Assembly: GCA_905221605.1 (NCBI GenBank) | Contig: CAJNDS010000047.1 | Coordinates: forward strand, 558,001 to 622,000 | DNA length: 64,000 bases | Direction: 5' to 3' | From: Symbiodinium natans | Lineage: Eukaryota > Sar > Dinophyceae > Suessiales > Symbiodiniaceae | Shown: positions 1 to 64,000 of the stretch, piece by piece | Numbering within the stretch: the first letter of the stretch is position 1 | How the letters are laid out: every line of letters starts with the position of its first letter | Made by a program: the position numbers and the translations under genes | The notes under the pieces: generated by a model | Told to the model about the DNA's origin: nothing | The model's input: the letters and a program-made list of their open reading frames with translations, nothing else | Database searches by the model: none

Positions 1-1408
1 CTGTGGGTTTGGTTAGGGCCACCATGCGGCCTAGCCGTATTGCCGGGATGATCGTGTCCGGCACCTGGGCCGAGGCCAGTTTGCCTGCCGCGGTTACCAG
101 GAGCTGGGTGCATTCCTCATCATCCAGGAGCACTCGCAAGTGTTCCCCAGTGCACCCTGATGGTCCGGGGGCCGCTCCCTTTCGAGCCCGTCGGACATTG
201 GCGATCAAGCGGTCAGGACTAAGCTCAACCGGCGGCGCGCGGCTACTGAGGAGGCGTGGGTCGATGGGAACTTGAGGTTCAGGCGGCCGCCGGGCCGGGT
301 CGCGCAGGGCCTGCAACGTCTCCTGGGTTGTAGGTGCTAGTGGCAAGGCTGTGAGTGCTTTAGCCGCAGCAGAAAGCTCACCTAGCTGGGCCAAAGCTGC
401 GGCACGCTCGGCCCGGCGGCGGGCGTCCTTCTCCTGGTCCACGTCTCCAGCGCGCGTGTTTGGGGGCCTAACGCCAGAAGCGGCCGCGGTAGGTGCAGCT
501 GCCGTTGTGGCTTCGTGGAGGAGGTCGAGCCAGCGTCCGGCCACGAACGCTCTCTCGCGGCGTCGAAGCTCTGCTGGCGTGACGCGGGGCCAAGAGGAAC
601 AGCTTCCAGACGTCGCTCGCATCTGCGGGCGTCGCGGCCTCACGAATGGCCTCGAGAAGGCGTTTCGCAAAAGGCCTCGGAGCTGGTGGGATGGGGACTG
701 GAAAGTGTGCACCCGCTGACGCAGCACGCGAACAAGATCAGGGGTGAGGACGCCCAAGTGCCCGCGTAAGGAGACTGCAGACGGAGTGGGGGACGGCCTG
801 GGGGGCGGGCCTGTCCGCTCCTCGTCCTCCTCGTCTTGAGCCTCGCGAGCCGCTGCGCCCCGGCCACATTGTCCTCCGCCTCGGTTCCCTCGCCCTCTGC
901 CCCGCCAGCCCCGTCGCCCGCGGGCGTCAGCAACGTTTGCGACGCTGGCCGCGGCTGGGGCGACGATGGCCTCTCCGGCACGCACCTTCTGAACCTCGCA
1001 CGCAGGTCATCCGCAAGGCCCCGTAGATGCCAGTGGCAGAGGGGCATCGGGTAGCGCTTCAAGCTGGGCAAGCGCGGCCTGCGCGTCAGCGGCGATGGGA
1101 TCGTGCGGAAAGTCCGTGGCGGTGTTTTAGGGTCGGACGCCCGCAGGGCGCTCACCAGCTGACTCCACCGCGGGTCCGCGCCCGGAAACGCATGCCAGCG
1201 CCATCATCCAGGGACCCGGCGGAAGCATGAAGCAGGGGAACGTACAGCCACGAGTTACGCACCCCCGGCACTTCTCTGGGCGGCCGGCTCTGGCAGCAGT
1301 CCATACGCACGTTTTGCTTTGATTCAAACGTCTGCACGCATGGCACCACAGCGCGTCCTCGAGAACCGGTGCCGTAGTACTCCGCGTCCGGCCCGACGAG
1401 GTCGGCAC
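1..1408 (-). pseudogene. LINE-type reverse transcriptase remnant (frameshifted)
   Basis: Read on the minus strand, about positions 430-1 encode an open stretch containing GAAPGPSGCTGEHL and, further on, AIRLGRMVALTKP. This is the RT fingers-region signature of dinoflagellate LINE/R2-like polyproteins (GAAPGPSG, then ..IRLGRM.AL.KP). It leaves the window at position 1, so the palm with the catalytic aspartates is not seen. Upstream coding continues in other frames (around 720-600, FAKRLLEAIREAATPADASD; around 840-740; and a Cys-rich piece at 1408-1130), so at least two frameshifts separate the N-terminal part from the RT. Reaction if intact: target-primed reverse transcription. The signature is seen; the family assignment rests on recognition of the motif. 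No intact start was found. Confidence 0.6.
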
Positions 1409-2378
1409 TGGTGGGGAGTGCTGTCAGGGTGGATCAAGGCCACTAAAAAGCGTGTCGAACGCGCGCTGGTCGACAGAGGCGCTGACGTGCCGCTTCGGCA
1501 TACACCCGACTTGCCGTGCCCAAACTCGTGGAGCTCCCGCAGCTCCCTCTGCCAGCCTAGCATTCTCCTGCCCGAATTTCTGCTCCAGCGTCCTCCGCCA
1601 CGTGGCCCCTCAGGTGAAAAGTGCGTGGTGTCAGGTGCTCACTCGGGCAGTGGCCGGCGCCGTTCACTTCAACATTGTGGCGGCTTGGACTGAGATGCTG
1701 AGGCCCCTGGGCCTTGGATCAAGCCCTGTCAGGCTTGTCCGTTTCTGAAGTACCCATACTGCGCACCCCACCCACAGGTCAGCAACGCCTGCGTCACAGT
1801 CTGACGACACGAGGTGGGCAAGGTCGCTGCGAAGGAACCGTTTGTTTTTTTCTTGCATCGCTCGCCGCTTGGGGTGGGGGGCTCAAGAACGTTTGGAGAA
1901 AAAACGGCTTGATCGCTCTGAGCCTTGAGCCGACAACGCAATGGACGCAGGGGCGCTCCATAGACTCCGGTCTGCGGCGCCGCCACCGGGTGTTCCCATG
2001 CAGGTATAGCCGTCGCAGCGCTCGCTTCCGCGGACTACTACTTGGCCGCAAGCTTGCAAAAAGCTCTGCTGGCGTGCTATGCCGAGTCCTGCGGAACGCC
2101 ATGCGCATCGCCCTCGGGAAAATTAAACGGATGAAGACTTTTTTTGCTCGCGCCTAGGATGTTTCTCGTTTGCAAACCCGGCTGTGCCCGAGTTCCGGCG
2201 GAAGCGTTCGGTGTCACGAGACACTCTTCTGTGCTGGTGTCTGGGAACAGCTTCTCCGGGAAGGTGTCGAATCGGCGACCCTGACAATGACCTCACCCTC
2301 AATGCCCTGCACTGGCCCTGCAGGATCCCGCCCGACGCCCCCCAACTGTGCAAAGGGGTGCCCATCCCTCCCGGGTGC
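1409..2378. other. GC-rich stretch without a recognisable gene
   Basis: Only short overlapping open frames in several frames, none with a recognisable motif. Composition changes sharply to AT-rich at about 2380, where the viral island begins. Confidence 0.5.
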
Positions 2379-2939
2379 TCAATTACTTGTATAAGGTGCT
2401 ACGTTTGTATAAGAATCGCTGGCAGGTGTTGTATTACCTATTACACGAGTTATTGAGTTAAGATTATTAACATCAATATTAGCAGGTGATGAAAAAACAT
2501 TTGCTACCGGTGGCACTTTTGCGTCTTGGAGAAGAACAAATATGACTGTGGCATAGTTTGAACTGATTACAAATTTGTTTGTTGATGTGTTATAATGAAC
2601 CGTGTATGTATTGGGTCGGTCGTTAGTATCTACTAAAAGGTTTATTGCTATTTGTATTGTTTGTGCTAAATCAGCTGCCGTGTAGTTGCCTTCTGGAATT
2701 ATAACTTGACGATAAGATATGCCAGCTATAATTCCTGGTGGTATGACTTGATGCCTCCAATAAAGGTTATTATTAGTGTCATTGATTGAATACCACGAAT
2801 GGGGAATGCTTACCTCGTGTATTCGACATAACATATTATCTTCTAGTTGAACTGTTTCAGGTAAATCAACCGTGAAATCGGACGAAGTGCCACTTACCCT
2901 ATAGTAACTATCCATATATACTTTCTTAAACTTTAGCAT
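2379..2939 (-). CDS. PLV penton-like minor capsid protein
   Basis: A 186-aa protein from the methionine at 2939; the open frame extends to 3032, but the upstream part overlaps the divergent lipase start. It reads KKVYMDSYYRVSGTSSDF, then a beta-rich stretch with IHEVSIPHSWYSIN and IIPEGNYTAADLAQTIQIAIN. The opening (VY.DS.YR.SG..SDF..LPE), the IP..WY.I segment and the PEGNYT..L..I segment are features of minor capsid (penton, single jelly-roll) proteins of Polinton-like viruses and virophages. The role is the capsid vertex. It is divergently placed against the lipase-like gene, with only about 40 bp between them. Base composition is strongly AT-rich, unlike the flanks. The C-terminus ends within 20 bp of the GC-rich flank, so it may be complete or slightly truncated. 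Confidence 0.65.
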   Translation of the reverse strand: MLKFKKVYMDSYYRVSGTSSDFTVDLPETVQLEDNMLCRIHEVSIPHSWYSINDTNNNLYWRHQVIPPGIIAGISYRQVIIPEGNYTAADLAQTIQIAINLLVDTNDRPNTYTVHYNTSTNKFVISSNYATVIFVLLQDAKVPPVANVFSSPANIDVNNLNSITRVIGNTTPASDSYTNVAPYTSN

Positions 2940-3160
2940 TATTATTAAATGATATTTTAATTTATAATCTATTTTAATAATGTTTAAACATAGACGGAAA
3001 GATGACGAAGAACCGTATGTAGCACCTTCCATTAAAAATAAAGCTGTTGATGGTGTTAGAGAAGAATTGGCAGGAACAGAGACTTTTCTAACTGATACAC
3101 AGGGATTGAAACTAGCATATGAAAATCCTGAAGGAATTTATCAAAATGGTAGTATATTAT

Positions 3161-3271
3161 TGTGAAGCTGCAGCCATTAAGAGCGGGTTGCCCCCGTGCG
3201 TCTGGGAGCCAGAGGCAGTCTCATGGTGGCTGTGCTCAGCTTTCCAGGGTTGGCAAACGCAAGCTTTCACA
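3161..3271 (+). repeat. Left LTR of the TRIM
   Basis: 111 bp, TG..CA termini, two mismatches against 3727-3837. Preceded by target duplication ATTAT at 3156-3160. Confidence 0.85.
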
Positions 3272-3726
3272 GGTTATGACGCCCAAAGGCTTAAGCACGG
3301 CCTAAGGACTGTGTGAAATGCTTCGCGCTTCACTGTGCGACTTCGTGACGTTCCTGGCCAAGTGAGCTGGGAGGTTTGTAAGAGCTCTTGGTGCAGCGTC
3401 GAGCACGGGCGCGCCCTGATCCGGGGATTGTCCCAAATGCTGGCTAGCGCCGCGTAAGGGCTTCCTTTGGAGATGGGTTTGCGTAGCCGGCCCGCTGCCG
3501 GGAGCCATAATTAAGTAAGCTTCTGGAGGACGGTGATGCCGGGAGACGTCTCAGGCAAGGCTTGGCTGCGACGGGCCAGGGGCCAAAAAGTGTATCGCAG
3601 AATGCTGAGAGGTTAACTTCAGCTACCGGTCTTTGCCCCGAGGGTGGGGCCAGGTAAGCGGGTCATCGGCAGAAGGCACACGTGCATGCAATGTGGCTGC
3701 AGTTCTGAGAGCAGAGTGAGGGGGAG

Positions 3727-3837
3727 TGTGAAGCTGCAGCCATTAAGAGCGGGTTGCCCCCGTGCGTCTGGGAGCCAGAGGCAGTCTCATGGTGGCTGTG
3801 CTCAGCTTTCCAGGGTTGGCAAATGCAGGCTTTCACA
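3727..3837 (+). repeat. Right LTR of the TRIM
   Basis: 111 bp, preceded by the purine-rich tract ending at 3726 and followed by target duplication ATTAT at 3838-3842. Confidence 0.85.
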
Positions 3838-4315
3838 ATTATACATAGCGGGGACTAAAAGTGGAAGAGATGTATATGATGATTTGAAACTGCCTTTGTT
3901 TCAAACAAGAAGCACGAAAAGATATAAAGATGTTGATAAATTTATCAAAGATGGAACTATAGAAGTTGATGGTAAAAAACTTACAGGAATTACCGACATA
4001 ATCAGTCATAGTTTAGGTTCAGCAGTAGGTCAGCAAATAAATACTGATTACGGTAATATCTTTAAAAGTCGCAGTTATGGTTCTCCTTTTATTTCAAGTC
4101 AGCGAACCGAAGACACGGGGACTAATCTAAGAATAAGAGGGTCTAATGATGTAGTGAGTACGTTTGACGGTGGTAGTATAACTATTCCTAAAGGGTCGTT
4201 AAATCCATTGTTTAACCATTGTTATGAAGATATAGCAAATGTAAAGAATAAAGCAGGAAATGAACCTATAACAAGAGAAGAATTTGTGGAACAGTTTGAT
4301 TAAAATATAAACAAT

Positions 4316-4517
4316 ATGAATATTGTTTCATCCAAAAGCAACAAGTTATGAAGCAATGGAGAAGAAGTCGAAAGACAAAAAGTTTAAACAGAATGCTTAT
4401 GAAGAGATACGGAAACTAGTAGATAATGAAGGGAGCAACGTAGTAAATGAAATTAAAACAAAGCATAACGATAATAAGAAAGAAAATATTAAGTTTAAGT
4501 CTAATTTGTTTGATTAA
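4316..4517 (+). pseudogene. Small charged viral ORF, probably frameshifted
   Basis: An ATG at 4316 follows the lipase-like gene by 12 bp but meets a stop after 11 codons. A second frame, open from 4323 to 4517, encodes about 60 Lys/Glu/Asn-rich residues ending in KFKSNLFD. The start in one frame and the body in another suggest a one- or two-base indel near 4325-4350. It is AT-rich like the other viral genes and lies between lipase and capsid genes. No family recognised. Confidence 0.35.
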
Positions 4518-4551
4518 GTATAAAAATAATTTCTACTTTTGATTATATATT

Positions 4552-5988
4552 ATGGAAACTTTCGCGCCTGAAGATATTCTCATTGACAACCTCTCATTTA
4601 AATTGAAAAAGGTAGTTCATACATCGTACAACAACCGAAGTGTCCGATTTTACCCTAGTGGTAGAAACGTCTATCGTCCCCAATCAGGGAACCGTGTTAT
4701 AAAAATTTCCCTAAATGGTGAAGACAATACTTGGTTAGACCCTCAAAGTGTTCGTATCTTCTTTAATGTTCAAAACCTAGACACAACATTAAACAGAAAA
4801 ATCCGTCCATTATCACCTGCTTATTCTTTTTTCAGACGAATGCGAATAATTGCTGGTAATCAAGTTGTTGAAGACTTTGATAATTACAACCGTGTTCATC
4901 ATATGTTCTCTAAAATGATGTCGCAAGGAGCATGAAAAGACGAAGCAAACGAAAGTTTTGGATATAGATACGATGACGAGGTAAAGAGTTTGAATAACGA
5001 AGTTGGAACTCGTTTAGATTATGATGTTAATAGCACAACATGCCCCGGATTTAAGGAGCAAATGACAGTCGGCTTTAAACCATTAGCGGGTCTATTTTCT
5101 CAATTTAAGTATCTTCCGTTAAAATATATGGGAAACTTAACAATTGAACTTGAATTAGTAAATGCTACGACCGACTGCGTTATTAACCCTGATGACTATG
5201 ATGAAGCAGACACTAGCATCGCTATAAATCTTCGTGAAAAATTCACTGCCGATGTTGCTTTACCCGCTGGTAATGCTGGTAATACAAGCACTCAATTTGA
5301 ACTGAACAACGTTTTCTGTGCCTGTGACGTTTCTACCTTATCAAATGATTTAAATATAGAATACGTTAAACATCTCTTAGAAGGAAAAGGTCTTCCCATC
5401 ACTTATACAACTTATATTACTCAATCGCAAAGCGTGAAAGGTTCAACTGATATTAGCTTTCCTGTTATTCGTTCTGTTTCTAAACTCGTTGCTTCTTTTA
5501 TCACATTTTATAAATCCGGCGACCCTTCATTAGGTTATGAATATGCTGATAAAGAATTTTGTCGCTTTTATCACCCACATCAAAATCACAACGAGCAGGA
5601 AGAAAGTATTTATGATGTAAATAAAGATTTAGAGTTTCAAATTCAACTCGGTTCTCAATTGTTCCCTGAGTATCCTTGTAACTCAATTACTCAATGTTTT
5701 TATCATTTAAGAAAAGCATTAAACCTTCCTATGTTTCATCAGCATAGTCTTTCTGTAGATTTCATACAATATAGAGACCGTCAGTTCATTTTCGGTTTTA
5801 ATTTTGAAAGGGTTGTAAATAGTTCATACACTGGAATTAACACACGCGCTGGGCAACAAATGTTAATTCGCATAAAACCCGCTGGTGCTTCAATTCCTGC
5901 TACTGAAATGCCTGACCAAATGTATATAACATTACTGTCGGAACAAACATTAGAGATAAAAGACCTCGGTTTGAAGGTCTATGCTTAA
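4552..5988 (+). pseudogene. PLV major capsid protein (double jelly-roll), one internal stop
   Basis: A 478-residue frame starting METFAPEDILIDNLSFKLKK, broken by a single in-frame TGA at 4933-4935. N-terminal part: RSVRFYPSGRNVYRP, RVIKISLNG, then TWLDPQSVRIFFNVQN and FFRRMRIIAGNQVVEDFDNY, a run typical of major capsid proteins of algal Polinton-like viruses. The second jelly-roll follows (about 4990-5988), with FKPLAGLFSQFKYLPLKYMG and ending in LSEQTLEIKDLGLKVYA. The TGA lies in GA-stop-KDEAN, where TGG is the simplest ancestor. No frameshift was seen elsewhere. The role is the hexameric capsomer of the icosahedral shell. It is flanked downstream by the fibre gene in the same orientation, a common PLV morphogenesis arrangement. 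Confidence 0.8.
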
Positions 5989-6032
5989 AATAATTAAACA
6001 TCGTCAATATAATTATCTAAATTAAGTTAATA

Positions 6033-8727
6033 ATGCCTTTGACATCGAATAATACAAATACTTTAACAGCAAATGAAATTATTGTAAATGGAACCTTTGT
6101 ATGCCACAATAAACTATGTAAATACAAACAGTGGCGGTATTTCTCAAAGCACATTAGATGACAGTTTAGCACCTTTACAATCAAAAGATGTAGCACACAA
6201 CAATACATTAACATCTCATATATCATTAATAGATACTAACACAACAGATATAGCAACGCATACAAATGATATATCTGTGTTAAACACAAAACAACTTCAA
6301 AATTTTAATAATATTAATGCTATTAATGATAATTTAACTAACAATTTTATGACAAATACCCAATTAGCAACCAATTTTAGCGAAATAGACGCTACATTAG
6401 GAAATTATTATCCTTCAACAGTTATTGATAATGGTTTTTACACACAGACGCAAATTAACACACATTATTATAACAAAACAGAAACAGATAATTTAATAGA
6501 TAATTTAGCAGTATATAGTCAAACAGAAGTAGATGCGTGTTTATCATACAAAGAGGACAAAAGCAGATTTGAAGATAACATAAGTTTCTTCCCTATTATA
6601 GATTGTAGCAGACCTACAATATTACACCAAGGTTTAACGCTTAAAAATTCAATAGTTAGTATAGAACCATTAGAAGGAGTTCTATTTGGTAATCAATTTG
6701 GAGCAGAAACAGATAGAGATGTAGCAACTTTTAAAAATCAATCAAACTATATAACACTAAAAGGTAATAAATTTATCTTGTAATGCTACAAGTGATGACA
6801 GTGTTTCTAATTTAAAATTGAATATGGCAGGTAATATTGAATTTAGTCAAGTTATACTGCCTACAATTGGTGCGGATTTGTATAGACCCAGCGGTAATTC
6901 TTCATATAATGTAAGAATACGAGATTATCAAGCGATGTGGGAATTCAGAAACAGAACTTTAACATGTAGAAATGGGTCAAATGAAAATTTGGAAGCACTT
7001 ATGGAAATACAGAGTTTCGGTGCGGGTCAAGTAAGATGAGGAACAGCATCAACAGCACGTGTAGGTGTCGGCGCTAATCCGAATATACATTTTTTTTAAA
7101 TGTTGGTGGAACGTCTAATTTTAATAATGTTAGAACAGGAGGTGATTTAGATGTAATAGGAAATATCAATTTAACAACTGATTTACACTTAACAGGAGAT
7201 TTAAATTTCAATGGTGAAAATTCTAATGTTGACTTCACATTAATGATTCCCGCTACAATTGTAACATCCAGCTGCCGGAACACAATATTGTAACCCGCCA
7301 CAATTGTAAAATCCAGCCCGGAATATTTGTCTAAAAGTGATCCCCCAGAGGCTCGCAGTAGAGGCTCACTTAGCCCACTGTGGTGGCACCGGGACAGCTA
7401 GACCTACCAGGATTTAGGCGAACATTATTGAGGAGGCCCTGGCCGGAGAGATTGATCAATGAAGGGGGGGGGGGTTATTAATGCGAAGTCAACATTAATA
7501 TTAATAATTCTAGCGGGTTAACATTTTACAAACCTACAACTGATGCGAGTAATGTTTTAACTATAAAAAACGACCAAGGTTACATAAAATTTAATTCATT
7601 TAATATTAATGCGTTTAATACAAGTAATGACAGTGCTTCATTATTATTATTGAATACACATAGCGGATGTTATATGGAAGGACTAGGCATTGGCGTTGTT
7701 AATGGTGTTAATAAACTAAATGTTAGTGGTGGCAATTCTAATTTTGGTGGCACTTCATCATTTCAAAATACATCAACTTTTAACGGTGATATTTATGTTA
7801 ATAACTCTGGTAGAATATTTCAACGAGCAGATGCTAGTAATAGTTTAAATGTCACATCAACTAATGAAATGAACTTTTCATTACAAAGCAATAGAGCCAC
7901 TGACCCTACAACAGGAACAATAGCATTACAATTACACGACACTAACGGAATAACAATTAACAGAGCTGTAGTAAATAATTTAACTTTTAACAGTATTGGT
8001 AACATTGTAGGCGAGGCGGATATTGTTGGTCAAAATGATAATATTAGTTGGGGTAAGTTGAAATTACAAAACGCCGGAGAAATTAGAGAAGTATTAGACA
8101 CACAATATAAGATGTATGTAAGAAATGGAGACGGATTAGGAGAAGTGAATATTATGGTAGGAACAGAAGTATCAACACCAGAAATTCAATTAACAGATGG
8201 GAAAGAAAATTTATTAGGAAATTTAGAAATAACACACGCCGATGTTTCAGGTAGTCAAAGAGTATTAATTAATAATCCTGACACAGACGGTTTAGTTAGA
8301 CTAAGTAATAATGATTTATCAAGACTAGATGCCACAAATAGTGGTGTTGATGTTTATGGCGACCTTTCATATACTGGGTCATTGGTTCCTTCGTCAGATA
8401 AAAGATTAAAGAAAGATATAAAAGAGTTAAATAGCAAAAAGGCAGTAGAATTAGTAAAATATATGAAACCACAAACATACCATTTTATTGATGGCAGACA
8501 ACAAGGTAAATCATGTGTAGGATGTATTGCTAACGATTTTATGGAAACGAAGAAGATGCCAGAGAAATGGCAGAATTTAGTAAAGGAAGGAACTGATGGT
8601 TATTTGAAGTTTGACTACACAATTGCTACACCGATTGAGTGCTTTACAAGTAACAATAAATGAAGTAGAAAAATTGAAAAAGGAAGTAAATAAGTTGAAG
8701 GGAAAAGGTAAAGGCGAGAGCGATTGA
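6033..8727 (+). pseudogene. Viral fibre protein with C-terminal S74-type chaperone domain, decayed
   Basis: The start is ATG 6033 (MPLTSNNTNTL). A frameshift near 6090 moves the frame to one open from 6088 to 6783, with Asn/Thr-rich heptad-like repeats and YYNKTETDNLIDNL, typical of phage and viral fibre shafts. Coding resumes at 6818-7039 and about 7099-7240, is interrupted by a 270-bp GC-rich insert, and continues at about 7497-8663. The end carries SDKRLKKDIKELNSKKAVELV and MKPQTYHFIDG, the signature of the intramolecular chaperone (peptidase S74) domain that trimerises and releases fibre proteins. A last frameshift near 8640 displaces the C-terminal coiled coil (NEVEKLKKEVNKLK), which ends at 8727. 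At least four lesions are present, so the gene is not expressible as one protein. The likely role was host attachment. Confidence 0.7.
7225..7496. mobile_element. GC-rich insert bounded by 20-bp inverted repeats in the fibre gene
   Basis: 7225-7244 and 7477-7496 are inverted copies matching at 19 of 20 positions (starting AATGTTGACTTC). Between them the composition turns GC-rich, with a poly-G run at 7462-7474 and two ~22-bp direct repeats around ACAATTGTAA (about 7253 and 7297). The AT-rich fibre reading frame resumes immediately after the right repeat. A small MITE-like or foldback insertion is the simplest reading. No clean target duplication could be assigned. Confidence 0.4.
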
Positions 8728-8755
8728 AAACTATTTACCTAATGAATAATATATA

Positions 8756-8962
8756 ATGGGTGCTAAATCACCTAAATCTTCAGCGAGTGACAATATGAAA
8801 CAGATAAAAGAATTAGATATCAGTGAAAAAACTAAAACCGATATTTTACTGTTGAATACTTTAAAGGATTGTATAGAAAGAATTGAAAAATTGGAAGAAA
8901 CAAAGAGCGATAAAATTATGTATCGTTTGCCTGTTCAAATATGTAATTACAGCTTATTTTAA
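8756..8962 (+). CDS. Small viral hypothetical protein
   Basis: 68 codons from ATG 8756, starting MGAKSPKSSASDN, with a charged helical middle (heptad-like IERIEKLEE) and a hydrophobic C-terminus. AT-rich like the viral island, co-directional with the fibre gene and 28 bp downstream of its end. No family recognised; a small coiled-coil virion component is possible. Confidence 0.4.
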   Translation: MGAKSPKSSASDNMKQIKELDISEKTKTDILLLNTLKDCIERIEKLEETKSDKIMYRLPVQICNYSLF

Positions 8963-8990
8963 TTAATAATATTATGAACAAATAATATTA

Positions 8991-9462
8991 TTAATCAACT
9001 ACTAATTTAGCATCAAATCGTTTATAAAACATATCATTTACATCACCTTTCATTAAATTAATGAATAAAAAACTGTATGGTTCTTCCGTTGCTAAATTAT
9101 ACACTTCTAACATTAGTTTCTTTGCTTCTGCTAAGTTTTTTATTGTCTGCCACGGATGACTTTTTAATCAATACGGCGCTTAACTCTTCCACCATTGTTT
9201 CTATTTCTTTGTAGTTTCTTAACCTGAAGAAAAACAATTGACGACTATTAACGCGAATGATAGGACTTAAGGCATTGAATTTTTGCGTTGCCGTGATAAT
9301 ATTGATTGCGTTGCGTCTTCCTCTAACATACAACTGGTTTAACAAAGGTGAATTTCTTGAAAATGCCTTGCTGTCTGCGAAATCATCTACAATAACTAAG
9401 ATTGAAAATAATTTCTTATGGTCGTTCTTCTTCTGATATTCTATTACCTTATGCTGTTGTTC
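8991..9462 (-). pseudogene. A32/FtsK-type genome packaging ATPase, C-terminal part
   Basis: The minus strand encodes FSILVIVDDFADSKAF (Walker B, hydrophobic strand plus DD), then SPLLNQLYVRGRRNAINII, TATQKFNALSPIIRVN and FRLRNYKEIETMVEELSA. This is the conserved run of A32-like packaging ATPases of PLVs, virophages and large DNA viruses (sensor region T.TQK...l...iR.N). A frameshift near 9150 moves the last ~50 codons (AEAKKLMLEVYNLATEEPYS) into another frame ending at the TAA at 8991. The Walker A half is missing: reading becomes Arg-rich low-complexity sequence beyond about 9462. The protein would translocate DNA into the capsid; this copy is dead. Confidence 0.7.
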
Positions 9463-9499
9463 CGAACAATGTTCCCCACATCTTTGTGTGGGGTTCTTA

Positions 9500-9650
9500 C
9501 TTTTGGGGCTGTCCCGCCTCCTCCTTCTCCTCCTCTTCCTCTTCCTCCTCCTCCTTCCCCTCCTCCTTCTCTTCCTCGTTGTCCTCTTTCTTCCTCCTCT
9601 ATCATCACGCACATCGCACATCACGCATCACATCACGCACATGACGCACT
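9500..9650. repeat. Pyrimidine-rich low-complexity tract
   Basis: CCT/CTT-rich imperfect repeats to about 9602, followed by CATCACGCA-type repeats to about 9650. It marks the right edge of the viral island. Confidence 0.7.
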
Positions 9651-9704
9651 TCATGCGCCACACAATATCAGGCACGTACAACATGAGCAAGGTTCGGGGG
9701 GGGG

Positions 9705-9960
9705 GTTCCAATTTTTTTTTCGAGTTGAGATTGGTTTGCGAGTCCACCGTCTTGGTGTTTGGGACCGGAGTCCGTACTGCTATGTACCACTACACTATCT
9801 TGAGCAGCAGAGGCGACTGTACAGGTAAAGCCTTCTGCTACTGGTACCACTACTACTGAGGGTGTGACCTCAATCCTACGAGGTCTTTGCCTCAGCCTCT
9901 CACTAGAGGGTGGCACCTCTTGCTGCTGCTAAGCTCCACCGAGCTCCACCATCCGCTCCT
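9705..9960 (-). repeat. LINE 3' tail remnant with poly(T) (poly(A) on minus)
   Basis: A T-tract at 9710-9720 followed by CGAGTTGAG.. and ACCGTCTTGGTGTTTGGG, the same sequence found after T-tracts at 11549 and 23088. On the minus strand this is a 3' untranslated tail ending in poly(A). Similarity to the other two copies decays after about 100 bp. Confidence 0.5.
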
Positions 9961-11548
9961 CTTCTCCCTACTCGGTCAGGGGGTAGCCCCAGTCTCTGGG
10001 GTAGCCCTTTTTCTCTACCCACATCCCTTTCGTGTCAGTAAGAGGGCAGCCCTCTGGGCGCACAGCAAGAAATTCTGCACTAAACACCCTGCGACCCCTC
10101 GGCCACAGGTACCAATTACCTGTACAAATTGGTTGCTGGCCCTTCTAAACAGGGTTGTCCGTCTGCTTTGCTGAGAGGGAAATCTGCCATATCTGCTCAG
10201 CACGCAGCCCTGTGGGCCCTGGGCAGTGAAGTCCGCCAATTCACAGCCCGAGGATGCCACCTCCTCACTCCTGGTTCTGGTCTGGCACTCCAGGTCACTG
10301 TGCGGAGGGTTCCAGAAAGCACCTCATGCCTAATTACCCCGTGCGAGGGTGGATGAGACCACTTGACAAACTGGGTTTACATCACCGGGTTTGGCCACTG
10401 CACCCCTCAACTCGTTATCTTTGGCGCAGGGTCGACGACCTCCCCTCGACAAGGCGCGGGGCCACGCTTTCCCCTCGATTCCCCATGCACAAGTGCACTG
10501 GCGCAGGGAACGACGCCGAGCAGAAGCCAAACCCAGAAACATAAACCTCAGGTAGCACCTAGAGAAGGGGATCTCGCCTCTGGTAGCTGTCCCTCTCACA
10601 AGTGCCACAGTGTCTGGGATCCCGGGGAAGGCACCATCAACCCCAGGGTCGGTGTGGATTTACTGCAGATGAGTCTCAGGCAGGGCCTAGGGCCTAGGTG
10701 GACAAAGAAAACTCCTGAACCTAAGCCTGGTAGGACTGGGCAATTCCCAGCATAGACAGAGGTCCGGAGGGCCCAATATACCACTCATCTCAAGAGGATG
10801 AACCTCTGGCTGTGTGAGTCACGAAGAAACTGCCAGACTGACCTCACACTCAAGCCATGTCCTTACACTGGTTAATACTCAGTGTTTGCGTTGCCCGGTA
10901 CATGTCGCAGGCTTCTGCATGTAGCAGGCTTCCGGAAGGGGCATGTGCTTGGCCCATTGGCCACTACATCACGTTCCCTAATCGCCACTGCAGACTCCCA
11001 AACTTCCAGCTCCCCAACTTCCAGCTCTCCAGGGATTGCAAGCGGTGGCAACAGGCTGTACAGACCAGTTGCTCAAGTTCGCCGCAGCTCCGGCTTTCAC
11101 TCTCTTACTAACCGTGCCTTGCGGTCCCCGCGAGCATACTGGGCTGATCCCTGCCCGCCGGCCCTTGCCTATCTGTTCGAGTCAGAGGGCTCTGCACCTC
11201 TCTGCTCTCGTGGCCGAGGCCTACGGAAGGCATCCCTGTTTTGCATGCTCGAAACTCTCAGGGACTAGGCATCGCGGAAGTGCCCTGCCCTGGTAGTTCG
11301 CTCCAGTCGAAGGATGCACCTTCCCTCTCAACTCACCTCTGAGGTTATGATTGCCAAGCTATCCCTCTTAGAGGGTGGGCTCCATGGCATCTAGGCGGCT
11401 ACCCGAAAGCGGCCTGCCACTTGCCTTCTCACTCGAGCCAAAAGCCTTGAGCCGGGGGGGGGTGCCAACCTGAGTTGAACCCAGGTTCGAACTCCCGGCC
11501 CTCCGGGGGGGGGAGGGGAGGGGAGGGGGTGGGAACAACAATGGGTTT
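9961..11548. other. Intergenic DNA without a recognisable gene
   Basis: Only short open frames without motifs. It contains short CCTC/GAGG-containing dispersed repeats and poly-G/poly-C runs near 11450-11530. Confidence 0.4.
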
Positions 11549-12845
11549 AATTTTTTTCCGAGTTCGCGAACAAATGCGAGCCACCTTCTTGGTGTTTGGG
11601 TTGTGAAAACCGTGCCTCTGTACCGGCACATCTGATGGTCTTGGCCCTAAAGTACAGGGGAAGGAAAACACCTCCTTCTAAGCTGCCATCCTCTTTGGGA
11701 TGCTACCAGAGGTTGCACCTCATGAGAGGATTGAACCTCCTGGCAAAACATTCCTCAAGGTTTCTGGTGCACTAGGTGTGAGGAAATTGGCCAGGGGTGT
11801 GTTCTCTGGCAGCGAGGATGAACCTCAGCTTATCATCCTCTTTGGGATGCTTCCAGAGGCTGGCACCTCTGCTTGCTGCAACTTGGGCTGTCGCTTGCAC
11901 CTGCTGAAAGAGGCTGCGGATGGCATTGGTTGGCTCGGGCTAAACTGCGCCTTGCACCTGGGGTCCTTTTTAAAAATGCATGGAACTGAAGTTTTTTGCG
12001 AAACATTTTTCGTCTTCAAGGACAACTGTCCACCACAACCTTCGCAGATCCACAGTTGTCTGTTCTCGAGCATTTTTAAAACATGTGTGTCCGCCTTGGT
12101 GTGCATTGGTGCGCTGCCAGTGCTTCCAAGATTTTGCGGTTCTTTGTGAGCAGGAGTTTAAGTTGACACAGCACATCGGAGGTTGAGACCTTCCCATTCC
12201 CACGCATGCACTGGTTCCAGCTCCTAGAACCATTCCTGTTGGGTGGTGATGTGGCCTCTCCCTATGTTGGAGCCAATGCTTTTGCAGGGCCTGGAGGTGG
12301 CCTCGTTGCTCTTGCGAGCCTGCTTGTCCTGCAGAAAGACCTTATACACTGGGTGCGCAGTGTGGACCTTTTCCGCCCTGCTCGCCAGGAATTCTTGTGC
12401 TTTTTTGCTGCAATGGTCCTGGCACTGACTGGCTGCCCGAACATCAGGGTGGGCCAGCTCGGCCGCCTTTTCCCCACACAGCTGTCCACCAGACCTGCTG
12501 TCCACGAGTTTTCCGCACCCACCTTCCTGCTGCTGCATATGCCACTGCCGGAGTCGCGGGTCCGCCGTAAGGGGCCACCACCAGCATCTGTGCCATCAAC
12601 AAGCTGGGTCACTGAGGGGCTCTTTGTCAGCGCATATGCCCAAAAAGATGGGGCCCCTGGTCCACAGCGATCTCGGACCTTGGGCCCTGCCTTCTTGGAA
12701 CCAGTTAGCAGTTCCCAGTTCTGGGCTTCCCACCAGCACAATCCAAGAGCACATGTTCCCAGTCCGCTTCCTGGTGGCACCGGGGGCACACTTTGACAGC
12801 AGAGTTCTGGCTGCACACCAGGGCACCCTGCCAAACACCTTCGAA
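11549..12845 (-). pseudogene. LINE 3' fragment: zinc finger, RNase H remnant, 3' tail
   Basis: On the minus strand, 12845-12700 encodes KVCPRCHQEADWEHVLLDCA (a C-x2-C..H..C finger), matching the longer LINE at 18062-18420. Further on, VDGTDAGGGP (about 12600) is the first RNase H aspartate motif. Coding then wanders through frames with a Cys pair (LWICEGCGGQ) near 12030. A tail of about 300 bp shared with 23088-23470 follows, ending in a T-tract at 11551-11557 (poly(A) on minus). This is a 5'-truncated, frameshifted LINE copy. Confidence 0.6.
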
Positions 12846-13282
12846 AAACGGTATGGGCCGTTTGTTCGTGGTTTGCAACCCAAAAGTTTCTGTGCTTGTC
12901 ATGCTTGATTTTCATGAGCAGCAATTTGAGGAACTTTGCTTGCTGGAGATATATGTTTGCAGCGCTGGCTCCACAGAGCTCAGTGCAAAAATTTTGAGGC
13001 TCGGGGCCGCGTTTAATTTAGTGGCTCTGTACTGGGTGCTAAGGCTTTAGTGTCGCGCGATCGGGGGGTGGATGGATCTGTCCGCATCCAGTGTAGTGTG
13101 TCCACATCGTCATCAGACGATTTCCGTGTGCCAGTGCCCTCCTTTGTCTTTGCGCCTGTTCGCATTCGGCCCCTGCACTATCACGTAAACATATTCAGCT
13201 ACATTGTTGAACCCAGCTTCCGTGGCCTGCTCGTTAGTCGGAGTGAAGGAGCCAGGTTCCTTCTCTGCCTCACGGTGTCTGA
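12846..13282. other. Probable 5' leader of the first YR retroelement
   Basis: No motif-bearing ORF. It lies between the LINE fragment and the YR gene in the same orientation as that gene. No split-repeat partner for this sequence was found near 18.06 kb. Confidence 0.3.
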
Positions 13283-13369
13283 TTGGAATCGGTTCGGTGC
13301 TGCTGCCCATTGGGTGCAATCGTGTTACCGCCAGCTGCTCCCTCTCCCAGGTTGACTTGTTCTGCTGCC

Positions 13370-15553
13370 ATGTCTACTGACAGTCTGCCGGATATAATGG
13401 GGGATGATGGTTCGGTTGGCCATGTCAGCGAAGATGATGGACCACCAGTCCTTCCTATTTCTCACTTGGAGTTGCCTCCCTTTGGGCCTAGTGTGCAGTC
13501 CTCTGGACCTTTGTTCGTTTCGCCAAGGCTGTCGGATGTGGAAGATGATGCCCTAGATTGGGGAGATGATAACTCCCCTGTCTCAGCGATAGATGACTTC
13601 TTGGTTGAAGTCAACCCTGGCATGTCTGAGCTTAGCTCTGAGCATACTTCGTGCAAGTCATGTGTGCGCGACGACCTGCCGAGCCAGTCTGAGGAGCATG
13701 ACGCCTCAGAGGCTGACCCTCAATTGTCTGAGACTGAGAAACTTCCTGTTGACGAGCCCCCGTCAAAAATGGCCCGTACCGTGGGTGATGTGTTCGCCGA
13801 CAATTTTGTGCGTTTGGCGGATGGGGGCATGTCTGATGTTGTTTTGCCTTGGGAGCTGCCTGCTGTCAGTGCAATCTTTGGTGAGTCCTCGGTGTTTTCT
13901 GAACTCAAAATGCCAACCCTTTCAATGCGTGAGACGGGGGTCTGGACCCCTCAGTCGCCTCCGTGTGATCCTTTCGCTTCCTTGGACGAATCGGAGGAGC
14001 CGTTCGTGTCTGGTGACCTCGCGTCCAACGTTTTCAAGGTCCTCTCTGATGTGGATGTTGATGCCCAGCAAAGTAAAGCAGTGAGGCTTGCAGTTGATAA
14101 GTGGATTGTTATCATGCGTAGAAATCGCAAAATGCATCCGGAGTGTGAGGTTGATCCGCTGGCATTGGAGGCGTGTATTGGGTCGAGGGCTGCAGGAACT
14201 GCCTCCAAAAGGGCGGGTAGCATCCTCACGTTCCTGAGGTGGTTTGACACAATTGTTGGTGCCAACCTCGACCCCTTTACTGACGACATGTTTTGGAGGT
14301 ACATGCAGTTCCTAGATGGATCGCAAGCCCCGCCCTCCAAAGCTTCGTCCTTCTTGTCGGCCTTGCGTTTTGCTTACTTCGTGATGGATGTTACTAACAT
14401 CCCTAACAAGCTGAGTCGCAGGTGTGTTGGTGCGGCTGAGCGTATGTTGGCCAACCTTGGGGATCTCAAGCAAGCTCCCCCGCTCACTGTGGCGCAGGTT
14501 CGCACCCTTCATTCACTGTTGCATGGACACAGTACCTCGGATTGGGATCGGGCCTTTGCTGGATATTGTCTTCTGTGCTTATATGCGCGTGCTAGGCAAT
14601 CTGACTTCCGTAAAGTGGCATACGTGGACGTGGATGGAGAGGGTCGTGATGGCTACGTGGTGATCCGAGTCAAGCAACATAAAACTGCCAGGGCAGCCAG
14701 ACGAGTTGCTCAGCTGCTCCCAATCTTGATTCCGTTGAGGGGAATCTCGGACACTGAGTGGTTTGAATCATGCAAGTGTGCCTTTGAGAAAGTTGGTCTT
14801 CTGTTGCAAGGACATGTTGGTGCTGCCCTCTTCCGTCCACCACTGGCCAATGGCGTGCTGGCTCGCAGGGCCATTACGTCGGGGGAAGTTACCGCCTTCT
14901 TGAGGCTCGCGCTTGGTGATAATGTTGTGTCCTCGCACAGCCTGAAAAGAACTTGCATCTCTTGGGCCAGCAAGGCTGGGTCCAAGAAGGAGGTGCGGTC
15001 TTGCTTAGGCAGGCATGTCACAGCTGTCGAAGGAACGGAAGCCGTGTACTCTGTTGAGCTAAGCATGGGGCCCGTGCGGGAGCTGGAAACGGTCTTGGAT
15101 GCCATCAGACAGCTTGAGTTTTCTCCGGATGCAGCCCGGGGACAAATGTGGGCTTTCCCTCCTCAACCGCCTCCACCTGGCGGGCCGTTGCAGAGCAAAA
15201 GTGTGGTGTCTGTTCAGGCAAACTCTGCCGCCTCCTTGGCACCTGCGATCAAGGTTGAAAGCTCAGATGAAGAAGAGTCATCGTCCTCCGATAGTTCGAG
15301 TGAGTCATCAGAGTCAAGTGATTCACAAGCGTCGCGGGGTCCTGTGCGTGTTGATGCCCGTGTGTCTGTTCCCGGTGTGAACCCTGTGCAAGGCACTGGT
15401 ACATGGGTGAAACACTCCAGATCTGGAGTTCTTCATCATGCCTATGGCGACAACATTCTAGTGTGTGGACGTCCGCGCACGGCTATGTATGTCTTGCCTT
15501 CGGAGGAGGATCTGATGAATCCTGAGTGTCGCACATGTAAGCGCAACCTATGA
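13370..15553 (+). CDS. Tyrosine recombinase of YR retroelement 1
   Basis: The frame is open from 13283; ATG 13370 (MSTDSLPDIMGDDG, in GCCATGT context) is the more likely start, giving 727 aa. Numbered from 13283: an acidic, disordered N-terminus to about 230; a core-binding helical domain about 250-400 (TASKRAGSILTFLRWFD); a catalytic domain about 400-610 with YARARQSDF (catalytic Arg near 438), HSLKRT (His 552), GRH (His 578) and VYSVE (Tyr 589). This is the R..H-x-x-K/R..H..Y order of tyrosine recombinases. The tail is Ser/Glu-rich, then has a CGR..CRTC motif shared with the second element, possibly metal-binding. In DIRS, Ngaro and PAT elements the YR integrates a circular cDNA. All catalytic positions are present, so it could be active. 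Confidence 0.75.
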   Translation: MSTDSLPDIMGDDGSVGHVSEDDGPPVLPISHLELPPFGPSVQSSGPLFVSPRLSDVEDDALDWGDDNSPVSAIDDFLVEVNPGMSELSSEHTSCKSCVRDDLPSQSEEHDASEADPQLSETEKLPVDEPPSKMARTVGDVFADNFVRLADGGMSDVVLPWELPAVSAIFGESSVFSELKMPTLSMRETGVWTPQSPPCDPFASLDESEEPFVSGDLASNVFKVLSDVDVDAQQSKAVRLAVDKWIVIMRRNRKMHPECEVDPLALEACIGSRAAGTASKRAGSILTFLRWFDTIVGANLDPFTDDMFWRYMQFLDGSQAPPSKASSFLSALRFAYFVMDVTNIPNKLSRRCVGAAERMLANLGDLKQAPPLTVAQVRTLHSLLHGHSTSDWDRAFAGYCLLCLYARARQSDFRKVAYVDVDGEGRDGYVVIRVKQHKTARAARRVAQLLPILIPLRGISDTEWFESCKCAFEKVGLLLQGHVGAALFRPPLANGVLARRAITSGEVTAFLRLALGDNVVSSHSLKRTCISWASKAGSKKEVRSCLGRHVTAVEGTEAVYSVELSMGPVRELETVLDAIRQLEFSPDAARGQMWAFPPQPPPPGGPLQSKSVVSVQANSAASLAPAIKVESSDEEESSSSDSSSESSESSDSQASRGPVRVDARVSVPGVNPVQGTGTWVKHSRSGVLHHAYGDNILVCGRPRTAMYVLPSEEDLMNPECRTCKRNL

Positions 15554-15940
15554 CGTGTTGTGGCTGGTGGACGTTTGATCGTTTCTGATCGCTGTGATGA
15601 AGAAAAGAGTTTGCTACATGGTAGCGACTTGTGTGCCCAGGGGCTAATGTGAGGCAATGTGGACTGCAGTATGTGCTGTTGCCGGCTAAATGTCGGAGTG
15701 TTGGATTCAAGGCAAGGACATGGTCCCTTATGAGCCTTGTGGCACATGGTGCCAATGCCTAGCCAAGGGGCTTTATAGGCATTAGGGGCCCAGGGGCCAT
15801 GCATGCAACATGAGTGCGGTGAGTTGTGAATGCGATGGTTCAACCCAGGCTCGCAGTAGTAGAAAGCGGACATGTCACTTGATGTACTTTGAAGGCTGTC
15901 GCTTGTCCGTGGTCAAGTTGGTAGTCAGCCGAAGGCCTCG
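15554..15940. other. Spacer between YR and RT genes
   Basis: 387 bp without a motif-bearing ORF, where the second element carries gag and further domains. An internal deletion or a non-autonomous derivative is the simplest reading. Confidence 0.4.
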
Positions 15941-17554
15941 GTGACGGGGCCCCGTGTGCCCGAACATGCTCGCATTTTGCGAGTACGAATCCCTCCAAGT
16001 GTTTCGTGTCCTGTCCCCCTGCGTGCCCGCCTCAAGGACTCCTGGCCCCTGCCACCAGTGGCGGTCTGCCCCGAACGCTCGGTGCCGGCCGAAGCCCAAC
16101 TGCTCCAAGTGGTCCCGGTTAAGCAGGGGAGTTCAAGTGGTGGCTCCGGGGGCAAGGGTTGTAGTGCTGGTTCTGAGCTCTGGAACGAGCTTGTTTGGGG
16201 TATTCCCTTTTCCCCGGAACAGTTTGTCCGTGAGGCAGTCAAGGCTGGTCATCCTAGAACTCTCGAGGTCGCCTTGCCACAGGTTCTCAAAGACGCGGTG
16301 TGCGCCCATGCTTCGATGACTGAGTCGGAGCTGTGCGCGCTGAGGGCGCGACAGTTTGCAAAGTGGCTCAAGCTTGCACAAGACCTCAGAAGTGAGGAAG
16401 ATGCCCTGAAGGCGTCTATGCACAAACAGGTCTCGACGATTCTCAAGCCTAAGCGTCTCCTCTTGTGGAAGGCAATGATGATCGAGGCTTCCTATGATGA
16501 TGTGGCCATCTTTGATGAAGTGATCTCAGGTACTAACCTGGGGGGCCCGGTGCCCGATACAGGAGTGTTCGCTCCGAAGTTCAAGCCGGCGTCGGTCACG
16601 GTTGAGCAGCTCAAAAGAGATGCCCCCACATCTAGGGCAGCCCTGTTGTCCACTATTAAGTCCCAGGGGGAGTCCCTCGATCGCGAGGTCCAAACGAAAA
16701 CCCTTGAGGAGCGCGACAGGGGCTGGTTGTCCGGTCCCATCGAGGTGGACCAGCTGCCACCTGATGCCATCGTGTCTCGAAGGTTTGGGATTGAGCAGGA
16801 TGGGAAGATCAGGTTGATTGACGACTTCTCGGGGTCAGGAATCAATGGCTCCGTCGAGACATTGGAGACTGTGCGTCCCCAGACAGTTGATGTCATTGCG
16901 GGTATGTGCCTGTCTCTGATGCGAGTGCTGCCGGGTTGTAGTCTCAAAGGAAGGTTCTATGACCTGGTCAGTGCCTATAGACAATTGGCACTAGACCCTA
17001 CGGGGGCATGGGCCTCGTACATTGGGTTGTGGGATCCTGACCTGAAGAGGGTAGTAGTGTTCCAGCTTCACGCCCTCCCTTTCGGGGCTGTCAAGTCCGT
17101 GTCAACCTTTCTGCGAGCCGTTAATTCGATCTGGCACCTAGGAGCATCCTTTTTCGCCCTTTGCTGGTCCCACTACTTCGATGACTTTGTGTCGGTGGCT
17201 AAAGGCACACAGGTGGCCAATGTACACCAAACAATCACCTTGCTCTTCGCCTTGTTGGGATGGGACCTCGCCCAGGGTGGGAAGAAGGATGTGCCGTTCG
17301 CCGAGGCCTTTTGTGCACTAGGGGTTGACATAGTTTTATCAAGTGCCCACTTGGGTCGGGTGACTATTTGCAATACGGAGAAGAGAGTGCATCTCCTTGT
17401 TGAGACAATGAAGCAGGCCCAGCAAGACCGGCGTATGAGTGTGCCTCAAGCTCTCAAGCTGAGGGGAAAACTTCAGTTTGCGAGCTACCGGATGAGTGCA
17501 TCGACACCTTCAGTTCACTTGTTGACATGTTGGAAAGCGGCCGCCCTCGATTAG
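15941..17554 (+). CDS. Reverse transcriptase of YR retroelement 1
   Basis: A 537-codon frame. The first 70 residues are Pro/Arg-rich; conserved sequence begins at ELVWGIPFSPEQF. RT motifs in order: RRFGIEQDGKIRLIDDFSGSGIN (fingers), RFYDLVSAYRQLALD (catalytic Asp 341), ALPFGAVKSVSTFLRA, HYFDDFVSV (Asp 414 and Asp 415), LGWDLAQGGKKDVPF, and LRGKLQFA. This is the DIRS/YR-type RT layout, with an YFDD box and an LRGKLQF thumb followed by RNase H. The end overlaps the RNase H frame by 28 bp and lacks the usual linker, suggesting a frameshift or small deletion at the junction. Confidence 0.75.
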   Translation: MTGPRVPEHARILRVRIPPSVSCPVPLRARLKDSWPLPPVAVCPERSVPAEAQLLQVVPVKQGSSSGGSGGKGCSAGSELWNELVWGIPFSPEQFVREAVKAGHPRTLEVALPQVLKDAVCAHASMTESELCALRARQFAKWLKLAQDLRSEEDALKASMHKQVSTILKPKRLLLWKAMMIEASYDDVAIFDEVISGTNLGGPVPDTGVFAPKFKPASVTVEQLKRDAPTSRAALLSTIKSQGESLDREVQTKTLEERDRGWLSGPIEVDQLPPDAIVSRRFGIEQDGKIRLIDDFSGSGINGSVETLETVRPQTVDVIAGMCLSLMRVLPGCSLKGRFYDLVSAYRQLALDPTGAWASYIGLWDPDLKRVVVFQLHALPFGAVKSVSTFLRAVNSIWHLGASFFALCWSHYFDDFVSVAKGTQVANVHQTITLLFALLGWDLAQGGKKDVPFAEAFCALGVDIVLSSAHLGRVTICNTEKRVHLLVETMKQAQQDRRMSVPQALKLRGKLQFASYRMSASTPSVHLLTCWKAAALD

Positions 17555-18061
17555 TGCAGGTTAGCAAGCAACGAACCTGGTATGTTTTCACGGATGCGTC
17601 ATACTCGAAAGATGATCCCACACTGCCTTGCGGCGTAGGTGGCCTTCTGTTTGATGACAAGGGTGTGTTGGTTGCTGGGTTCTCTCATGCCCTTGACAGG
17701 GATGCCCGCAAGCTCTTGGGTGAGCTTAACAAGGACACGATTATAATGGAGGCAGAGTTTGTTGCAGTGCTGCTTGCGTTCCGCCTTTGGGGCAAAAGGG
17801 TTGCGCATTCACCTGTTGTGGCTTTCATCGACAACAATGCGGTTAGGGATATTTTGATTTCCTGTCGGGGCAGGTCCCCAATAGTGAAAAATCTGCTTAC
17901 TATGTTTGTTGGCTTGGAGGTGGGGTGCGAGTTCATCCCTTGGTTCTCACGGGTCCCTTCCCCGTCGAACTGCGCGGACCACCCGTCAAGACTGGTGACC
18001 CAGCAATTGCTGTGGGGTGGCACAAGTGTTCCGTGTTCCGACGTGTCCGAGCACCTGGAGG
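17527..18061 (+). pseudogene. RNase H domain of YR retroelement 1, truncated
   Basis: Residues Asp 23 in YVFTDAS, a Glu in MEAEF, Asp in VAFIDNNA and Asp in NCADHPSR form the D-E-D-D set of retroelement RNase H. The reading continues to about 18061, where the open frame runs into antisense LINE sequence. The natural C-terminus and element 3' end are therefore missing or fused. The frame differs from that of the RT. Confidence 0.65.
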
Positions 18062-18630
18062 TCCGCCGTGTAGGGGCCACCACTAGCATCTGTGCCATAC
18101 ACAAGCTCCGGGTCATTGAGGGCCTCTTTGTTTGCCCATATACCCATAAAGATGGGATTGTCCTCCTGTGGAGGTTGTACCTCCCATTTGGGTTTGGGCG
18201 GGAGGCCCCTGGTCCACAGTGATCTCGGGCCTTGGGCCCTGCCTTCTTGGAACCATGTTGGCAACTCCCAGTTTTGGGCCTCCCACCAGGCACAATCCAG
18301 GAGGACATGCTCCCAATCTGCTTCCTCGTGGCATCGGGGGCACACTTTGACAGCAGAGTTCCGGCTGCAAACCAAGGCACCCTGCCAGACGCACCTCAGG
18401 GCAGCTGCTTTCGTGGTTCGACCTTCTTTCTTGAACTCCCCCAGCAATTTCCTCCCTACCGTCCAGTCGACTCCCTCCTGTAGCTCAGGGGCAGCAAGAC
18501 CAGTGGCGATGCGGTGGTTCACCTCCTTCTGGTAGGTTTGCTGGAGGAGGTCTAAGACACGACACTCCTGCTGTTGATGATTTGCCACCTGCTGCTGGCC
18601 TCTTCCAGCCTTTGGACGGTGAGGCCCCAT
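18062..18630 (-). pseudogene. LINE C-terminal zinc finger and truncated RNase H
   Basis: The minus frame 18630-18062 has VNHRIATGL, then KVCPRCHEEADWEHVLLDCA (C-x2-C..H..C finger, near 18340) and ends with LVYGTDASGGPYTADL, the first RNase H motif. The same finger and motif recur at 12845-12580. The RNase H domain is cut after about 15 residues at 18062. Confidence 0.6.
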
Positions 18631-18713
18631 GTTCTCTCCAGCAGCTCTTCCTTTCCTACCCAGCGCTTTTTAAGCTGGAACCAGGCCTCAACTTGCTGCC
18701 CGGGTCTTGGTAC

Positions 18714-20172
18714 CTATCCCCCACGGAGGACAGGGCCACCTCCAGATTGCCCATCTTTTGTCTGCCACACTGTTCCGCCAGGGCTGTCCGGAGCTTTTGT
18801 CGCCGGGTGGGTGGCATGCCCTGGGCTTGGTGAGGCAAGGACGGAGGCAACCCCTCCTCGGAAGAGGCGGACCTTGGCCGGCACACTCGGGACTCTCAGC
18901 TGTTTTAGCTTCTTCTGTCTTTTGCCCGCTTTGTGCCTCCGGGCCCTTTGCACCTTGACCCTTCGGACCCGACCTAGGGCACAGTCCAGGCCTAAGTCTT
19001 TCATACTATCGCAGATAGCCGGGTCCCCGTCTTTGCGCAGCTTCTGTAGTTCCCTTCTGGCTTCCGCGGTGGTGCACAGGAAGCCGGTTTTCTTGAGGGA
19101 CAGACGGAGGTCGCTACCTTCCAAAAGCCGGCGAAGGGTTTTGTAACCTTCATAGACCGCAAATGCCGCCTGCTCAGGATATCTTGCTTCGAAATCCGCT
19201 CCGATATCATCTACCCAGGTGTCTAAGGCAGTGATACTTCGGAGCTGAGCGGCTTCTTGCATTATTGGTTGGAGGTACACCCTCGCCATCATTGTCGCGA
19301 AGGGGCACCCTGCGAGGATGCCCCTCGCGGGGAGGATCCCCTCCGAAAGGAGATCCTCCGCCACAAGATATCGCGTACCCCGGTAGACTTGCATGACCAG
19401 GAGGGCTATAGCTGGCGGGAAGCCTGTCGCCACTATCCGCTCCTCCAGTTTGGTCCAATTAACACTGTCATAGAAAGTTTGCAGGTCCAACAGGACCGCA
19501 CAGGCATGCTTGTTGGCTGCTCGGCTAACCTCTCCTCTCAGGAGTCTCTGCATGCCTGTTTCTAGACAAGTGTTACCCGGGGAGGCTTTATCCCATGGGA
19601 ACCTCTCTGCAGTTTCTCGCATCCATTTCTTGACGACCTGTGCTCTGCAGAAGCACCAAAGCCGGTAGGTGATGGATGTGAGGGTTATGGGCCTTTCTAT
19701 GTCAGCATTTTTGGGCAGGAGTGCCACATGGTGCGCCTGCCAGTGCTGTGGCGCCACTCCTGTGGTTTCAGCCAAGTTCAGGACTTGGGGGAGCTGCTCA
19801 TAGGCCGGTCCAGGGAGGTTTTTGAGGGCAGCATAGGTGAGCCCATCAAGACCTCCTGCCTTGTCGGTTACATTCTTGAGGATGGCCTCGAGCACCTCTG
19901 CTGTTATTTTGAACAGCGGGGAGGCTTTGGCTGCATCCAGCAGGGTCTGGCCAATCGGGGGGGAACATTCTACCTCTCCCCAAATTGCGACCCTCGCCTG
20001 GGAGGTTTTGGAAGGGCCGATCTAGGACTCTCTCACTCTTTTTGAGTGAACTATAGAGAGGTCTCATCCCTTTCCCCAATCCCGCTTGGAGCCAGTCCTT
20101 GTATTGTGCCTGCTGCTCCTTTGCTCTCTGCATCTGGAGGGCCGCCTCCTTGTGCCTGGCAACAACACTCAA
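18714..20172 (-). pseudogene. LINE reverse transcriptase, two frames
   Basis: The first part (20172-19880, VARHKEAALQMQRAKEQQAQ) and the main RT frame (19895-18714) differ by a frameshift. RT motifs: DKAGGLDGLTYAALKNLPG, RPITLTSITYRLW, CAVLLDLQTFYDSVNW (catalytic Asp), GCPFATMMARVYLQP, and DTWVDDIGADF (VDD at about 19205-19212), then LSLKKTGFL. These are the motifs of the RVT_1 family. The last ~80 residues of the frame become Arg-rich and then lose similarity near 18900, where a further frameshift leads to the zinc-finger segment. Confidence 0.65.
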
Positions 20173-20236
20173 AGACCGCCACTGTGGTGCTGTTGCTGAA
20201 CATTGCTGGTACAGTTCTGTGAGGAAGGCAGTACCT

Positions 20237-21625
20237 TCAGCAATGTCTTTGACAGGCTTGGAGGGTGCCTAGGTCCGGTAGGTGCTGCTGGGAGGCGGGC
20301 ACTTCTTCCAGGATTCTGGCCATGCGTGCCCACCATTTGGGGGCAGTGGAAGGGCGCTGCAAGACTAAGGGTCCCCACTGGGCCTGCACACACCAACCTC
20401 TGCCAGTTCTCGGTGCTTCGTGGCAGTGCTCCACACTGGCCGCCCAGGTCGCCAGCTGCCAGGTGCTCTGGTCCTCTTGGGCACAGGTCCTGTCCATTAT
20501 GGCGAAATGGGAGGGTTGGACCTCTCGCCATTCTTGGTTTTTGAGGTCTGCTGTGAGTTTCGGGAACTGGGGAAGCTTCCAGGACTTCCATTCGCTGGCG
20601 CCGTCCTTGACTTTGAGGTGCAAGGCTGCATGTGGTTTCCACGGGACTGCCCAGGTCACAGACAGATCCACCAGGGCTTCCAGGCTCCTACTCACCACCC
20701 CAAAGTCCAGTTCCGCCCCATGGTTGCATGTATCCTCTCCAGTGGCTACCATCCGCCCCCGCATCACCTGAATCAGCGCTGTGTCCTGAACTTCAGTCGG
20801 GTCCAGGTTCCAATCCCCCAAGATGATCCAGAGGGTTCTTACGAAAGCCACCAGAGAGGATAGCACCTCTGCATTCGTGGGACCATTCAGGCCTTCCGTG
20901 TCCCTCAGGTAGAGGGACACAATCGTGTAGTCCCACCGCCTTTGTCGCAGACCCACGGCTGTGTAGCCCGCCCCTTTGCATTGGTAGGTGGCTTTTTGCC
21001 ACACTCCGCTATTTTTGGGAAAGGCACAGGCAGTGCCCCCCAACCTTGTGCCCTTGTCCGACAGGGAGGCCGGCTCAGCATAGAGATCCCATCCTAGGGA
21101 TTGCAGTGTGGCTCGCCTGCCATGCAGCAGTTCCGGTGTGAGGTGGGTTTCCTCCAGCAAACACACCACCTTGAAGGCCCCGTTGTTGAAACTGGTGACA
21201 TTGGCGCTCAGGATGCTTAGATACTGGTCAGGCGAGGCGGAAGGTTTAACCTTCTCATGGCTGGGCTCTTCTGAGTCGGTGCCCTCGCCGTTTACAAGGT
21301 CTTCCTCTCGTTCCTGCTGACCCAGCACCTGTTCCTGTGTCAGGGGCTCCTCACTCTTTGGGAGCTCAGAGGCTATCACCTCCTTTGCCTGTTGGATGGC
21401 TTTCCCGGTGACATCCTCTCCTTGCTCCAGGGCATGCAGGACCATCCTGCACCAACCCCAGGCCAGGGAGTCCTCTGCCATCACCTCCTCTTGGGCTTCG
21501 ATGAAGCTTAAAAGGGTGGCTTCCTTCGCCTGGAAGGGGCTCGCTGGGTCTTCCAGGAGGCTGACCACCTCCTGCCATGTCATCTCCGAACCCAAATCTT
21601 CTGGGCCGCAGAGGGAAGGTACCAC
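20237..21625 (-). CDS. LINE EEP-type endonuclease
   Basis: 462 codons. After an acidic leader of about 130 residues come LSILSANVTSFN (motif I), CLLEETHLT (motif II, catalytic Glu), GTRLGGTACAFPK, YTIVSLYLRDTEG, WIILGDWNLDP (GDWN motif), NHGAELDFGVVSRSL, and WKPHAALHLKV (last His). These are the exonuclease-endonuclease-phosphatase motifs of LINE endonucleases that nick target DNA for target-primed reverse transcription. The final S-D-H motif is reduced to P-H, which may impair it. The frame then passes through a frameshift toward the RT. Confidence 0.7.
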   Translation of the reverse strand: MVPSLCGPEDLGSEMTWQEVVSLLEDPASPFQAKEATLLSFIEAQEEVMAEDSLAWGWCRMVLHALEQGEDVTGKAIQQAKEVIASELPKSEEPLTQEQVLGQQEREEDLVNGEGTDSEEPSHEKVKPSASPDQYLSILSANVTSFNNGAFKVVCLLEETHLTPELLHGRRATLQSLGWDLYAEPASLSDKGTRLGGTACAFPKNSGVWQKATYQCKGAGYTAVGLRQRRWDYTIVSLYLRDTEGLNGPTNAEVLSSLVAFVRTLWIILGDWNLDPTEVQDTALIQVMRGRMVATGEDTCNHGAELDFGVVSRSLEALVDLSVTWAVPWKPHAALHLKVKDGASEWKSWKLPQFPKLTADLKNQEWREVQPSHFAIMDRTCAQEDQSTWQLATWAASVEHCHEAPRTGRGWCVQAQWGPLVLQRPSTAPKWWARMARILEEVPASQQHLPDLGTLQACQRHC

Positions 21626-22047
21626 CTTCTGGGCTTCATCTTTACATTGTGGCGGGGGCCTTGGGTAACCAGAGGGTTCCCATCAGGGTTCACCTCCCAC
21701 AGTGGCTTCATTTGTTCGCCGTCTGCTGGTGCCTCATCATCTGTAAGGTCCAGCTTGAAAAACTTTGGCCCTGTGATCGGAACGCTTTCTGGCGACTCCT
21801 TTCCAGGCCTACAAAAGTGGCTGGGCTTCTGCCAGCCTTGCTCACAACCGCTGCTATCTGCAGTAAGTTGTTTCCCCCAGGCCTCCCTCAATCTTTTCCC
21901 ATGTAGATTGATGTGAGCACCTCGTTTGTAATAGTCAGCACATGCAACTAGGAACTGCTGGGCAGTTCGCAGCATGTGTTCCAGCCCTTGGCTGGGGTCG
22001 CACATTGGCTCTGTGGGGCCCTTGCTTTGGGGCTCCAGGCCCCACAC
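21580..22047 (-). CDS. LINE ORF1 continuation, same frame after TAG
   Basis: 156 codons in the same frame as ORF1, beginning three codons after its TAG. It contains LEHMLRTAQQFLVACADYY and an acidic middle (KLDLTDDEAPADGEQ). No domain recognised. It overlaps the endonuclease ORF, which is in another frame and starts at 21625. Confidence 0.35.
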   Translation of the reverse strand: MWGLEPQSKGPTEPMCDPSQGLEHMLRTAQQFLVACADYYKRGAHINLHGKRLREAWGKQLTADSSGCEQGWQKPSHFCRPGKESPESVPITGPKFFKLDLTDDEAPADGEQMKPLWEVNPDGNPLVTQGPRHNVKMKPRRWYLPSAAQKIWVRR

Positions 22048-22056
22048 GCCGAGTCC

Positions 22057-22941
22057 CTAGGCCACCGGGCCCAACCCCGGCGGGGCATTGGCATTGCCGG
22101 GAGGCATCCCCTCCTGGGTTTGCTCCTCAAGGCCCGGAGGGGTGGGGCCCTCCTGTGTGCGACGCCTCTTGGCTTCTCTCTCCGCTTTAATTTCATGGAG
22201 TTTCTTCTCTTGCTCCTCGTTGAGGCTTACCCCCAGTTCATGGAGGATGCTGTCGACCTCCATGTCCGCAGCGGATTCGCAGAAGACTTTTTCCTTGAGC
22301 AGGCCTGAGCTTGCTTCGACTGCCTTTTGTGCCCTCTCAGCCTGCTCATTCAGCACGATCATTTCTTGTAGAAGCTGCCTTAGTGACTCCTTCGCCATGT
22401 CGATGCGCTTCTGCAGGCCAATCTTCTGATCAGCAATGTGCTTGAGCTTGCCAGCTGCGCTTTGCCAGCTCTGGCTGGCCTGGCTTGCAGCTTGGGAGGG
22501 CGTCACCTCCTGGCTGGCCTTGAGGCCCTTCAGGTAGGCTTTGACCTCCTCCGGCAGGGCGGCTTCGTGCTTCTGGCACAGGTCGGTGAGATCGTCCACC
22601 TCTTCCTTGACCTGTGCCTTGGGTGGCTTGTACCCTGCCTCCTTGAGGTTCTTTTGCACCTCTTCAGGCACACTGTCCCACGCCACTCCAAGGGCTTGCA
22701 GGACCTTGTTCGGCAGTGGTGCTTTCGGTGTCTTGGGCTTCTTTGGTGGCTGCCAGTAAGCGGCCTCAGCGACCGTAGGCCATTGTGGCTTCCACTGGCT
22801 CCAGTTCTGTCTCGCCTTGCGAATGCTGTTTGCCCAGGGTGTTCTGCATTTCTTGCAGAGCATGTGCGGCTGAGCCTTGTCCGCCCAAATCCATCCTGTG
22901 CAGCTTTTGCCACTGCAACAGATGTACTCGCGGGGGGCCAT
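22057..22941 (-). CDS. LINE ORF1: zinc ribbon and coiled-coil protein
   Basis: The start is ATG 22941 in GCCATGGC context (MAPREYICCSGKSCTGW); the 27 bp upstream open to 22968 begins with a non-ATG codon. Residues about 7-35 hold two Cys pairs (YICC/KSC and LCKKCRTPW) spaced like a zinc ribbon. A Lys/Pro-rich region follows, then a long charged helical stretch (LQKRIDMAKESLRQLLQEM, LNEEQEKKLHEIKAERE) predicted to form a coiled coil, and a Gly/Pro-rich end. This resembles LINE ORF1 RNA-binding chaperones in layout, not in specific sequence. The stop TAG at 22057 is followed in frame by an open stretch to 21580, so readthrough or a nonsense mutation are both possible. Confidence 0.5.
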   Translation of the reverse strand: MAPREYICCSGKSCTGWIWADKAQPHMLCKKCRTPWANSIRKARQNWSQWKPQWPTVAEAAYWQPPKKPKTPKAPLPNKVLQALGVAWDSVPEEVQKNLKEAGYKPPKAQVKEEVDDLTDLCQKHEAALPEEVKAYLKGLKASQEVTPSQAASQASQSWQSAAGKLKHIADQKIGLQKRIDMAKESLRQLLQEMIVLNEQAERAQKAVEASSGLLKEKVFCESAADMEVDSILHELGVSLNEEQEKKLHEIKAEREAKRRRTQEGPTPPGLEEQTQEGMPPGNANAPPGLGPVA

Positions 22942-23087
22942 GGCTAAGAGGAAGGCACCTCTGGGCAAACTGTCCTAGGCTGGCTACCAGGCTAGGAAGG
23001 CTGAGACCTCCGAAACTTCCCTCAGGCTACTCCTTGAGCCAACCCAGGTGCAACCTGGCTTCAACCCAGGTTCAACCCAGGTTCAAT

Positions 23088-23470
23088 TTTTTTTCCGAGT
23101 TGAGCGAACAAATGCGATCCACCGTCTTGGTGTTTGGGTTGTGAAAACCGTGCCTCTGTACTGGCACCACTGATGGCCCTCTTGGCCCTAATGTACAGGG
23201 GAGGAAACCACCTCCTCCTAAGCTACCATCCTCTTTGGGATGCTACCAGAGGTTGTACCTCATGAGAGGAAAGAAACCTCCTGGCAAAAGCTCCTCAGGT
23301 TGCTGGTGCAGGAGTTTGCAACCGTGAGAGAAGGGGCCAGGGGTGTTCTCTGGCAGCGAGGATGAACCTCAGCTTGCATCCTCTTCGGGATGCTACCAGA
23401 GGCTGGTACCCCAAGAGAGGTTAGGAACCTCCTGACAAAAGGTCCCTCAAGGCCTTTGGTGCACTTTGTG
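23088..23470 (-). repeat. 5'-truncated LINE copy (3' tail only)
   Basis: A T-tract at 23089-23096, then the same sequence as at 11551-11880: CCGAGTT.., TTGGTGTTTGGGTTGTGAAA, and CATCCTCTTTGGGATGCTAC followed by CAGAGG, with repeated GAGG/CCTC inverted segments that could form hairpins. Orientation (poly(A) on minus at the low-coordinate end) fits target-primed insertion of a short 3' fragment. Confidence 0.55.
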
Positions 23471-23600
23471 CAGGCTGCAACCCAGGTTCAACCTGGGTTC
23501 AACCCGGGTTCAGAACCCGGGTCAGAACCCAGGTTCAACCTGGGTTCAACCTGGGTTGAATCCGGGTTCAACCCAGGTTCAACCCAGGTTCGACCTTTAA
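23471..23600. repeat. AACCCAGGTTC minisatellite
   Basis: About eleven degenerate units of the near-palindromic 11-mer AACCCAGGTTC / AACCTGGGTTC. Shorter clusters occur at 23040-23085, 33700-33745 and 34568-34645. Confidence 0.75.
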
Positions 23601-23805
23601 GCCCCCCTTTAAACCCCCGATAAGCCTCCCCCTTAAGACCCCCCTCACTTCTCTAATTTCGAATAATGAAATCTAAAAAACAAATAGAAAAATAAAACAA
23701 GATTTGAAGGGGGCGGAATTTAGACTAAATTTCCTTCTCTCTCTTCCTGAAGAGAAGGTAATGTTTAAAGTCTCACTTCTCTGGCTTCGAATAATGAAAT
23801 CCAAA
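23601..23805. repeat. Partial unit of the 0.88-kb array interrupted by YR element 2
   Basis: 23711-23803 matches 33749-33841 (AGGGGGCGGAATTTAGAC..., then AGGTAATGTTTAAAGTC). It is the left remainder of an array unit whose continuation lies right of the YR element at 32969. Confidence 0.7.
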
Positions 23806-23811
23806 AAATAA

Positions 23812-24034
23812 GGTACTGGCCCAGAATGGGCAACACCCTTATTTGAAGAAGTGGATTGTTTTGATTGTCAACAAAACAAAGCATGCATGAAGTTTGTTTT
23901 CATCAAACCAAGCATGAATGCACATGATGTGAGTCAACTTTTAAGATTGCTTGACAAGGCATGTTTGAGAGAATACATGGGCATGCTGGCTTTCTCCTCT
24001 CAAGTTTTGAGTGTCAGACGAAAAACATCTTTGA
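23812..24034 (+). repeat. Split repeat A1
   Basis: 223 bp, starting GGTACTGGCCCAG and ending AACATCTTTGA; identical to A2 as far as can be read. Confidence 0.9.
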
Positions 24035-24111
24035 AGCGGGTTCGGGGCCTCGAACAAGGTTCGCAGTAACCGTGGCTCCCTGACGTTTGACCATTAGGAT
24101 CTCCGTGCACG

Positions 24112-26600
24112 TTGGCTCCCGCGGGGAGCCAACAGATGGAGGTGCCCGAGCAGGTTGCCACAGGTATCGAGGCTGCGAGCTCTGCTGAGGATTCCTCCGT
24201 GGGCACTGTGAGCCACCTTGAGTGGAGCCACATTGGCTTGCGTCGCCAGTTCCGTGGTCTGGTGCGAGTGGTGGTCCAGCTTTCTAATCGCCTGGACTCC
24301 CTTGAGTCCCTCTTAGCCTTGGGCTTGCTTTTCGTGCGTGGCATCTGTGCTGCCCAGGTTCCGTTAGGCGTGCAGCATCTCATTTTGAGCATGTCAGACC
24401 TTGAGTACGAGCTTTCTGAGTCGGGCGATGTCAGTGACTTTCCGCCCTGTGCGCCTCTGCCTGAAGAGGATGTGAGCCGCATGTTGCAGGATGCATTAGC
24501 TGAGTTGGGTGCTGCCGACAGTTTTGTTTCGCCCGCGTCTGTTGCCCCCCAGCCGGCTTTTCAGGGGGAGTCTCGGGGCCATGGGGGCATTGCAGTTGAT
24601 TCTTCTGATGCTTCGGGCTCCATTGCACAGGACAGTCATGATTGGCTTTGCGTGGGTGCAGGTTCGCAGGCAGACTTTGTTGTCGCCTGAAGACAAGGGA
24701 CCTAAGCAGTTTTGGGAGACTGGGTTTTGGGGGTCTTTCTTCGGGGAAAATCCACTAGATACAATGTTTCCCGAGTTCGATGCTTCCCGACCTGAAGTGC
24801 CAAATCTTCCAGATTCTCTCGCTGATGATGCGTTGCGGCCTGGAGCAAAGAAGCCTAAAAGTGTAGACACCTCATCTTTTGAATCAGTCGTCAGGAACCG
24901 CAAGGTTTTCTCTTGGCGTGATAAGCGCGAGGTTGAGCATCACAGAGCTTTGATCAAGTGGGACCAGCTTTTCTTCTTGTGGGATGCGAGTGCTGACAAG
25001 CGCATCCAAGAAATCGTTGCAATTGAGCTTGTCACCGAGCGTCATGAGTTACTTGAGGATTATATGGCTAGGAAAGCCCCTGCGACCATGCTGAAGCGAG
25101 CAAACTCCATGCGTAGGCTCACATCTCTTGCGTTGGAGTTGACCTTGATTTTCCCCTTCACGGAAAATGATTTACATCGTGTCCTTCATGTTGCTAAATC
25201 GAGTGGGGCAGCTTTGTCTCAGTTGAGGAGCATCATGGAGGCCATTACTTTCACCCGGTTTACCTTCGACATGGAATCCTTGGATGCCTTGTGTGGAAGT
25301 AGAAAATGTTGGGGAGTAGGAGTGGCACGCCTTGCTACGGTAGTGAGGAAAGCAGATCCCCTGAGAGTTGAGGATCTCCGGAAGCTTCACCAGTTGCTTA
25401 GAGAAGCCCTTTGCCTTTGGACCCGCCTCTTTGCAGGGTGTGCCTTGTACTGCTGTTACGCCCGCTGCAGATGGTCAGACAGCCAGCACATTGACCTCTT
25501 CACCATTGAGACGGACGCGCTCACCCAGCGCCCGGCTTTTCTGTGTGCCGTGATCGATGTTCACAAAACAATGAACCTTAGGGGGAGGCTTCCTGTTCAT
25601 TTGGAGTTGGCGGCTCCCGGGCAAGGAGTGACCGATGATGATTGGGTTTCCCAGTTCATGGAAGTTCGAAACTTGCTGGAGCTTGGGGACGAGCATCCCT
25701 TTATGCCAGCACCAGATCGATCAGGTTTTGCAACCGTAAGAGCGCTTGATGCTGATGAGGCCGGGGATTGGCTTGGGTTGTTGTTGACAAATCGTGTTGG
25801 TCTCCGAACCACTTCGCATTCCCTCAAGTGCACGTGCCTTTCTTTCGCGGCTAAGTTTGGCATAGGATACCAGGACCGACTTGTTCTTGGAGGTCACGCG
25901 CATTCAGGCCGCATGGCCGAGGTCTACGGCCGTGATTCCATGGCAAGACCGCTCAGGTTGTTGGGAGAAGTGCTAAGTGCAATTCGTTCGGGATCCTTTG
26001 TGCCAGATGCGAACCGTGCTGGACGTTTTGTGAATGCAAAGCCCTCAACCGTCTTCATGTCCGAGGAGGGGCACGACTTTTGTCCAGTGTTGAGAGCCTT
26101 CCCGAAAGCCCAGGCTAGCCCTTCTCTTGAGCACTCACATGAAGGCATTGAGGACAAGTCCGCGTCACCGGCTTCCCCCCCAGCACTTACATGAAGGCAT
26201 TGAGGGCAAGTCAGCGTCACCGGTCTCCCCACGCAGTCCATGTACGTCCGTGCTTGAATCCCGAGCCTCAGCTCCGCCCAGTCCTGCAGAGCCCTCAAAG
26301 TTGGCCGATGAGGACAGCGATAGCTCCAATTCCCAGGTTACCTCTTCCAACTCGGAGTCTTCGAGCAGCTCCAGTTCAGAGGACGAAGCTGTGGGGCCTG
26401 TTGGGCCCCTTCCTGAAGCTGGGGATGGGTTTAAGTTCGTTCAACGTAGCAAATTCGGGACGCTGCACTTGCTCCGGAGTTATCACAGCCGATTTACTCT
26501 GTGTGGCCGGAAAATCGCACCTCCTCTTGGAGATCCGGTCAACGTGAAACCTAGGACTTCCGTTTGCAGGACGTGCCGTAAAGCACAGTCCAATGCTTGA
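24112..26600 (+). pseudogene. Tyrosine recombinase of YR retroelement 2, two frame changes
   Basis: The N-terminal acidic region is open at 24112-24690. The frame then shifts near 24660-24690 into the main frame (24509-26194), which has FWETGFWGSFFGENPLDT, a helical core and the catalytic set. Numbered from 24509: Arg 321 in YARCRWSD, His 437 in HSLKCT (the R/K after HSL is Lys 440), His 463 in GGHAH, Tyr 473 in VYGRD. A 52-bp tandem duplication (26138-26189, 26190-26241) shifts the frame again into 26127-26600, which holds an acidic Ser-rich region and the CGR..CRTC tail also seen in element 1. The four catalytic positions survive, but an intact full-length protein needs both frames bridged. 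Confidence 0.7.
26138..26241 (+). repeat. 52-bp tandem duplication in the YR gene
   Basis: CATGAAGGCATTGAGG starts at 26138 and again at 26190; the units differ at a few bases. 52 is not a multiple of three, so the duplication changes the reading frame. Confidence 0.75.
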
Positions 26601-26784
26601 TGTCGTGCAGCACCCGGAGAAAGAGGTTTGCGCGCAAATCACTCGCTGTCACTCGCTTTGCAGCTGATAACATTGCACGTGCTGCATGCCCAAGGATTGT
26701 CCTTGATCAGCTACACGCAACTTGCTGGATACATGCTCAAGCCTTCTTTGGCTGTTAGTGGCTTGTCAGCACGGCCGAGGCAAC

Positions 26785-28065
26785 ATGACCTTGGTTGATT
26801 CAGAAGCCTCCTTCAAAGCGAGGTGCATCGTAGTATGTGGCGATGAAGTCCTTCATGGACAGCTGTGCGCGCATCGGGTCAAGACCTTCAGCGATCTTGC
26901 TTTCGCCTGCGGGACCCCTCAGGCCCCACCAACTGAGGATGAGTTCTCCTTGTTTTGCGACCGCGTGCTTGCGCCCGGGGCTCCAGTGGGCGATGCCGCT
27001 AAGTTGCGCCGACTTCATTTTGAGTCGTCAGCTTATGTCACTGCAAGTCTCAAGGCACAGGTTATGGGCCAGTCCTCCGATGCACCGAAGACCTTGCCTT
27101 TGGCAGAGAAAGTAGCTCGCATAGAGAATCAAAAGCAGAGACTCAAAGGCCTTGTTTTCCAGGAAGAGCTTGAGCCAGCTTATTCCTTGATCGATGCAGT
27201 CGCTCACCAGGTTGAGATAAATCAGCTTTCATGGTTGTCACCCAGCAAATGCCCAAAAAGGGACCAGGAGCTACGCAATAGTGGCCGAGAAAAGAATCGT
27301 GTCCTGACTCTTCAAGAAAATCAGGTTGCACTTGTTCCCGTGGCAGATCAAATCACTGCTCATCACGCTACCCCCTTGGAGGTCCAGTGGTGTCTCCAGC
27401 GCCGGGGATTGGCGTATGATCTCAATCAGGTGATCTCGTGGGAAGCCCATGAAAGTTGGGTCTCATATCTCATGCAGCACTTGACGAGGCCTGCTCCTCC
27501 CAATTACGCGCAGGTTGGGATAAGCCAAATCCTCAAAGCCGATTGTGAGTTGTTCCTTTTGATGTCGAAGGAGGTGACCCAAGTCCGCGCTTCTTCCTCA
27601 GGGGCCATGGAGGCGGACCAGGCACTCCGCAAATTGCGCTATGATCCACGCATCACAATGCACTTGCTTCCCTTGCCAAAAGGGCAGGCCGCGCCCCCGG
27701 CTACCAATGCAGATCCCGATTCTCCTCCGCCTGGTCGGGGTACGAAGCGATTGAGAGGGAGTCAAGGTGGCCTCCTTGCTCCTGTCAAGACCGCCACCTT
27801 GCCCAAGGAGTTGCAGGATTGCCCGCACCTCACTTTCACCGACAACCGTCGGCTCTGTTGGGGTTTTAATTGCAATGGATGCCAGGCCAAGACTGATGGT
27901 AAAAACCCCCCTGCGTGTAACCGTGGTGTGCATGCCTGTGCTCGCTGCCGCAAGCCCGGTCATGGTGCCAAGAAGTGCTGGTTTAATCCCGCAAATAAGG
28001 GAAAAGGGGGTGGTGGTGGCAAAGGTCCTCGTACTGGCAAGGGCCAAGGTCAAGCCGTCGAGTGA
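26785..28065 (+). CDS. Gag-like protein with CCHC zinc knuckle
   Basis: The frame is open from 26722; ATG 26785 (MTLVDSEASFKARC) is chosen because the conserved part starts there, giving 426 aa. Residues after the start include FSDLAFACGTPQAPPTEDEF and LRRLHFESSAYVTASLKAQV, a helical capsid-like region, and a Pro-rich linker. Near the end the zinc knuckle CARCRKPGHGAKKCW (C-x2-C-x4-H-x4-C) is followed by a Gly/Lys-rich tail. This is the layout of a nucleocapsid protein. The stop TGA (28063-28065) is followed in the same frame by the polyprotein, with no frame change and no other stop, so readthrough could make a Gag-Pol fusion. Confidence 0.7.
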   Translation: MTLVDSEASFKARCIVVCGDEVLHGQLCAHRVKTFSDLAFACGTPQAPPTEDEFSLFCDRVLAPGAPVGDAAKLRRLHFESSAYVTASLKAQVMGQSSDAPKTLPLAEKVARIENQKQRLKGLVFQEELEPAYSLIDAVAHQVEINQLSWLSPSKCPKRDQELRNSGREKNRVLTLQENQVALVPVADQITAHHATPLEVQWCLQRRGLAYDLNQVISWEAHESWVSYLMQHLTRPAPPNYAQVGISQILKADCELFLLMSKEVTQVRASSSGAMEADQALRKLRYDPRITMHLLPLPKGQAAPPATNADPDSPPPGRGTKRLRGSQGGLLAPVKTATLPKELQDCPHLTFTDNRRLCWGFNCNGCQAKTDGKNPPACNRGVHACARCRKPGHGAKKCWFNPANKGKGGGGGKGPRTGKGQGQAVE

Positions 28066-31000
28066 CAAACGCCCGCTGCTGCTCGCGTGATTCCGCTCTT
28101 GGATCCCGAGCAGCCCAAGGGCCACAAAAGAGCAAGCACCGGAGAGATACTCTCAGGCAAGCCTGTGTTGAGTTCTTCTCCTGGTTCATCTTCCCATGAT
28201 GCCTCTGCGAGTTCGCATGATGGCTCTGTTCGCACCGCGCTCAGATCCTTTCGTTTCGAGTCTTGGTGTGAGCACAATTTTTCTTCTGAGCTTTCAAAGC
28301 CCGAATCCTTTGCAGCGCAGTTGTTGCAGCAAGGTTCTTGCAATGGGACCGATCTCTTGCATTTGTCACACTTGTTGCCTGTCGAATCTAAGTCCAGGCA
28401 CTCAGCAGATTCCCTGGACGGTGGGAGCTTTCTCACTGGGGCCTACCGTCATGGCGGTGTCGCTGGGGCCAGAAAATCTTTAGCTGAGTTTCCCCTCACC
28501 TCCCGCCTTCTTGTACAGCTCGCTACTCAGCTTTTTCCGGGAACCACTTTTTCCACTGTTGCGCTTTTTCGCAACCTGCGAACCCCACGACATTCAGATA
28601 GCAATAACCTCACCGGCTCATGCAACCACGTCGCGGCTCTGACCAGCTTCTCAGGGGGAGGCATCCGTGTGTATCAGGGCCCAGAGCCAGAGGACCTCAC
28701 GTTTGGAGCATCTGGCGTCCTTAGCTTTGATGCGCATTTCGAGCATGAAACCTTGCCTTGGCGGGACGGGGACCGCCTTGTACTTGTTGCCTTCTCCGTT
28801 GGCTGCTTGTCGAAGCTCTCCGCTTCCTGCCGTGCCTCGCTTCTGGCGGTTGGGCTGCCCTTGCCACAAGAGCCTGCTGCTGCCCTTCCGGGCCTCACAA
28901 CCGGGGAGCCAGATTTGGGTCTGTGTCTTGAGGTGTTTTCCGGCACGGCCCGGTTGAGCGTTGCCTTGCAGGATGTGGGTTTTCAGGTCTTGGCTTTTGA
29001 TCATAGGGCGCGTTCCACCTTCCCAACCCAGCAGCTTGACCTTACCATACCCGACCACCAACAGGTGCTGTTTGACATTGTCAACGATAATGCTGCCCGC
29101 CTGCAGCATATCCATCTGGCTCCACCATGTGGAACTTGTTCAGCCGCCCGTGGCATCCCCATTCCGGAGTTTGCAGAAGCTGGCCTTTCCCAGCCTGTCC
29201 CCTTGCGCAGCGAGGCCCACCCTATGGGTCTACCCGGTTTATCAGGCTCTGATTGGGACCGAGTCCAGTCAGCAAACATCTTGTATGAGTTCTCCTGTAA
29301 ACTGGTGCGTTTGGCAGTGTCGCTTGGCGTTGGCATTTCCATTGAAAATCCCCAAAACTCCTGGTTTTGGTGGTTGCCGCCAGTTGTGGCGTTGCTCCAA
29401 GACATCAATGGCCACGAGACTTCTTTCCACGCTTGCATGCACGGAGGTTCTCGCGACAAGTTGACAAAGTTGTGGTGTTCCGATGATCGTTTTGCTCCGC
29501 TCCAGGCTCTGTGCAGTCGAGACCACAAGCACGCGCCCTGGCGTCCGCGCCTGCTTGATGGAAAGGTCAACTTTCCGACGGCTGCTGAAGCTGCTTATCC
29601 TGTCTTGCTGTGTCAGAGAATGGCTGAACTCGTTGCTGCAATGAAGCGTGCCTTGCCGCCCCAGGCTTCCTTGTTTGGTCCCGCTCCGCAGAAATTGCGC
29701 CTCGCCTTGGAGCGCCAGCCTCGGCGGCGGCGTCCTCTTGTGAGCATGTATACAGCCTACGATGCATGGGCCGTTCCCCTGGAGCTGGCCGAGCCGGTCC
29801 ACCGCCTTCTCAAGTGTTACCCCAAAGGTGCTCGAGTCATCAGACGGCAGCTTTGCTCATGGGGGCAGGTTCGGGCGGCCGTCTGTCCCAAAGTTGAGGA
29901 GGATCGGCTGAAGCAAGTTCTGACTAGCGCTTGGACCTGGTGCACCACACTTGATGCCGAGCCTAATCTGCCTGTCGAAGATTCGATGTCCTCGTTTGAG
30001 GTTTGTGGGATGTGCTCACCTTCAAACTTCGTAGAGACAGCAGAGATAGTCTGGGTAGGAATTCCGAGGGAGCCAGAGGACTTCTTGCAACAAGCCGTGA
30101 AAGTGGGCCATCCCAGGAGGATGATCACTTCTGATGAGGACCCCACATTGACGACGTTACTTGAAAATCTCCTTGCGCCTAGATTGGATTGCCGAGACAA
30201 GGGAACTTCCTTGCTGGAAAGGTGGGAGCAGGAGAAAGAGCAACTTGCGCATGAAGAGGAAAGAGTGATGTCCTCTTTGGACCCTGTGGTAGCAACTGTC
30301 CTTGAAGGGAAGTCCACCGTCCTACTTGACCGGCTGTTGCAGGAAGCCCAGTATCCGGATGTGGATCTGGTGGAGGACATCAGACAAGGTTTCCCTTTGA
30401 CTGGCTGGATGAAGAACACAAACGTCTTTGTTCCTGACCCAAGGCCACCCAAGGCCACCTTGTCGTCTCAGCTCAGTTCCGCCTCTGCAAGGAACCGAGC
30501 TACCTTGGCAAAGGTTGCTTCGACCGTGAGTGACGCCACTGCGATAGCCACTTGGGACGAGACCCTCCAGGAGCTTGAGAAAGGTTGGATCTTTGAGGAC
30601 GCAGACGTTGACTTGGCATCTTGCCTCATTGCGCATCGCTTTGGCGTCTGCCAGGGATCCAAGGTTCGGGTTATAGACAATGGTAAAGCTTCTGGAATCA
30701 ACCAAACGGTTGGGTTGCAGGAGAGGTATAGGCTGCACGGGGTTGAGTTTCTTGCTGCTCTTTTAACGAAGGCCCTAAGTGACCCTAGGTCCAAAGGAGC
30801 GGTGATCGAAGGAAAAACGCTTGACTTAACTTCGGCTTACAAACAATATGCAGTTTTGCCTTCGGACAGAAGTTTGTTCCGCATTGCAGTCATGAACCCC
30901 TCGACAAGGGAGGTGCACATCTATGGCCCATGCTCTTTGCCCTTTGGCACCACTGGCAGCGTCTCCGGATTCCTTAGGACCGCGGCAGCCACCTGGTTTT

Positions 31001-31392
31001 TGGGTTCGGCTAGGGTAGGGCTGGCATGGTGTAGCTATTTTGACGACTTTCCGCTGTTAGCTCTCAAAAGCTGCACTCACCAAGCGGACGGTTGTGCAAA
31101 GGCCCTGTTTGATTTGCTGGGAATCAGGTTCGCCCGTGAAGGTAAGAAGGCTGTACCCTTCAGCTCAACCTTCAAGGCGTTGGGCCTCTTGTTTGACTTG
31201 TCAAAGTTTGGAGAAGGAGAAGTCGTAATTCGGCACACAGATGAACGGATCAAGGAGCTCCATGCGTCGTTGAGTAAAGCATTGGAGGCAGACAAGTTGA
31301 CGCCTGCCGAGGCGGAAAGCTTGAGAGGGAGGCTGCACTGGTTCTGCTCTTCCTTTTCGGCCGTAGGCCTTGTCATGCCGTCAGCACTCTGA
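28066..31392 (+). CDS. Polyprotein: 2OG-Fe(II) dioxygenase-like, cytosine methyltransferase-like, reverse transcriptase
   Basis: Open from just after the gag TGA; the first start-like codon is GTG 28087 (numbering from there, 1101 residues). About 115-245: a double-stranded beta-helix pattern with RHSD (His 169, Asp 171), FSGGGI, FEHETLPWRDGDR (His 220, Arg 230 ten residues on), the HxD..H..R set of 2-oxoglutarate/Fe(II) dioxygenases. About 275-520: LEVFSGTARLS (SAM-binding loop), LAPPCGTCS (PPC with Cys 348), SIENPQNSW (ENP at 420-422) and GGSRDKLTKLW, in the order of cytosine-C5 methyltransferases. About 660-1100: the RT with RFGVCQGSKVRVID, LDLTSAYKQ (Asp 913), SYFDDF (Asp 986 and 987) and LRGRLHWF. 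Predicted roles: modify or unmodify cytosines in the element or target DNA, plus cDNA synthesis. The RT is certain, the methyltransferase likely, the dioxygenase a motif-based inference. Confidence 0.75.
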   Translation, partial: QTPAAARVIPLLDPEQPKGHKRASTGEILSGKPVLSSSPGSSSHDASASSHDGSVRTALRSFRFESWCEHNFSSELSKPESFAAQLLQQGSCNGTDLLHLSHLLPVESKSRHSADSLDGGSFLTGAYRHGGVAGARKSLAEFPLTSRLLVQLATQLFPGTTFSTVALFRNLRTPRHSDSNNLTGSCNHVAALTSFSGGGIRVYQGPEPEDLTFGASGVLSFDAHFEHETLPWRDGDRLVLVAFSVGCLSKLSASCRASLLAVGLPLPQEPAAALPGLTTGEPDLGLCLEVFSGTARLSVALQDVGFQVLAFDHRARSTFPTQQLDLTIPDHQQVLFDIVNDNAARLQHIHLAPPCGTCSAARGIPIPEFAEAGLSQPVPLRSEAHPMGLPGLSGSDWDRVQSANILYEFSCKLVRLAVSLGVGISIENPQNSWFWWLPPVVALLQDINGHETSFHACMHGGSRDKLTKLWCSDDRFAPLQALCSRDHKHAPWRPRLLDGKVNFPTAAEAAYPVLLCQRMAELVAAMKRALPPQASLFGPAPQKLRLALERQPRRRRPLVSMYTAYDAWAVPLELAEPVHRLLKCYPKGARVIRRQLCSWGQVRAAVCPKVEEDRLKQVLTSAWTWCTTLDAEPNLPVEDSMSSFEVCGMCSPSNFVETAEIVWVGIPREPEDFLQQAVKVGHPRRMITSDEDPTLTTLLENLLAPRLDCRDKGTSLLERWEQEKEQLAHEEERVMSSLDPVVATVLEGKSTVLLDRLLQEAQYPDVDLVEDIRQGFPLTGWMKNTNVFVPDPRPPKATLSSQLSSASARNRATLAKVASTVSDATAIATWDETLQELEKGWIFEDADVDLASCLIAHRFGVCQGSKVRVIDNGKASGINQTVGLQERYRLHGVEFLAALLTKALSDPRSKGAVIEGKTLDLTSAYKQYAVLPSDRSLFRIAVMNPSTREVHIYGPCSLPFGTTGSVSGFLRTAAATWFLGSARVGLAWCSYFDDFPLLALKSCTHQADGCAKALFDLLGIRFAREGKKAVPFSSTFKALGLLFDLSKFGEGEVVIRHTDERIKELHASLSKALEADKLTPAEAESLRGRLHWFCSSFSAVGLVMPSAL

Positions 31393-31997
31393 ACAAGCGT
31401 GCCAAAGCGAGTGAGGGATGTCTCTCGTTGGACCCTGATCTTAAAGATGCCCTGGCATACCTAAAGGACAAGGCGCTGTGTGCCCCGCCGTTGAAGTTGA
31501 CTGCAGACTTCAGGCGCACCTTTTACATCTTCACGGATGGAAGCCTTGAGGACTCTTACGCGGGGTTGGGGGGAATTCTCTACGACTCCCTCGGATCTCC
31601 TCTTGCGTTCTTCTCGGGAACAGTGCCTGAGGACGTTTTGAGTGCTCTGAGAAAGCAATCTTCGCATCCAATCTATGAGGTAGAGCTGCTCGCTGTGTGG
31701 GTCGCCATGACCTTGTGGGAGTCCGCCTTGTCGGATGCCTACAGCGTTTGTTATCTCGACAATGAAGCGGCGCAAGGGGCTTTGATAGCCTGCAAGTCGT
31801 CTACGTTGGCTGGGACTGCAATTGTCCGTGACATCCTTGACCTTGAGGATAGGTGCCGTTGTCGTCCTTGGTATGGGCGAGTGCCATCTCACTCTAACCC
31901 TTCAGATCCTCCGAGCCGAGGTGATTGCGCTGCTTTGCTTGGGGCAGGATTGATGGCCAGCTCTATGCCTGTGGAGTTCCCTGATGTTGGGAGTTAG
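31393..31997 (+). CDS. RNase H domain of YR retroelement 2
   Basis: In another frame than the RT. Overlapping sequence upstream of the RT stop reads FGRRPCHAVSTLNKRAK in this frame, so a -1 shift around CCTTTTC (about 31353) would fuse RT and RNase H. The core has YIFTDGS (Asp), YEVELLAV (Glu), VCYLDNEAA (Asp) and NPSDPPSR (Asp), the D-E-D-D set. It ends at TAG 31995, 45 bp before repeat B1. The domain removes RNA from the RNA:cDNA hybrid. Either a programmed frameshift or a recent indel separates it from the RT. Confidence 0.7.
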
Positions 31998-32042
31998 AGG
32001 GGTCACATGTCGGGTTGCTCCCAAGAGCTGCGTCTTCTCTAA

Positions 32043-32379
32043 GGGGGATGATCGGGCATGCTCTTGTGTGGATGGTCCATCGTGGTGTAGCAGGCATTGC
32101 CAGTTCCCACGTGGCCTCTGCAGTGCACAACAAAAGACCGACTCTGACCCCTTTGCCTTTTGGAAGAAAGCAAATGAGCGAGTGAGCGTCATCATGTTTG
32201 TTTGGGATCTCAAGTGATGAATCTTCAGGATGGATAGTTTTGTGAACCTTTCTCAAATAGATTCTGTCATTGGATTCCAATATTTCATATGCTGACGTTC
32301 AAGCATTGGGAAATTGCAAGTTTTAATTTCCATGAGCCATCGCATACGTGATGTGAGTGTTGCATGCGGTCCACAAGGC
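32043..32379 (+). repeat. Split repeat B1
   Basis: 337 bp starting GGGGGATGATCGGG; one difference from B2 (G versus A near 32167/32750). It ends at core hexamer AAATAA 32380-32385. Confidence 0.9.
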
Positions 32380-32385
32380 AAATAA

Positions 32386-32608
32386 GGTACTGGCCCAGAA
32401 TGGGCAACACCCTTATTTGAAGAAGTGGATTGTTTTGATTGTCAACAAAACAAAGCATGCATGAAGTTTGTTTTCATCAAACCAAGCATGAATGCACATG
32501 ATGTGAGTCAACTTTTAAGATTGCTTGACAAGGCATGTTTGAGAGAATACATGGGCATGCTGGCTTTCTCCTCTCAAGTTTTGAGTGTCAGACGAAAAAC
32601 ATCTTTGA
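32386..32608 (+). repeat. Split repeat A2
   Basis: 223 bp, copy of A1. A 17-bp C-rich linker (32609-32625) joins it to B2. Confidence 0.9.
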
Positions 32609-32625
32609 CCCACCCACCCACGCCG

Positions 32626-32962
32626 GGGGGATGATCGGGCATGCTCTTGTGTGGATGGTCCATCGTGGTGTAGCAGGCATTGCCAGTTCCCACGTGGCCT
32701 CTGCAGTGCACAACAAAAGACCGACTCTGACCCCTTTGCCTTTTGGAAGAAAACAAATGAGCGAGTGAGCGTCATCATGTTTGTTTGGGATCTCAAGTGA
32801 TGAATCTTCAGGATGGATAGTTTTGTGAACCTTTCTCAAATAGATTCTGTCATTGGATTCCAATATTTCATATGCTGACGTTCAAGCATTGGGAAATTGC
32901 AAGTTTTAATTTCCATGAGCCATCGCATACGTGATGTGAGTGTTGCATGCGGTCCACAAGGC
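32626..32962 (+). repeat. Split repeat B2
   Basis: 337 bp, copy of B1; followed by AAATAA (32963-32968) and the interrupted array sequence. Confidence 0.9.
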
Positions 32963-32968
32963 AAATAA

Positions 32969-34560
32969 AGCAAGATTCGAGGGGGGTGGAATTTAGAGTA
33001 AATCCCTTCTCTCATCTTCTTTCAGCCCCCCCCCCCCTTGTGACCCCCTTCAAGCCCTCTTCAAGGCCCCCTTCAAGCCTCCCTTTACGCCCCCTTTAAG
33101 CCCCTTCAAGCCCCCCTTTAAGCCCCCCCTGAAACCCCCCCTTAAGCCCCCCTTAAGCCCCCCCTTAAGCCCCCCTTAAGCCCCCCCTTAAGCTCCCCCT
33201 TTAAGCCCCATTTAAGCCCCCTTTCCCCGCCGTCCCACCCCCAACCCCCCCGCTCTTTACTTCTTAACACAAAAACAATCTCGTCTCTACTCCTCTGAGT
33301 TTTGAACATGAAATACAAAAACAAAACAAGATTTGAGGGGGGTGAAATTTAGACTAAAGTCCTTTCTCTCTTCTCCCCTCTTTCCAATTCACAACAGGCA
33401 AAATGGGGGGGGCTGCGCCCCCCCCAACCCCCCCGCTCTTTACTTTTAGAAACAACAACTGTCTCGTCTCTACTCCTCTGATTTTCGAATAAGGAAATAC
33501 AAAAACAAAAGAAGATTCGAGAAATTCGAGGGGGGTAGAATTTAGAATAAATTCCCTTCTCCCTGCTCCTCTGAGTTTTCGAAGAATGAAATACGAAAAA
33601 CAAAAGAATATTCGAGGGGGGTGGAACTTAGAATAAATTCTCTTCTCCTCTTTTTGCTTTAAGAAACAAAAAACAGTCTCGTCTCCTTTCAAGATTGAAC
33701 AACCCAGGTTCAAGCCAGGTTCAACCCAAGTGCAATCCAGGTTGAAGGGGGCGGAATTTAGACTAAATTTCCTTCTCTCTCTTCTTGAAGAGAAGGTAAT
33801 GTTTAAAGTCTCACTTCTCTGGCTTCGAATAATGAAATCCAACAAATAAAACAAGATTCGAGGGGGGTGGAATTTAGAATAAATCCCTTCTCTCATCTTC
33901 TTTCAGCCCCCCCCCCCTTAAGGCCCCCCCCTTCAAGCCTCCCTTTACGCCCCCTTTAAGCCCCTTCAGGCCCCCCTTTAAGCCCCCCCTGAAACCCCCC
34001 TTAAGCCCCCCTTGAGCCCCCCCTTAAGCCCCCCTTAAGCCCCCCCTTAAGCTTCCCCTTTAAGCCCCATTTAAGCCCCCTTCCCCGCCGTCCCACCCCC
34101 AACGCCCCCGCTCTTTACTTCTTAAAACAAAAACAATCTCGTCTCTACTCCTCTGAGTTTTGAACAATGAAATACAAAAACAAAACAAGATTTGAGGGGG
34201 TGAATTTAGACTAAAATCCTGTCCCTCTTCTCCCCTCTTTCCAATTCACAACAGGCAAAATGGGGGGGGGCTGCGCCCCCCCCCCCCCCCCCCCCAACCC
34301 CCCCGCTCTTTACTTTTGGAAACAACAACTGTCTCGTCTCTACTCCTCTGATTTTCGAATAAGGAAATACAAAAAACAAAAGAAGATTCAAGAATCTTCG
34401 AGGAGGTAGAATTTAGAATAAATTCCCTTCTCCCTTCTCCTCTGAGTTTTCGAAGAATGAAATACGAAAAACAAAATATTCGAGAAGGGTGGAATTTAGA
34501 ATAAATTCTCTTCTTCTCTTTTTGCTTTAAGAAACAAAAAACAGTCTTGTCCCCTTTCAA
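32969..34560. repeat. Tandem array of about 0.88-kb units rich in CCCCTTAAG
   Basis: Two units offset by about 881 bp (CAAGATTCGAGG at 32971 and 33852). Each has a C-rich part with repeated CCCCCCTTAAGC, then poly-G/poly-C runs and repeated GAATTTAGAATAAAT.. segments. The array extends left of the YR element to 23690. No gene is supported. Confidence 0.75.
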
Positions 34561-34651
34561 GATTGAAAAACCCAGGTTCAAGCCAGGTTCAACCCAAGTT
34601 CAACCCAGGTTCAACCTAGGTTTCGAATTGAACCCAGGTTCAACCTGAATT

Positions 34652-35594
34652 CTCTCTCTAGGGGAGGTGTTCCAGTTCTCTGCTCTGTGGTGGCTACAGG
34701 CCTGGTTATGAGAGATGTATGAGAAGTATGCATTTCAAGAGGCTGTCGATTCTCGGGCCTACGGCCCGGAGCTCGAGCAATCGAAGGGGTTCTAGAAAGC
34801 TTGCAAAACGGGATTTCGCGGCTGCTTCGAAGCTGCATGCCAAACAGCTATCGAGCTGCTCGCCGGCAGCTCACGAGCTGGCAAGGGAATTTTCGCAAGG
34901 ATTTGTCAGTCAAATTGGCTGACAGATCAGTCGCAGGTCCCAGCATCCATGAGCTGCAGCCCAGCAGCTTGCGAGCTGCATGCCCAACAGCTTTCGAGCT
35001 GCATGCCCAACAGCTTTTCGAGCTGCACGCCAAACAGCTTTCGAGCTGACTGCCGAGCGCTTTCGAGCTGATTGCCAAACAGCCTCGAAGCCTCCACTAC
35101 GCCTCGCAGGCGCTCCGAAGCTCCGCCCCTCTTCAGACGTGCGCGCCAGCGCGCGAAGCGCGCAAAGGTCCGCTCCCCAGCAGCTCGCGAGCTGACGAGA
35201 AACAACTTTCGAGCTGCATGCCACACAGCTCGGCCTCGATGCCTCGTAAGCCTCAATGCCCAGCAAGCTTCAATGCCCGGCCTCTATGCCTTACAGGACT
35301 TCCGCTTCGATGCCTCGCAAGCATTCCGAAGCTCCCGCTCAGGGCGCAAAGGTCCGCCCCCCAGCAGCTCGCGAGCTGACTTGCGCTCCGAAGCCCGCCG
35401 CGCGCGATGCATCCGCTCTCGAGTCGCTGCGCGGCTGTTTTGCAAGCACTTTAAAGCCCCTCCGATTCCCAGCTCTGCAGCCTCCAGCCGGCAGAATCGA
35501 CAGCCTCTCGAAATGCATAAGTCTCATCGATCTCTCATAACCAGGCCTGTAGCCACCACAGAGTGGAGAACCGGAACACCTCCCCTAGAGAGAG
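34652..35594. mobile_element. Foldback/MITE-like element with 102-bp inverted ends
   Basis: 34652-34753 and 35493-35594 are inverted copies of 102 bp with eight mismatches by eye; outermost sequence CTCTCTCTAGGGGAGG. The 740-bp interior is built of degenerate AGCTTTCGAGCTGCATGCC-type repeats, themselves rich in AGCT palindromes. There is no transposase ORF. Target duplications are unclear. A non-autonomous DNA element or foldback element is likely. Confidence 0.7.
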
Positions 35595-35610
35595 CAAAAT
35601 TTGATGTTAT

Positions 35611-36900
35611 TTACGCTATATCCGGCCCCATGGCCCACCTGACAATCCTGACGGAACTGACGGTCCTCTGGGCTGGCGGCGCTGGCCCTTCAGCCCGGCC
35701 ACCTCCTCGCACCTGTAGACGGGGGTGCGACATCTGCAGCAGCCGCTCCACAGCGGGGCGGTGCTGCTTCGGGACGTCCTGCATCACCAGGCAATCGGTC
35801 TTGATGCTCTTCAGGTAGCGCTTCGGCACTTCCGCCAAAGCCTGCCGAATCCGGGCCACCGCCACGTACTCGGCTCCCATGATGTAGTCATGCACCGGTC
35901 GGTAGGAACTGTTGGAGAGCGCTCTGCGACAAAGATGTGATCCCAGTAGTGTGTTCTTCCGCCGGAGTCCGTGAAGGTCTGGCACCAGCTGCAGCCCTCG
36001 CCATCTTCCTGATGGTTTGAAGTCTTCACGGAATAAACCAATTCTGGACTCCGAGCTCCTCAGGCCAGCTCTGCTCCATGCGCTCCAGGACCAGTTCCAG
36101 GCAGCGCTGGTCGACGTGCGCAGTGGCGTCCAGGCTCCACTTGAAGTGGCTCCACTTGGCGAGCCCCGCCTCCAGCATGTAGGCGCACGCAGGCTTGGGA
36201 TACCACCCTCTCCCCACAGAGGGCAGGCGGTCCAGCGCACCGCCGCAGGTCCATCAGCTTGCCCTTCTCCGACAACGATGCATGCTGGAGGAGCTGTAGG
36301 CCCACTGTTGGTGGGGTGGAGGAAGTACACTTCCCCGCTGATCATGTAGATGGGGTCCCCCTCTCCAGGCTGCCCCAGCTGCCGGAGCACCGCTTCCTTC
36401 ACGTTGCGGGCGATCTGCGCCTCACTCCAGGCGTCGTTCTGCCGGGACAGGCCCAGGTGCAGCGTGGTGATGGGCAGGTAGTCATGGCGCTCGTAGGGGT
36501 TGCCGTTCCTCCAGGGCCCCGGATGATCACGGGCACATGAGCCAGCCACTCAGTGTACTTATCCTTGAAGAAAGCTTTTCCTAGTTTGGTGACCTGGTAC
36601 TGGCCGTTGGGCTGCAGGGTCCGCACGAGCTTCCGCGTCCCCCTCTCATGAGGATGTAGTCGGAAGCGCCGTCTCGGATGAGCTGCTGGGCCTCGTCGAA
36701 CTGGCGGTTCGGGGGGGGGCGCCGGCCGGTGAGGCCGAAGAAGAACTGGCCCGCACGGGTGAGCTGGCCATTCGGACGTGAGAGGAGCACGGACTGCAGG
36801 CGGTGGTCCCTCAGAGGCAGTAGCTGCGAGCCTTGCGCTGAGATCCGTGGTCTGGCCCCAGCGTCGGCTGCACGTCGTATCGCTTCGCGTTGTTGGCCCC
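35611..36900 (-). pseudogene. Broken polyprotein fragment of unrecognised type
   Basis: Minus-strand coding in at least three frames: 36880-36600 (VLLSRPNGQLTRAGQFFFG, FDEAQQLIRDGASDYILMR), 36626-36500 (QYQVTKLGKAFFKDKYTEWL), 36540-36310 (YERHDYLPITTLHLG, MISGEVYFLHP), 36217-36026 (KWSLDATAHVDQRCLELVL) and 35900-35640 (VHDYIMGAEYVAVARIRQAL, SIKTDCLVMQDVP). Each piece is protein-like in composition and consecutive on the strand, so this is one degraded gene. No catalytic motif is visible. A helicase- or polymerase-bearing mobile or viral polyprotein is a guess only. Confidence 0.4.
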
Positions 36901-36904
36901 CTTG

Positions 36905-37790
36905 GGACTACCCTAAGTAAGGCCTGTCAGTTCTGTCAGTTTTGTCAGATTTGTCAAGTGGGTTGTTTTAGCCTACAAAGAGCATCGAAAAACCCCCCCA
37001 GGGCCCGCCTGACAGAACTGACAAAACTGACAGTCCGCTCAGGCGGGGATTTGGGCTTCTGTTGCGGCAAAATCAGGCCAAACATGCGACCTGACAAAAC
37101 TGACAAAACTGACAGTCCCCAGCCTGGCCCCGGCGAGTCGAGTTGAGCTCAGGACCTGCCCGGAATGGGGGCAAGCGACTTTTGGTCTTTTTGGTGACAA
37201 ACCTGACATCTGCTTCCCGGACCCCGACACGGCAATACGAGTCTTCAGGGAGGGGCAGGACGACGATCAGGTTTGTCAGGTCTGTCAGACGGGACTTGGG
37301 CGGGGATTTGGGCTTCTGTTGCGGCAAAATCAGGCCAAACATGCGACCTGACAAAACTGACAAAACTGACAGTACCCAGCTGGCCCCGGCGAGTCGAGTT
37401 GAGCTCAGGACCTGCCCGGAATGGGGGCAAGCGACTTTTTTCTCGGCAGCGGGAAATGGCTTGTCAGTTTTGTCAGGTTTGTCAGTCGGCTCCTCGGGGT
37501 CTTTTTGGTGCAGTTTGTCTACAAAAACGCGTCAAACATGCCACCTGACAAACCTGACAAACCTGACATCTGCTTCCCGGACCCCGACACGGCAATAGTC
37601 TTCAGGGAGGGGCAGGACGACGATCAGGTTTGTCAGGTCTGTCAGACGGGGCTTGGGCGGGGATTTGGGCTTCTGTTGCGGCAAAATCAGGCCAAACATG
37701 CGACTTGACAAAACTGACAAAACTGACAGTCCCCAGCCTGGCCCCCGCGAGTCGAGTTGAGCTCAGGACCTGCCCGGAATCGAAGCCATA
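36905..37790. repeat. Repeats built on TGACAAAACTGACA
   Basis: Three to four units carrying CCTGACAAAACTGACAAAAC, and its inverse TGTCAGTTTTGTCAGG, joined by a conserved GC-rich stretch (GTCGAGTTGAGCTCAGGACC). Two units at 37200-37560 and 37560-37780 are offset by about 357 bp. Related units recur at 41461-42445. Confidence 0.75.
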
Positions 37791-38727
<937 letters not shown>

Positions 38728-38758
38728 AATTGTCCCTGCAACTCTGTCCTCAACGAGC

Positions 38759-41056
38759 TCAGTCAACATCTTCACCAAGCCAGGTCAAGAGTTGTTGTAA
38801 GCCTCCCAGTAGGTCTCTTGCTGCATCTCCTTGCACCACTTGAGCTGACGGTGGCTCTTCGATGGCGATGTAGCAATTTGGACCTAAGAGAACACCAATG
38901 ACTGATTTCACAGGCACTGTCGCGTTCTGCGCTTTGTTCATCACCGCAGCTGCGTTCTGGGCAATTTGATCGGCCTTCACTTTGCAGGTTCCGGCATTTG
39001 TGGCTCCGGTCACATCCAACAGCACCTGATGCCGGAATGCACATTAACACCAATAGATTCAATGACAGAAATGCAACACACCGTTTCTGTTTGCAACTGG
39101 GCCCCGGACCAACTCGTCTGCCTTGGTCTTGAACCAAATATCGAAGCCTTTGTGAGTGCCAGCCTTGCCACCTTCTGAAAGTGCATGATACATGATACCA
39201 TCCTCAATGCAGCGGATGCCGTCAACGCTGGGTGTTCCCTTCTTTGTGAATACTCTCGCGTCCTTCCCATTGAGCTGCTTGATTCCATCGCGTAGCTTTT
39301 TGCACTGGAAAGAGAAAGTATGCCCAGCGTCTTTCAAGTGAAAGCGTCCGTCTGCTTTGGCAGCTTTGCAGGCAAGAGCCCATGCATACGCCCGCTCCAT
39401 CACCAGACCATCGCACCAGTCAGAGTTTCCCAAGATGGAGCTAACAATAATATCCTGCCCATCGCAAAACAGATTGAAGGTCTCGTCGTTGACATCACGA
39501 TCACGAACTACCATCAACATCTGAAAGGGAAGGCTGAGTTTCTGGTTGTCCAGTGACACCAGTCCGGGATACCTTCTGTCGTCTGCCTCAGAGTCTTCGA
39601 TGCCCAGCAGCAAGTCAACTGCTCCAGAGACATGTTTTCTTTGTGGCAAAATGAAGCTGATGCTTGTGATAGCTTTCATGAGCTTCCTCTCAATATCTGT
39701 GTCTGTGTCGAGCGCCTCTTGCACTGTCACAAAGGCATTGCGCAACTCGCTCCTATCATCCTGCTTAATGTGGAGTTGGTCAAGACCGATGTTCCTCGAC
39801 ATAAGGAAAAGGCTCAGCTTGACCCGCAATGTTGCTAGCAAACGCCGCGCCTTGCCATTCCAAACTCCTGCAGGAAGCCTGATTTTGGGCAAGCCTGCTG
39901 CCGTGGCTGGTGCAATATCTGAGGCGTTGGAAGTCAGCAAGGACCCAACGTCCACCAACATCATGGCAATTGGAAACCTGCAGACTGTGGACGAGCCCTG
40001 CGCAGGCAAATCCGGTGGTTCAAGGTAGGTGGCAATCACCCGACATCTCGCTGGGACTGAGCCAGCAAGCAGCATTGCTCCTCGCCTGAACTCGGGAGAT
40101 GCGCTCATCGAGCGGTGCTCATCAATGTGGAAGAGGAGACGATTGCTCTGATTTTCCTGCAAAAACTTATGGACCTCCTCCTTGAACTTTGCCTCAGCCA
40201 TTCTCAAGCTTGGAAGTGGATTGGGCGGTCGCCATTCAATGTCATGATATGTTCCATTCATCTGACTCCTGAGGCAGTGGAGCATGAAGTCAGCACCTGC
40301 CCGCTCCAGCTCATCGGTCTCCAAATCGCGCAGTTGGCGGTTGGGCGCAGGGCTCTGACCTTTCTATTCCAAAGCACCCAGAAAAAGGATCATCTCGACA
40401 ACAATTTTCCCCGAAACAAAAATTGAGGATGAAATGCCCTTCCAAATGAATATCCAAAGACCGCGCTAAGTTTAAGGCGAGTTGCAATTCCCATCGTTGT
40501 TGGCAAATGGCATGTACAAATAGTGGGTGAAACTGTTCTCGCTGTTCTCGCCCAGTTCTACACTTCGGCAAAACATTGGAAGGATGGCGGCGGACTTGCC
40601 CCGCATACTTGGGGCTGAGAGGTATGCCACACGATCTCTAGCCTCGGTGCCCTGTTCCAGGCGACTCACTGCGACATCCAAATCTCTCTCGCAGCACAAG
40701 AAGGGTCGCAAATACAGCTTGTTCACTCCGTAAGTACCTTCTCTCACCGGCAGCGATGCCTCGTAAGCATCCCATGACTGCAGCACAGGGACATCTTCGG
40801 TTTGCATTTGAGTCTCAAAAGCATGTTGTATCCGTGTTGCCAAGCAGTCACAAGTGTTGAACGCCGTCCACCACTTTGACGCACCACGTGGAATTCCTTT
40901 GTGCCCGCAAGACTTGCGCTTCCCCGAAGGCACTCCAGCAAAGCCTTGCGATGACGAGCAACTGATGATGCACACAAGCAGCAATAAACAGGCAATCTTG
41001 AGAAGGCGTGACGGTCGATTCAATTGCTTTCGGCGAAACCCGAGGCGAAGCCCCAT
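38759..41056 (-). CDS. P-loop NTPase-like protein with N-terminal hydrophobic segment; multi-exon
   Basis: Start proposed at ATG 41056 (MGLRLGFRRKQ), giving an N-terminal hydrophobic segment (KIACLLLLVCIISC) that could be a signal peptide or anchor. The frame is open upstream to 41218 without conserved features. The first exon runs to about 40480 and has YLSAPSMRGKSAAILPMF (GKS, Walker A-like) and LYMPFANN. Coding resumes in another frame by about 40340 (QLRDLETDEL) after a frame change between 40480 and 40340, probably an intron. It continues with RLLFHIDEHRSMS (Walker B-like DE) and RVIATYLEP to 39080. A 54-nt intron (39026-39079) follows, then a last exon with LLDVTGATNAG and IGVLLGPNCYIAI to the stop at 38759. 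The layout recalls STAND/RHS- or Crinkler-type NTPases, but the family is not proven. Confidence 0.5.
39026..39079 (-). other. Predicted 54-nt intron
   Basis: On the minus strand the donor is GTGTTGCATTTC and the acceptor GGCATCAG followed by G. Removing it joins ..NG to VLLDVTG in frame. The AG|G acceptor and short length fit dinoflagellate introns. Confidence 0.55.
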
Positions 41057-41460
41057 GGTGTCGTTTGAAACCAACACTGTTGCTTGAGCAAAACGTACTC
41101 GGCAAGAATGCAGTACTAACCAGCTTGCATGTGTTCTGTTTCTGCAGTCCACACCGATTGATTGCGATGGCAACTCGGCTTGTGCTTCGTGTTCTGGGCT
41201 GCCCGGCAATCGAAGCAAAAGGCCGTCAAGACCAAGGAACCCTCCTGTGTCGGAACTTTCCGAAAAAACCAGAGAACGGATCTGGGGTCAAGTCATGACC
41301 AAACTATTGACATGTAGCAGCTCCAAGGTGCTGAGCCTTGCAGCTGCTATTGGGTTTGTGCAGGGCCATATCATATTAGCATTTTGGTGTCGACACTGAG
41401 TCTGCACGGTGCCAGCACAGCACCAAACAGCCTACACCAAGTATTTGGGTTCATGTTACA

Positions 41461-42445
41461 TCAAAAGCGGGCCAAACCTGCAACTTGACAACCGTGACAT
41501 GTTTGACATCTGAATCCCGGGACCCCGGCACGGCAATACGAGTCTTTAGGGAGGGCCAGGACGACGGGGTTATCAGGTTTGTCAGGTCTGTCAAACGGGG
41601 CTTGGGCGGGGATTCGGGCTTTGGTTACTGCAAAACCGGCCACACCTGCGACCCGACAAAACTGACAAAGCTGACAGTCCCTAGCCTGGCCCCGGGCCAG
41701 TCGAGTTGACCTTAGAACCTGTCCGGAATCAGTAAGGGGTCGCTGAGGACCAGAAGCCCTTACTGGGGGAGTGAGAGTGGAGTGAGAGCCTTTATTGGGA
41801 AGTTACTTGGGGGAGTGAGGGCCCTTATTGGGGAGTGCCCTTACTTAATAATTTAAGTGAGCATCGGCTCCCGGAATTGCTCCTTGGGGTCTTTTTAGTG
41901 CAGTTTTGTCTGCAAAAACGAGACAAACATGCAACCTGGCAAACCTGACATCTGCTTTCTGGACCCCGGCGCGGCAATACGAGCTTTTATGGAGGGGCAG
42001 GACAACGGGGTTGGCGGGTTTGTCAGGTCTGTCAAACGGGGCTTGGTGGGAATTTGGGCCTTTGTTACAACAAAACTGGCCACAGCTGCAACCTGACAAA
42101 ACTAACAAAACTGACGGTCCCCGGCCTGGCCCCGAGCAAGTCGAGTTGACCTCAGGACCTGCCCGGAATGGGGGCAAGCAACTTCCTTGGGGAAATGGCT
42201 TGTCAGTTTTGTCAGGTTTGTTAGTCGGCTCCTCGGGGTCTTTTTGGTGCATTTTGTCTACAAAAACGCGTCAAACACGCAGCCTGGCAAACCTGACATC
42301 TGAATCCCCGGACCCCGGCACGGCAATACGAGTCTTTAGGAAGGGGCAGGACGATGGGATTATCAGGTTTGTCAAGTTGTCAGACGGGCCCTTGGGTTTG
42401 TTTCTTGATGCTATTGAAGGATAAAACAACCCACTTGACAGACCT
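41461..42445. repeat. Second cluster of TGACAAAACTGACA-type repeats
   Basis: At least three units (about 41461-41740, 41880-42200, 42200-42445) sharing GGACCCCGGCACGGCAATAC and the flanking TGACA/TGTCA motifs with 36905-37790. No gene is supported. Confidence 0.7.
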
Positions 42446-42659
42446 GACAAAACTGACAGAACTGACGGCCCCGGGACTTTTTTTGGACTGACGCCTCTTT
42501 ACTACATCAGTAGCACAGTAGGCCGGTCTTGTTGGGCTCGACGTAAAGGGTGAAACAAAGTCAGCGCACACAATCCGCCAGACACACCAAGCAACCACCA
42601 AACAAACAAACACCAAAGAAACAAAGCGAGCAATCGCGCTGGACTCCTAGATACCCCAC

Positions 42660-45036
42660 GGACTCAGTACTCGAAGTCGTCAATGAAGTCCCGGTTCACA
42701 AGGAAGCACAGAGCTTGTGGGGGAATCGCAAATTGCGACATTGCCAGATTCTCAAAACCACCATCATGTAGCCACTGGTGCGACAGCGGTTATTCAAACC
42801 GAGGTCATCAGAAGAGGTTCGGATCACGTACTCGTTGTCAAGGACAGACAACCGACACTCAATGGCGAAAGGATGTTGCAAGTCAGACTCCCTAGGGGGG
42901 ATGAAAGATGTGCATATGCCCCATGGTGGTCAGCCAGTGGGGACTTAACAGCAAGAACAATCAAGGCAAGACCGGCCCAGGGCACTCCATGGTGGTCAGC
43001 CAGTGGAGTAGCTCCGAGCTCTGGGTGCTCCATTCACCTTGGCGTACAAGTGCCCACCCAGAGAGGTGTCCGCGCCCGGCACAGGGGGCATATGCCCCAT
43101 GGAGGTCAGCCAGTGGGGACTTGACAGCAAGAACAATCAAAGCAGGACCGGCCCAGGGCACTCCATGGTGGTCAGCCAGTGGAGTAGCTCCGAGCACAGG
43201 GTTCTCCAGTCAACCTGGCGTACAAGTGCCCACCCAGAGAGGTGCCCGCGCACGGCCAGAGGGGGGGCGAGAGTAGCTGCAGCTACCGATTCCACGGGGA
43301 GAGTCCACAGCGAGTTACCAAACCCTCAACGCCACAGGGTTTATAATGACAACGAGGAACCTCCCAGTCCAGGCATCTCACACAAGGCCACGCAACCTTG
43401 GCGCTGGCCTGCGCGTCGGCACGCATCAGGTCCCTCCAAACCCAAACCCGCGAGGTACGTCGGTAAGGAGATGGGAGGGCTCACATCACATTGGTGCCGA
43501 AGTGCAAGGATCTTGATGGTATTGCTACTTTGATCCAATCAGAGCCTTCAGGTAACATCCACGCGGGCGGGGAGCCCACTTGCCCTGCCGCAGGCCAAGC
43601 TCAGACGAGGGTGACCCTCTAGAGTCTCAAGAGGGCCAGGTTGTTCTACAAGTGGGGAATGGCTCCCTGCCAAGTCAGCGGGTGCATAATCTCCACGTAG
43701 AAGTGTCCACAGCCAGCGCGCCGAACTGCTAGGTCACCCTGTGCACTCAGTACTCGAAATCGTCGAAGAGGCCGGGAGCACACATGTAGCACCGAGTGCG
43801 CAGGTGCGTCGCAAAAGGCGACGTTGCCAGATTCACAAAACCACCATCATGCAGCCACCGATGCGACTACATTCAGCACCAGCCAAGGCCGTTCACGAGA
43901 AGGTTCACAAGTCCGCCATCACAGGTGGGGCATAGTCGTGCCTTGGCACGGGACGTTGCAGGTGTCAACCTTCTTGATCCGAAGTATAAAGTTGCCCCAT
44001 GGTGGTCAGCCAGTGGGGACTTAACGGCAAGAACAAAGGGTAGGACCAGCCCAGAGCACTCCATGGTGGTCAGCCAGTGGAGCCTCTCCGAGCACAAGGC
44101 GCAACGTTCTTTTGACTCACAAGAGTCTCGTCCGACGGCCAAAGCAGGCTTGACTGCTTCGTTCCAATCAGAGCCATCAGGTAAACCCAAGCAGGCGGGG
44201 ACCCCACCTGCCCCGCAGGAAGCGGGAGAGTCCCCCAGTCGAAACTTTGCACTCAAGGCCAAGCAACTATCTCCTTGGCCGGTGAGGGTTGAGGGTTCAA
44301 TAACCAGAATCAGACCCTCCATGCCCAAACCGACAGACGTCGGCGAGGAGATGTGAGGGCTCACATCACGCTTGGCCACCTACCGATGGGGAGGTAGTCA
44401 TGTATGGCTGCTTTGACGCAAGCAGAGATATACACCCAAGCAGGCAGGGAACCCCGCAGCAACCCAAGCACAGGCGAGAATGGCTCTCGTGAAGGCCAGG
44501 TTGTCCACAGGTGCTCGATGGCACATTGCCAGGGAAGTGGAAACCTGATCTCCGCGTAGAAGTGTCCACAGCCCAGAAGCAGCATCCCCTAGCTGGTCTC
44601 TCCCAATTGGCATGACGCCGTTGTACGACACGGGGGTGTCATCGTCCAGACGAGAGATGGTCAACACTCAAGTCCGAGGGGTTCACACACGGTCGTAGCA
44701 CATAGAAGCGGGCAACCCCCACCTAGAGGGGGCAGAGGAAAGGAAGATTGGCCGTTTTACCGATGACAAAGCTGGAACATCCAGGCAGGACCGGTCCAGG
44801 GTAGTCCGTGGCAGATGGCCAGTGGAGCAACCACGAAAGAAAGGCCCCCCGTTCCCACAGGCACACCGCGGGGCCGACCCAGAAGGGTGTTCACAGCTGC
44901 AAGCTGTAAGCACACAAAAGACAAGCACGATCCAATCCGTGGCACAGACCACGAGAGGGTTGCCAAACCAAGAGTATCCCGAGGTAGTCTTGCGGCATGT
45001 ATCGGTGAGGAGATGTGAGGGCTCACATCACGCTAG
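42660..45036. repeat. Degenerate ~1.08-kb tandem duplication with inner 176-bp units and a repeated hairpin
   Basis: Landmarks recur in order: CTCAGTACTCGAA (42664, 43746), ACAAAACCACCATCATG-type (about 42755, 43835), CCATGGTGGTCAGCCAGTGG (42921, 43995), GAGGGCTCACATCAC (43475, 44354, 45016). Inside, 42913-43088 and 43089-43264 are tandem 176-bp units. GATGTGAG-GG-CTCACATC is a perfect 8-bp hairpin at about 44350 and 45012. No gene is supported; the open frames are spread over all frames. Confidence 0.55.
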
Positions 45037-45110
45037 GCAGCATGCCATGAAAGGACTCAATGGTGCGTTCGCATGGCGTCAGTAGGAGCCCTCAGATGAC
45101 AGTTTGCTGT

Positions 45111-47666
45111 CTATTGCCAGGAGCCATCCCAGTCCGGACGCCGGGAGCGATGGCCAGCTGAGGTGGTGTGGGAACGCTTCCCTCGGCTGGGCATGACCTG
45201 CATTGGAGGCAGCTCTTGCTCATCAACCCCCCACTCAGGGATGCCGTCCGGAATGGGGATACGCATGTATCTTGTCATTGAGGTTTGGGCCGCGTGCCAC
45301 ATCACCCGGACAGCTTCCTGGATTTGCCTGTACTGCACAACACCTTCGTCCTTATACTGAAAGGGGAAGGAGGTAACTGCAGCACGCAGGGCCGAAGGAT
45401 CAGGGTCCTTGGGGGTGCCATGACAGTACATCCTAAACCAGAAGCTGTTGAGGCGCTGCTTGGTTGGATGTTTGGCTCGCATGAGCCCCTTAATGGCAGC
45501 CCAATGAGCAGTGGCTGCGTCATACCACGCATTTTGGGGACGTTGGGGCCCATGCTTGGTGGGTGTGGTGCTGATCCCTTTCCAATGCGCATCAAAGATG
45601 ACTGGCAGCCGGAAAGGGGCGGAGACATCCACTTCTCGCAAAGCTGCAAGGTCAGTGGTTCGCAGCTCCGAGAAGCGCCAATCATTCACCTGTGCCTCGG
45701 GTTCGTCCTCCGCGTCTGACATGTCATCCATCGGGCAGGGAGAGCCTTCGTTAGTTTCGGAAGAGATGCTGACGACCTCCGGCGAGGTTGCTGCAGTGTT
45801 CGCTTCCACAGGCGCAGCACAGGGCGAGGAGAGCAAGCACTCTAGGGGCAACACTCGCCGTAGAAAAACAGCCATTCTGTGAGAAGTGTCAGGCCATTCC
45901 AAGTTAAAAACTGACCAAAAATGTTCAATGTTTTGGTTGGCCACCGAGGCCGCAAGAGCAAGCCGGATGGCGTCAAGGAAATGGGCAGGGGGGAGGTCCG
46001 GCCTAAATTCTTGATAGTGCCTTTGCCCAAGTGTCTGTGTGCCCTGCAGCGTGATGCCTAGGAACGTATTCAGGCTGGGCTGGGCAAGCCTGGCCGTTTC
46101 CACGTCCGTGTGCTTAGCAGCTGCGGCCCATGCCTGCAAGGCTTCTTGGGAGGCTTGGCCAGTGACTTGTGGCAGTCCACTGTGCGCGTCCATCACATAT
46201 TTGGTAGTAGGGCACGTGGGACACCGATAAGCGCGGCCAGCCAAGAAGGCCACCATGGCTGCAGGCGGCACATTGATCTGCAGGTCAGTAATTTTATTGT
46301 CAGATTCAGGAAAACCAATAACAATGGGCAGCCCTGCCGTACGCTCCAGGGGACCTTTTTGGTGGGACTCGAATGCGAGCAGAAGTGCACCCAGCCAATA
46401 ATCTGGGTCAGCGTAGCTGAGCATTGCAGGAAAACTGGCATTGATGACACTCGGCAAGTCCGACACCGCAGAGAAAAGATCCGCGATGTACTGCGCTGTG
46501 GTAAGAAAGCCATACCCCACCAGGGACTCCGAAAGCCTCGCTTTGTCCAGCTGCGGGACCGGGCAATCCAACATTTCAGCAAGGTCGAAATGCTGCAATG
46601 CCCCCGACAATCTAAGGCACTGCGTGATGATAGGGTCATAAACCTTCAAATACGCTGCCGGAAACGTTTCAGGCAGATGCAGTAGCGTGTCAGCGATTCC
46701 GATCAGCATACCCGAGTCTTGCAGCTGGTTCGGTATGCCGTTCAAAAACACCTCATAGGCCCTATATGCCCGAAGCTGCTGGCAGTGTGTTGTGAGGTGT
46801 TGCGAGTCACGCAGGTTCATGTAGGGCCGAGGTTTGACATTCTTACCAAAGTGATGTCCCGCTGCAAGTGCGCGCCACATGAGATCACAGACCGAGACTG
46901 TGTTGCTCTGCATGATGGGTGCGCAGGCTGGGGCGCTGGGATCGCGGGTGCCGCTGGGCTCGCTGGGCCCTCGAGGCTTGGCTTTTGGTGGTTCCAGCTG
47001 CTGAGAGCCGTTTTCGTCCAAAGCGAGAGGCCGACTTTCCTTGCGAGCTTGGACAGCGGGCACAGGCCTGGCGGGGATGGGCGTCAGGCCATGGGGAGGC
47101 ATAGGGAGATCCGATTTTGGTTCCGTCAGGCCAAGTGAGTCCGTGGGAGACTTAGCGCAAGGGGGCTGTGACGCCTCAACCGTCCTAATCCCATCCGGAG
47201 ACGCTGTGTGCGTGGGCCGTGTCCGGGGGCTGGGTGGACGTCGTACGCCAGGCGGCGGGTCCCTAATGTTGCCGCCGCTACGGGGTGGACACGAGGCGGC
47301 GCTACCCCCTCCAATCCTGTGATCAACTTCACTAGAGGGAGTCGTCACACAAGCATCCAGAGCAATAGGACTTGCGGCCGGCACAACCGCATGCTCTTTC
47401 GTTGCAGGCTCCTTCGTCAGTGGTCCTCTCTCCCGCGTTGGGGTGCCGCAAGGCGTTCGGGAAACGTCCCGTCTAGCTGGCGGAGGCGGGCTGACAGCTG
47501 CCGCAATGGAGCCCCTCGCGGCCCGAGGCTGGAGCCATGGTGTACCCCACCGCTCGCCATGGCGCGCGTTTGTGGTAGCCTCGCCTTGGGCTGGCGACTG
47601 CTGCGGCGTAGGAACCTCGACTGCAGTAGCAACTACCACGTCGGGACTGTTACTACCCGCGGGCAC
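45111..47666 (-). CDS. Unrecognised 851-aa protein
   Basis: A long uninterrupted minus frame; the first start-like codon is GTG 47666 and the frame is closed by TAG shortly upstream. Residues 1-250 are Pro/Ser/Arg-rich and probably disordered. About 255-640 is a globular, mainly helical domain (VSVCDLMWRALAAGHHFGK, AYEVFLNGIPNQLQDSGML, YRCPTCPTTKYVMDAHSGL with one Cys pair). An acidic stretch and a second globular part (about 680-810, FDAHWKGISTTP, WAAIKGLMRAKHP) follow, then a basic tail. No family recognised. It lies 3' of the helicase-like gene on the same strand, overlapping the preceding short frame by 14 bp, so the two may be one transcription unit. Confidence 0.5.
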   Translation of the reverse strand: MPAGSNSPDVVVATAVEVPTPQQSPAQGEATTNARHGERWGTPWLQPRAARGSIAAAVSPPPPARRDVSRTPCGTPTRERGPLTKEPATKEHAVVPAASPIALDACVTTPSSEVDHRIGGGSAASCPPRSGGNIRDPPPGVRRPPSPRTRPTHTASPDGIRTVEASQPPCAKSPTDSLGLTEPKSDLPMPPHGLTPIPARPVPAVQARKESRPLALDENGSQQLEPPKAKPRGPSEPSGTRDPSAPACAPIMQSNTVSVCDLMWRALAAGHHFGKNVKPRPYMNLRDSQHLTTHCQQLRAYRAYEVFLNGIPNQLQDSGMLIGIADTLLHLPETFPAAYLKVYDPIITQCLRLSGALQHFDLAEMLDCPVPQLDKARLSESLVGYGFLTTAQYIADLFSAVSDLPSVINASFPAMLSYADPDYWLGALLLAFESHQKGPLERTAGLPIVIGFPESDNKITDLQINVPPAAMVAFLAGRAYRCPTCPTTKYVMDAHSGLPQVTGQASQEALQAWAAAAKHTDVETARLAQPSLNTFLGITLQGTQTLGQRHYQEFRPDLPPAHFLDAIRLALAASVANQNIEHFWSVFNLEWPDTSHRMAVFLRRVLPLECLLSSPCAAPVEANTAATSPEVVSISSETNEGSPCPMDDMSDAEDEPEAQVNDWRFSELRTTDLAALREVDVSAPFRLPVIFDAHWKGISTTPTKHGPQRPQNAWYDAATAHWAAIKGLMRAKHPTKQRLNSFWFRMYCHGTPKDPDPSALRAAVTSFPFQYKDEGVVQYRQIQEAVRVMWHAAQTSMTRYMRIPIPDGIPEWGVDEQELPPMQVMPSRGKRSHTTSAGHRSRRPDWDGSWQ

Positions 47667-48234
47667 AGGGCTCTATCGCAGTTCCGGAGGCAGCCTTACC
47701 CGTACGAACAGGTAGGAGGCGAAGACCACGGGGGGCTCGCAGTATGCTGGCCTTGTGTTCGAAAGCCGGGTCAGCGCGTTGAGCCGATCCCCGCTTGGGC
47801 GGCATCCTAATGCTGGTGTCCCCTAGCAAGCAGGTGAGGTACTGGGCGACCCCATCTCCTTCCCTCACCGGCTGGAAGGGGACACAATACACAGCATTGG
47901 GCAGGGGCTCCAGGACGAAGCCGCGCGTTTGCAGACTAACAATGGTGCCCGAGTAGGAGTTGGAGGTGAAAGAGGGACTCCCCCATCCTTCTTGCTGAAG
48001 TGTGCGGTAAAAAACCTCCCGCTTATCTCCCCAGGTGGCCTTCAAAGCCCACGCTTGATGCAGGGGTGGTGTTCCAAAGAGGTCCAGCCCAACTTTGCGT
48101 TCCGCAGGCAGCACGATGCTGGCTACTGTCCGTTCTCGGAAGGCTTGCTTGTGTAATGCCGTTGCAATGCCAGGGCCATCCATGCTCCACAAGCTGGCTT
48201 GTGTGCGCACATATTCAGCGCATGAAGCATGCAC
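47653..48234 (-). CDS. Probable C-terminal continuation of the helicase-like protein
   Basis: 194 codons in a frame different from the helicase frame, with which it overlaps by 20 bp. It reads AEYVRTQASLWSMDGPGIA, then LHKQAFRERTVASIVLPAERKVGLDLF and a hydrophilic tail. Placement suggests it continues the helicase after a frame change (intron or indel) near 48220. No motif defines it alone. Confidence 0.35.
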   Translation of the reverse strand: MHASCAEYVRTQASLWSMDGPGIATALHKQAFRERTVASIVLPAERKVGLDLFGTPPLHQAWALKATWGDKREVFYRTLQQEGWGSPSFTSNSYSGTIVSLQTRGFVLEPLPNAVYCVPFQPVREGDGVAQYLTCLLGDTSIRMPPKRGSAQRADPAFEHKASILRAPRGLRLLPVRTGKAASGTAIEPCARG

Positions 48235-49690
48235 CTATACCATCAGAGTAGTGCGGTGCCACGAAAACCAAAGCCCCAAGCCCTCTCGTGAAGGAGGAGG
48301 TGGCTCGGGCAAACCCTGCCTCGCTACTAAACAGGAATCCAGAAGCCCGACATGTCACAAAGACACATATCCCAAATGTGGGGCCAGTGGAGCAGGCCGT
48401 GGTGATAGCGCCGAAGAAGCGTTTAAGGGACCCTATGCGATTCATGAGGAAGGTCCGAAACGTCACAAGGCTCCAAGTGTTGGGCGCGCCAGTCAGCGGG
48501 AAGTCTTCCGCGGTTTGGCAGGCTTCAAGTAGGCTCATATCGTCATCGCCCAGTGGGTCTGCGGGGAGACTCAACTGCAGCATAAACTTCATTTGGGTAA
48601 CAATCCTGGCATACTGAGAGACCATCCCGATAGGGGAGTCAGGATAGACCTGGTGCCCAAAAGTGAGCACAATGTCCGCCAGGACCATGCTGAGGTCGTA
48701 GCTTCTGCCTAGCTTGGTTTGGGTCTCATCCTGATCTTGCACCCGTACCCATCGACACGTTTCCATCCACCTGCCTGCAAGGCTACGCAGTGGCCGCCCG
48801 AGCAGGTGCTGCATCGTGGGGCCTGGTGGCATACGTAGCCGAGGGACCCTGCCTATCAGCTCGAAGCGGCACGCCTCCGAGTACCGACATGCGTATAGAA
48901 TGGCAGCAATCTCAGGAGGGAGGCGCATGGATGAACAGAGCGAGAGGTTGACAGCCGGTCCGACAATGGCCTTCAGCCCGGCGGCCTGCATGACTGTCTC
49001 GGCTTGCTTCGGTTTGACGATGCTTATACAGAGAATCGATTCCAGCATCGAGACCGCTGAGAACAATACCTCACACGCTCCAGAGGAACGGTGGGGCTTG
49101 CCCCAAGAGGGCATCTCGCCTTGTCCCTTTTTCCACGGGCCGGAACTTTGGGCCGTTTGCCGCAAAAGGGCCGCAGGCAAGGTGGCTGGCGTGTGGAGGT
49201 CGGCAGGGACCGCATTGAGGCCACAAATCTTTTGCTCCAACAACTCCGTGACGAAGTGGTAATTGGGTCGCGATCCTCCAGCGGGCTGTCTGTGGTCGCC
49301 AATCATGACATCAAGTGCATGCTTGATGTGCGCCAGAATGGTGTTGGAACCAGGCGTGCCCAATTGCTGGGCTTCATCTCGGAGGAGCAACTCAACATCC
49401 TTTAGACGGTTAATGAGCTGCGAGTAGGGAAAGCTAAGCCTTGCCACAATCGTACCATGTGTCGTGGCTACAAGTAGCCCCCGGTACAAATCGTGCACAT
49501 CAAAAGGGAGCTTATGTGTGTCCTTCTCCTTGTTACCCGGTATGCGAACGATGCGGCTGCGAACAAATTCATTGCTAGCAGTCGTGAGCCTATCAACCGC
49601 TTCGACATAGGCCCGAACCGATTCATTGCCATGAGCGGTGTACAGGGTGAGCCGGCTCGTCAGGCACGCAAGGAGTACTCCTAGAAATGC
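48215..49690 (-). pseudogene. SF1 helicase-like protein, C-terminal half (split by copia insertion)
   Basis: In frame with the N-terminal half across the copia element: minus 49690 onward reads LGVLLACLTSRLTLYTAHGN, then ATTHGTIVARL, VELLLRDEAQQLG (DEAQ, Walker B), VMIGDHRQPAGG (motif III, GDxxQ) and SMRLPPEIAAILY. These motifs, with the Walker A in the other half, are those of superfamily-1 helicases of the UPF1-like group. From about residue 350 the frame becomes Cys/Phe-rich and ends at 48215, and may be out of frame at its end. Because an 8.9-kb element separates it from Walker A, a functional helicase is not expected unless the insert is spliced out. Confidence 0.6.
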
Positions 49691-49825
49691 TGCTAAACTT
49701 CAAGTCGCTCTTTTTCCTTGAACCGGTAAAGGCGCTGTCGGTAAAACATGAGTCACAAATCCACACATGCTCATCAACCCTTTGGGTTGGTAGGTGGGGT
49801 TCCCAGGTAGTAGAAAAACTTTACA
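49691..49825 (-). repeat. 3' LTR of copia element 1
   Basis: 135 bp, TGCTAAAC..ACTTTACA on the plus strand, identical by eye to 58500-58634. Confidence 0.9.
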
Positions 49826-50075
49826 CCCCGCCTTGATGTTGTGCGAACTGTAAGCTCAACATCACTCTACAGTAACGGGTTTGTAGAAACTGTACAGGTA
49901 TGTCGTTGGGCTCATCTGGTATTGTGCGATGGCCTCGTTGTGCTCTCCCTATTGGAGTCCTTGCACTCGGTGAAAACTGTTCCCACTGCTTCCTCGTGGG
50001 TAACACTTCGCTCAGGTAAGCTTGTACTCGTTGTAGCTCACACTGTACGGAAAAGTGAAACATTCCATCATTCAC

Positions 50076-52466
50076 TCACATGGTCCCGGGCCTGCAATTG
50101 CCACAAGGACGGTAGTGCAATCTCGCATGCACTGCTGCACTGTAAGTGAATCTCTCTGACCTTTGCACATCTGCACATGTAGGTCGGTGGTACCTCTTGC
50201 CATGAGGCGTGTACACATACTGGGGTTGTGCTCGTAGCTGTTCGTCCACATCCTGTGCCATAGGAATGATATTAACCATTCCCCATTCTTGAAATCGCCT
50301 TGCAAGCTCTTCGTCATTCACATGGATTTGGCTTGCTGGTACTGTACTGATTCCAGGCATCCCATTACCACTGCCTGTCGCTGAATCCTCTGGTGCATCA
50401 CGGAAATACATATTGACTGCCCTTGCTGTACGTTGAACATCATCCTCATCGGGCGGACAATACTTTTGCACAAATCTTCGAATAGTGAATTCCTCCTGCG
50501 GTTCCTGTGGTCCTTCTTCCTGCGGTTCCTGTGGTCCTTCTTCCTGCGGTTCCTGTGGTCCTTCTTCCTGCGGTTCCTGTGGTCCTTCTTCCTGTGGTTC
50601 CTGTGGTCCTCCTCTTCCTGTCCTTCTTCCTGGTTCCTGTGGTCCTTCTTCCTGTGGTTCCTGTGGTCCTTCTTCCTGTGGTTCCTGTCGTCCTTCGTTC
50701 ACCTTCTGCTCGACCATGTAGAACAAGAGTAAAGCGAAAATTCCTCCTAGTAGCACACTGAAAAGAATAATCCATCCACTCACTTCCTTCACATAGATGA
50801 AAACAAATTCTCGTTCTTCTCGTTCTCGTCCTCCAAAATCGTCTGGCTGTCCTGCAATCTGAGAAATCATATTCACCATCATTGTCAAGTACATCGCTCT
50901 AGCCGTCTTGCTTCCTCGCTCACTCAACAAAGTTGCACGTAGTGCTCGAACTTGGCTTCGGCAAACTTCACCTGCCACATGTTCCATTGCTTCTTCTTTC
51001 CCATAACGCTCATGACTTTCTCCATTCCACACCATGGCTCCAATATGGTACATGAGAAATCTCCTTCGAGATACTCCTAAGCGCTTTGTATTCAAGTCGG
51101 CAATGTTTAATTTGGTAGGCACTGGCTTTGCTTTGAAGCTGTTGTTCTTCACCCCTCGCTGAAGCCATAATACTCTCAGATCGATATGTTTGAGTCCTCC
51201 GACTCCTGTTCGCATCATCCATTGTCTTCCCGCACTTGAATCCATCCGGATCTCCACGAGTAACTTTCCTGCAAGAAACATCCACAACTTCTTCAGTAAC
51301 ATCGCTTCTGATGCTCCTCCTGAGCATGCTAGCACTTCGGACTCTGCCGAACTTAAAGCTGTAGCTTTCTGGGTCCTGCTATACGAAAGTACTGGCACTG
51401 CATTCACACACACAATCACTGATGATGTAGACCATCTCGCTTCACGGTCTGATGCCCAATCTGCATCCGTGAATACTTCCATACTGTGTGTTCCTTTCTT
51501 TTCTTCGTCTTCTTCTTCTTGCTCTTCTCTTTGATAGATCGCATCCATCATCTTGTTTCCAACCTTTGTGTACTTCAGTAGGAATCCCAGTTGCTCTGTT
51601 CCTTGCACATAGAGCAAAGCTTGTTTCAAACAGGTTAACGCTTGTTCCGTTGGCTTCGACATCTTACTTGCCAAACACTTCGTCACATGCTGCAAATCCC
51701 ATCGGTCTTGGGAAATGTACAACAGTGTTCCCAACGCTGAACGAAACTTCTTGCACTCGTTCTCCTCCAGTTCTTTGGAATTGTCCACTGTTCCAATCAG
51801 CTGGTGCTCTGGGGTTTGTCTTGGCTTTCGGTTCCCCAGCTTGTAGAGTCCTCTAAGCTTCTCGTAGTGCTTCTTCGACACTGTCACCAAAATTCCTTCT
51901 TCAAGGAACTCATAGGTCCTCTTCAGGTAATGAAGCTGTTCTCCCGATCCCCGGTGGGATGGGAACGGTCCCTCAACTGTGAGCTTGAAAAACTTCTCTA
52001 GCTCGCATATCAGCCATCTTCCTTCGCCTTTTGCACCTGCAACTAGCTCGTCGTCGACATGAATCGACACTGCAATCTTCTTCACTCGGTGCTTCAAGAT
52101 TGAGGGTATCCCAACAAATTGCTCAAATCCCAAACGCTTCAAAATCTCAACCAAATGGGTAAACCATTGTTCTGCCGCTGATCTTTGCCCTGGCAGACAC
52201 TTCTCCACTTTCCATACGTGGTCTTCATCCAAACCAAGTAGTGTTCGAATCCACGGTGAGATATCAGCATACATCAGAGCTTTCTGCGTGACTTGCAAGA
52301 ATGCGTCACGAATGTCAAGAACTGTAAGCTCCCAATTGTAGATGAGATGAAAAAGAAACATCATTCGCACTGCTGCGTGTCCTGACGTAGGACTAAAAGT
52401 CTCCTCCGTGGGCTCCCGCACGGAATTCCCGACACACAATTCTGCATCTACGCTTCCAAACTCCAT
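50076..52466 (-). CDS. Copia element 1 RT-RNase H with transmembrane and Cys/His extension
   Basis: RT: EETFSPTSGHAAVRMM, VLDIRDAFLQV (catalytic Asp), SIHVDDELVAG (VDD, about 52050) and YLKRTYEF. RNase H: EVFTDADWASDREARW, ALSSAESEVLA and IRMDSSAG. Beyond the usual end near residue 500, about 300 residues are added: a transmembrane helix (GWIILFSVLLGGIFALLLFY, about 50750), nine or so repeats of GPQEPQEE (50488-50695), and a C-terminal domain YVYTPHGKRYHRPTCADV ... YRPCGNC with H..C..C-x2-C spacing, probably metal-binding. A related H..C..C-x2-C segment occurs near the N-terminus of copia element 2. The extension's role is unknown; an envelope-like or membrane-anchoring function is speculation. 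Confidence 0.75.
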   Translation of the reverse strand: MEFGSVDAELCVGNSVREPTEETFSPTSGHAAVRMMFLFHLIYNWELTVLDIRDAFLQVTQKALMYADISPWIRTLLGLDEDHVWKVEKCLPGQRSAAEQWFTHLVEILKRLGFEQFVGIPSILKHRVKKIAVSIHVDDELVAGAKGEGRWLICELEKFFKLTVEGPFPSHRGSGEQLHYLKRTYEFLEEGILVTVSKKHYEKLRGLYKLGNRKPRQTPEHQLIGTVDNSKELEENECKKFRSALGTLLYISQDRWDLQHVTKCLASKMSKPTEQALTCLKQALLYVQGTEQLGFLLKYTKVGNKMMDAIYQREEQEEEDEEKKGTHSMEVFTDADWASDREARWSTSSVIVCVNAVPVLSYSRTQKATALSSAESEVLACSGGASEAMLLKKLWMFLAGKLLVEIRMDSSAGRQWMMRTGVGGLKHIDLRVLWLQRGVKNNSFKAKPVPTKLNIADLNTKRLGVSRRRFLMYHIGAMVWNGESHERYGKEEAMEHVAGEVCRSQVRALRATLLSERGSKTARAMYLTMMVNMISQIAGQPDDFGGREREEREFVFIYVKEVSGWIILFSVLLGGIFALLLFYMVEQKVNEGRQEPQEEGPQEPQEEGPQEPGRRTGRGGPQEPQEEGPQEPQEEGPQEPQEEGPQEPQEEGPQEPQEEFTIRRFVQKYCPPDEDDVQRTARAVNMYFRDAPEDSATGSGNGMPGISTVPASQIHVNDEELARRFQEWGMVNIIPMAQDVDEQLRAQPQYVYTPHGKRYHRPTCADVQRSERFTYSAAVHARLHYRPCGNCRPGTM
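50488..50695 (-). repeat. 24-bp coding minisatellite (GPQEPQEE)
   Basis: About nine 24-bp units (one shorter and diverged) within the copia extension; reads as Pro/Gln/Glu repeats on minus. Confidence 0.85.
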
Positions 52467-55400
52467 CTCTCTTTCTCCAATCGAAAACTGTCCTTAGTGT
52501 CAGAAACTTACCTTCCTCTGAACACTCTTCCTTCTTGATCGTCTTCACAACCTTCATGTTGGCGAGTTTGTCAAGTTCAGCTTTTCCTGCCTCTGCATCC
52601 AATCTTTCAAGTTCCTCTTCGCTGACTTTCGGTGGTCGATCCTCATCTTCTTCTTCTCCTTCACTATCCGCTTCATATTCCTCTTCGCATTCCTTCCAGA
52701 CTCTTTCTTCCCAAAGGTCATCTTCATGATATCCTGTTTCGTCTTCCTGTTCTTCTACCTGTCCGGCGTACAACGGTGGAAATAGACTTCCTTTCGGACT
52801 TCCAGGATCAGCACTTGTAGGTGAACTTTCCGCAGTCTTTTGTTGCTTCGTTGGTGGCTCCTCAGCATCTGCTGTTTTACTAGCTTTCGCAGGTTCCTCT
52901 CTTTCTTCTCCTTCAGTTTCTCTCTTTTGTCCCCCGCCTTGGTTGGAATCCGTTGATGAACTTCGAGGTGTAGGTTGACCACTGCTCAGCAATAGATCAC
53001 TGATTGTGTCATGCTTTGAACTTTCCACATCAGATCCTGCTTCATCTCCTGCTGGCTCTGGCTCATTTTCTCCTCCTTCTTTCTCTTTGCCTGGTTCTTC
53101 CACGATTCTCGGTAACGGTGCCGCATGCGCGGTGTGCCCTAGCCTTGGGGCTTTCTTCGTCCAAGGAGAACCCTGAAGTTGAAGGGTCTCACGTGCGCGC
53201 CACGCTGGTTGTGTGCGCCGCGCAGATCTTGACGTAAAGATCCCATCTTTTGACGTAATCACGTCCATGTCCCGGTCGTCCTTTCCAACCCATATTCCGC
53301 CTGTCCACAAGGATCGATTCTTCACTCCTCCAGGCTTGGCCAGACCAAACACATACTCTCCGAAGGGTAAAATCTGCCCTTGGTATGGTCTCCCGTAGAC
53401 CAATTGGAAAGCTGTACTCTGCGTCCCTGAGTGTAGGTGGTACCTGTTGAACAACCATGTTGCGTGGTGAATTGCCCACGCTCGTAAAGCATGATCTTCA
53501 GGAATCTTTTCCCCAATCCGATCCTCGACCATTTCAATCATCGTGAGGCTTTGTCTCCTGAGGTTCTGAATGTGGCGTTCCACTCTCGCTGTTCTTCCTT
53601 TGTGGTAGGGCTTGTTTGGATACTTTCCAGCCTTGTAGCCTAACTTTTGTCGTATTGCTACAATCAAATCCAGTAAGGCTGTTGTCGCTGGCTCCACATC
53701 AATCGCAAACAGAACTTCTTCGGAAATGTAGTTCATCTCGAGAGAAAACTTCACCACTTTCTCGGCCAACTTCTTCGTCGGTGCTTTCCCCGGCACTGGA
53801 ATCGCCCACGAAAATCGAGTCCATGAATCAAGAATGATCAGACTCACACTGCTCTGACCCATGTACATGAAGTCCATCTGGATCACTGGTTTTCCTGGGT
53901 CTTCATACTTTGCTTCACTGCTTTGTGGGGTATGGTCCTGTTTCGACTTTGCTGCTGCACAGAAATCGCACCATGGTTGCATTGGCATGTGGGTTGCCAT
54001 ATGCTCTTCAATCTCTGCTTCTGTCGGTTCGGGCACTCCGGGTCTTGTTCTTGCTTTGGGCCTTTGCTTCCTCAGCCTGTCTGCAACTTCTTCTGCGTCC
54101 TCATCTCTGTTTTCGGTGAGGTAGTTGCACAGTCTCCTGAACATCTTCACCTTTGACCCTGAGACGCTCAAACCCAAATACCGACAACCTTCTCGCAGCT
54201 TCTCAATCTCACTCGTTGCTGTGAGTGACTCTCCATTCACCACAATAGTACTTCCCATGTCGAGTTCCAACTCTTGGTGTCCTCCTGCCTTTCCTTGCTG
54301 CTTCACAACTCCTTTCGGCACTGGCACCTGCAACTCTTCTGGAGCTCCTCTTTCTCTTCCAAACCATTCTGGCTCCTCTTCCATCTTCTTTTCTTCCTCC
54401 TTTGGTGCTTCTTCTGGTGCTACCTCTTCTACCAAGCACTTGTCCAGATACTCTGGTGTCCTGTGCAAGAATGTGAGAATTTCTGATCGAAAAAGCAATC
54501 CCGGTATTCGATCTTCCAAGTCGGATTTTCGCTCGAGCAATTCCGTTGCTTCAATCACTTCCCATTCGTTGCCCACCTTCACGATGGTGGTCCTGTACTT
54601 CCAAGTACCTGTCGGTGGCTTTACAAACTCAAGTCCAAAATGGCGATGGACTGGCGTTCCATTCGGTAGAAGGCTCCAATCCTTCTCTGGGACTTTACCA
54701 AAGTCATAGGCCAAAGTCACCTTGACTGCCCTGACTTGCTCGACTCCTCTAACTTCCGCTGTCAATCTCAAGCTATTCCTCTGGTATTCCACAGGCACCC
54801 GTGCCTTACCATCGGGAGATACAAGTTCCCCCGCCTGGGTTTCTTCTCCCCAGGTCTCGCCCCCTTGGCGCTGTTTGCATCCCACTGACACAAACTTCCA
54901 TCCATTTTTGAGTAGCCTTCCTAAAGACAGCAAGATGTTATTGGTGTCCGACAACACAAAGTCCTCAGTCACACTGCAGCTACTGAACTGCAAAACTGCT
55001 CGCCGCATACCTTCAACTCGCATCGCACCCCCTTGTGCGTCCTGCAACCTCAGAGAGGTTGGGGTCGAAACTTCGACGCCTGCATCCGACAATCTTCGTG
55101 GTAACAAACTCACATCTGCTCCTGAATCCAAGATCACCACATGTTGCTTTGTGTCCAACTGGACCATTCGCACATTGAGAGGTTCCGATCCTCCCTGACT
55201 CAGAGGTTCCAATCCTCCTGGAGGTCCCAATCCTCCTTGAACTCTTTCCAAGCTGTTTTCATACCATTGATACAGCTCATCACTCTCATGATCTTGTTTG
55301 TTCTCACTCTCATCCCCGATGTAGTAGCACTCTGGTCCTTGCACCTCTATCCTTCTGGTGAACCAATCACCTTCTTCTTCTGAAACTTCGCTAAGCTCAT

Positions 55401-57234
55401 AGTGCTCTGTGCCGTCAGGTGGTGTGTTCGCAATGTGATGGAAATCAATGTTCCTCACTCTCCTTATCCTGTATTGGCTCGCACTCTGCGACGGAGTAAC
55501 AGACTCGACTGTCGAGTGGGGTACCTCGGTGCTGGCCTCGCTCGCCTGCACTTCTCGAACATTGCGGTTTGGACACTCGTTTCCCCAATGTCCTCGCTGC
55601 TTGCAGAATCGGCAAACATCTCTGTCCAACTTCTTTCCTCCACCTTTCTTTCCTCCTTTGCCATGCTTTCCACCTTTCTTTCCGCCTTTCTTTCCTCCTT
55701 TGTGGAAACCTTTGCCTCGTCCTTTCTTTCCTCCTTTGTAGCTTCCTTTTCGTCCACCTTTTCTCCATTGGCGAAATCCTGCTCCAAAGCTTGACCACGA
55801 GTAGGATCCTTTTCCTCCTTTGTTTCCTTTGTTGCCTTTGTTTCCTTTTCCTCCTCCTTTCTCGTACACTGCATCCACTTCCATTGGTGCTGGTCCTTGA
55901 TCTGCATTCGAACTGCTCGCTGTGTTCTGCAAGGTCTTTTGCTTCAACACCGTCTGGTAATCCCAAGTTTTGCTGCTTTGCTCGTATGAAAGAATCGCTT
56001 GCTTCACTGACATGTAGTTTGTTCCTTCGGGCATTGTCAAAGTAAGGTGGTCTCGAATCGCCCTCGGTGAACATCGAAGCAAAACTCCCATCAACAAATC
56101 TCGATCGTAGGTCTTTCCTGAAGCGATCTCGTACTCCCGAACAAGGTTTTCCAGTGAACCAATCTGCTCCACCATGCTCTTGGCCCCATCGAAGTTGGGA
56201 AACATCCCAATCGCTTGACTGAGGGTTAGAGCTCGTTGTTTGGTGGCTGGTTGGTATTCCCAAAGCAAACTTTGATAGAGACGATACCCACATCGCTCCC
56301 TGCTCCAATTTCGAGACAGTTGCGTTGCTGCCCCCCGCATATACGAAGTCAGTATGTGGTAAAGCTTTGTCGAAAGTTCTCTCTCCACTGTAGTGAGAGT
56401 CGAAACATCGATCGGCGTTGCTCCCAGACTTTCAATCATACTTAGAGCTTCTGAGTACTGCGAATCGGCAAAACCTAGCCAATTCAGAAACTGATGTTTC
56501 CAGGTTGTAAAATCCGGTGGATGTTCTCCCGAGGCTTGTGGGTTCCAAACATCTGGTGCCTTGATCGCCTTTGTCGCACTTTCAATCCTTCGGTTCAGAT
56601 CATCCGAACTGCTTGCTTGTTGCTCCAACCTTTGTAGCGCACTCATTCCAACTTGGGTCGCCCTTGTCAATGCAGTCAGAATTTCAGAAAGTTCTGTGGG
56701 TTGTTGGGGTGGTCCATTCTGCTGCATCCCTTGCACTGCAGAAAACTGTAACACGACAAGCACACACAGCATCGCTCCTCTCTGTTGTTTTCTCACACAA
56801 GCACACGAACGCAAGTGATCTCTCCGTGCCCCTCTGCTCAAGCGCCTCCGAAAACATGAATGTTGCAATCTCCACAAACATGACTGACGACATGACTGCA
56901 AGTGCACTGTCGCTTGCAAACATCCAATGCACAACATGATCGCACCTGATACTCCAAGCATAAGCATCATTGCCATTGCTCCATTGTAATCGAATTGCAT
57001 AGTCTTGGGGTCGTAGAGGTTCTTTGCTCCTGGAATGCTGGTCCAAATCCACATCACCAATGGATCTCTTGTTCCATTCATAGTCTTGTCGGAGTAGAGG
57101 CTCTTGTTTGTACATAGGCCATAGAATTTTGATTCCTCCTGGTAGTCGATCTCTGTTTTCTCCTCCTGGTAGTCGATCTCTGCTTTCTCCTTCTGGTAGT
57201 CGACCTCATTGTCCTGACCAATCTCCCCATTCAT
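52393..57234 (-). CDS. Copia element 1 Gag-protease-integrase-RT start
   Basis: ATG 57234 is proposed. The N-terminal part has (K/T)EIDYQEEK repeats and two hydrophobic segments (MAMMLMLGVSGAIMLCIGCL and AMLCVLVVLQFSAV), then a helical Gag (FTTWKHQFLNWLGF, YHILTSYMRGAATQL) and a Gly/Lys-rich stretch with zinc knuckle CRFCKQRGHWGNECP (about 55600). Protease: VVILDSGADVSLLP (about 55120). Integrase: HMATH.. and WCDFC (HHCC, about 53975), VIQMDF, LFAIDVEPA and RVERHIQN (D-D-E). Connection and RT start: WRKRDGVWKRRCRIVCREFR. The frame ends at TAG 52393, and the RT continues in another frame from the overlap (52466), so a +1/-1 event is needed. Membrane segments before Gag are unusual for copia. 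Confidence 0.8.
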   Translation of the reverse strand: MNGEIGQDNEVDYQKEKAEIDYQEEKTEIDYQEESKFYGLCTNKSLYSDKTMNGTRDPLVMWIWTSIPGAKNLYDPKTMQFDYNGAMAMMLMLGVSGAIMLCIGCLQATVHLQSCRQSCLWRLQHSCFRRRLSRGARRDHLRSCACVRKQQRGAMLCVLVVLQFSAVQGMQQNGPPQQPTELSEILTALTRATQVGMSALQRLEQQASSSDDLNRRIESATKAIKAPDVWNPQASGEHPPDFTTWKHQFLNWLGFADSQYSEALSMIESLGATPIDVSTLTTVERELSTKLYHILTSYMRGAATQLSRNWSRERCGYRLYQSLLWEYQPATKQRALTLSQAIGMFPNFDGAKSMVEQIGSLENLVREYEIASGKTYDRDLLMGVLLRCSPRAIRDHLTLTMPEGTNYMSVKQAILSYEQSSKTWDYQTVLKQKTLQNTASSSNADQGPAPMEVDAVYEKGGGKGNKGNKGNKGGKGSYSWSSFGAGFRQWRKGGRKGSYKGGKKGRGKGFHKGGKKGGKKGGKHGKGGKKGGGKKLDRDVCRFCKQRGHWGNECPNRNVREVQASEASTEVPHSTVESVTPSQSASQYRIRRVRNIDFHHIANTPPDGTEHYELSEVSEEEGDWFTRRIEVQGPECYYIGDESENKQDHESDELYQWYENSLERVQGGLGPPGGLEPLSQGGSEPLNVRMVQLDTKQHVVILDSGADVSLLPRRLSDAGVEVSTPTSLRLQDAQGGAMRVEGMRRAVLQFSSCSVTEDFVLSDTNNILLSLGRLLKNGWKFVSVGCKQRQGGETWGEETQAGELVSPDGKARVPVEYQRNSLRLTAEVRGVEQVRAVKVTLAYDFGKVPEKDWSLLPNGTPVHRHFGLEFVKPPTGTWKYRTTIVKVGNEWEVIEATELLERKSDLEDRIPGLLFRSEILTFLHRTPEYLDKCLVEEVAPEEAPKEEEKKMEEEPEWFGRERGAPEELQVPVPKGVVKQQGKAGGHQELELDMGSTIVVNGESLTATSEIEKLREGCRYLGLSVSGSKVKMFRRLCNYLTENRDEDAEEVADRLRKQRPKARTRPGVPEPTEAEIEEHMATHMPMQPWCDFCAAAKSKQDHTPQSSEAKYEDPGKPVIQMDFMYMGQSSVSLIILDSWTRFSWAIPVPGKAPTKKLAEKVVKFSLEMNYISEEVLFAIDVEPATTALLDLIVAIRQKLGYKAGKYPNKPYHKGRTARVERHIQNLRRQSLTMIEMVEDRIGEKIPEDHALRAWAIHHATWLFNRYHLHSGTQSTAFQLVYGRPYQGQILPFGEYVFGLAKPGGVKNRSLWTGGIWVGKDDRDMDVITSKDGIFTSRSARRTQPAWRARETLQLQGSPWTKKAPRLGHTAHAAPLPRIVEEPGKEKEGGENEPEPAGDEAGSDVESSKHDTISDLLLSSGQPTPRSSSTDSNQGGGQKRETEGEEREEPAKASKTADAEEPPTKQQKTAESSPTSADPGSPKGSLFPPLYAGQVEEQEDETGYHEDDLWEERVWKECEEEYEADSEGEEEDEDRPPKVSEEELERLDAEAGKAELDKLANMKVVKTIKKEECSEEGKFLTLRTVFDWRKRDGVWKRRCRIVCREFRAGAHGGDF

Positions 57235-58462
57235 CTTCCTCACTTCCAGGGTTTGGCTCCTCGCCCCTTTCTCGCATTCTTCTCCTTTCTGTTCTCCTCC
57301 AAGGAGAATTCGGGTAGAGCGTAGTGGCTTGCGTTGCTCCCACTCGCTTCGGTGGTGGTCCCTTTGGCTCTGGAGGTGGCGCCTTGCTTCCAGCAGGTCG
57401 TTCCTTCGGAGGTGGTCCTCTGGAACTGCTCCCTGGTTCAGCTCTCGCATCTTCCATCCTGGGTTGTAGGGTCCCAGGCCCCGTCCTGGGTTGTAGGGTC
57501 CCAGGCCCCGTGTCTCGGCTGGAACTCGCTGTTCCACTGCTTTGGCTTCGCTGGCCGTACCTGGCCCGAAAGTATGCAACTCCACGAGCAAATTCCTTGG
57601 ATTCCCTGGCTCTTGCTTCGTCTCCTGAAGGAATTGCACCGGCACGTCTTGCAGCATACTCTTCCTCATTCCGGCGGATGTGTTCCGCCACTGCTGCGTT
57701 GCTGGGTTCCCCGTCCAGCGTGTGAAGAGGAAGTTTCGTACCACACGGCATTGGGTCCGGAGGTGGACACTCTGGAGCTCGTTCTTGTCCTGGCGGTGGA
57801 CACTCTGGAGCTTGCTCTGGTTCTGGGCCCGCTGGTGGTGGCGGTGGCCCTCCTGACTTTGGAAACCGAACTGGCTCCGGCAAGGCTCGCTCCCTTGCTC
57901 GCCGTTGGATCCTTTCAGCTTCCGCTGAGAGTGCAGAGAGTCTCTCCAGCTGCCTACGCCTGCGTTGCTCAGCAGACACTTGCTGCTCTTGCAGCTCCAA
58001 GGCGATGTGCCCAGACGAAAGTGTTCTCGGCTCCCTTCTTGGTGTAGGTGGTGCCTCTTGGTACACCATTGTAGTTTCGGGGCTAGAGGAACTAGGACTC
58101 CCGATCTCCACTGGCCCGTCTGGTTCTCCTCCTTCCAAGGGAATGTAATCTCTTCCTTCCACCACTGGTCGTTCGGGCTTCTTCTTCGGCTTTGGAGGCA
58201 TATAGCTTGGTGCACTTCCACTTCCTTCAGCTGCACTGCTTGCTGAAGATCCGTAGCCTTTTCCCATGCCAACACGGTGAATTTTGATCTCCTTTCTTCG
58301 TGGCTCCATTTCTTCTTCTTGTTCCACTTCTTCCATGGGCTCTGCGGGTTCCATCGGCTCCATGGGTTCTGTGAGTTCCATGGGCTCTGTAGGTTCTGTG
58401 GGCTCCATTGGCTCCACAGCATCAGGGTTCCAACCCAAACCATCATCACGGCCACGAGGCAT
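57206..58462 (-). CDS. Copia element 1 ORF1, Pro/Glu-rich protein
   Basis: 418 codons from ATG 58462 (MPRGRDDGLGWNPDAVEPME). PME/EPT repeats at 20-50, a charged linker, an Arg/Glu-rich helical stretch (QRRRRQLERLSALSAEAERI), a Pro-rich middle (ECPPPGQERAPECPPPDP), the duplicated segment TGPGTLQPR, and an acidic end. Mostly disordered by composition. It overlaps a frame that is also open but reads like a shadow (Trp/Gln/Ser runs), so this frame is preferred. It ends just inside the start of the Gag frame (ATG 57234), overlapping 29 bp, so Gag could be reached by reinitiation or frameshifting. No homologous function recognised. Confidence 0.5.
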   Translation of the reverse strand: MPRGRDDGLGWNPDAVEPMEPTEPTEPMELTEPMEPMEPAEPMEEVEQEEEMEPRRKEIKIHRVGMGKGYGSSASSAAEGSGSAPSYMPPKPKKKPERPVVEGRDYIPLEGGEPDGPVEIGSPSSSSPETTMVYQEAPPTPRREPRTLSSGHIALELQEQQVSAEQRRRRQLERLSALSAEAERIQRRARERALPEPVRFPKSGGPPPPPAGPEPEQAPECPPPGQERAPECPPPDPMPCGTKLPLHTLDGEPSNAAVAEHIRRNEEEYAARRAGAIPSGDEARARESKEFARGVAYFRARYGQRSQSSGTASSSRDTGPGTLQPRTGPGTLQPRMEDARAEPGSSSRGPPPKERPAGSKAPPPEPKGPPPKRVGATQATTLYPNSPWRRTERRRMRERGEEPNPGSEEDEWGDWSGQ

Positions 58463-58485
58463 GGCTTCGGTCCCGGATGCACAGT

Positions 58486-58499
58486 GTGCTCCGCTACCA
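58486..58499 (-). promoter_or_regulatory. Candidate primer-binding site of copia element 1
   Basis: TGGTAGCGGAGCAC directly after the 5' LTR; its complement ends in CCA as a tRNA 3' end would. The same 14 bases follow the LTR of copia element 2 at 61614. Confidence 0.6.
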
Positions 58500-58634
58500 T
58501 GCTAAACTTCAAGTCGCTCTTTTTCCTTGAACCGGTAAAGGCGCTGTCGGTAAAACATGAGTCACAAATCCACACATGCTCATCAACCCTTTGGGTTGGT
58601 AGGTGGGGTTCCCAGGTAGTAGAAAAACTTTACA
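58500..58634 (-). repeat. 5' LTR of copia element 1
   Basis: 135 bp. Followed on the minus strand by the primer-binding-site candidate at 58499-58486. Confidence 0.9.
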
Positions 58635-61477
58635 AATGCGCAGGATCGTGTCTTCCCGCTGCCGGGCGCACCCGTTATGAATACAGAAGTACGATTAGCG
58701 GCCAGGCCGTACGAGCACGCTCCCAGCAGCGCTGCCAGGTGTCCGTCCGCCCCCCAAAAGGTATCACAGAGGCGCGTAAGGAAGGCGGGACCAACCGCGA
58801 GCGCAAAGATGCTGGCTCGAGTCCTCGGATCGTGCTCGTTGCTCAACGAGTCATGGGACAGGCGTAGACACTCCGCATGCCACAGCGCAGGAGTCCGGGC
58901 GTCCTCTTGGCCGGGCAGCGGAGAGTCAGGCAGCGTAGCTAACACGCCACTCAGCAGCGTTGGCGTCCATTCTTTGCGATAGGATTGTTCCTCCGCAAGC
59001 CAAAGGTTGAGGAAGCTTTGCAAGGGGTTGGAAGCCCCCGGACCCGCAGTAAGCGATGCCTGCGCAGCTTGCGTTTCGTGCTTGCCTCTGAAGACTTGGC
59101 AGACCTCCGGGTGAATGAGCTGTGCCCATGTGTCGTGCCAGTTCCCTCTCACCACTAGCCCGATAAGGAGGACAAGCACTAAATCTGTGAGAAAGCCCGG
59201 CAACCACAGTGGCTGCCGGATGGCATCAAGAGGCGAGTCTTCTAGCGGAACGCCCAATGCAACATGCTGCCTTTCCCTAGGCATGTGTAACAGAGCATCC
59301 CAAAGCGGGGTAGAGGCTCCTCCGGGCAGAACCTCAAGCTGGCTGACTCTCGGCAGTGAGGGTCGTTGCGCGAATTGGTTGTGCTGTTCATCAGTCAAGA
59401 GCAGGGCAATGGTTATATTGACTGGCTGCATGGCCTTACTTTCTCCAGGGCCGGTGAAAAGCTTCTTCGGGGCAAGGAGCTCTATAAACATGCCTGGGTA
59501 GGCCACATCCCCCTTGTCTTCTCTCAAGGTAACCAGCAAAGCAGTGCCCTTGGCCGGCACTTTACCAGCGACAGCAAACCACTTTTTAGCCCAGTCAGGG
59601 ACATCCGCCAACTCCGGTGTAAGGAGCATGACCGATGCCCTTGGGTAAACTCGATGGAGAAGGCAGATTGGCCATGTATGCGTGCCGGGCTTTATCGCCA
59701 CAGGGGTGGCGGCCCGCTTGACCGCAGCTTGCTCTGGGTAGTGATACTGTTCCGAGGGCTCCTCCTCGATTTCTGCTTCCGAGGCCATGGCTAGAAACTG
59801 ATAACCCAGCATGTCAACCAGGCGCTCTAACGACAGGTGGGGGAGCCACATACCCAAAACTAGTTTCATCGTGGGACCAAGTTCATGATACGGGGGCGGC
59901 AAATCAGCCAGATGCGGCTTGGCATCCGTCAGGAGGACTTGGGTGCAGTCAGCACGGAGACTTGCAATGCTCCGGTTCTCAGCGGAAGGTATCCGGAGAA
60001 AAGCCTCCATATCGGGGCGTCTGATTTGCCGTCCCAGCACGGAGTTGATGAAAGTTTTAGACTTATCCGAAAGCTGGACAGAGCCACACGCAACCCCCAT
60101 CAAACCTGCTCGCACTGCGCGATCCATCCGGGGGTCGGCCAAGCCGCAAATCTTTTTAGTCAATTCCTTATGCACATAATCCCCCGGCGTGAGCTGGAAT
60201 AGCTCTTCACTGTGGACAAAGTGACCATAAGAGTGTCCACCACTGCCAAGTGACTCAGGTCCAGTGAAGTAGTAGAGACGCGCTCCCGCGCCAATCGCTT
60301 GCGTCCTTGCTGCCTGGCTGGGCCGGAAGATACAAAGCTGGTCGCTCTCATGATGGACAAGACTAACAGCGTGCCGCAATTCCGAACCCAGGATATATTG
60401 CAGCATGGCCCGTGGCATGGCAACGCCGCCCAAACGTGCCTTGATGTGGACAAAATCGCCCTTGCAGTCAGGAAGCTTTTGGCGCTCATGCCAAGCGATA
60501 GCCACAGCAGCGCCCGTATACGACCCAGCAGAGAAACCCGTAACGCACAGTTTGCACTCGCCAGCTCTACCCGCGGCGAGGCCCACATGCAGAGCGGTCA
60601 GCGCAGCAGTATGTGGCATGTGCAAGTGAGCCAGGGCAGGGCACATTGTCAGGGAGGCTTCTACCGAGCTGATTCTAGCACGAACCGCCGCTGGCAGACC
60701 GCATCCTTCGACCTGAGGGTACAGAGCACGTGCCCATAGCTGGGCGGCTTGGGGCAGGAGCAACAATGCATGTGCGGCATTACCGCTGGTCGAAAGCAAC
60801 AACGGGCGTTGTGTGTCCTCATATCGGACCTTTTTGCCCTGGTTGTCCCGGACTGTTTCCATTTCTAAGCCAGTGAGTGCATAGGAATTGGCTGTGTGAA
60901 TGATGCTACCCGACACAGTGGGGGGCGTATTCTCGGCCTTCCCATTCATCCCGCTAATGAAGAGCGACCGACATTCCCCTGAGGGGGTTAGGTGAGGCTT
61001 TGGAGGCGGGTACTGGTAGGCAGGAAAGGCAAAGGCTGCCAGGGCTTGTTGCACACGCATGGCTAGTCCATCATCCCAGTATTGACTGAGGCCCAACGGC
61101 GTGACCTTTATGTCTGCGGCGAAGAGAGGCCACGGCAGATCCGCCTGGGCCAGCCAAGCATGCGCAGCGGCAGCAAGAAGAGCAAGCGGCCCAGTTGGGG
61201 TATTGGGTCGACTGCGCCATTTCGGGGTATTGGGCAGTAGATCGAGGACTGCAAACCTTCGCAGCTCTTCTGCCTCCCACCTGGCAGTGAACAAGGTGTC
61301 ATGGTCAAGCAACATCAAGACCACCCCTGGCGCAAGGACTCTGAGGACTGCCAGAATTTCGGGCCCCGCCCACGTAAAGTGCACAGAAGCTAGCCCCGCT
61401 TCCTTGGTGTTAATGTTAAGTGTACAGCATGTATCCAGGTACAGTGAATGGGTGCAGTAGGAAAGACACCAAATGCC
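58635..61477 (-). pseudogene. Hydrolase-like plus helicase N-terminal half (split by copia insertion)
   Basis: Open from 61477 (stop at 61478-61480, 6 bp short of the second copia LTR) to the insertion point. The start is uncertain because no ATG precedes the conserved part: THSLYLDTCCTLNI, VLMLLDHDTLFTARWEAEEL. Around 60510-60550 it has LCVTGFSAGSYTGAA, a G-x-S-x-G nucleophile elbow, followed by VHHESDQLCIF and GHSYGHFVHSEELF, where acid and His candidates lie, suggesting an alpha/beta-hydrolase domain. The last codons are SVFITGAPGSGKTRSCAF (Walker A, P-loop) up to 58635. The original next codon was at 49690. A protein joining a hydrolase-like domain to an SF1 helicase is unusual; no name can be given. 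Confidence 0.55.
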
Positions 61478-61485
61478 CTAAGGCA

Positions 61486-61613
61486 TGTTGAGTCTGAGCA
61501 GAACGAGTTTGACACCGGAGGCTTAGGCTCAAGAGTCGAAAGCGAGAAAAGTTGTTTTGCCTTTAGAGCGTGGTAGGAAAAGTGAGCCATGATGTTTACC
61601 ACGTTTTTCAACA
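61486..61613 (+). repeat. 5' LTR of copia element 2
   Basis: 128 bp with inverted tips TGTTGA..TCAACA, ending directly before TGGTAGCGGAGCACC. The second LTR is not in the window, so the start is inferred from the tips. Confidence 0.6.
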
Positions 61614-61627
61614 TGGTAGCGGAGCAC
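61614..61627 (+). promoter_or_regulatory. Candidate primer-binding site of copia element 2
   Basis: TGGTAGCGGAGCAC, identical to the site in copia element 1. The LTR end CA plus TGG creates an ATG across the junction (61613-61615). Confidence 0.6.
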
Positions 61628-63772
61628 CTGAGTCAGGGTGCGATGATGCTACAGCAAGCTGGATGGACGAAGATTTTTCCATGGAGCATGATGGTTTTCA
61701 TGTCTGTGCGAGAAGTGTGTGCCAGCAACCTCCAGAACCTTCAGCAGATGGCAGAGCAGACAGTTGCAGCAAGCAGTGGTGCCCTGGACGCTTTGAGTTC
61801 AGGAAGATGGCAGCAGGAATTGTTCCTGTTTGCAGTGCTGGTTTTCATGAGCAGCATTTTAGCAGGAATGGCGTGGTCGTTCTTGCGAGAGATTGCAACT
61901 GAAGAGCGAGAGATCGAGACTGTCGCCCATGAAGAGTTCATGCCTGATGTTTACATTGCAAAGTCAAGAACAGCAGTGCACAAGCATCGAGAATGCCGTG
62001 GCCTGGACAGTGCGGATCAGGCGCAAGTCGTACGTGCACCTGGATGTAGAGTTTGCTTTCCAGATGGCTATGTTTACATTCAAGGGCAGACAGAAGTAAA
62101 GAGAAGGAGGTTTACCCAGATGACTGGATGTGGTTTCTGGATGAGAGTCCTTTGCAGTGCAGTTCTTCTACTTTGTGCAGGGCTCGTTACAGCAGAAGGT
62201 TGGTTGTTGATGATCAAGAATGTGAAAGCAAAGGCAGCAAGAAGCAGTACAGAGATATTGCTAGATGAAGCAGAGCTCGTTATGTCAAAGCCGCTGCCCA
62301 GGAATTCGATTTCCCTCCAGGATGACCTGAAGACTATTGCCTTGGAGGATGAGCATGCCGAGGTGCAGCATGCGACTCATGCACTTGGTGGAAGCAGCAA
62401 GAATGTGCATGTGAGAAGAGAGAGAGAAGAGACAGAACATGTGGAGCTCATGTCCTTCAGTTTGCAGCGTCGTCAAACCAAAGAAGCCCCAATACGCTAT
62501 GAAGATCAAGACAACGAAGAAAACTACAACCTCGAGATTGTGAAGTACATGATCGCAGGATTTGAAGCATCAAGAAACTTCGACATCACGAATTTGAAGA
62601 TTGAGGTGAAAAGATGGTATGAAGGTACAAGAAGATTCCTTCGAAGCCTTGAGTCGAGCTACGCCCCTGAGATCTCAGTCATGTTTCACAAGCAGAAAGA
62701 AATCATTTTCGTGTTGTTGATGATCGTGATGTGCACCCCGATTGGTTTGGTTACTTGGATCAGCCTGTACAACATGTGTGCCATCCAAAGCAAAAGAAAA
62801 GAGTGTTTTAAGAGAAGAGTTTCAAGGAGAGCCAGGTATCAAGAAGTTCGTGCATGTGGTGTTCAGAAGAAGACGCTCATGTTCATTGTGTTGCTGTACA
62901 CAAACACGCAAGCAGCTGAAGCCATGAATGCCCAGATGGAGCAAGCAATGCAATCTTTGGCCCAGCAGACAGCAACGAACACCCAACAGATAAACGACCT
63001 GGTTAGCGCAGTTCAGCAGCAAGCATCCCAGCAGCAGCAAGCAAGCACAGCAGCTCAAAACGCAGCAGCAGCCAGTGAAGGTGAGATGAGAGAAATGTTT
63101 CGCAACATGCTACAAGTGGCTACAAGAACGAGCACAGCGGTCCACGAGGCAGCAAGCATGATCAACAATATGGGTCAAATGCATCGAGATTTTCGTGAGC
63201 ATCAAGAAGCACGAGAACAAGCACAAGCAGAAAGAGAAAAGAGAAGAGAGAAGGGAGATGTCGAGTTGCACAAGATGATCAAGACCCCCGACGTGTTCAA
63301 CCCAAGCAGTTTCAAAGAAGAGCATGAAGGCTGGAGTGAATTCAGACACAAGATGCGAACCTGGATTGGAGCGTTGGACCCAGAGATGTTAGCAAGAATT
63401 GAAGCCGTTGAAGCAAAGAGAAGTGAAGCTGTTGAGTTTTCCACCTTGAGTGACGAGCACAAAGCCGTTAGCAAGAAGCTCTACACGATCCTCACTTCGT
63501 ACACGAAAGGTCGCCCATTGAGAACGATCAAGCAGATTACAGAGGAGAATGGTTTAGAAGCATGGAGAATTTTGCTCGAAGAACATGAACCCTACACTCG
63601 TGGTAGAAGTCTTCGATTGCTGACTAGCCTCACGAAGTACAAGTTTGAAAACAAGAAGACCACCATGGAGAACATCCTTGCATTCGAAGAAGCAATCGAG
63701 CAGTATGAAAAGGCATCAGGAGATGTGGTGCAAGATGATTTGAAGATTTCAATTATCCTCAATCAGCAAGAT

Positions 63773-63800
63773 GGTCAACTTCGACAGGTCAACTTCGACA
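63773..63800 (+). repeat. 14-bp tandem duplication disrupting gag
   Basis: GGTCAACTTCGACA occurs at 63773-63786 and 63787-63800. One copy restores the Gag frame. Confidence 0.85.
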
Positions 63801-64000
63801 ACACATGTTGCTCAACTTGAGAGATGATACAAAGTATTCAAGTCTTCGTCAGTTTCTCCTGTCCTATGAGCAAAACACACGCTGGACCACAACTGACTTG
63901 ATCAACGCCGGCAACGACCACGGTGGACAAGCAGACATGGATGTCAGCAACGTGAACAAAGATGATAGAAAAAGGCCCTGGAGATCCAAAGGAAAAGGAA

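Follow-up and report, generated by a model that had tools for sequence, protein, structure and literature searches.

A tyrosine-recombinase retrotransposon of Symbiodinium natans with predicted TET/JBP-like dioxygenase and C5-methyltransferase-like domains in its Pol frame

Structure of the element and its insertion site

The window analysed, a stretch of 64,000 nucleotides of Symbiodinium natans (contig CAJNDS010000047.1, positions 558,001 to 622,000), contains one complete insertion of 9163 bases (23806–32968), bounded by direct repeats and with all its features on the forward strand. Its left end is formed by the terminal repeat A1 (23806–24034, 229 nt), which begins with AAATAA and shows 0 mismatches to the internal repeat A2 (32380–32608, 229 nt), and its right end by the terminal repeat B2 (32626–32968, 343 nt), which finishes with AAATAA and is identical at 342/343 positions to the internal repeat B1 (32043–32385, 343 nt). 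A2 and B1 have the 6 nt AAATAA in common where they overlap, a short core site that both outer ends share with the circle junction. The order A1-ORFs-B1-A2-B2 is that of the split direct repeats of tyrosine-recombinase (YR) retrotransposons (DIRS/Ngaro-like). In addition, the flanks joined through a single AAATAA matched a further copy of the surrounding repeat, in tandem and uninterrupted (~33742–33917); this empty-site paralogue indicates insertion at AAATAA without target-site duplication. The near identity of the repeats suggests that this insertion was recent.

The assignment as a recently inserted YR retrotransposon, DIRS/Ngaro-like by anatomy, is thus strongly supported, and readings as a LINE or a copia element were ruled out by the split repeats and by the lack of a duplication at the insertion site. 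A previous sequence-only reading had already proposed a YR element, in agreement with the split repeats, the insertion site and the YR-like ORF located upstream of Pol; it also placed the Pol frame correctly, but it confined the element to 28066–31392, whereas the full element is far larger. A spliced-leader pattern had 0 matches, and no hit was found with Rfam at gathering scores or with a tRNA search.

ORF 1 (24509–26194, 561 aa as listed) encodes a putative tyrosine recombinase. It is similar to a YR-like ORF carried by a second element in the window (tblastn 1.5e-30) and, at 2e-12, to the N-terminal part of the relative P0030. No Pfam family, phage-integrase included, was matched at E values up to 10, its putative catalytic residues were judged by eye, and its tail appears to run on in another frame (26127–26600). 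A Gag-like ORF follows (26722–28065), with a C-terminal CCHC-type knuckle identified by eye, in the same frame as Pol and separated from it by one TGA (28063–28065); in relatives P0002–P0004, Gag and Pol form a single protein. The reverse transcriptase (RT, 30364–31371, YFDD at 31036–31047) was assigned from Pfam RVT_1 matches (10/14 members at E up to 0.1; E 0.27 in the window copy) and from the family profile, which aligns with the Ty3 RT-RNase H. The RNase H region (31389–31997; Pfam RT_RNaseH_2 0.0022, below gathering) lies in a frame different from that of Pol, whereas RT and RNase H are joined in P0002. The window copy may be defective, dependent on recoding or affected by assembly errors, and its sequence was left unmended.

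The Pol frame (28066–31392) contains, according to the ORF list and the profiles, a 2OG oxygenase, a C5 methyltransferase, a linker and the RT. As had been read from the sequence, it is a single frame, open to its final stop, with the motifs FSGTARLS, APPCGT, ENP and YFDD all inside it, and the residue positions given by that reading, counted from 28087 (H169, D171, H220, R230, C348, E420, N421), are exact. The frame has 1108 open codons; when the same stretch was shuffled 200 times by mononucleotide, the longest open run reached 261 codons. The listed ORF (28087–31392, 1101 aa) begins at a GTG, and the first ATG (29224) lies within the methyltransferase, so that a separate start of Pol would need a non-ATG codon. 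A chance pattern was ruled out by the conservation and the folds described below.

Predicted base-modifying domains of Pol

The first domain (Pol 111–245, 28417–28821) was identified as a TET/JBP-like 2OG-Fe(II) dioxygenase by the family profile, Pfam Tet_JBP, a structure model and fold searches. The double-stranded beta-helix anticipated from the sequence was recovered in the predicted structure of Pol 46–265 (pLDDT 87.5, pTM 0.84), with NgTET1 and TET2 as best structural matches at 12–18% sequence identity in the structural alignments, although within 1 Z of other 2OG enzymes, a tie that includes AlkB/FTO folds. Structures of AspH were also present in the Foldseek list, and the fold alone would be compatible with that family. 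Asp_Arg_Hydrox (PF05118), matched by 1/9 members (E 0.0068), was rejected, HxD being present in the 16 covering rows. The best score of the window copy against PF12851 was 20.0 bits (Tet_JBP E 4.1e-4), under the gathering score of 34.9; this profile was matched at E up to 1 by 6/9 members and by 0/3 further relatives. Sequence searches of the PDB with the polyprotein and with alignments A2 and A5 gave 0 matches, and among PHROGs the oxygenase matched only two unnamed families, each in 1/9 members (E 0.22 and 0.34).

The expected conservation of the active-site residues across the family was found in both domains. For the oxygenase, residues were counted on 18 profile rows from 17 proteins, among them the window copy and the members from which the profile was built, 2/18 rows being gapped at the iron and 2OG sites. 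The HxD...H iron triad and the 2OG-binding Arg (H169 at 28591, D171 at 28597, H220 at 28744, R230 at 28774) were invariant in the 16/16 covering rows, as was F236 (R+6); N180 was kept in 17/17 and N174 (D+3) in 15/16, with T in P0020. In a separate alignment of nine sequences these four catalytic residues were all among 21 invariant columns, for which a chance of ~4.5e-4 was calculated over 135 positions, if positions are treated as equal. The second Arg of the AlkB motif RxxxxxR falls at R+6, and the Phe found there in 16/16 rows led us to reject membership in AlkB.

CcTet binds its metal through His326, Asp328 and His376 and 2OG through Arg385, the base stacks on Phe391, and the equivalents of its Gly331, Asn1387 in hTet2, Asp234 in NgTet1 and Asp350 in CMD1, contact N4 of 5mC (PMC11040006). 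By spacing, N174, R230 and F236 occupy the positions of Asn1387, Arg385 and Phe391, so a base-N4 contact and a stacking aromatic residue appear to be present, and the domain has in common with NgTET1, TET2 and CcTet its fold and the spacing of the metal, 2OG and two base-contact residues. In contrast, the O2 contact of TET enzymes (Arg393, His1904 or His297, at R+8) corresponds by spacing to V238, a position that is I in 8, V in 7 and S in 1 of the 16 rows. As His or Arg is absent there, membership in TET/JBP is not claimed, only that the domain would work like these enzymes, and partly for this reason more than one substrate is considered below. A dioxygenase of double-stranded beta-helix 2OG fold, TET/JBP-like, is nonetheless strongly supported by the predicted structure.

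The second domain (Pol 278–523, 28918–29655), with its residues C348 at 29128 and E420 at 29344, was assigned from the family profile, PHROG 757, a structure model and fold searches. The predicted structure of Pol 263–558 (pLDDT 86.5) supported the suspected methyltransferase fold, the best 50 matches listed by the fold search being all C5-cytosine methyltransferases. The catalytic Cys of motif IV was kept in 28/29 covering rows, with Gln in P0002, the Glu of motif VI in 29/30 (D in P0010), G286 of motif I in 28/28 and R456 of a motif VIII-like segment in 30/31, counts that do include P0002. This protein, the one with the lost Cys, is not part of the 16-row alignment A4 or of the profile counts that follow. 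The strongest named profile was PHROG 757, a phage family, matched by 12/16 members, whereas PF00145 was matched by 1/16 (E 0.08) and its gathering score was not reached. As the fold and the catalytic residues are nevertheless present, the domain was named C5-methyltransferase-like. The best PDB sequence match of its profile was DNMT2 (E 0.0062, over motifs I–IV); NCBIfam gave only a RiPP methyltransferase family (2/16 members, best E 0.07) and PADLOC a number of profiles for type II methyltransferases, of which the best was found in 3/16 members (up to 4.3e-4). Although PHROG profiles match, tblastn of the methyltransferase piece of P0030 against phage records gave no match.

Compared with M.HhaI, DNMT1 and DNMT3, the domain has in common the fold and motifs I, IV (PC), VI (EN) and a VIII-like GGxRxK. 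It differs from them in motif VI, which is ENV in these enzymes and ENP here, and in the target-recognition domain, in place of which it has a short region bearing a conserved C...HxHxxW and a tail of the form YP...LC.

Relatives and distribution of the domain pair

Two protein searches yielded 14 and 19 proteins, each query included, at least 31 of them different, and an oxygenase-only search added at least three further relatives; as the protein searches scored 8000, 7999 and 8000 candidates, these counts are lower bounds. Named sources were Symbiodinium CCMP2592, CCMP2456 and KB8, and Cladocopium goreaui. Of the 31 proteins, 12 rows were used in alignment A2, 24 in A3 (window copy counted), 9 in A5 and A6, and 16 in A4. 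In IMG/VR, no relative could be confirmed when Pol, A5 or A4 was used as query.

In the RT tree (31 rows), the oxygenase appeared in two separate, well-supported clades, P0001–P0004 (support 100/99) and P0023 with the P0005 group (100/100), the latter clade also containing the oxygenase-bearing P0020, and proteins of both clades carry the methyltransferase directly after the oxygenase. The tree includes no named DIRS reference, its deep joins are unsure, with long branches, and 15/31 rows, P0020 among them, were scored as unknown, in many cases because their ORF starts only at the methyltransferase or close to it. The oxygenase is absent from P0030 (Gag followed by the methyltransferase) and P0024, and both domains are absent from the second element in the window. 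The pairing would therefore be old or have been made twice, with both parts lost, or initially absent, in some elements. In addition, the replaced Cys of P0002 and the lack of an oxygenase in P0030 and P0024 indicate that the two activities are not obligately coupled.

Related systems and possible function

Retrotransposon-encoded cytosine methyltransferases were already known from dinoflagellates, as the sequence-only reading had stated: SymbioDIRS-Dnmt3 is a DIRS-like element with A-coding-B-A-B repeats (de Mendoza et al. 2018, PMC5890265), and the element described here is like it in having a methyltransferase in the Pol ORF with the RT, a separate ORF (here for a putative recombinase) and the same order of repeats. 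However, the DNMTs of SymbioDIRS were found with PF00145 and belong to the Dnmt3 clade (PMC5890265), whereas here a phage profile is the strongest; furthermore, the window element carries a TET-like oxygenase, and "TET" has 0 occurrences in the main text of that article. Fungal transposons also encode TET/JBP dioxygenases, argued to serve the fitness of the element, but these are DDD/E and Helitron DNA transposons and not retrotransposons; a retrotransposon with a TET/JBP enzyme was not found by that 2025 study (PMC12730594). Phages modify their genomes with a combination of C5-methyltransferase, TET/JBP enzymes and glycosyltransferases (PMC12730594). They resemble the window element in carrying the same two enzyme types in one mobile genome, and the methyltransferase resembles phage PHROG 757, although in phages the enzymes are separate proteins and here they share one frame with the RT; no glycosyltransferase was detected among Pfam matches of 16 window pieces. 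Finally, orchid Ty3/Gypsy retrotransposons likewise have an added 2OG oxygenase, in this case an AlkB-type 2-ODD encoded by an additional ORF and acting as an RNA m6A eraser, with no methyltransferase mentioned in the abstract (PMC9289625).

YR elements with an accessory base-modifying domain, methyltransferase retrotransposons and TET transposons are already known, whereas the enzyme pair, this lineage of methyltransferase and the presence of a TET-like domain in a retroelement appear to be novel. A literature search (titles and abstract starts of open-licence PMC papers) found neither a retrotransposon with a TET/JBP enzyme nor a report of both enzymes in one retroelement, the pair being described for phages, although this does not prove priority.

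Sequence data and structure models show, or strongly support, the element, its insertion pattern, its domain order, the predicted folds, the conserved active sites and the pairing in two distant clades. On this basis, we give even chances to a mechanism in which both enzymes modify the cDNA of the element in series, marking the circle before its insertion at AAATAA. Made in one polyprotein with the RT, they would accompany the replication complex and modify the cDNA of the element, the methyltransferase converting C to 5mC and the dioxygenase oxidising it to 5hmC or further, and the recombinase would then insert the chemically marked circle. The mark might serve to evade host silencing or nucleases, or to pass as self DNA, as in phages with the same enzyme pair. 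According to the literature, DIRS elements make their cDNA before insertion, and a SymbioDIRS DNMT, capable of de novo methylation at CG sites, is considered likely to act on that cDNA (PMC5890265). A broader version is clearly more tentative. In it, a eukaryotic retrotransposon would have, fused to its RT, a complete pathway for base hypermodification in two steps (C to 5mC, then 5hmC or beyond) that possibly came from a phage or virus, that modifies the cDNA circle before insertion as a phage-style genome disguise, and that spread through dinoflagellate genomes while being overlooked, as neither domain reaches Pfam thresholds.

Other explanations were weighed against modification of the cDNA in series. 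A fossil, or an artefactual union of unrelated frames through gene-model or assembly error, to which the TGA between Gag and Pol, the frame change ahead of RNase H and the absence of an ATG before 29224 could point, is hardly credible, given the same domain order in records of other strains and the nearly identical terminal repeats. It is very unlikely that both captured folds are only nucleic-acid-binding or structural modules; P0002 lost its catalytic Cys, but the catalytic residues are almost completely retained, which would be difficult to account for if no catalysis took place. Action of one or both enzymes on the genomic RNA of the element appears unlikely, as R+6 is invariably Phe where AlkB has Arg, and Pfam at the thresholds used gave Tet_JBP and no AlkB family. 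This possibility draws on the structural tie of AlkB/FTO folds with TET, on DNMT2 as best PDB match of the methyltransferase profile, Dnmt2 being a tRNA methyltransferase (PMC5890265), and on the orchid eraser, whose activity was demonstrated (PMC9289625).

The remaining alternatives concern the base on which the dioxygenase would act. It might produce 5-hydroxymethyluracil from thymine, making the cDNA resemble dinoflagellate nuclear DNA, with 5mC added independently by the methyltransferase. This deserves attention because 5hmU replaces 12–70% of dinoflagellate thymine, with TET-family enzymes named as likely makers (PMC6723414); thymine is hydroxylated by JBP, a member of this group (PMC12730594), and the domain lacks the O2 contact that TETs oxidising 5mC usually have. 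We consider it an improbable route all the same, as N174 corresponds by spacing to the residue with which TET2 contacts N4 of 5mC, and sequence cannot give the substrate. Somewhat less improbable, but still doubtful, is that the target of the dioxygenase, to be removed or oxidised, is 5mC that the host has put on the element, while the methyltransferase has a separate job such as cDNA marking or copy-number control. P0002, with an oxygenase beside a dead-looking methyltransferase, would fit such a role, as would the proposal that fungal transposon-borne TET/JBP enzymes counter silencing or hypermutation (PMC12730594); against it, the domains lie side by side in a single frame and have stayed together in two distant clades.

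With respect to the family, our results suggest that surveys based on PF00145 undercount methyltransferase-bearing elements. If active, the pair described here would represent an element that writes and rewrites its own DNA marks, would provide two cloneable enzymes from a lineage in which the modification of DNA bases is extreme, and would open to direct testing both the source of base modification in dinoflagellates and the arms race of elements with DNA methylation.

Reading frames of the main element

The Gag-like and Pol frames of the main YR retrotransposon are separated by a single TGA (28063–28065) and otherwise share the same frame, the first ATG of the Pol frame being located at 29224, with none earlier. 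The RNase H region (31389–31997) lies in a frame different from that of the RT. In relatives, both Gag-Pol and RT-RNase H are joined, whereas the main element shows the TGA between the former and a frame change before RNase H. For ORF 1, the putative tyrosine recombinase ORF, the tail, with CRTCRKAQSNA at its end, seems to run on in a different frame (26127–26600).

Segments between the methyltransferase motifs and RT

Behind the methyltransferase motifs, a conserved C...HxHxxW segment and a YP...LC tail were found at 29512–29655 (Pol residues 476–523). Neither is known from ordinary C5 enzymes, and this region may be a metal site, or a target-recognition part in reduced form. Between methyltransferase and RT, the relative P0031 presented an extra insertion (its residues 431–515) matching PHROG 464 (2.8e-15) and PHROG 24867; this protein also has PF14216 as a precomputed Pfam assignment.

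Other features of the window

Tandem repeats, C-rich and of the AACCCAGGTT type, were observed on either side of the main element (23023–23850 and 33000–34660), and its empty-site paralogue is one copy of these flanking repeats. Elsewhere, the ORF at 7650–8663 showed a Peptidase_S74 chaperone-of-endosialidase domain (Pfam, E 4.9e-8), best known in phage tail spikes. The minus strand contains large ORFs at 50076–61384, among them one (50076–52466) with an RVT_2 copia-type RT match (Pfam, E 1.2e-11), and two, of 2060 and 933 aa, without any Pfam match at E 0.001.

A second recombinase-type element

A second element (12652–18387) includes a YR-like ORF (13283–15553), an RT ORF (15941–17554), and an RNase H region extending to about 18021, between 184-nt repeats (12652–12833 and 18204–18387) with 89.7% identity to each other. 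Both the oxygenase and the methyltransferase are missing from it. Pol residues 653–759 of the main element (30043–30363), located between methyltransferase and RT, are common to both elements (tblastn 1.5e-9), the second element carrying this stretch without the accessory domains. The second element's ORF ends in CRTCKRNL, resembling the CRTCRKAQSNA end of ORF 1, and the element is an older one of the recombinase type.
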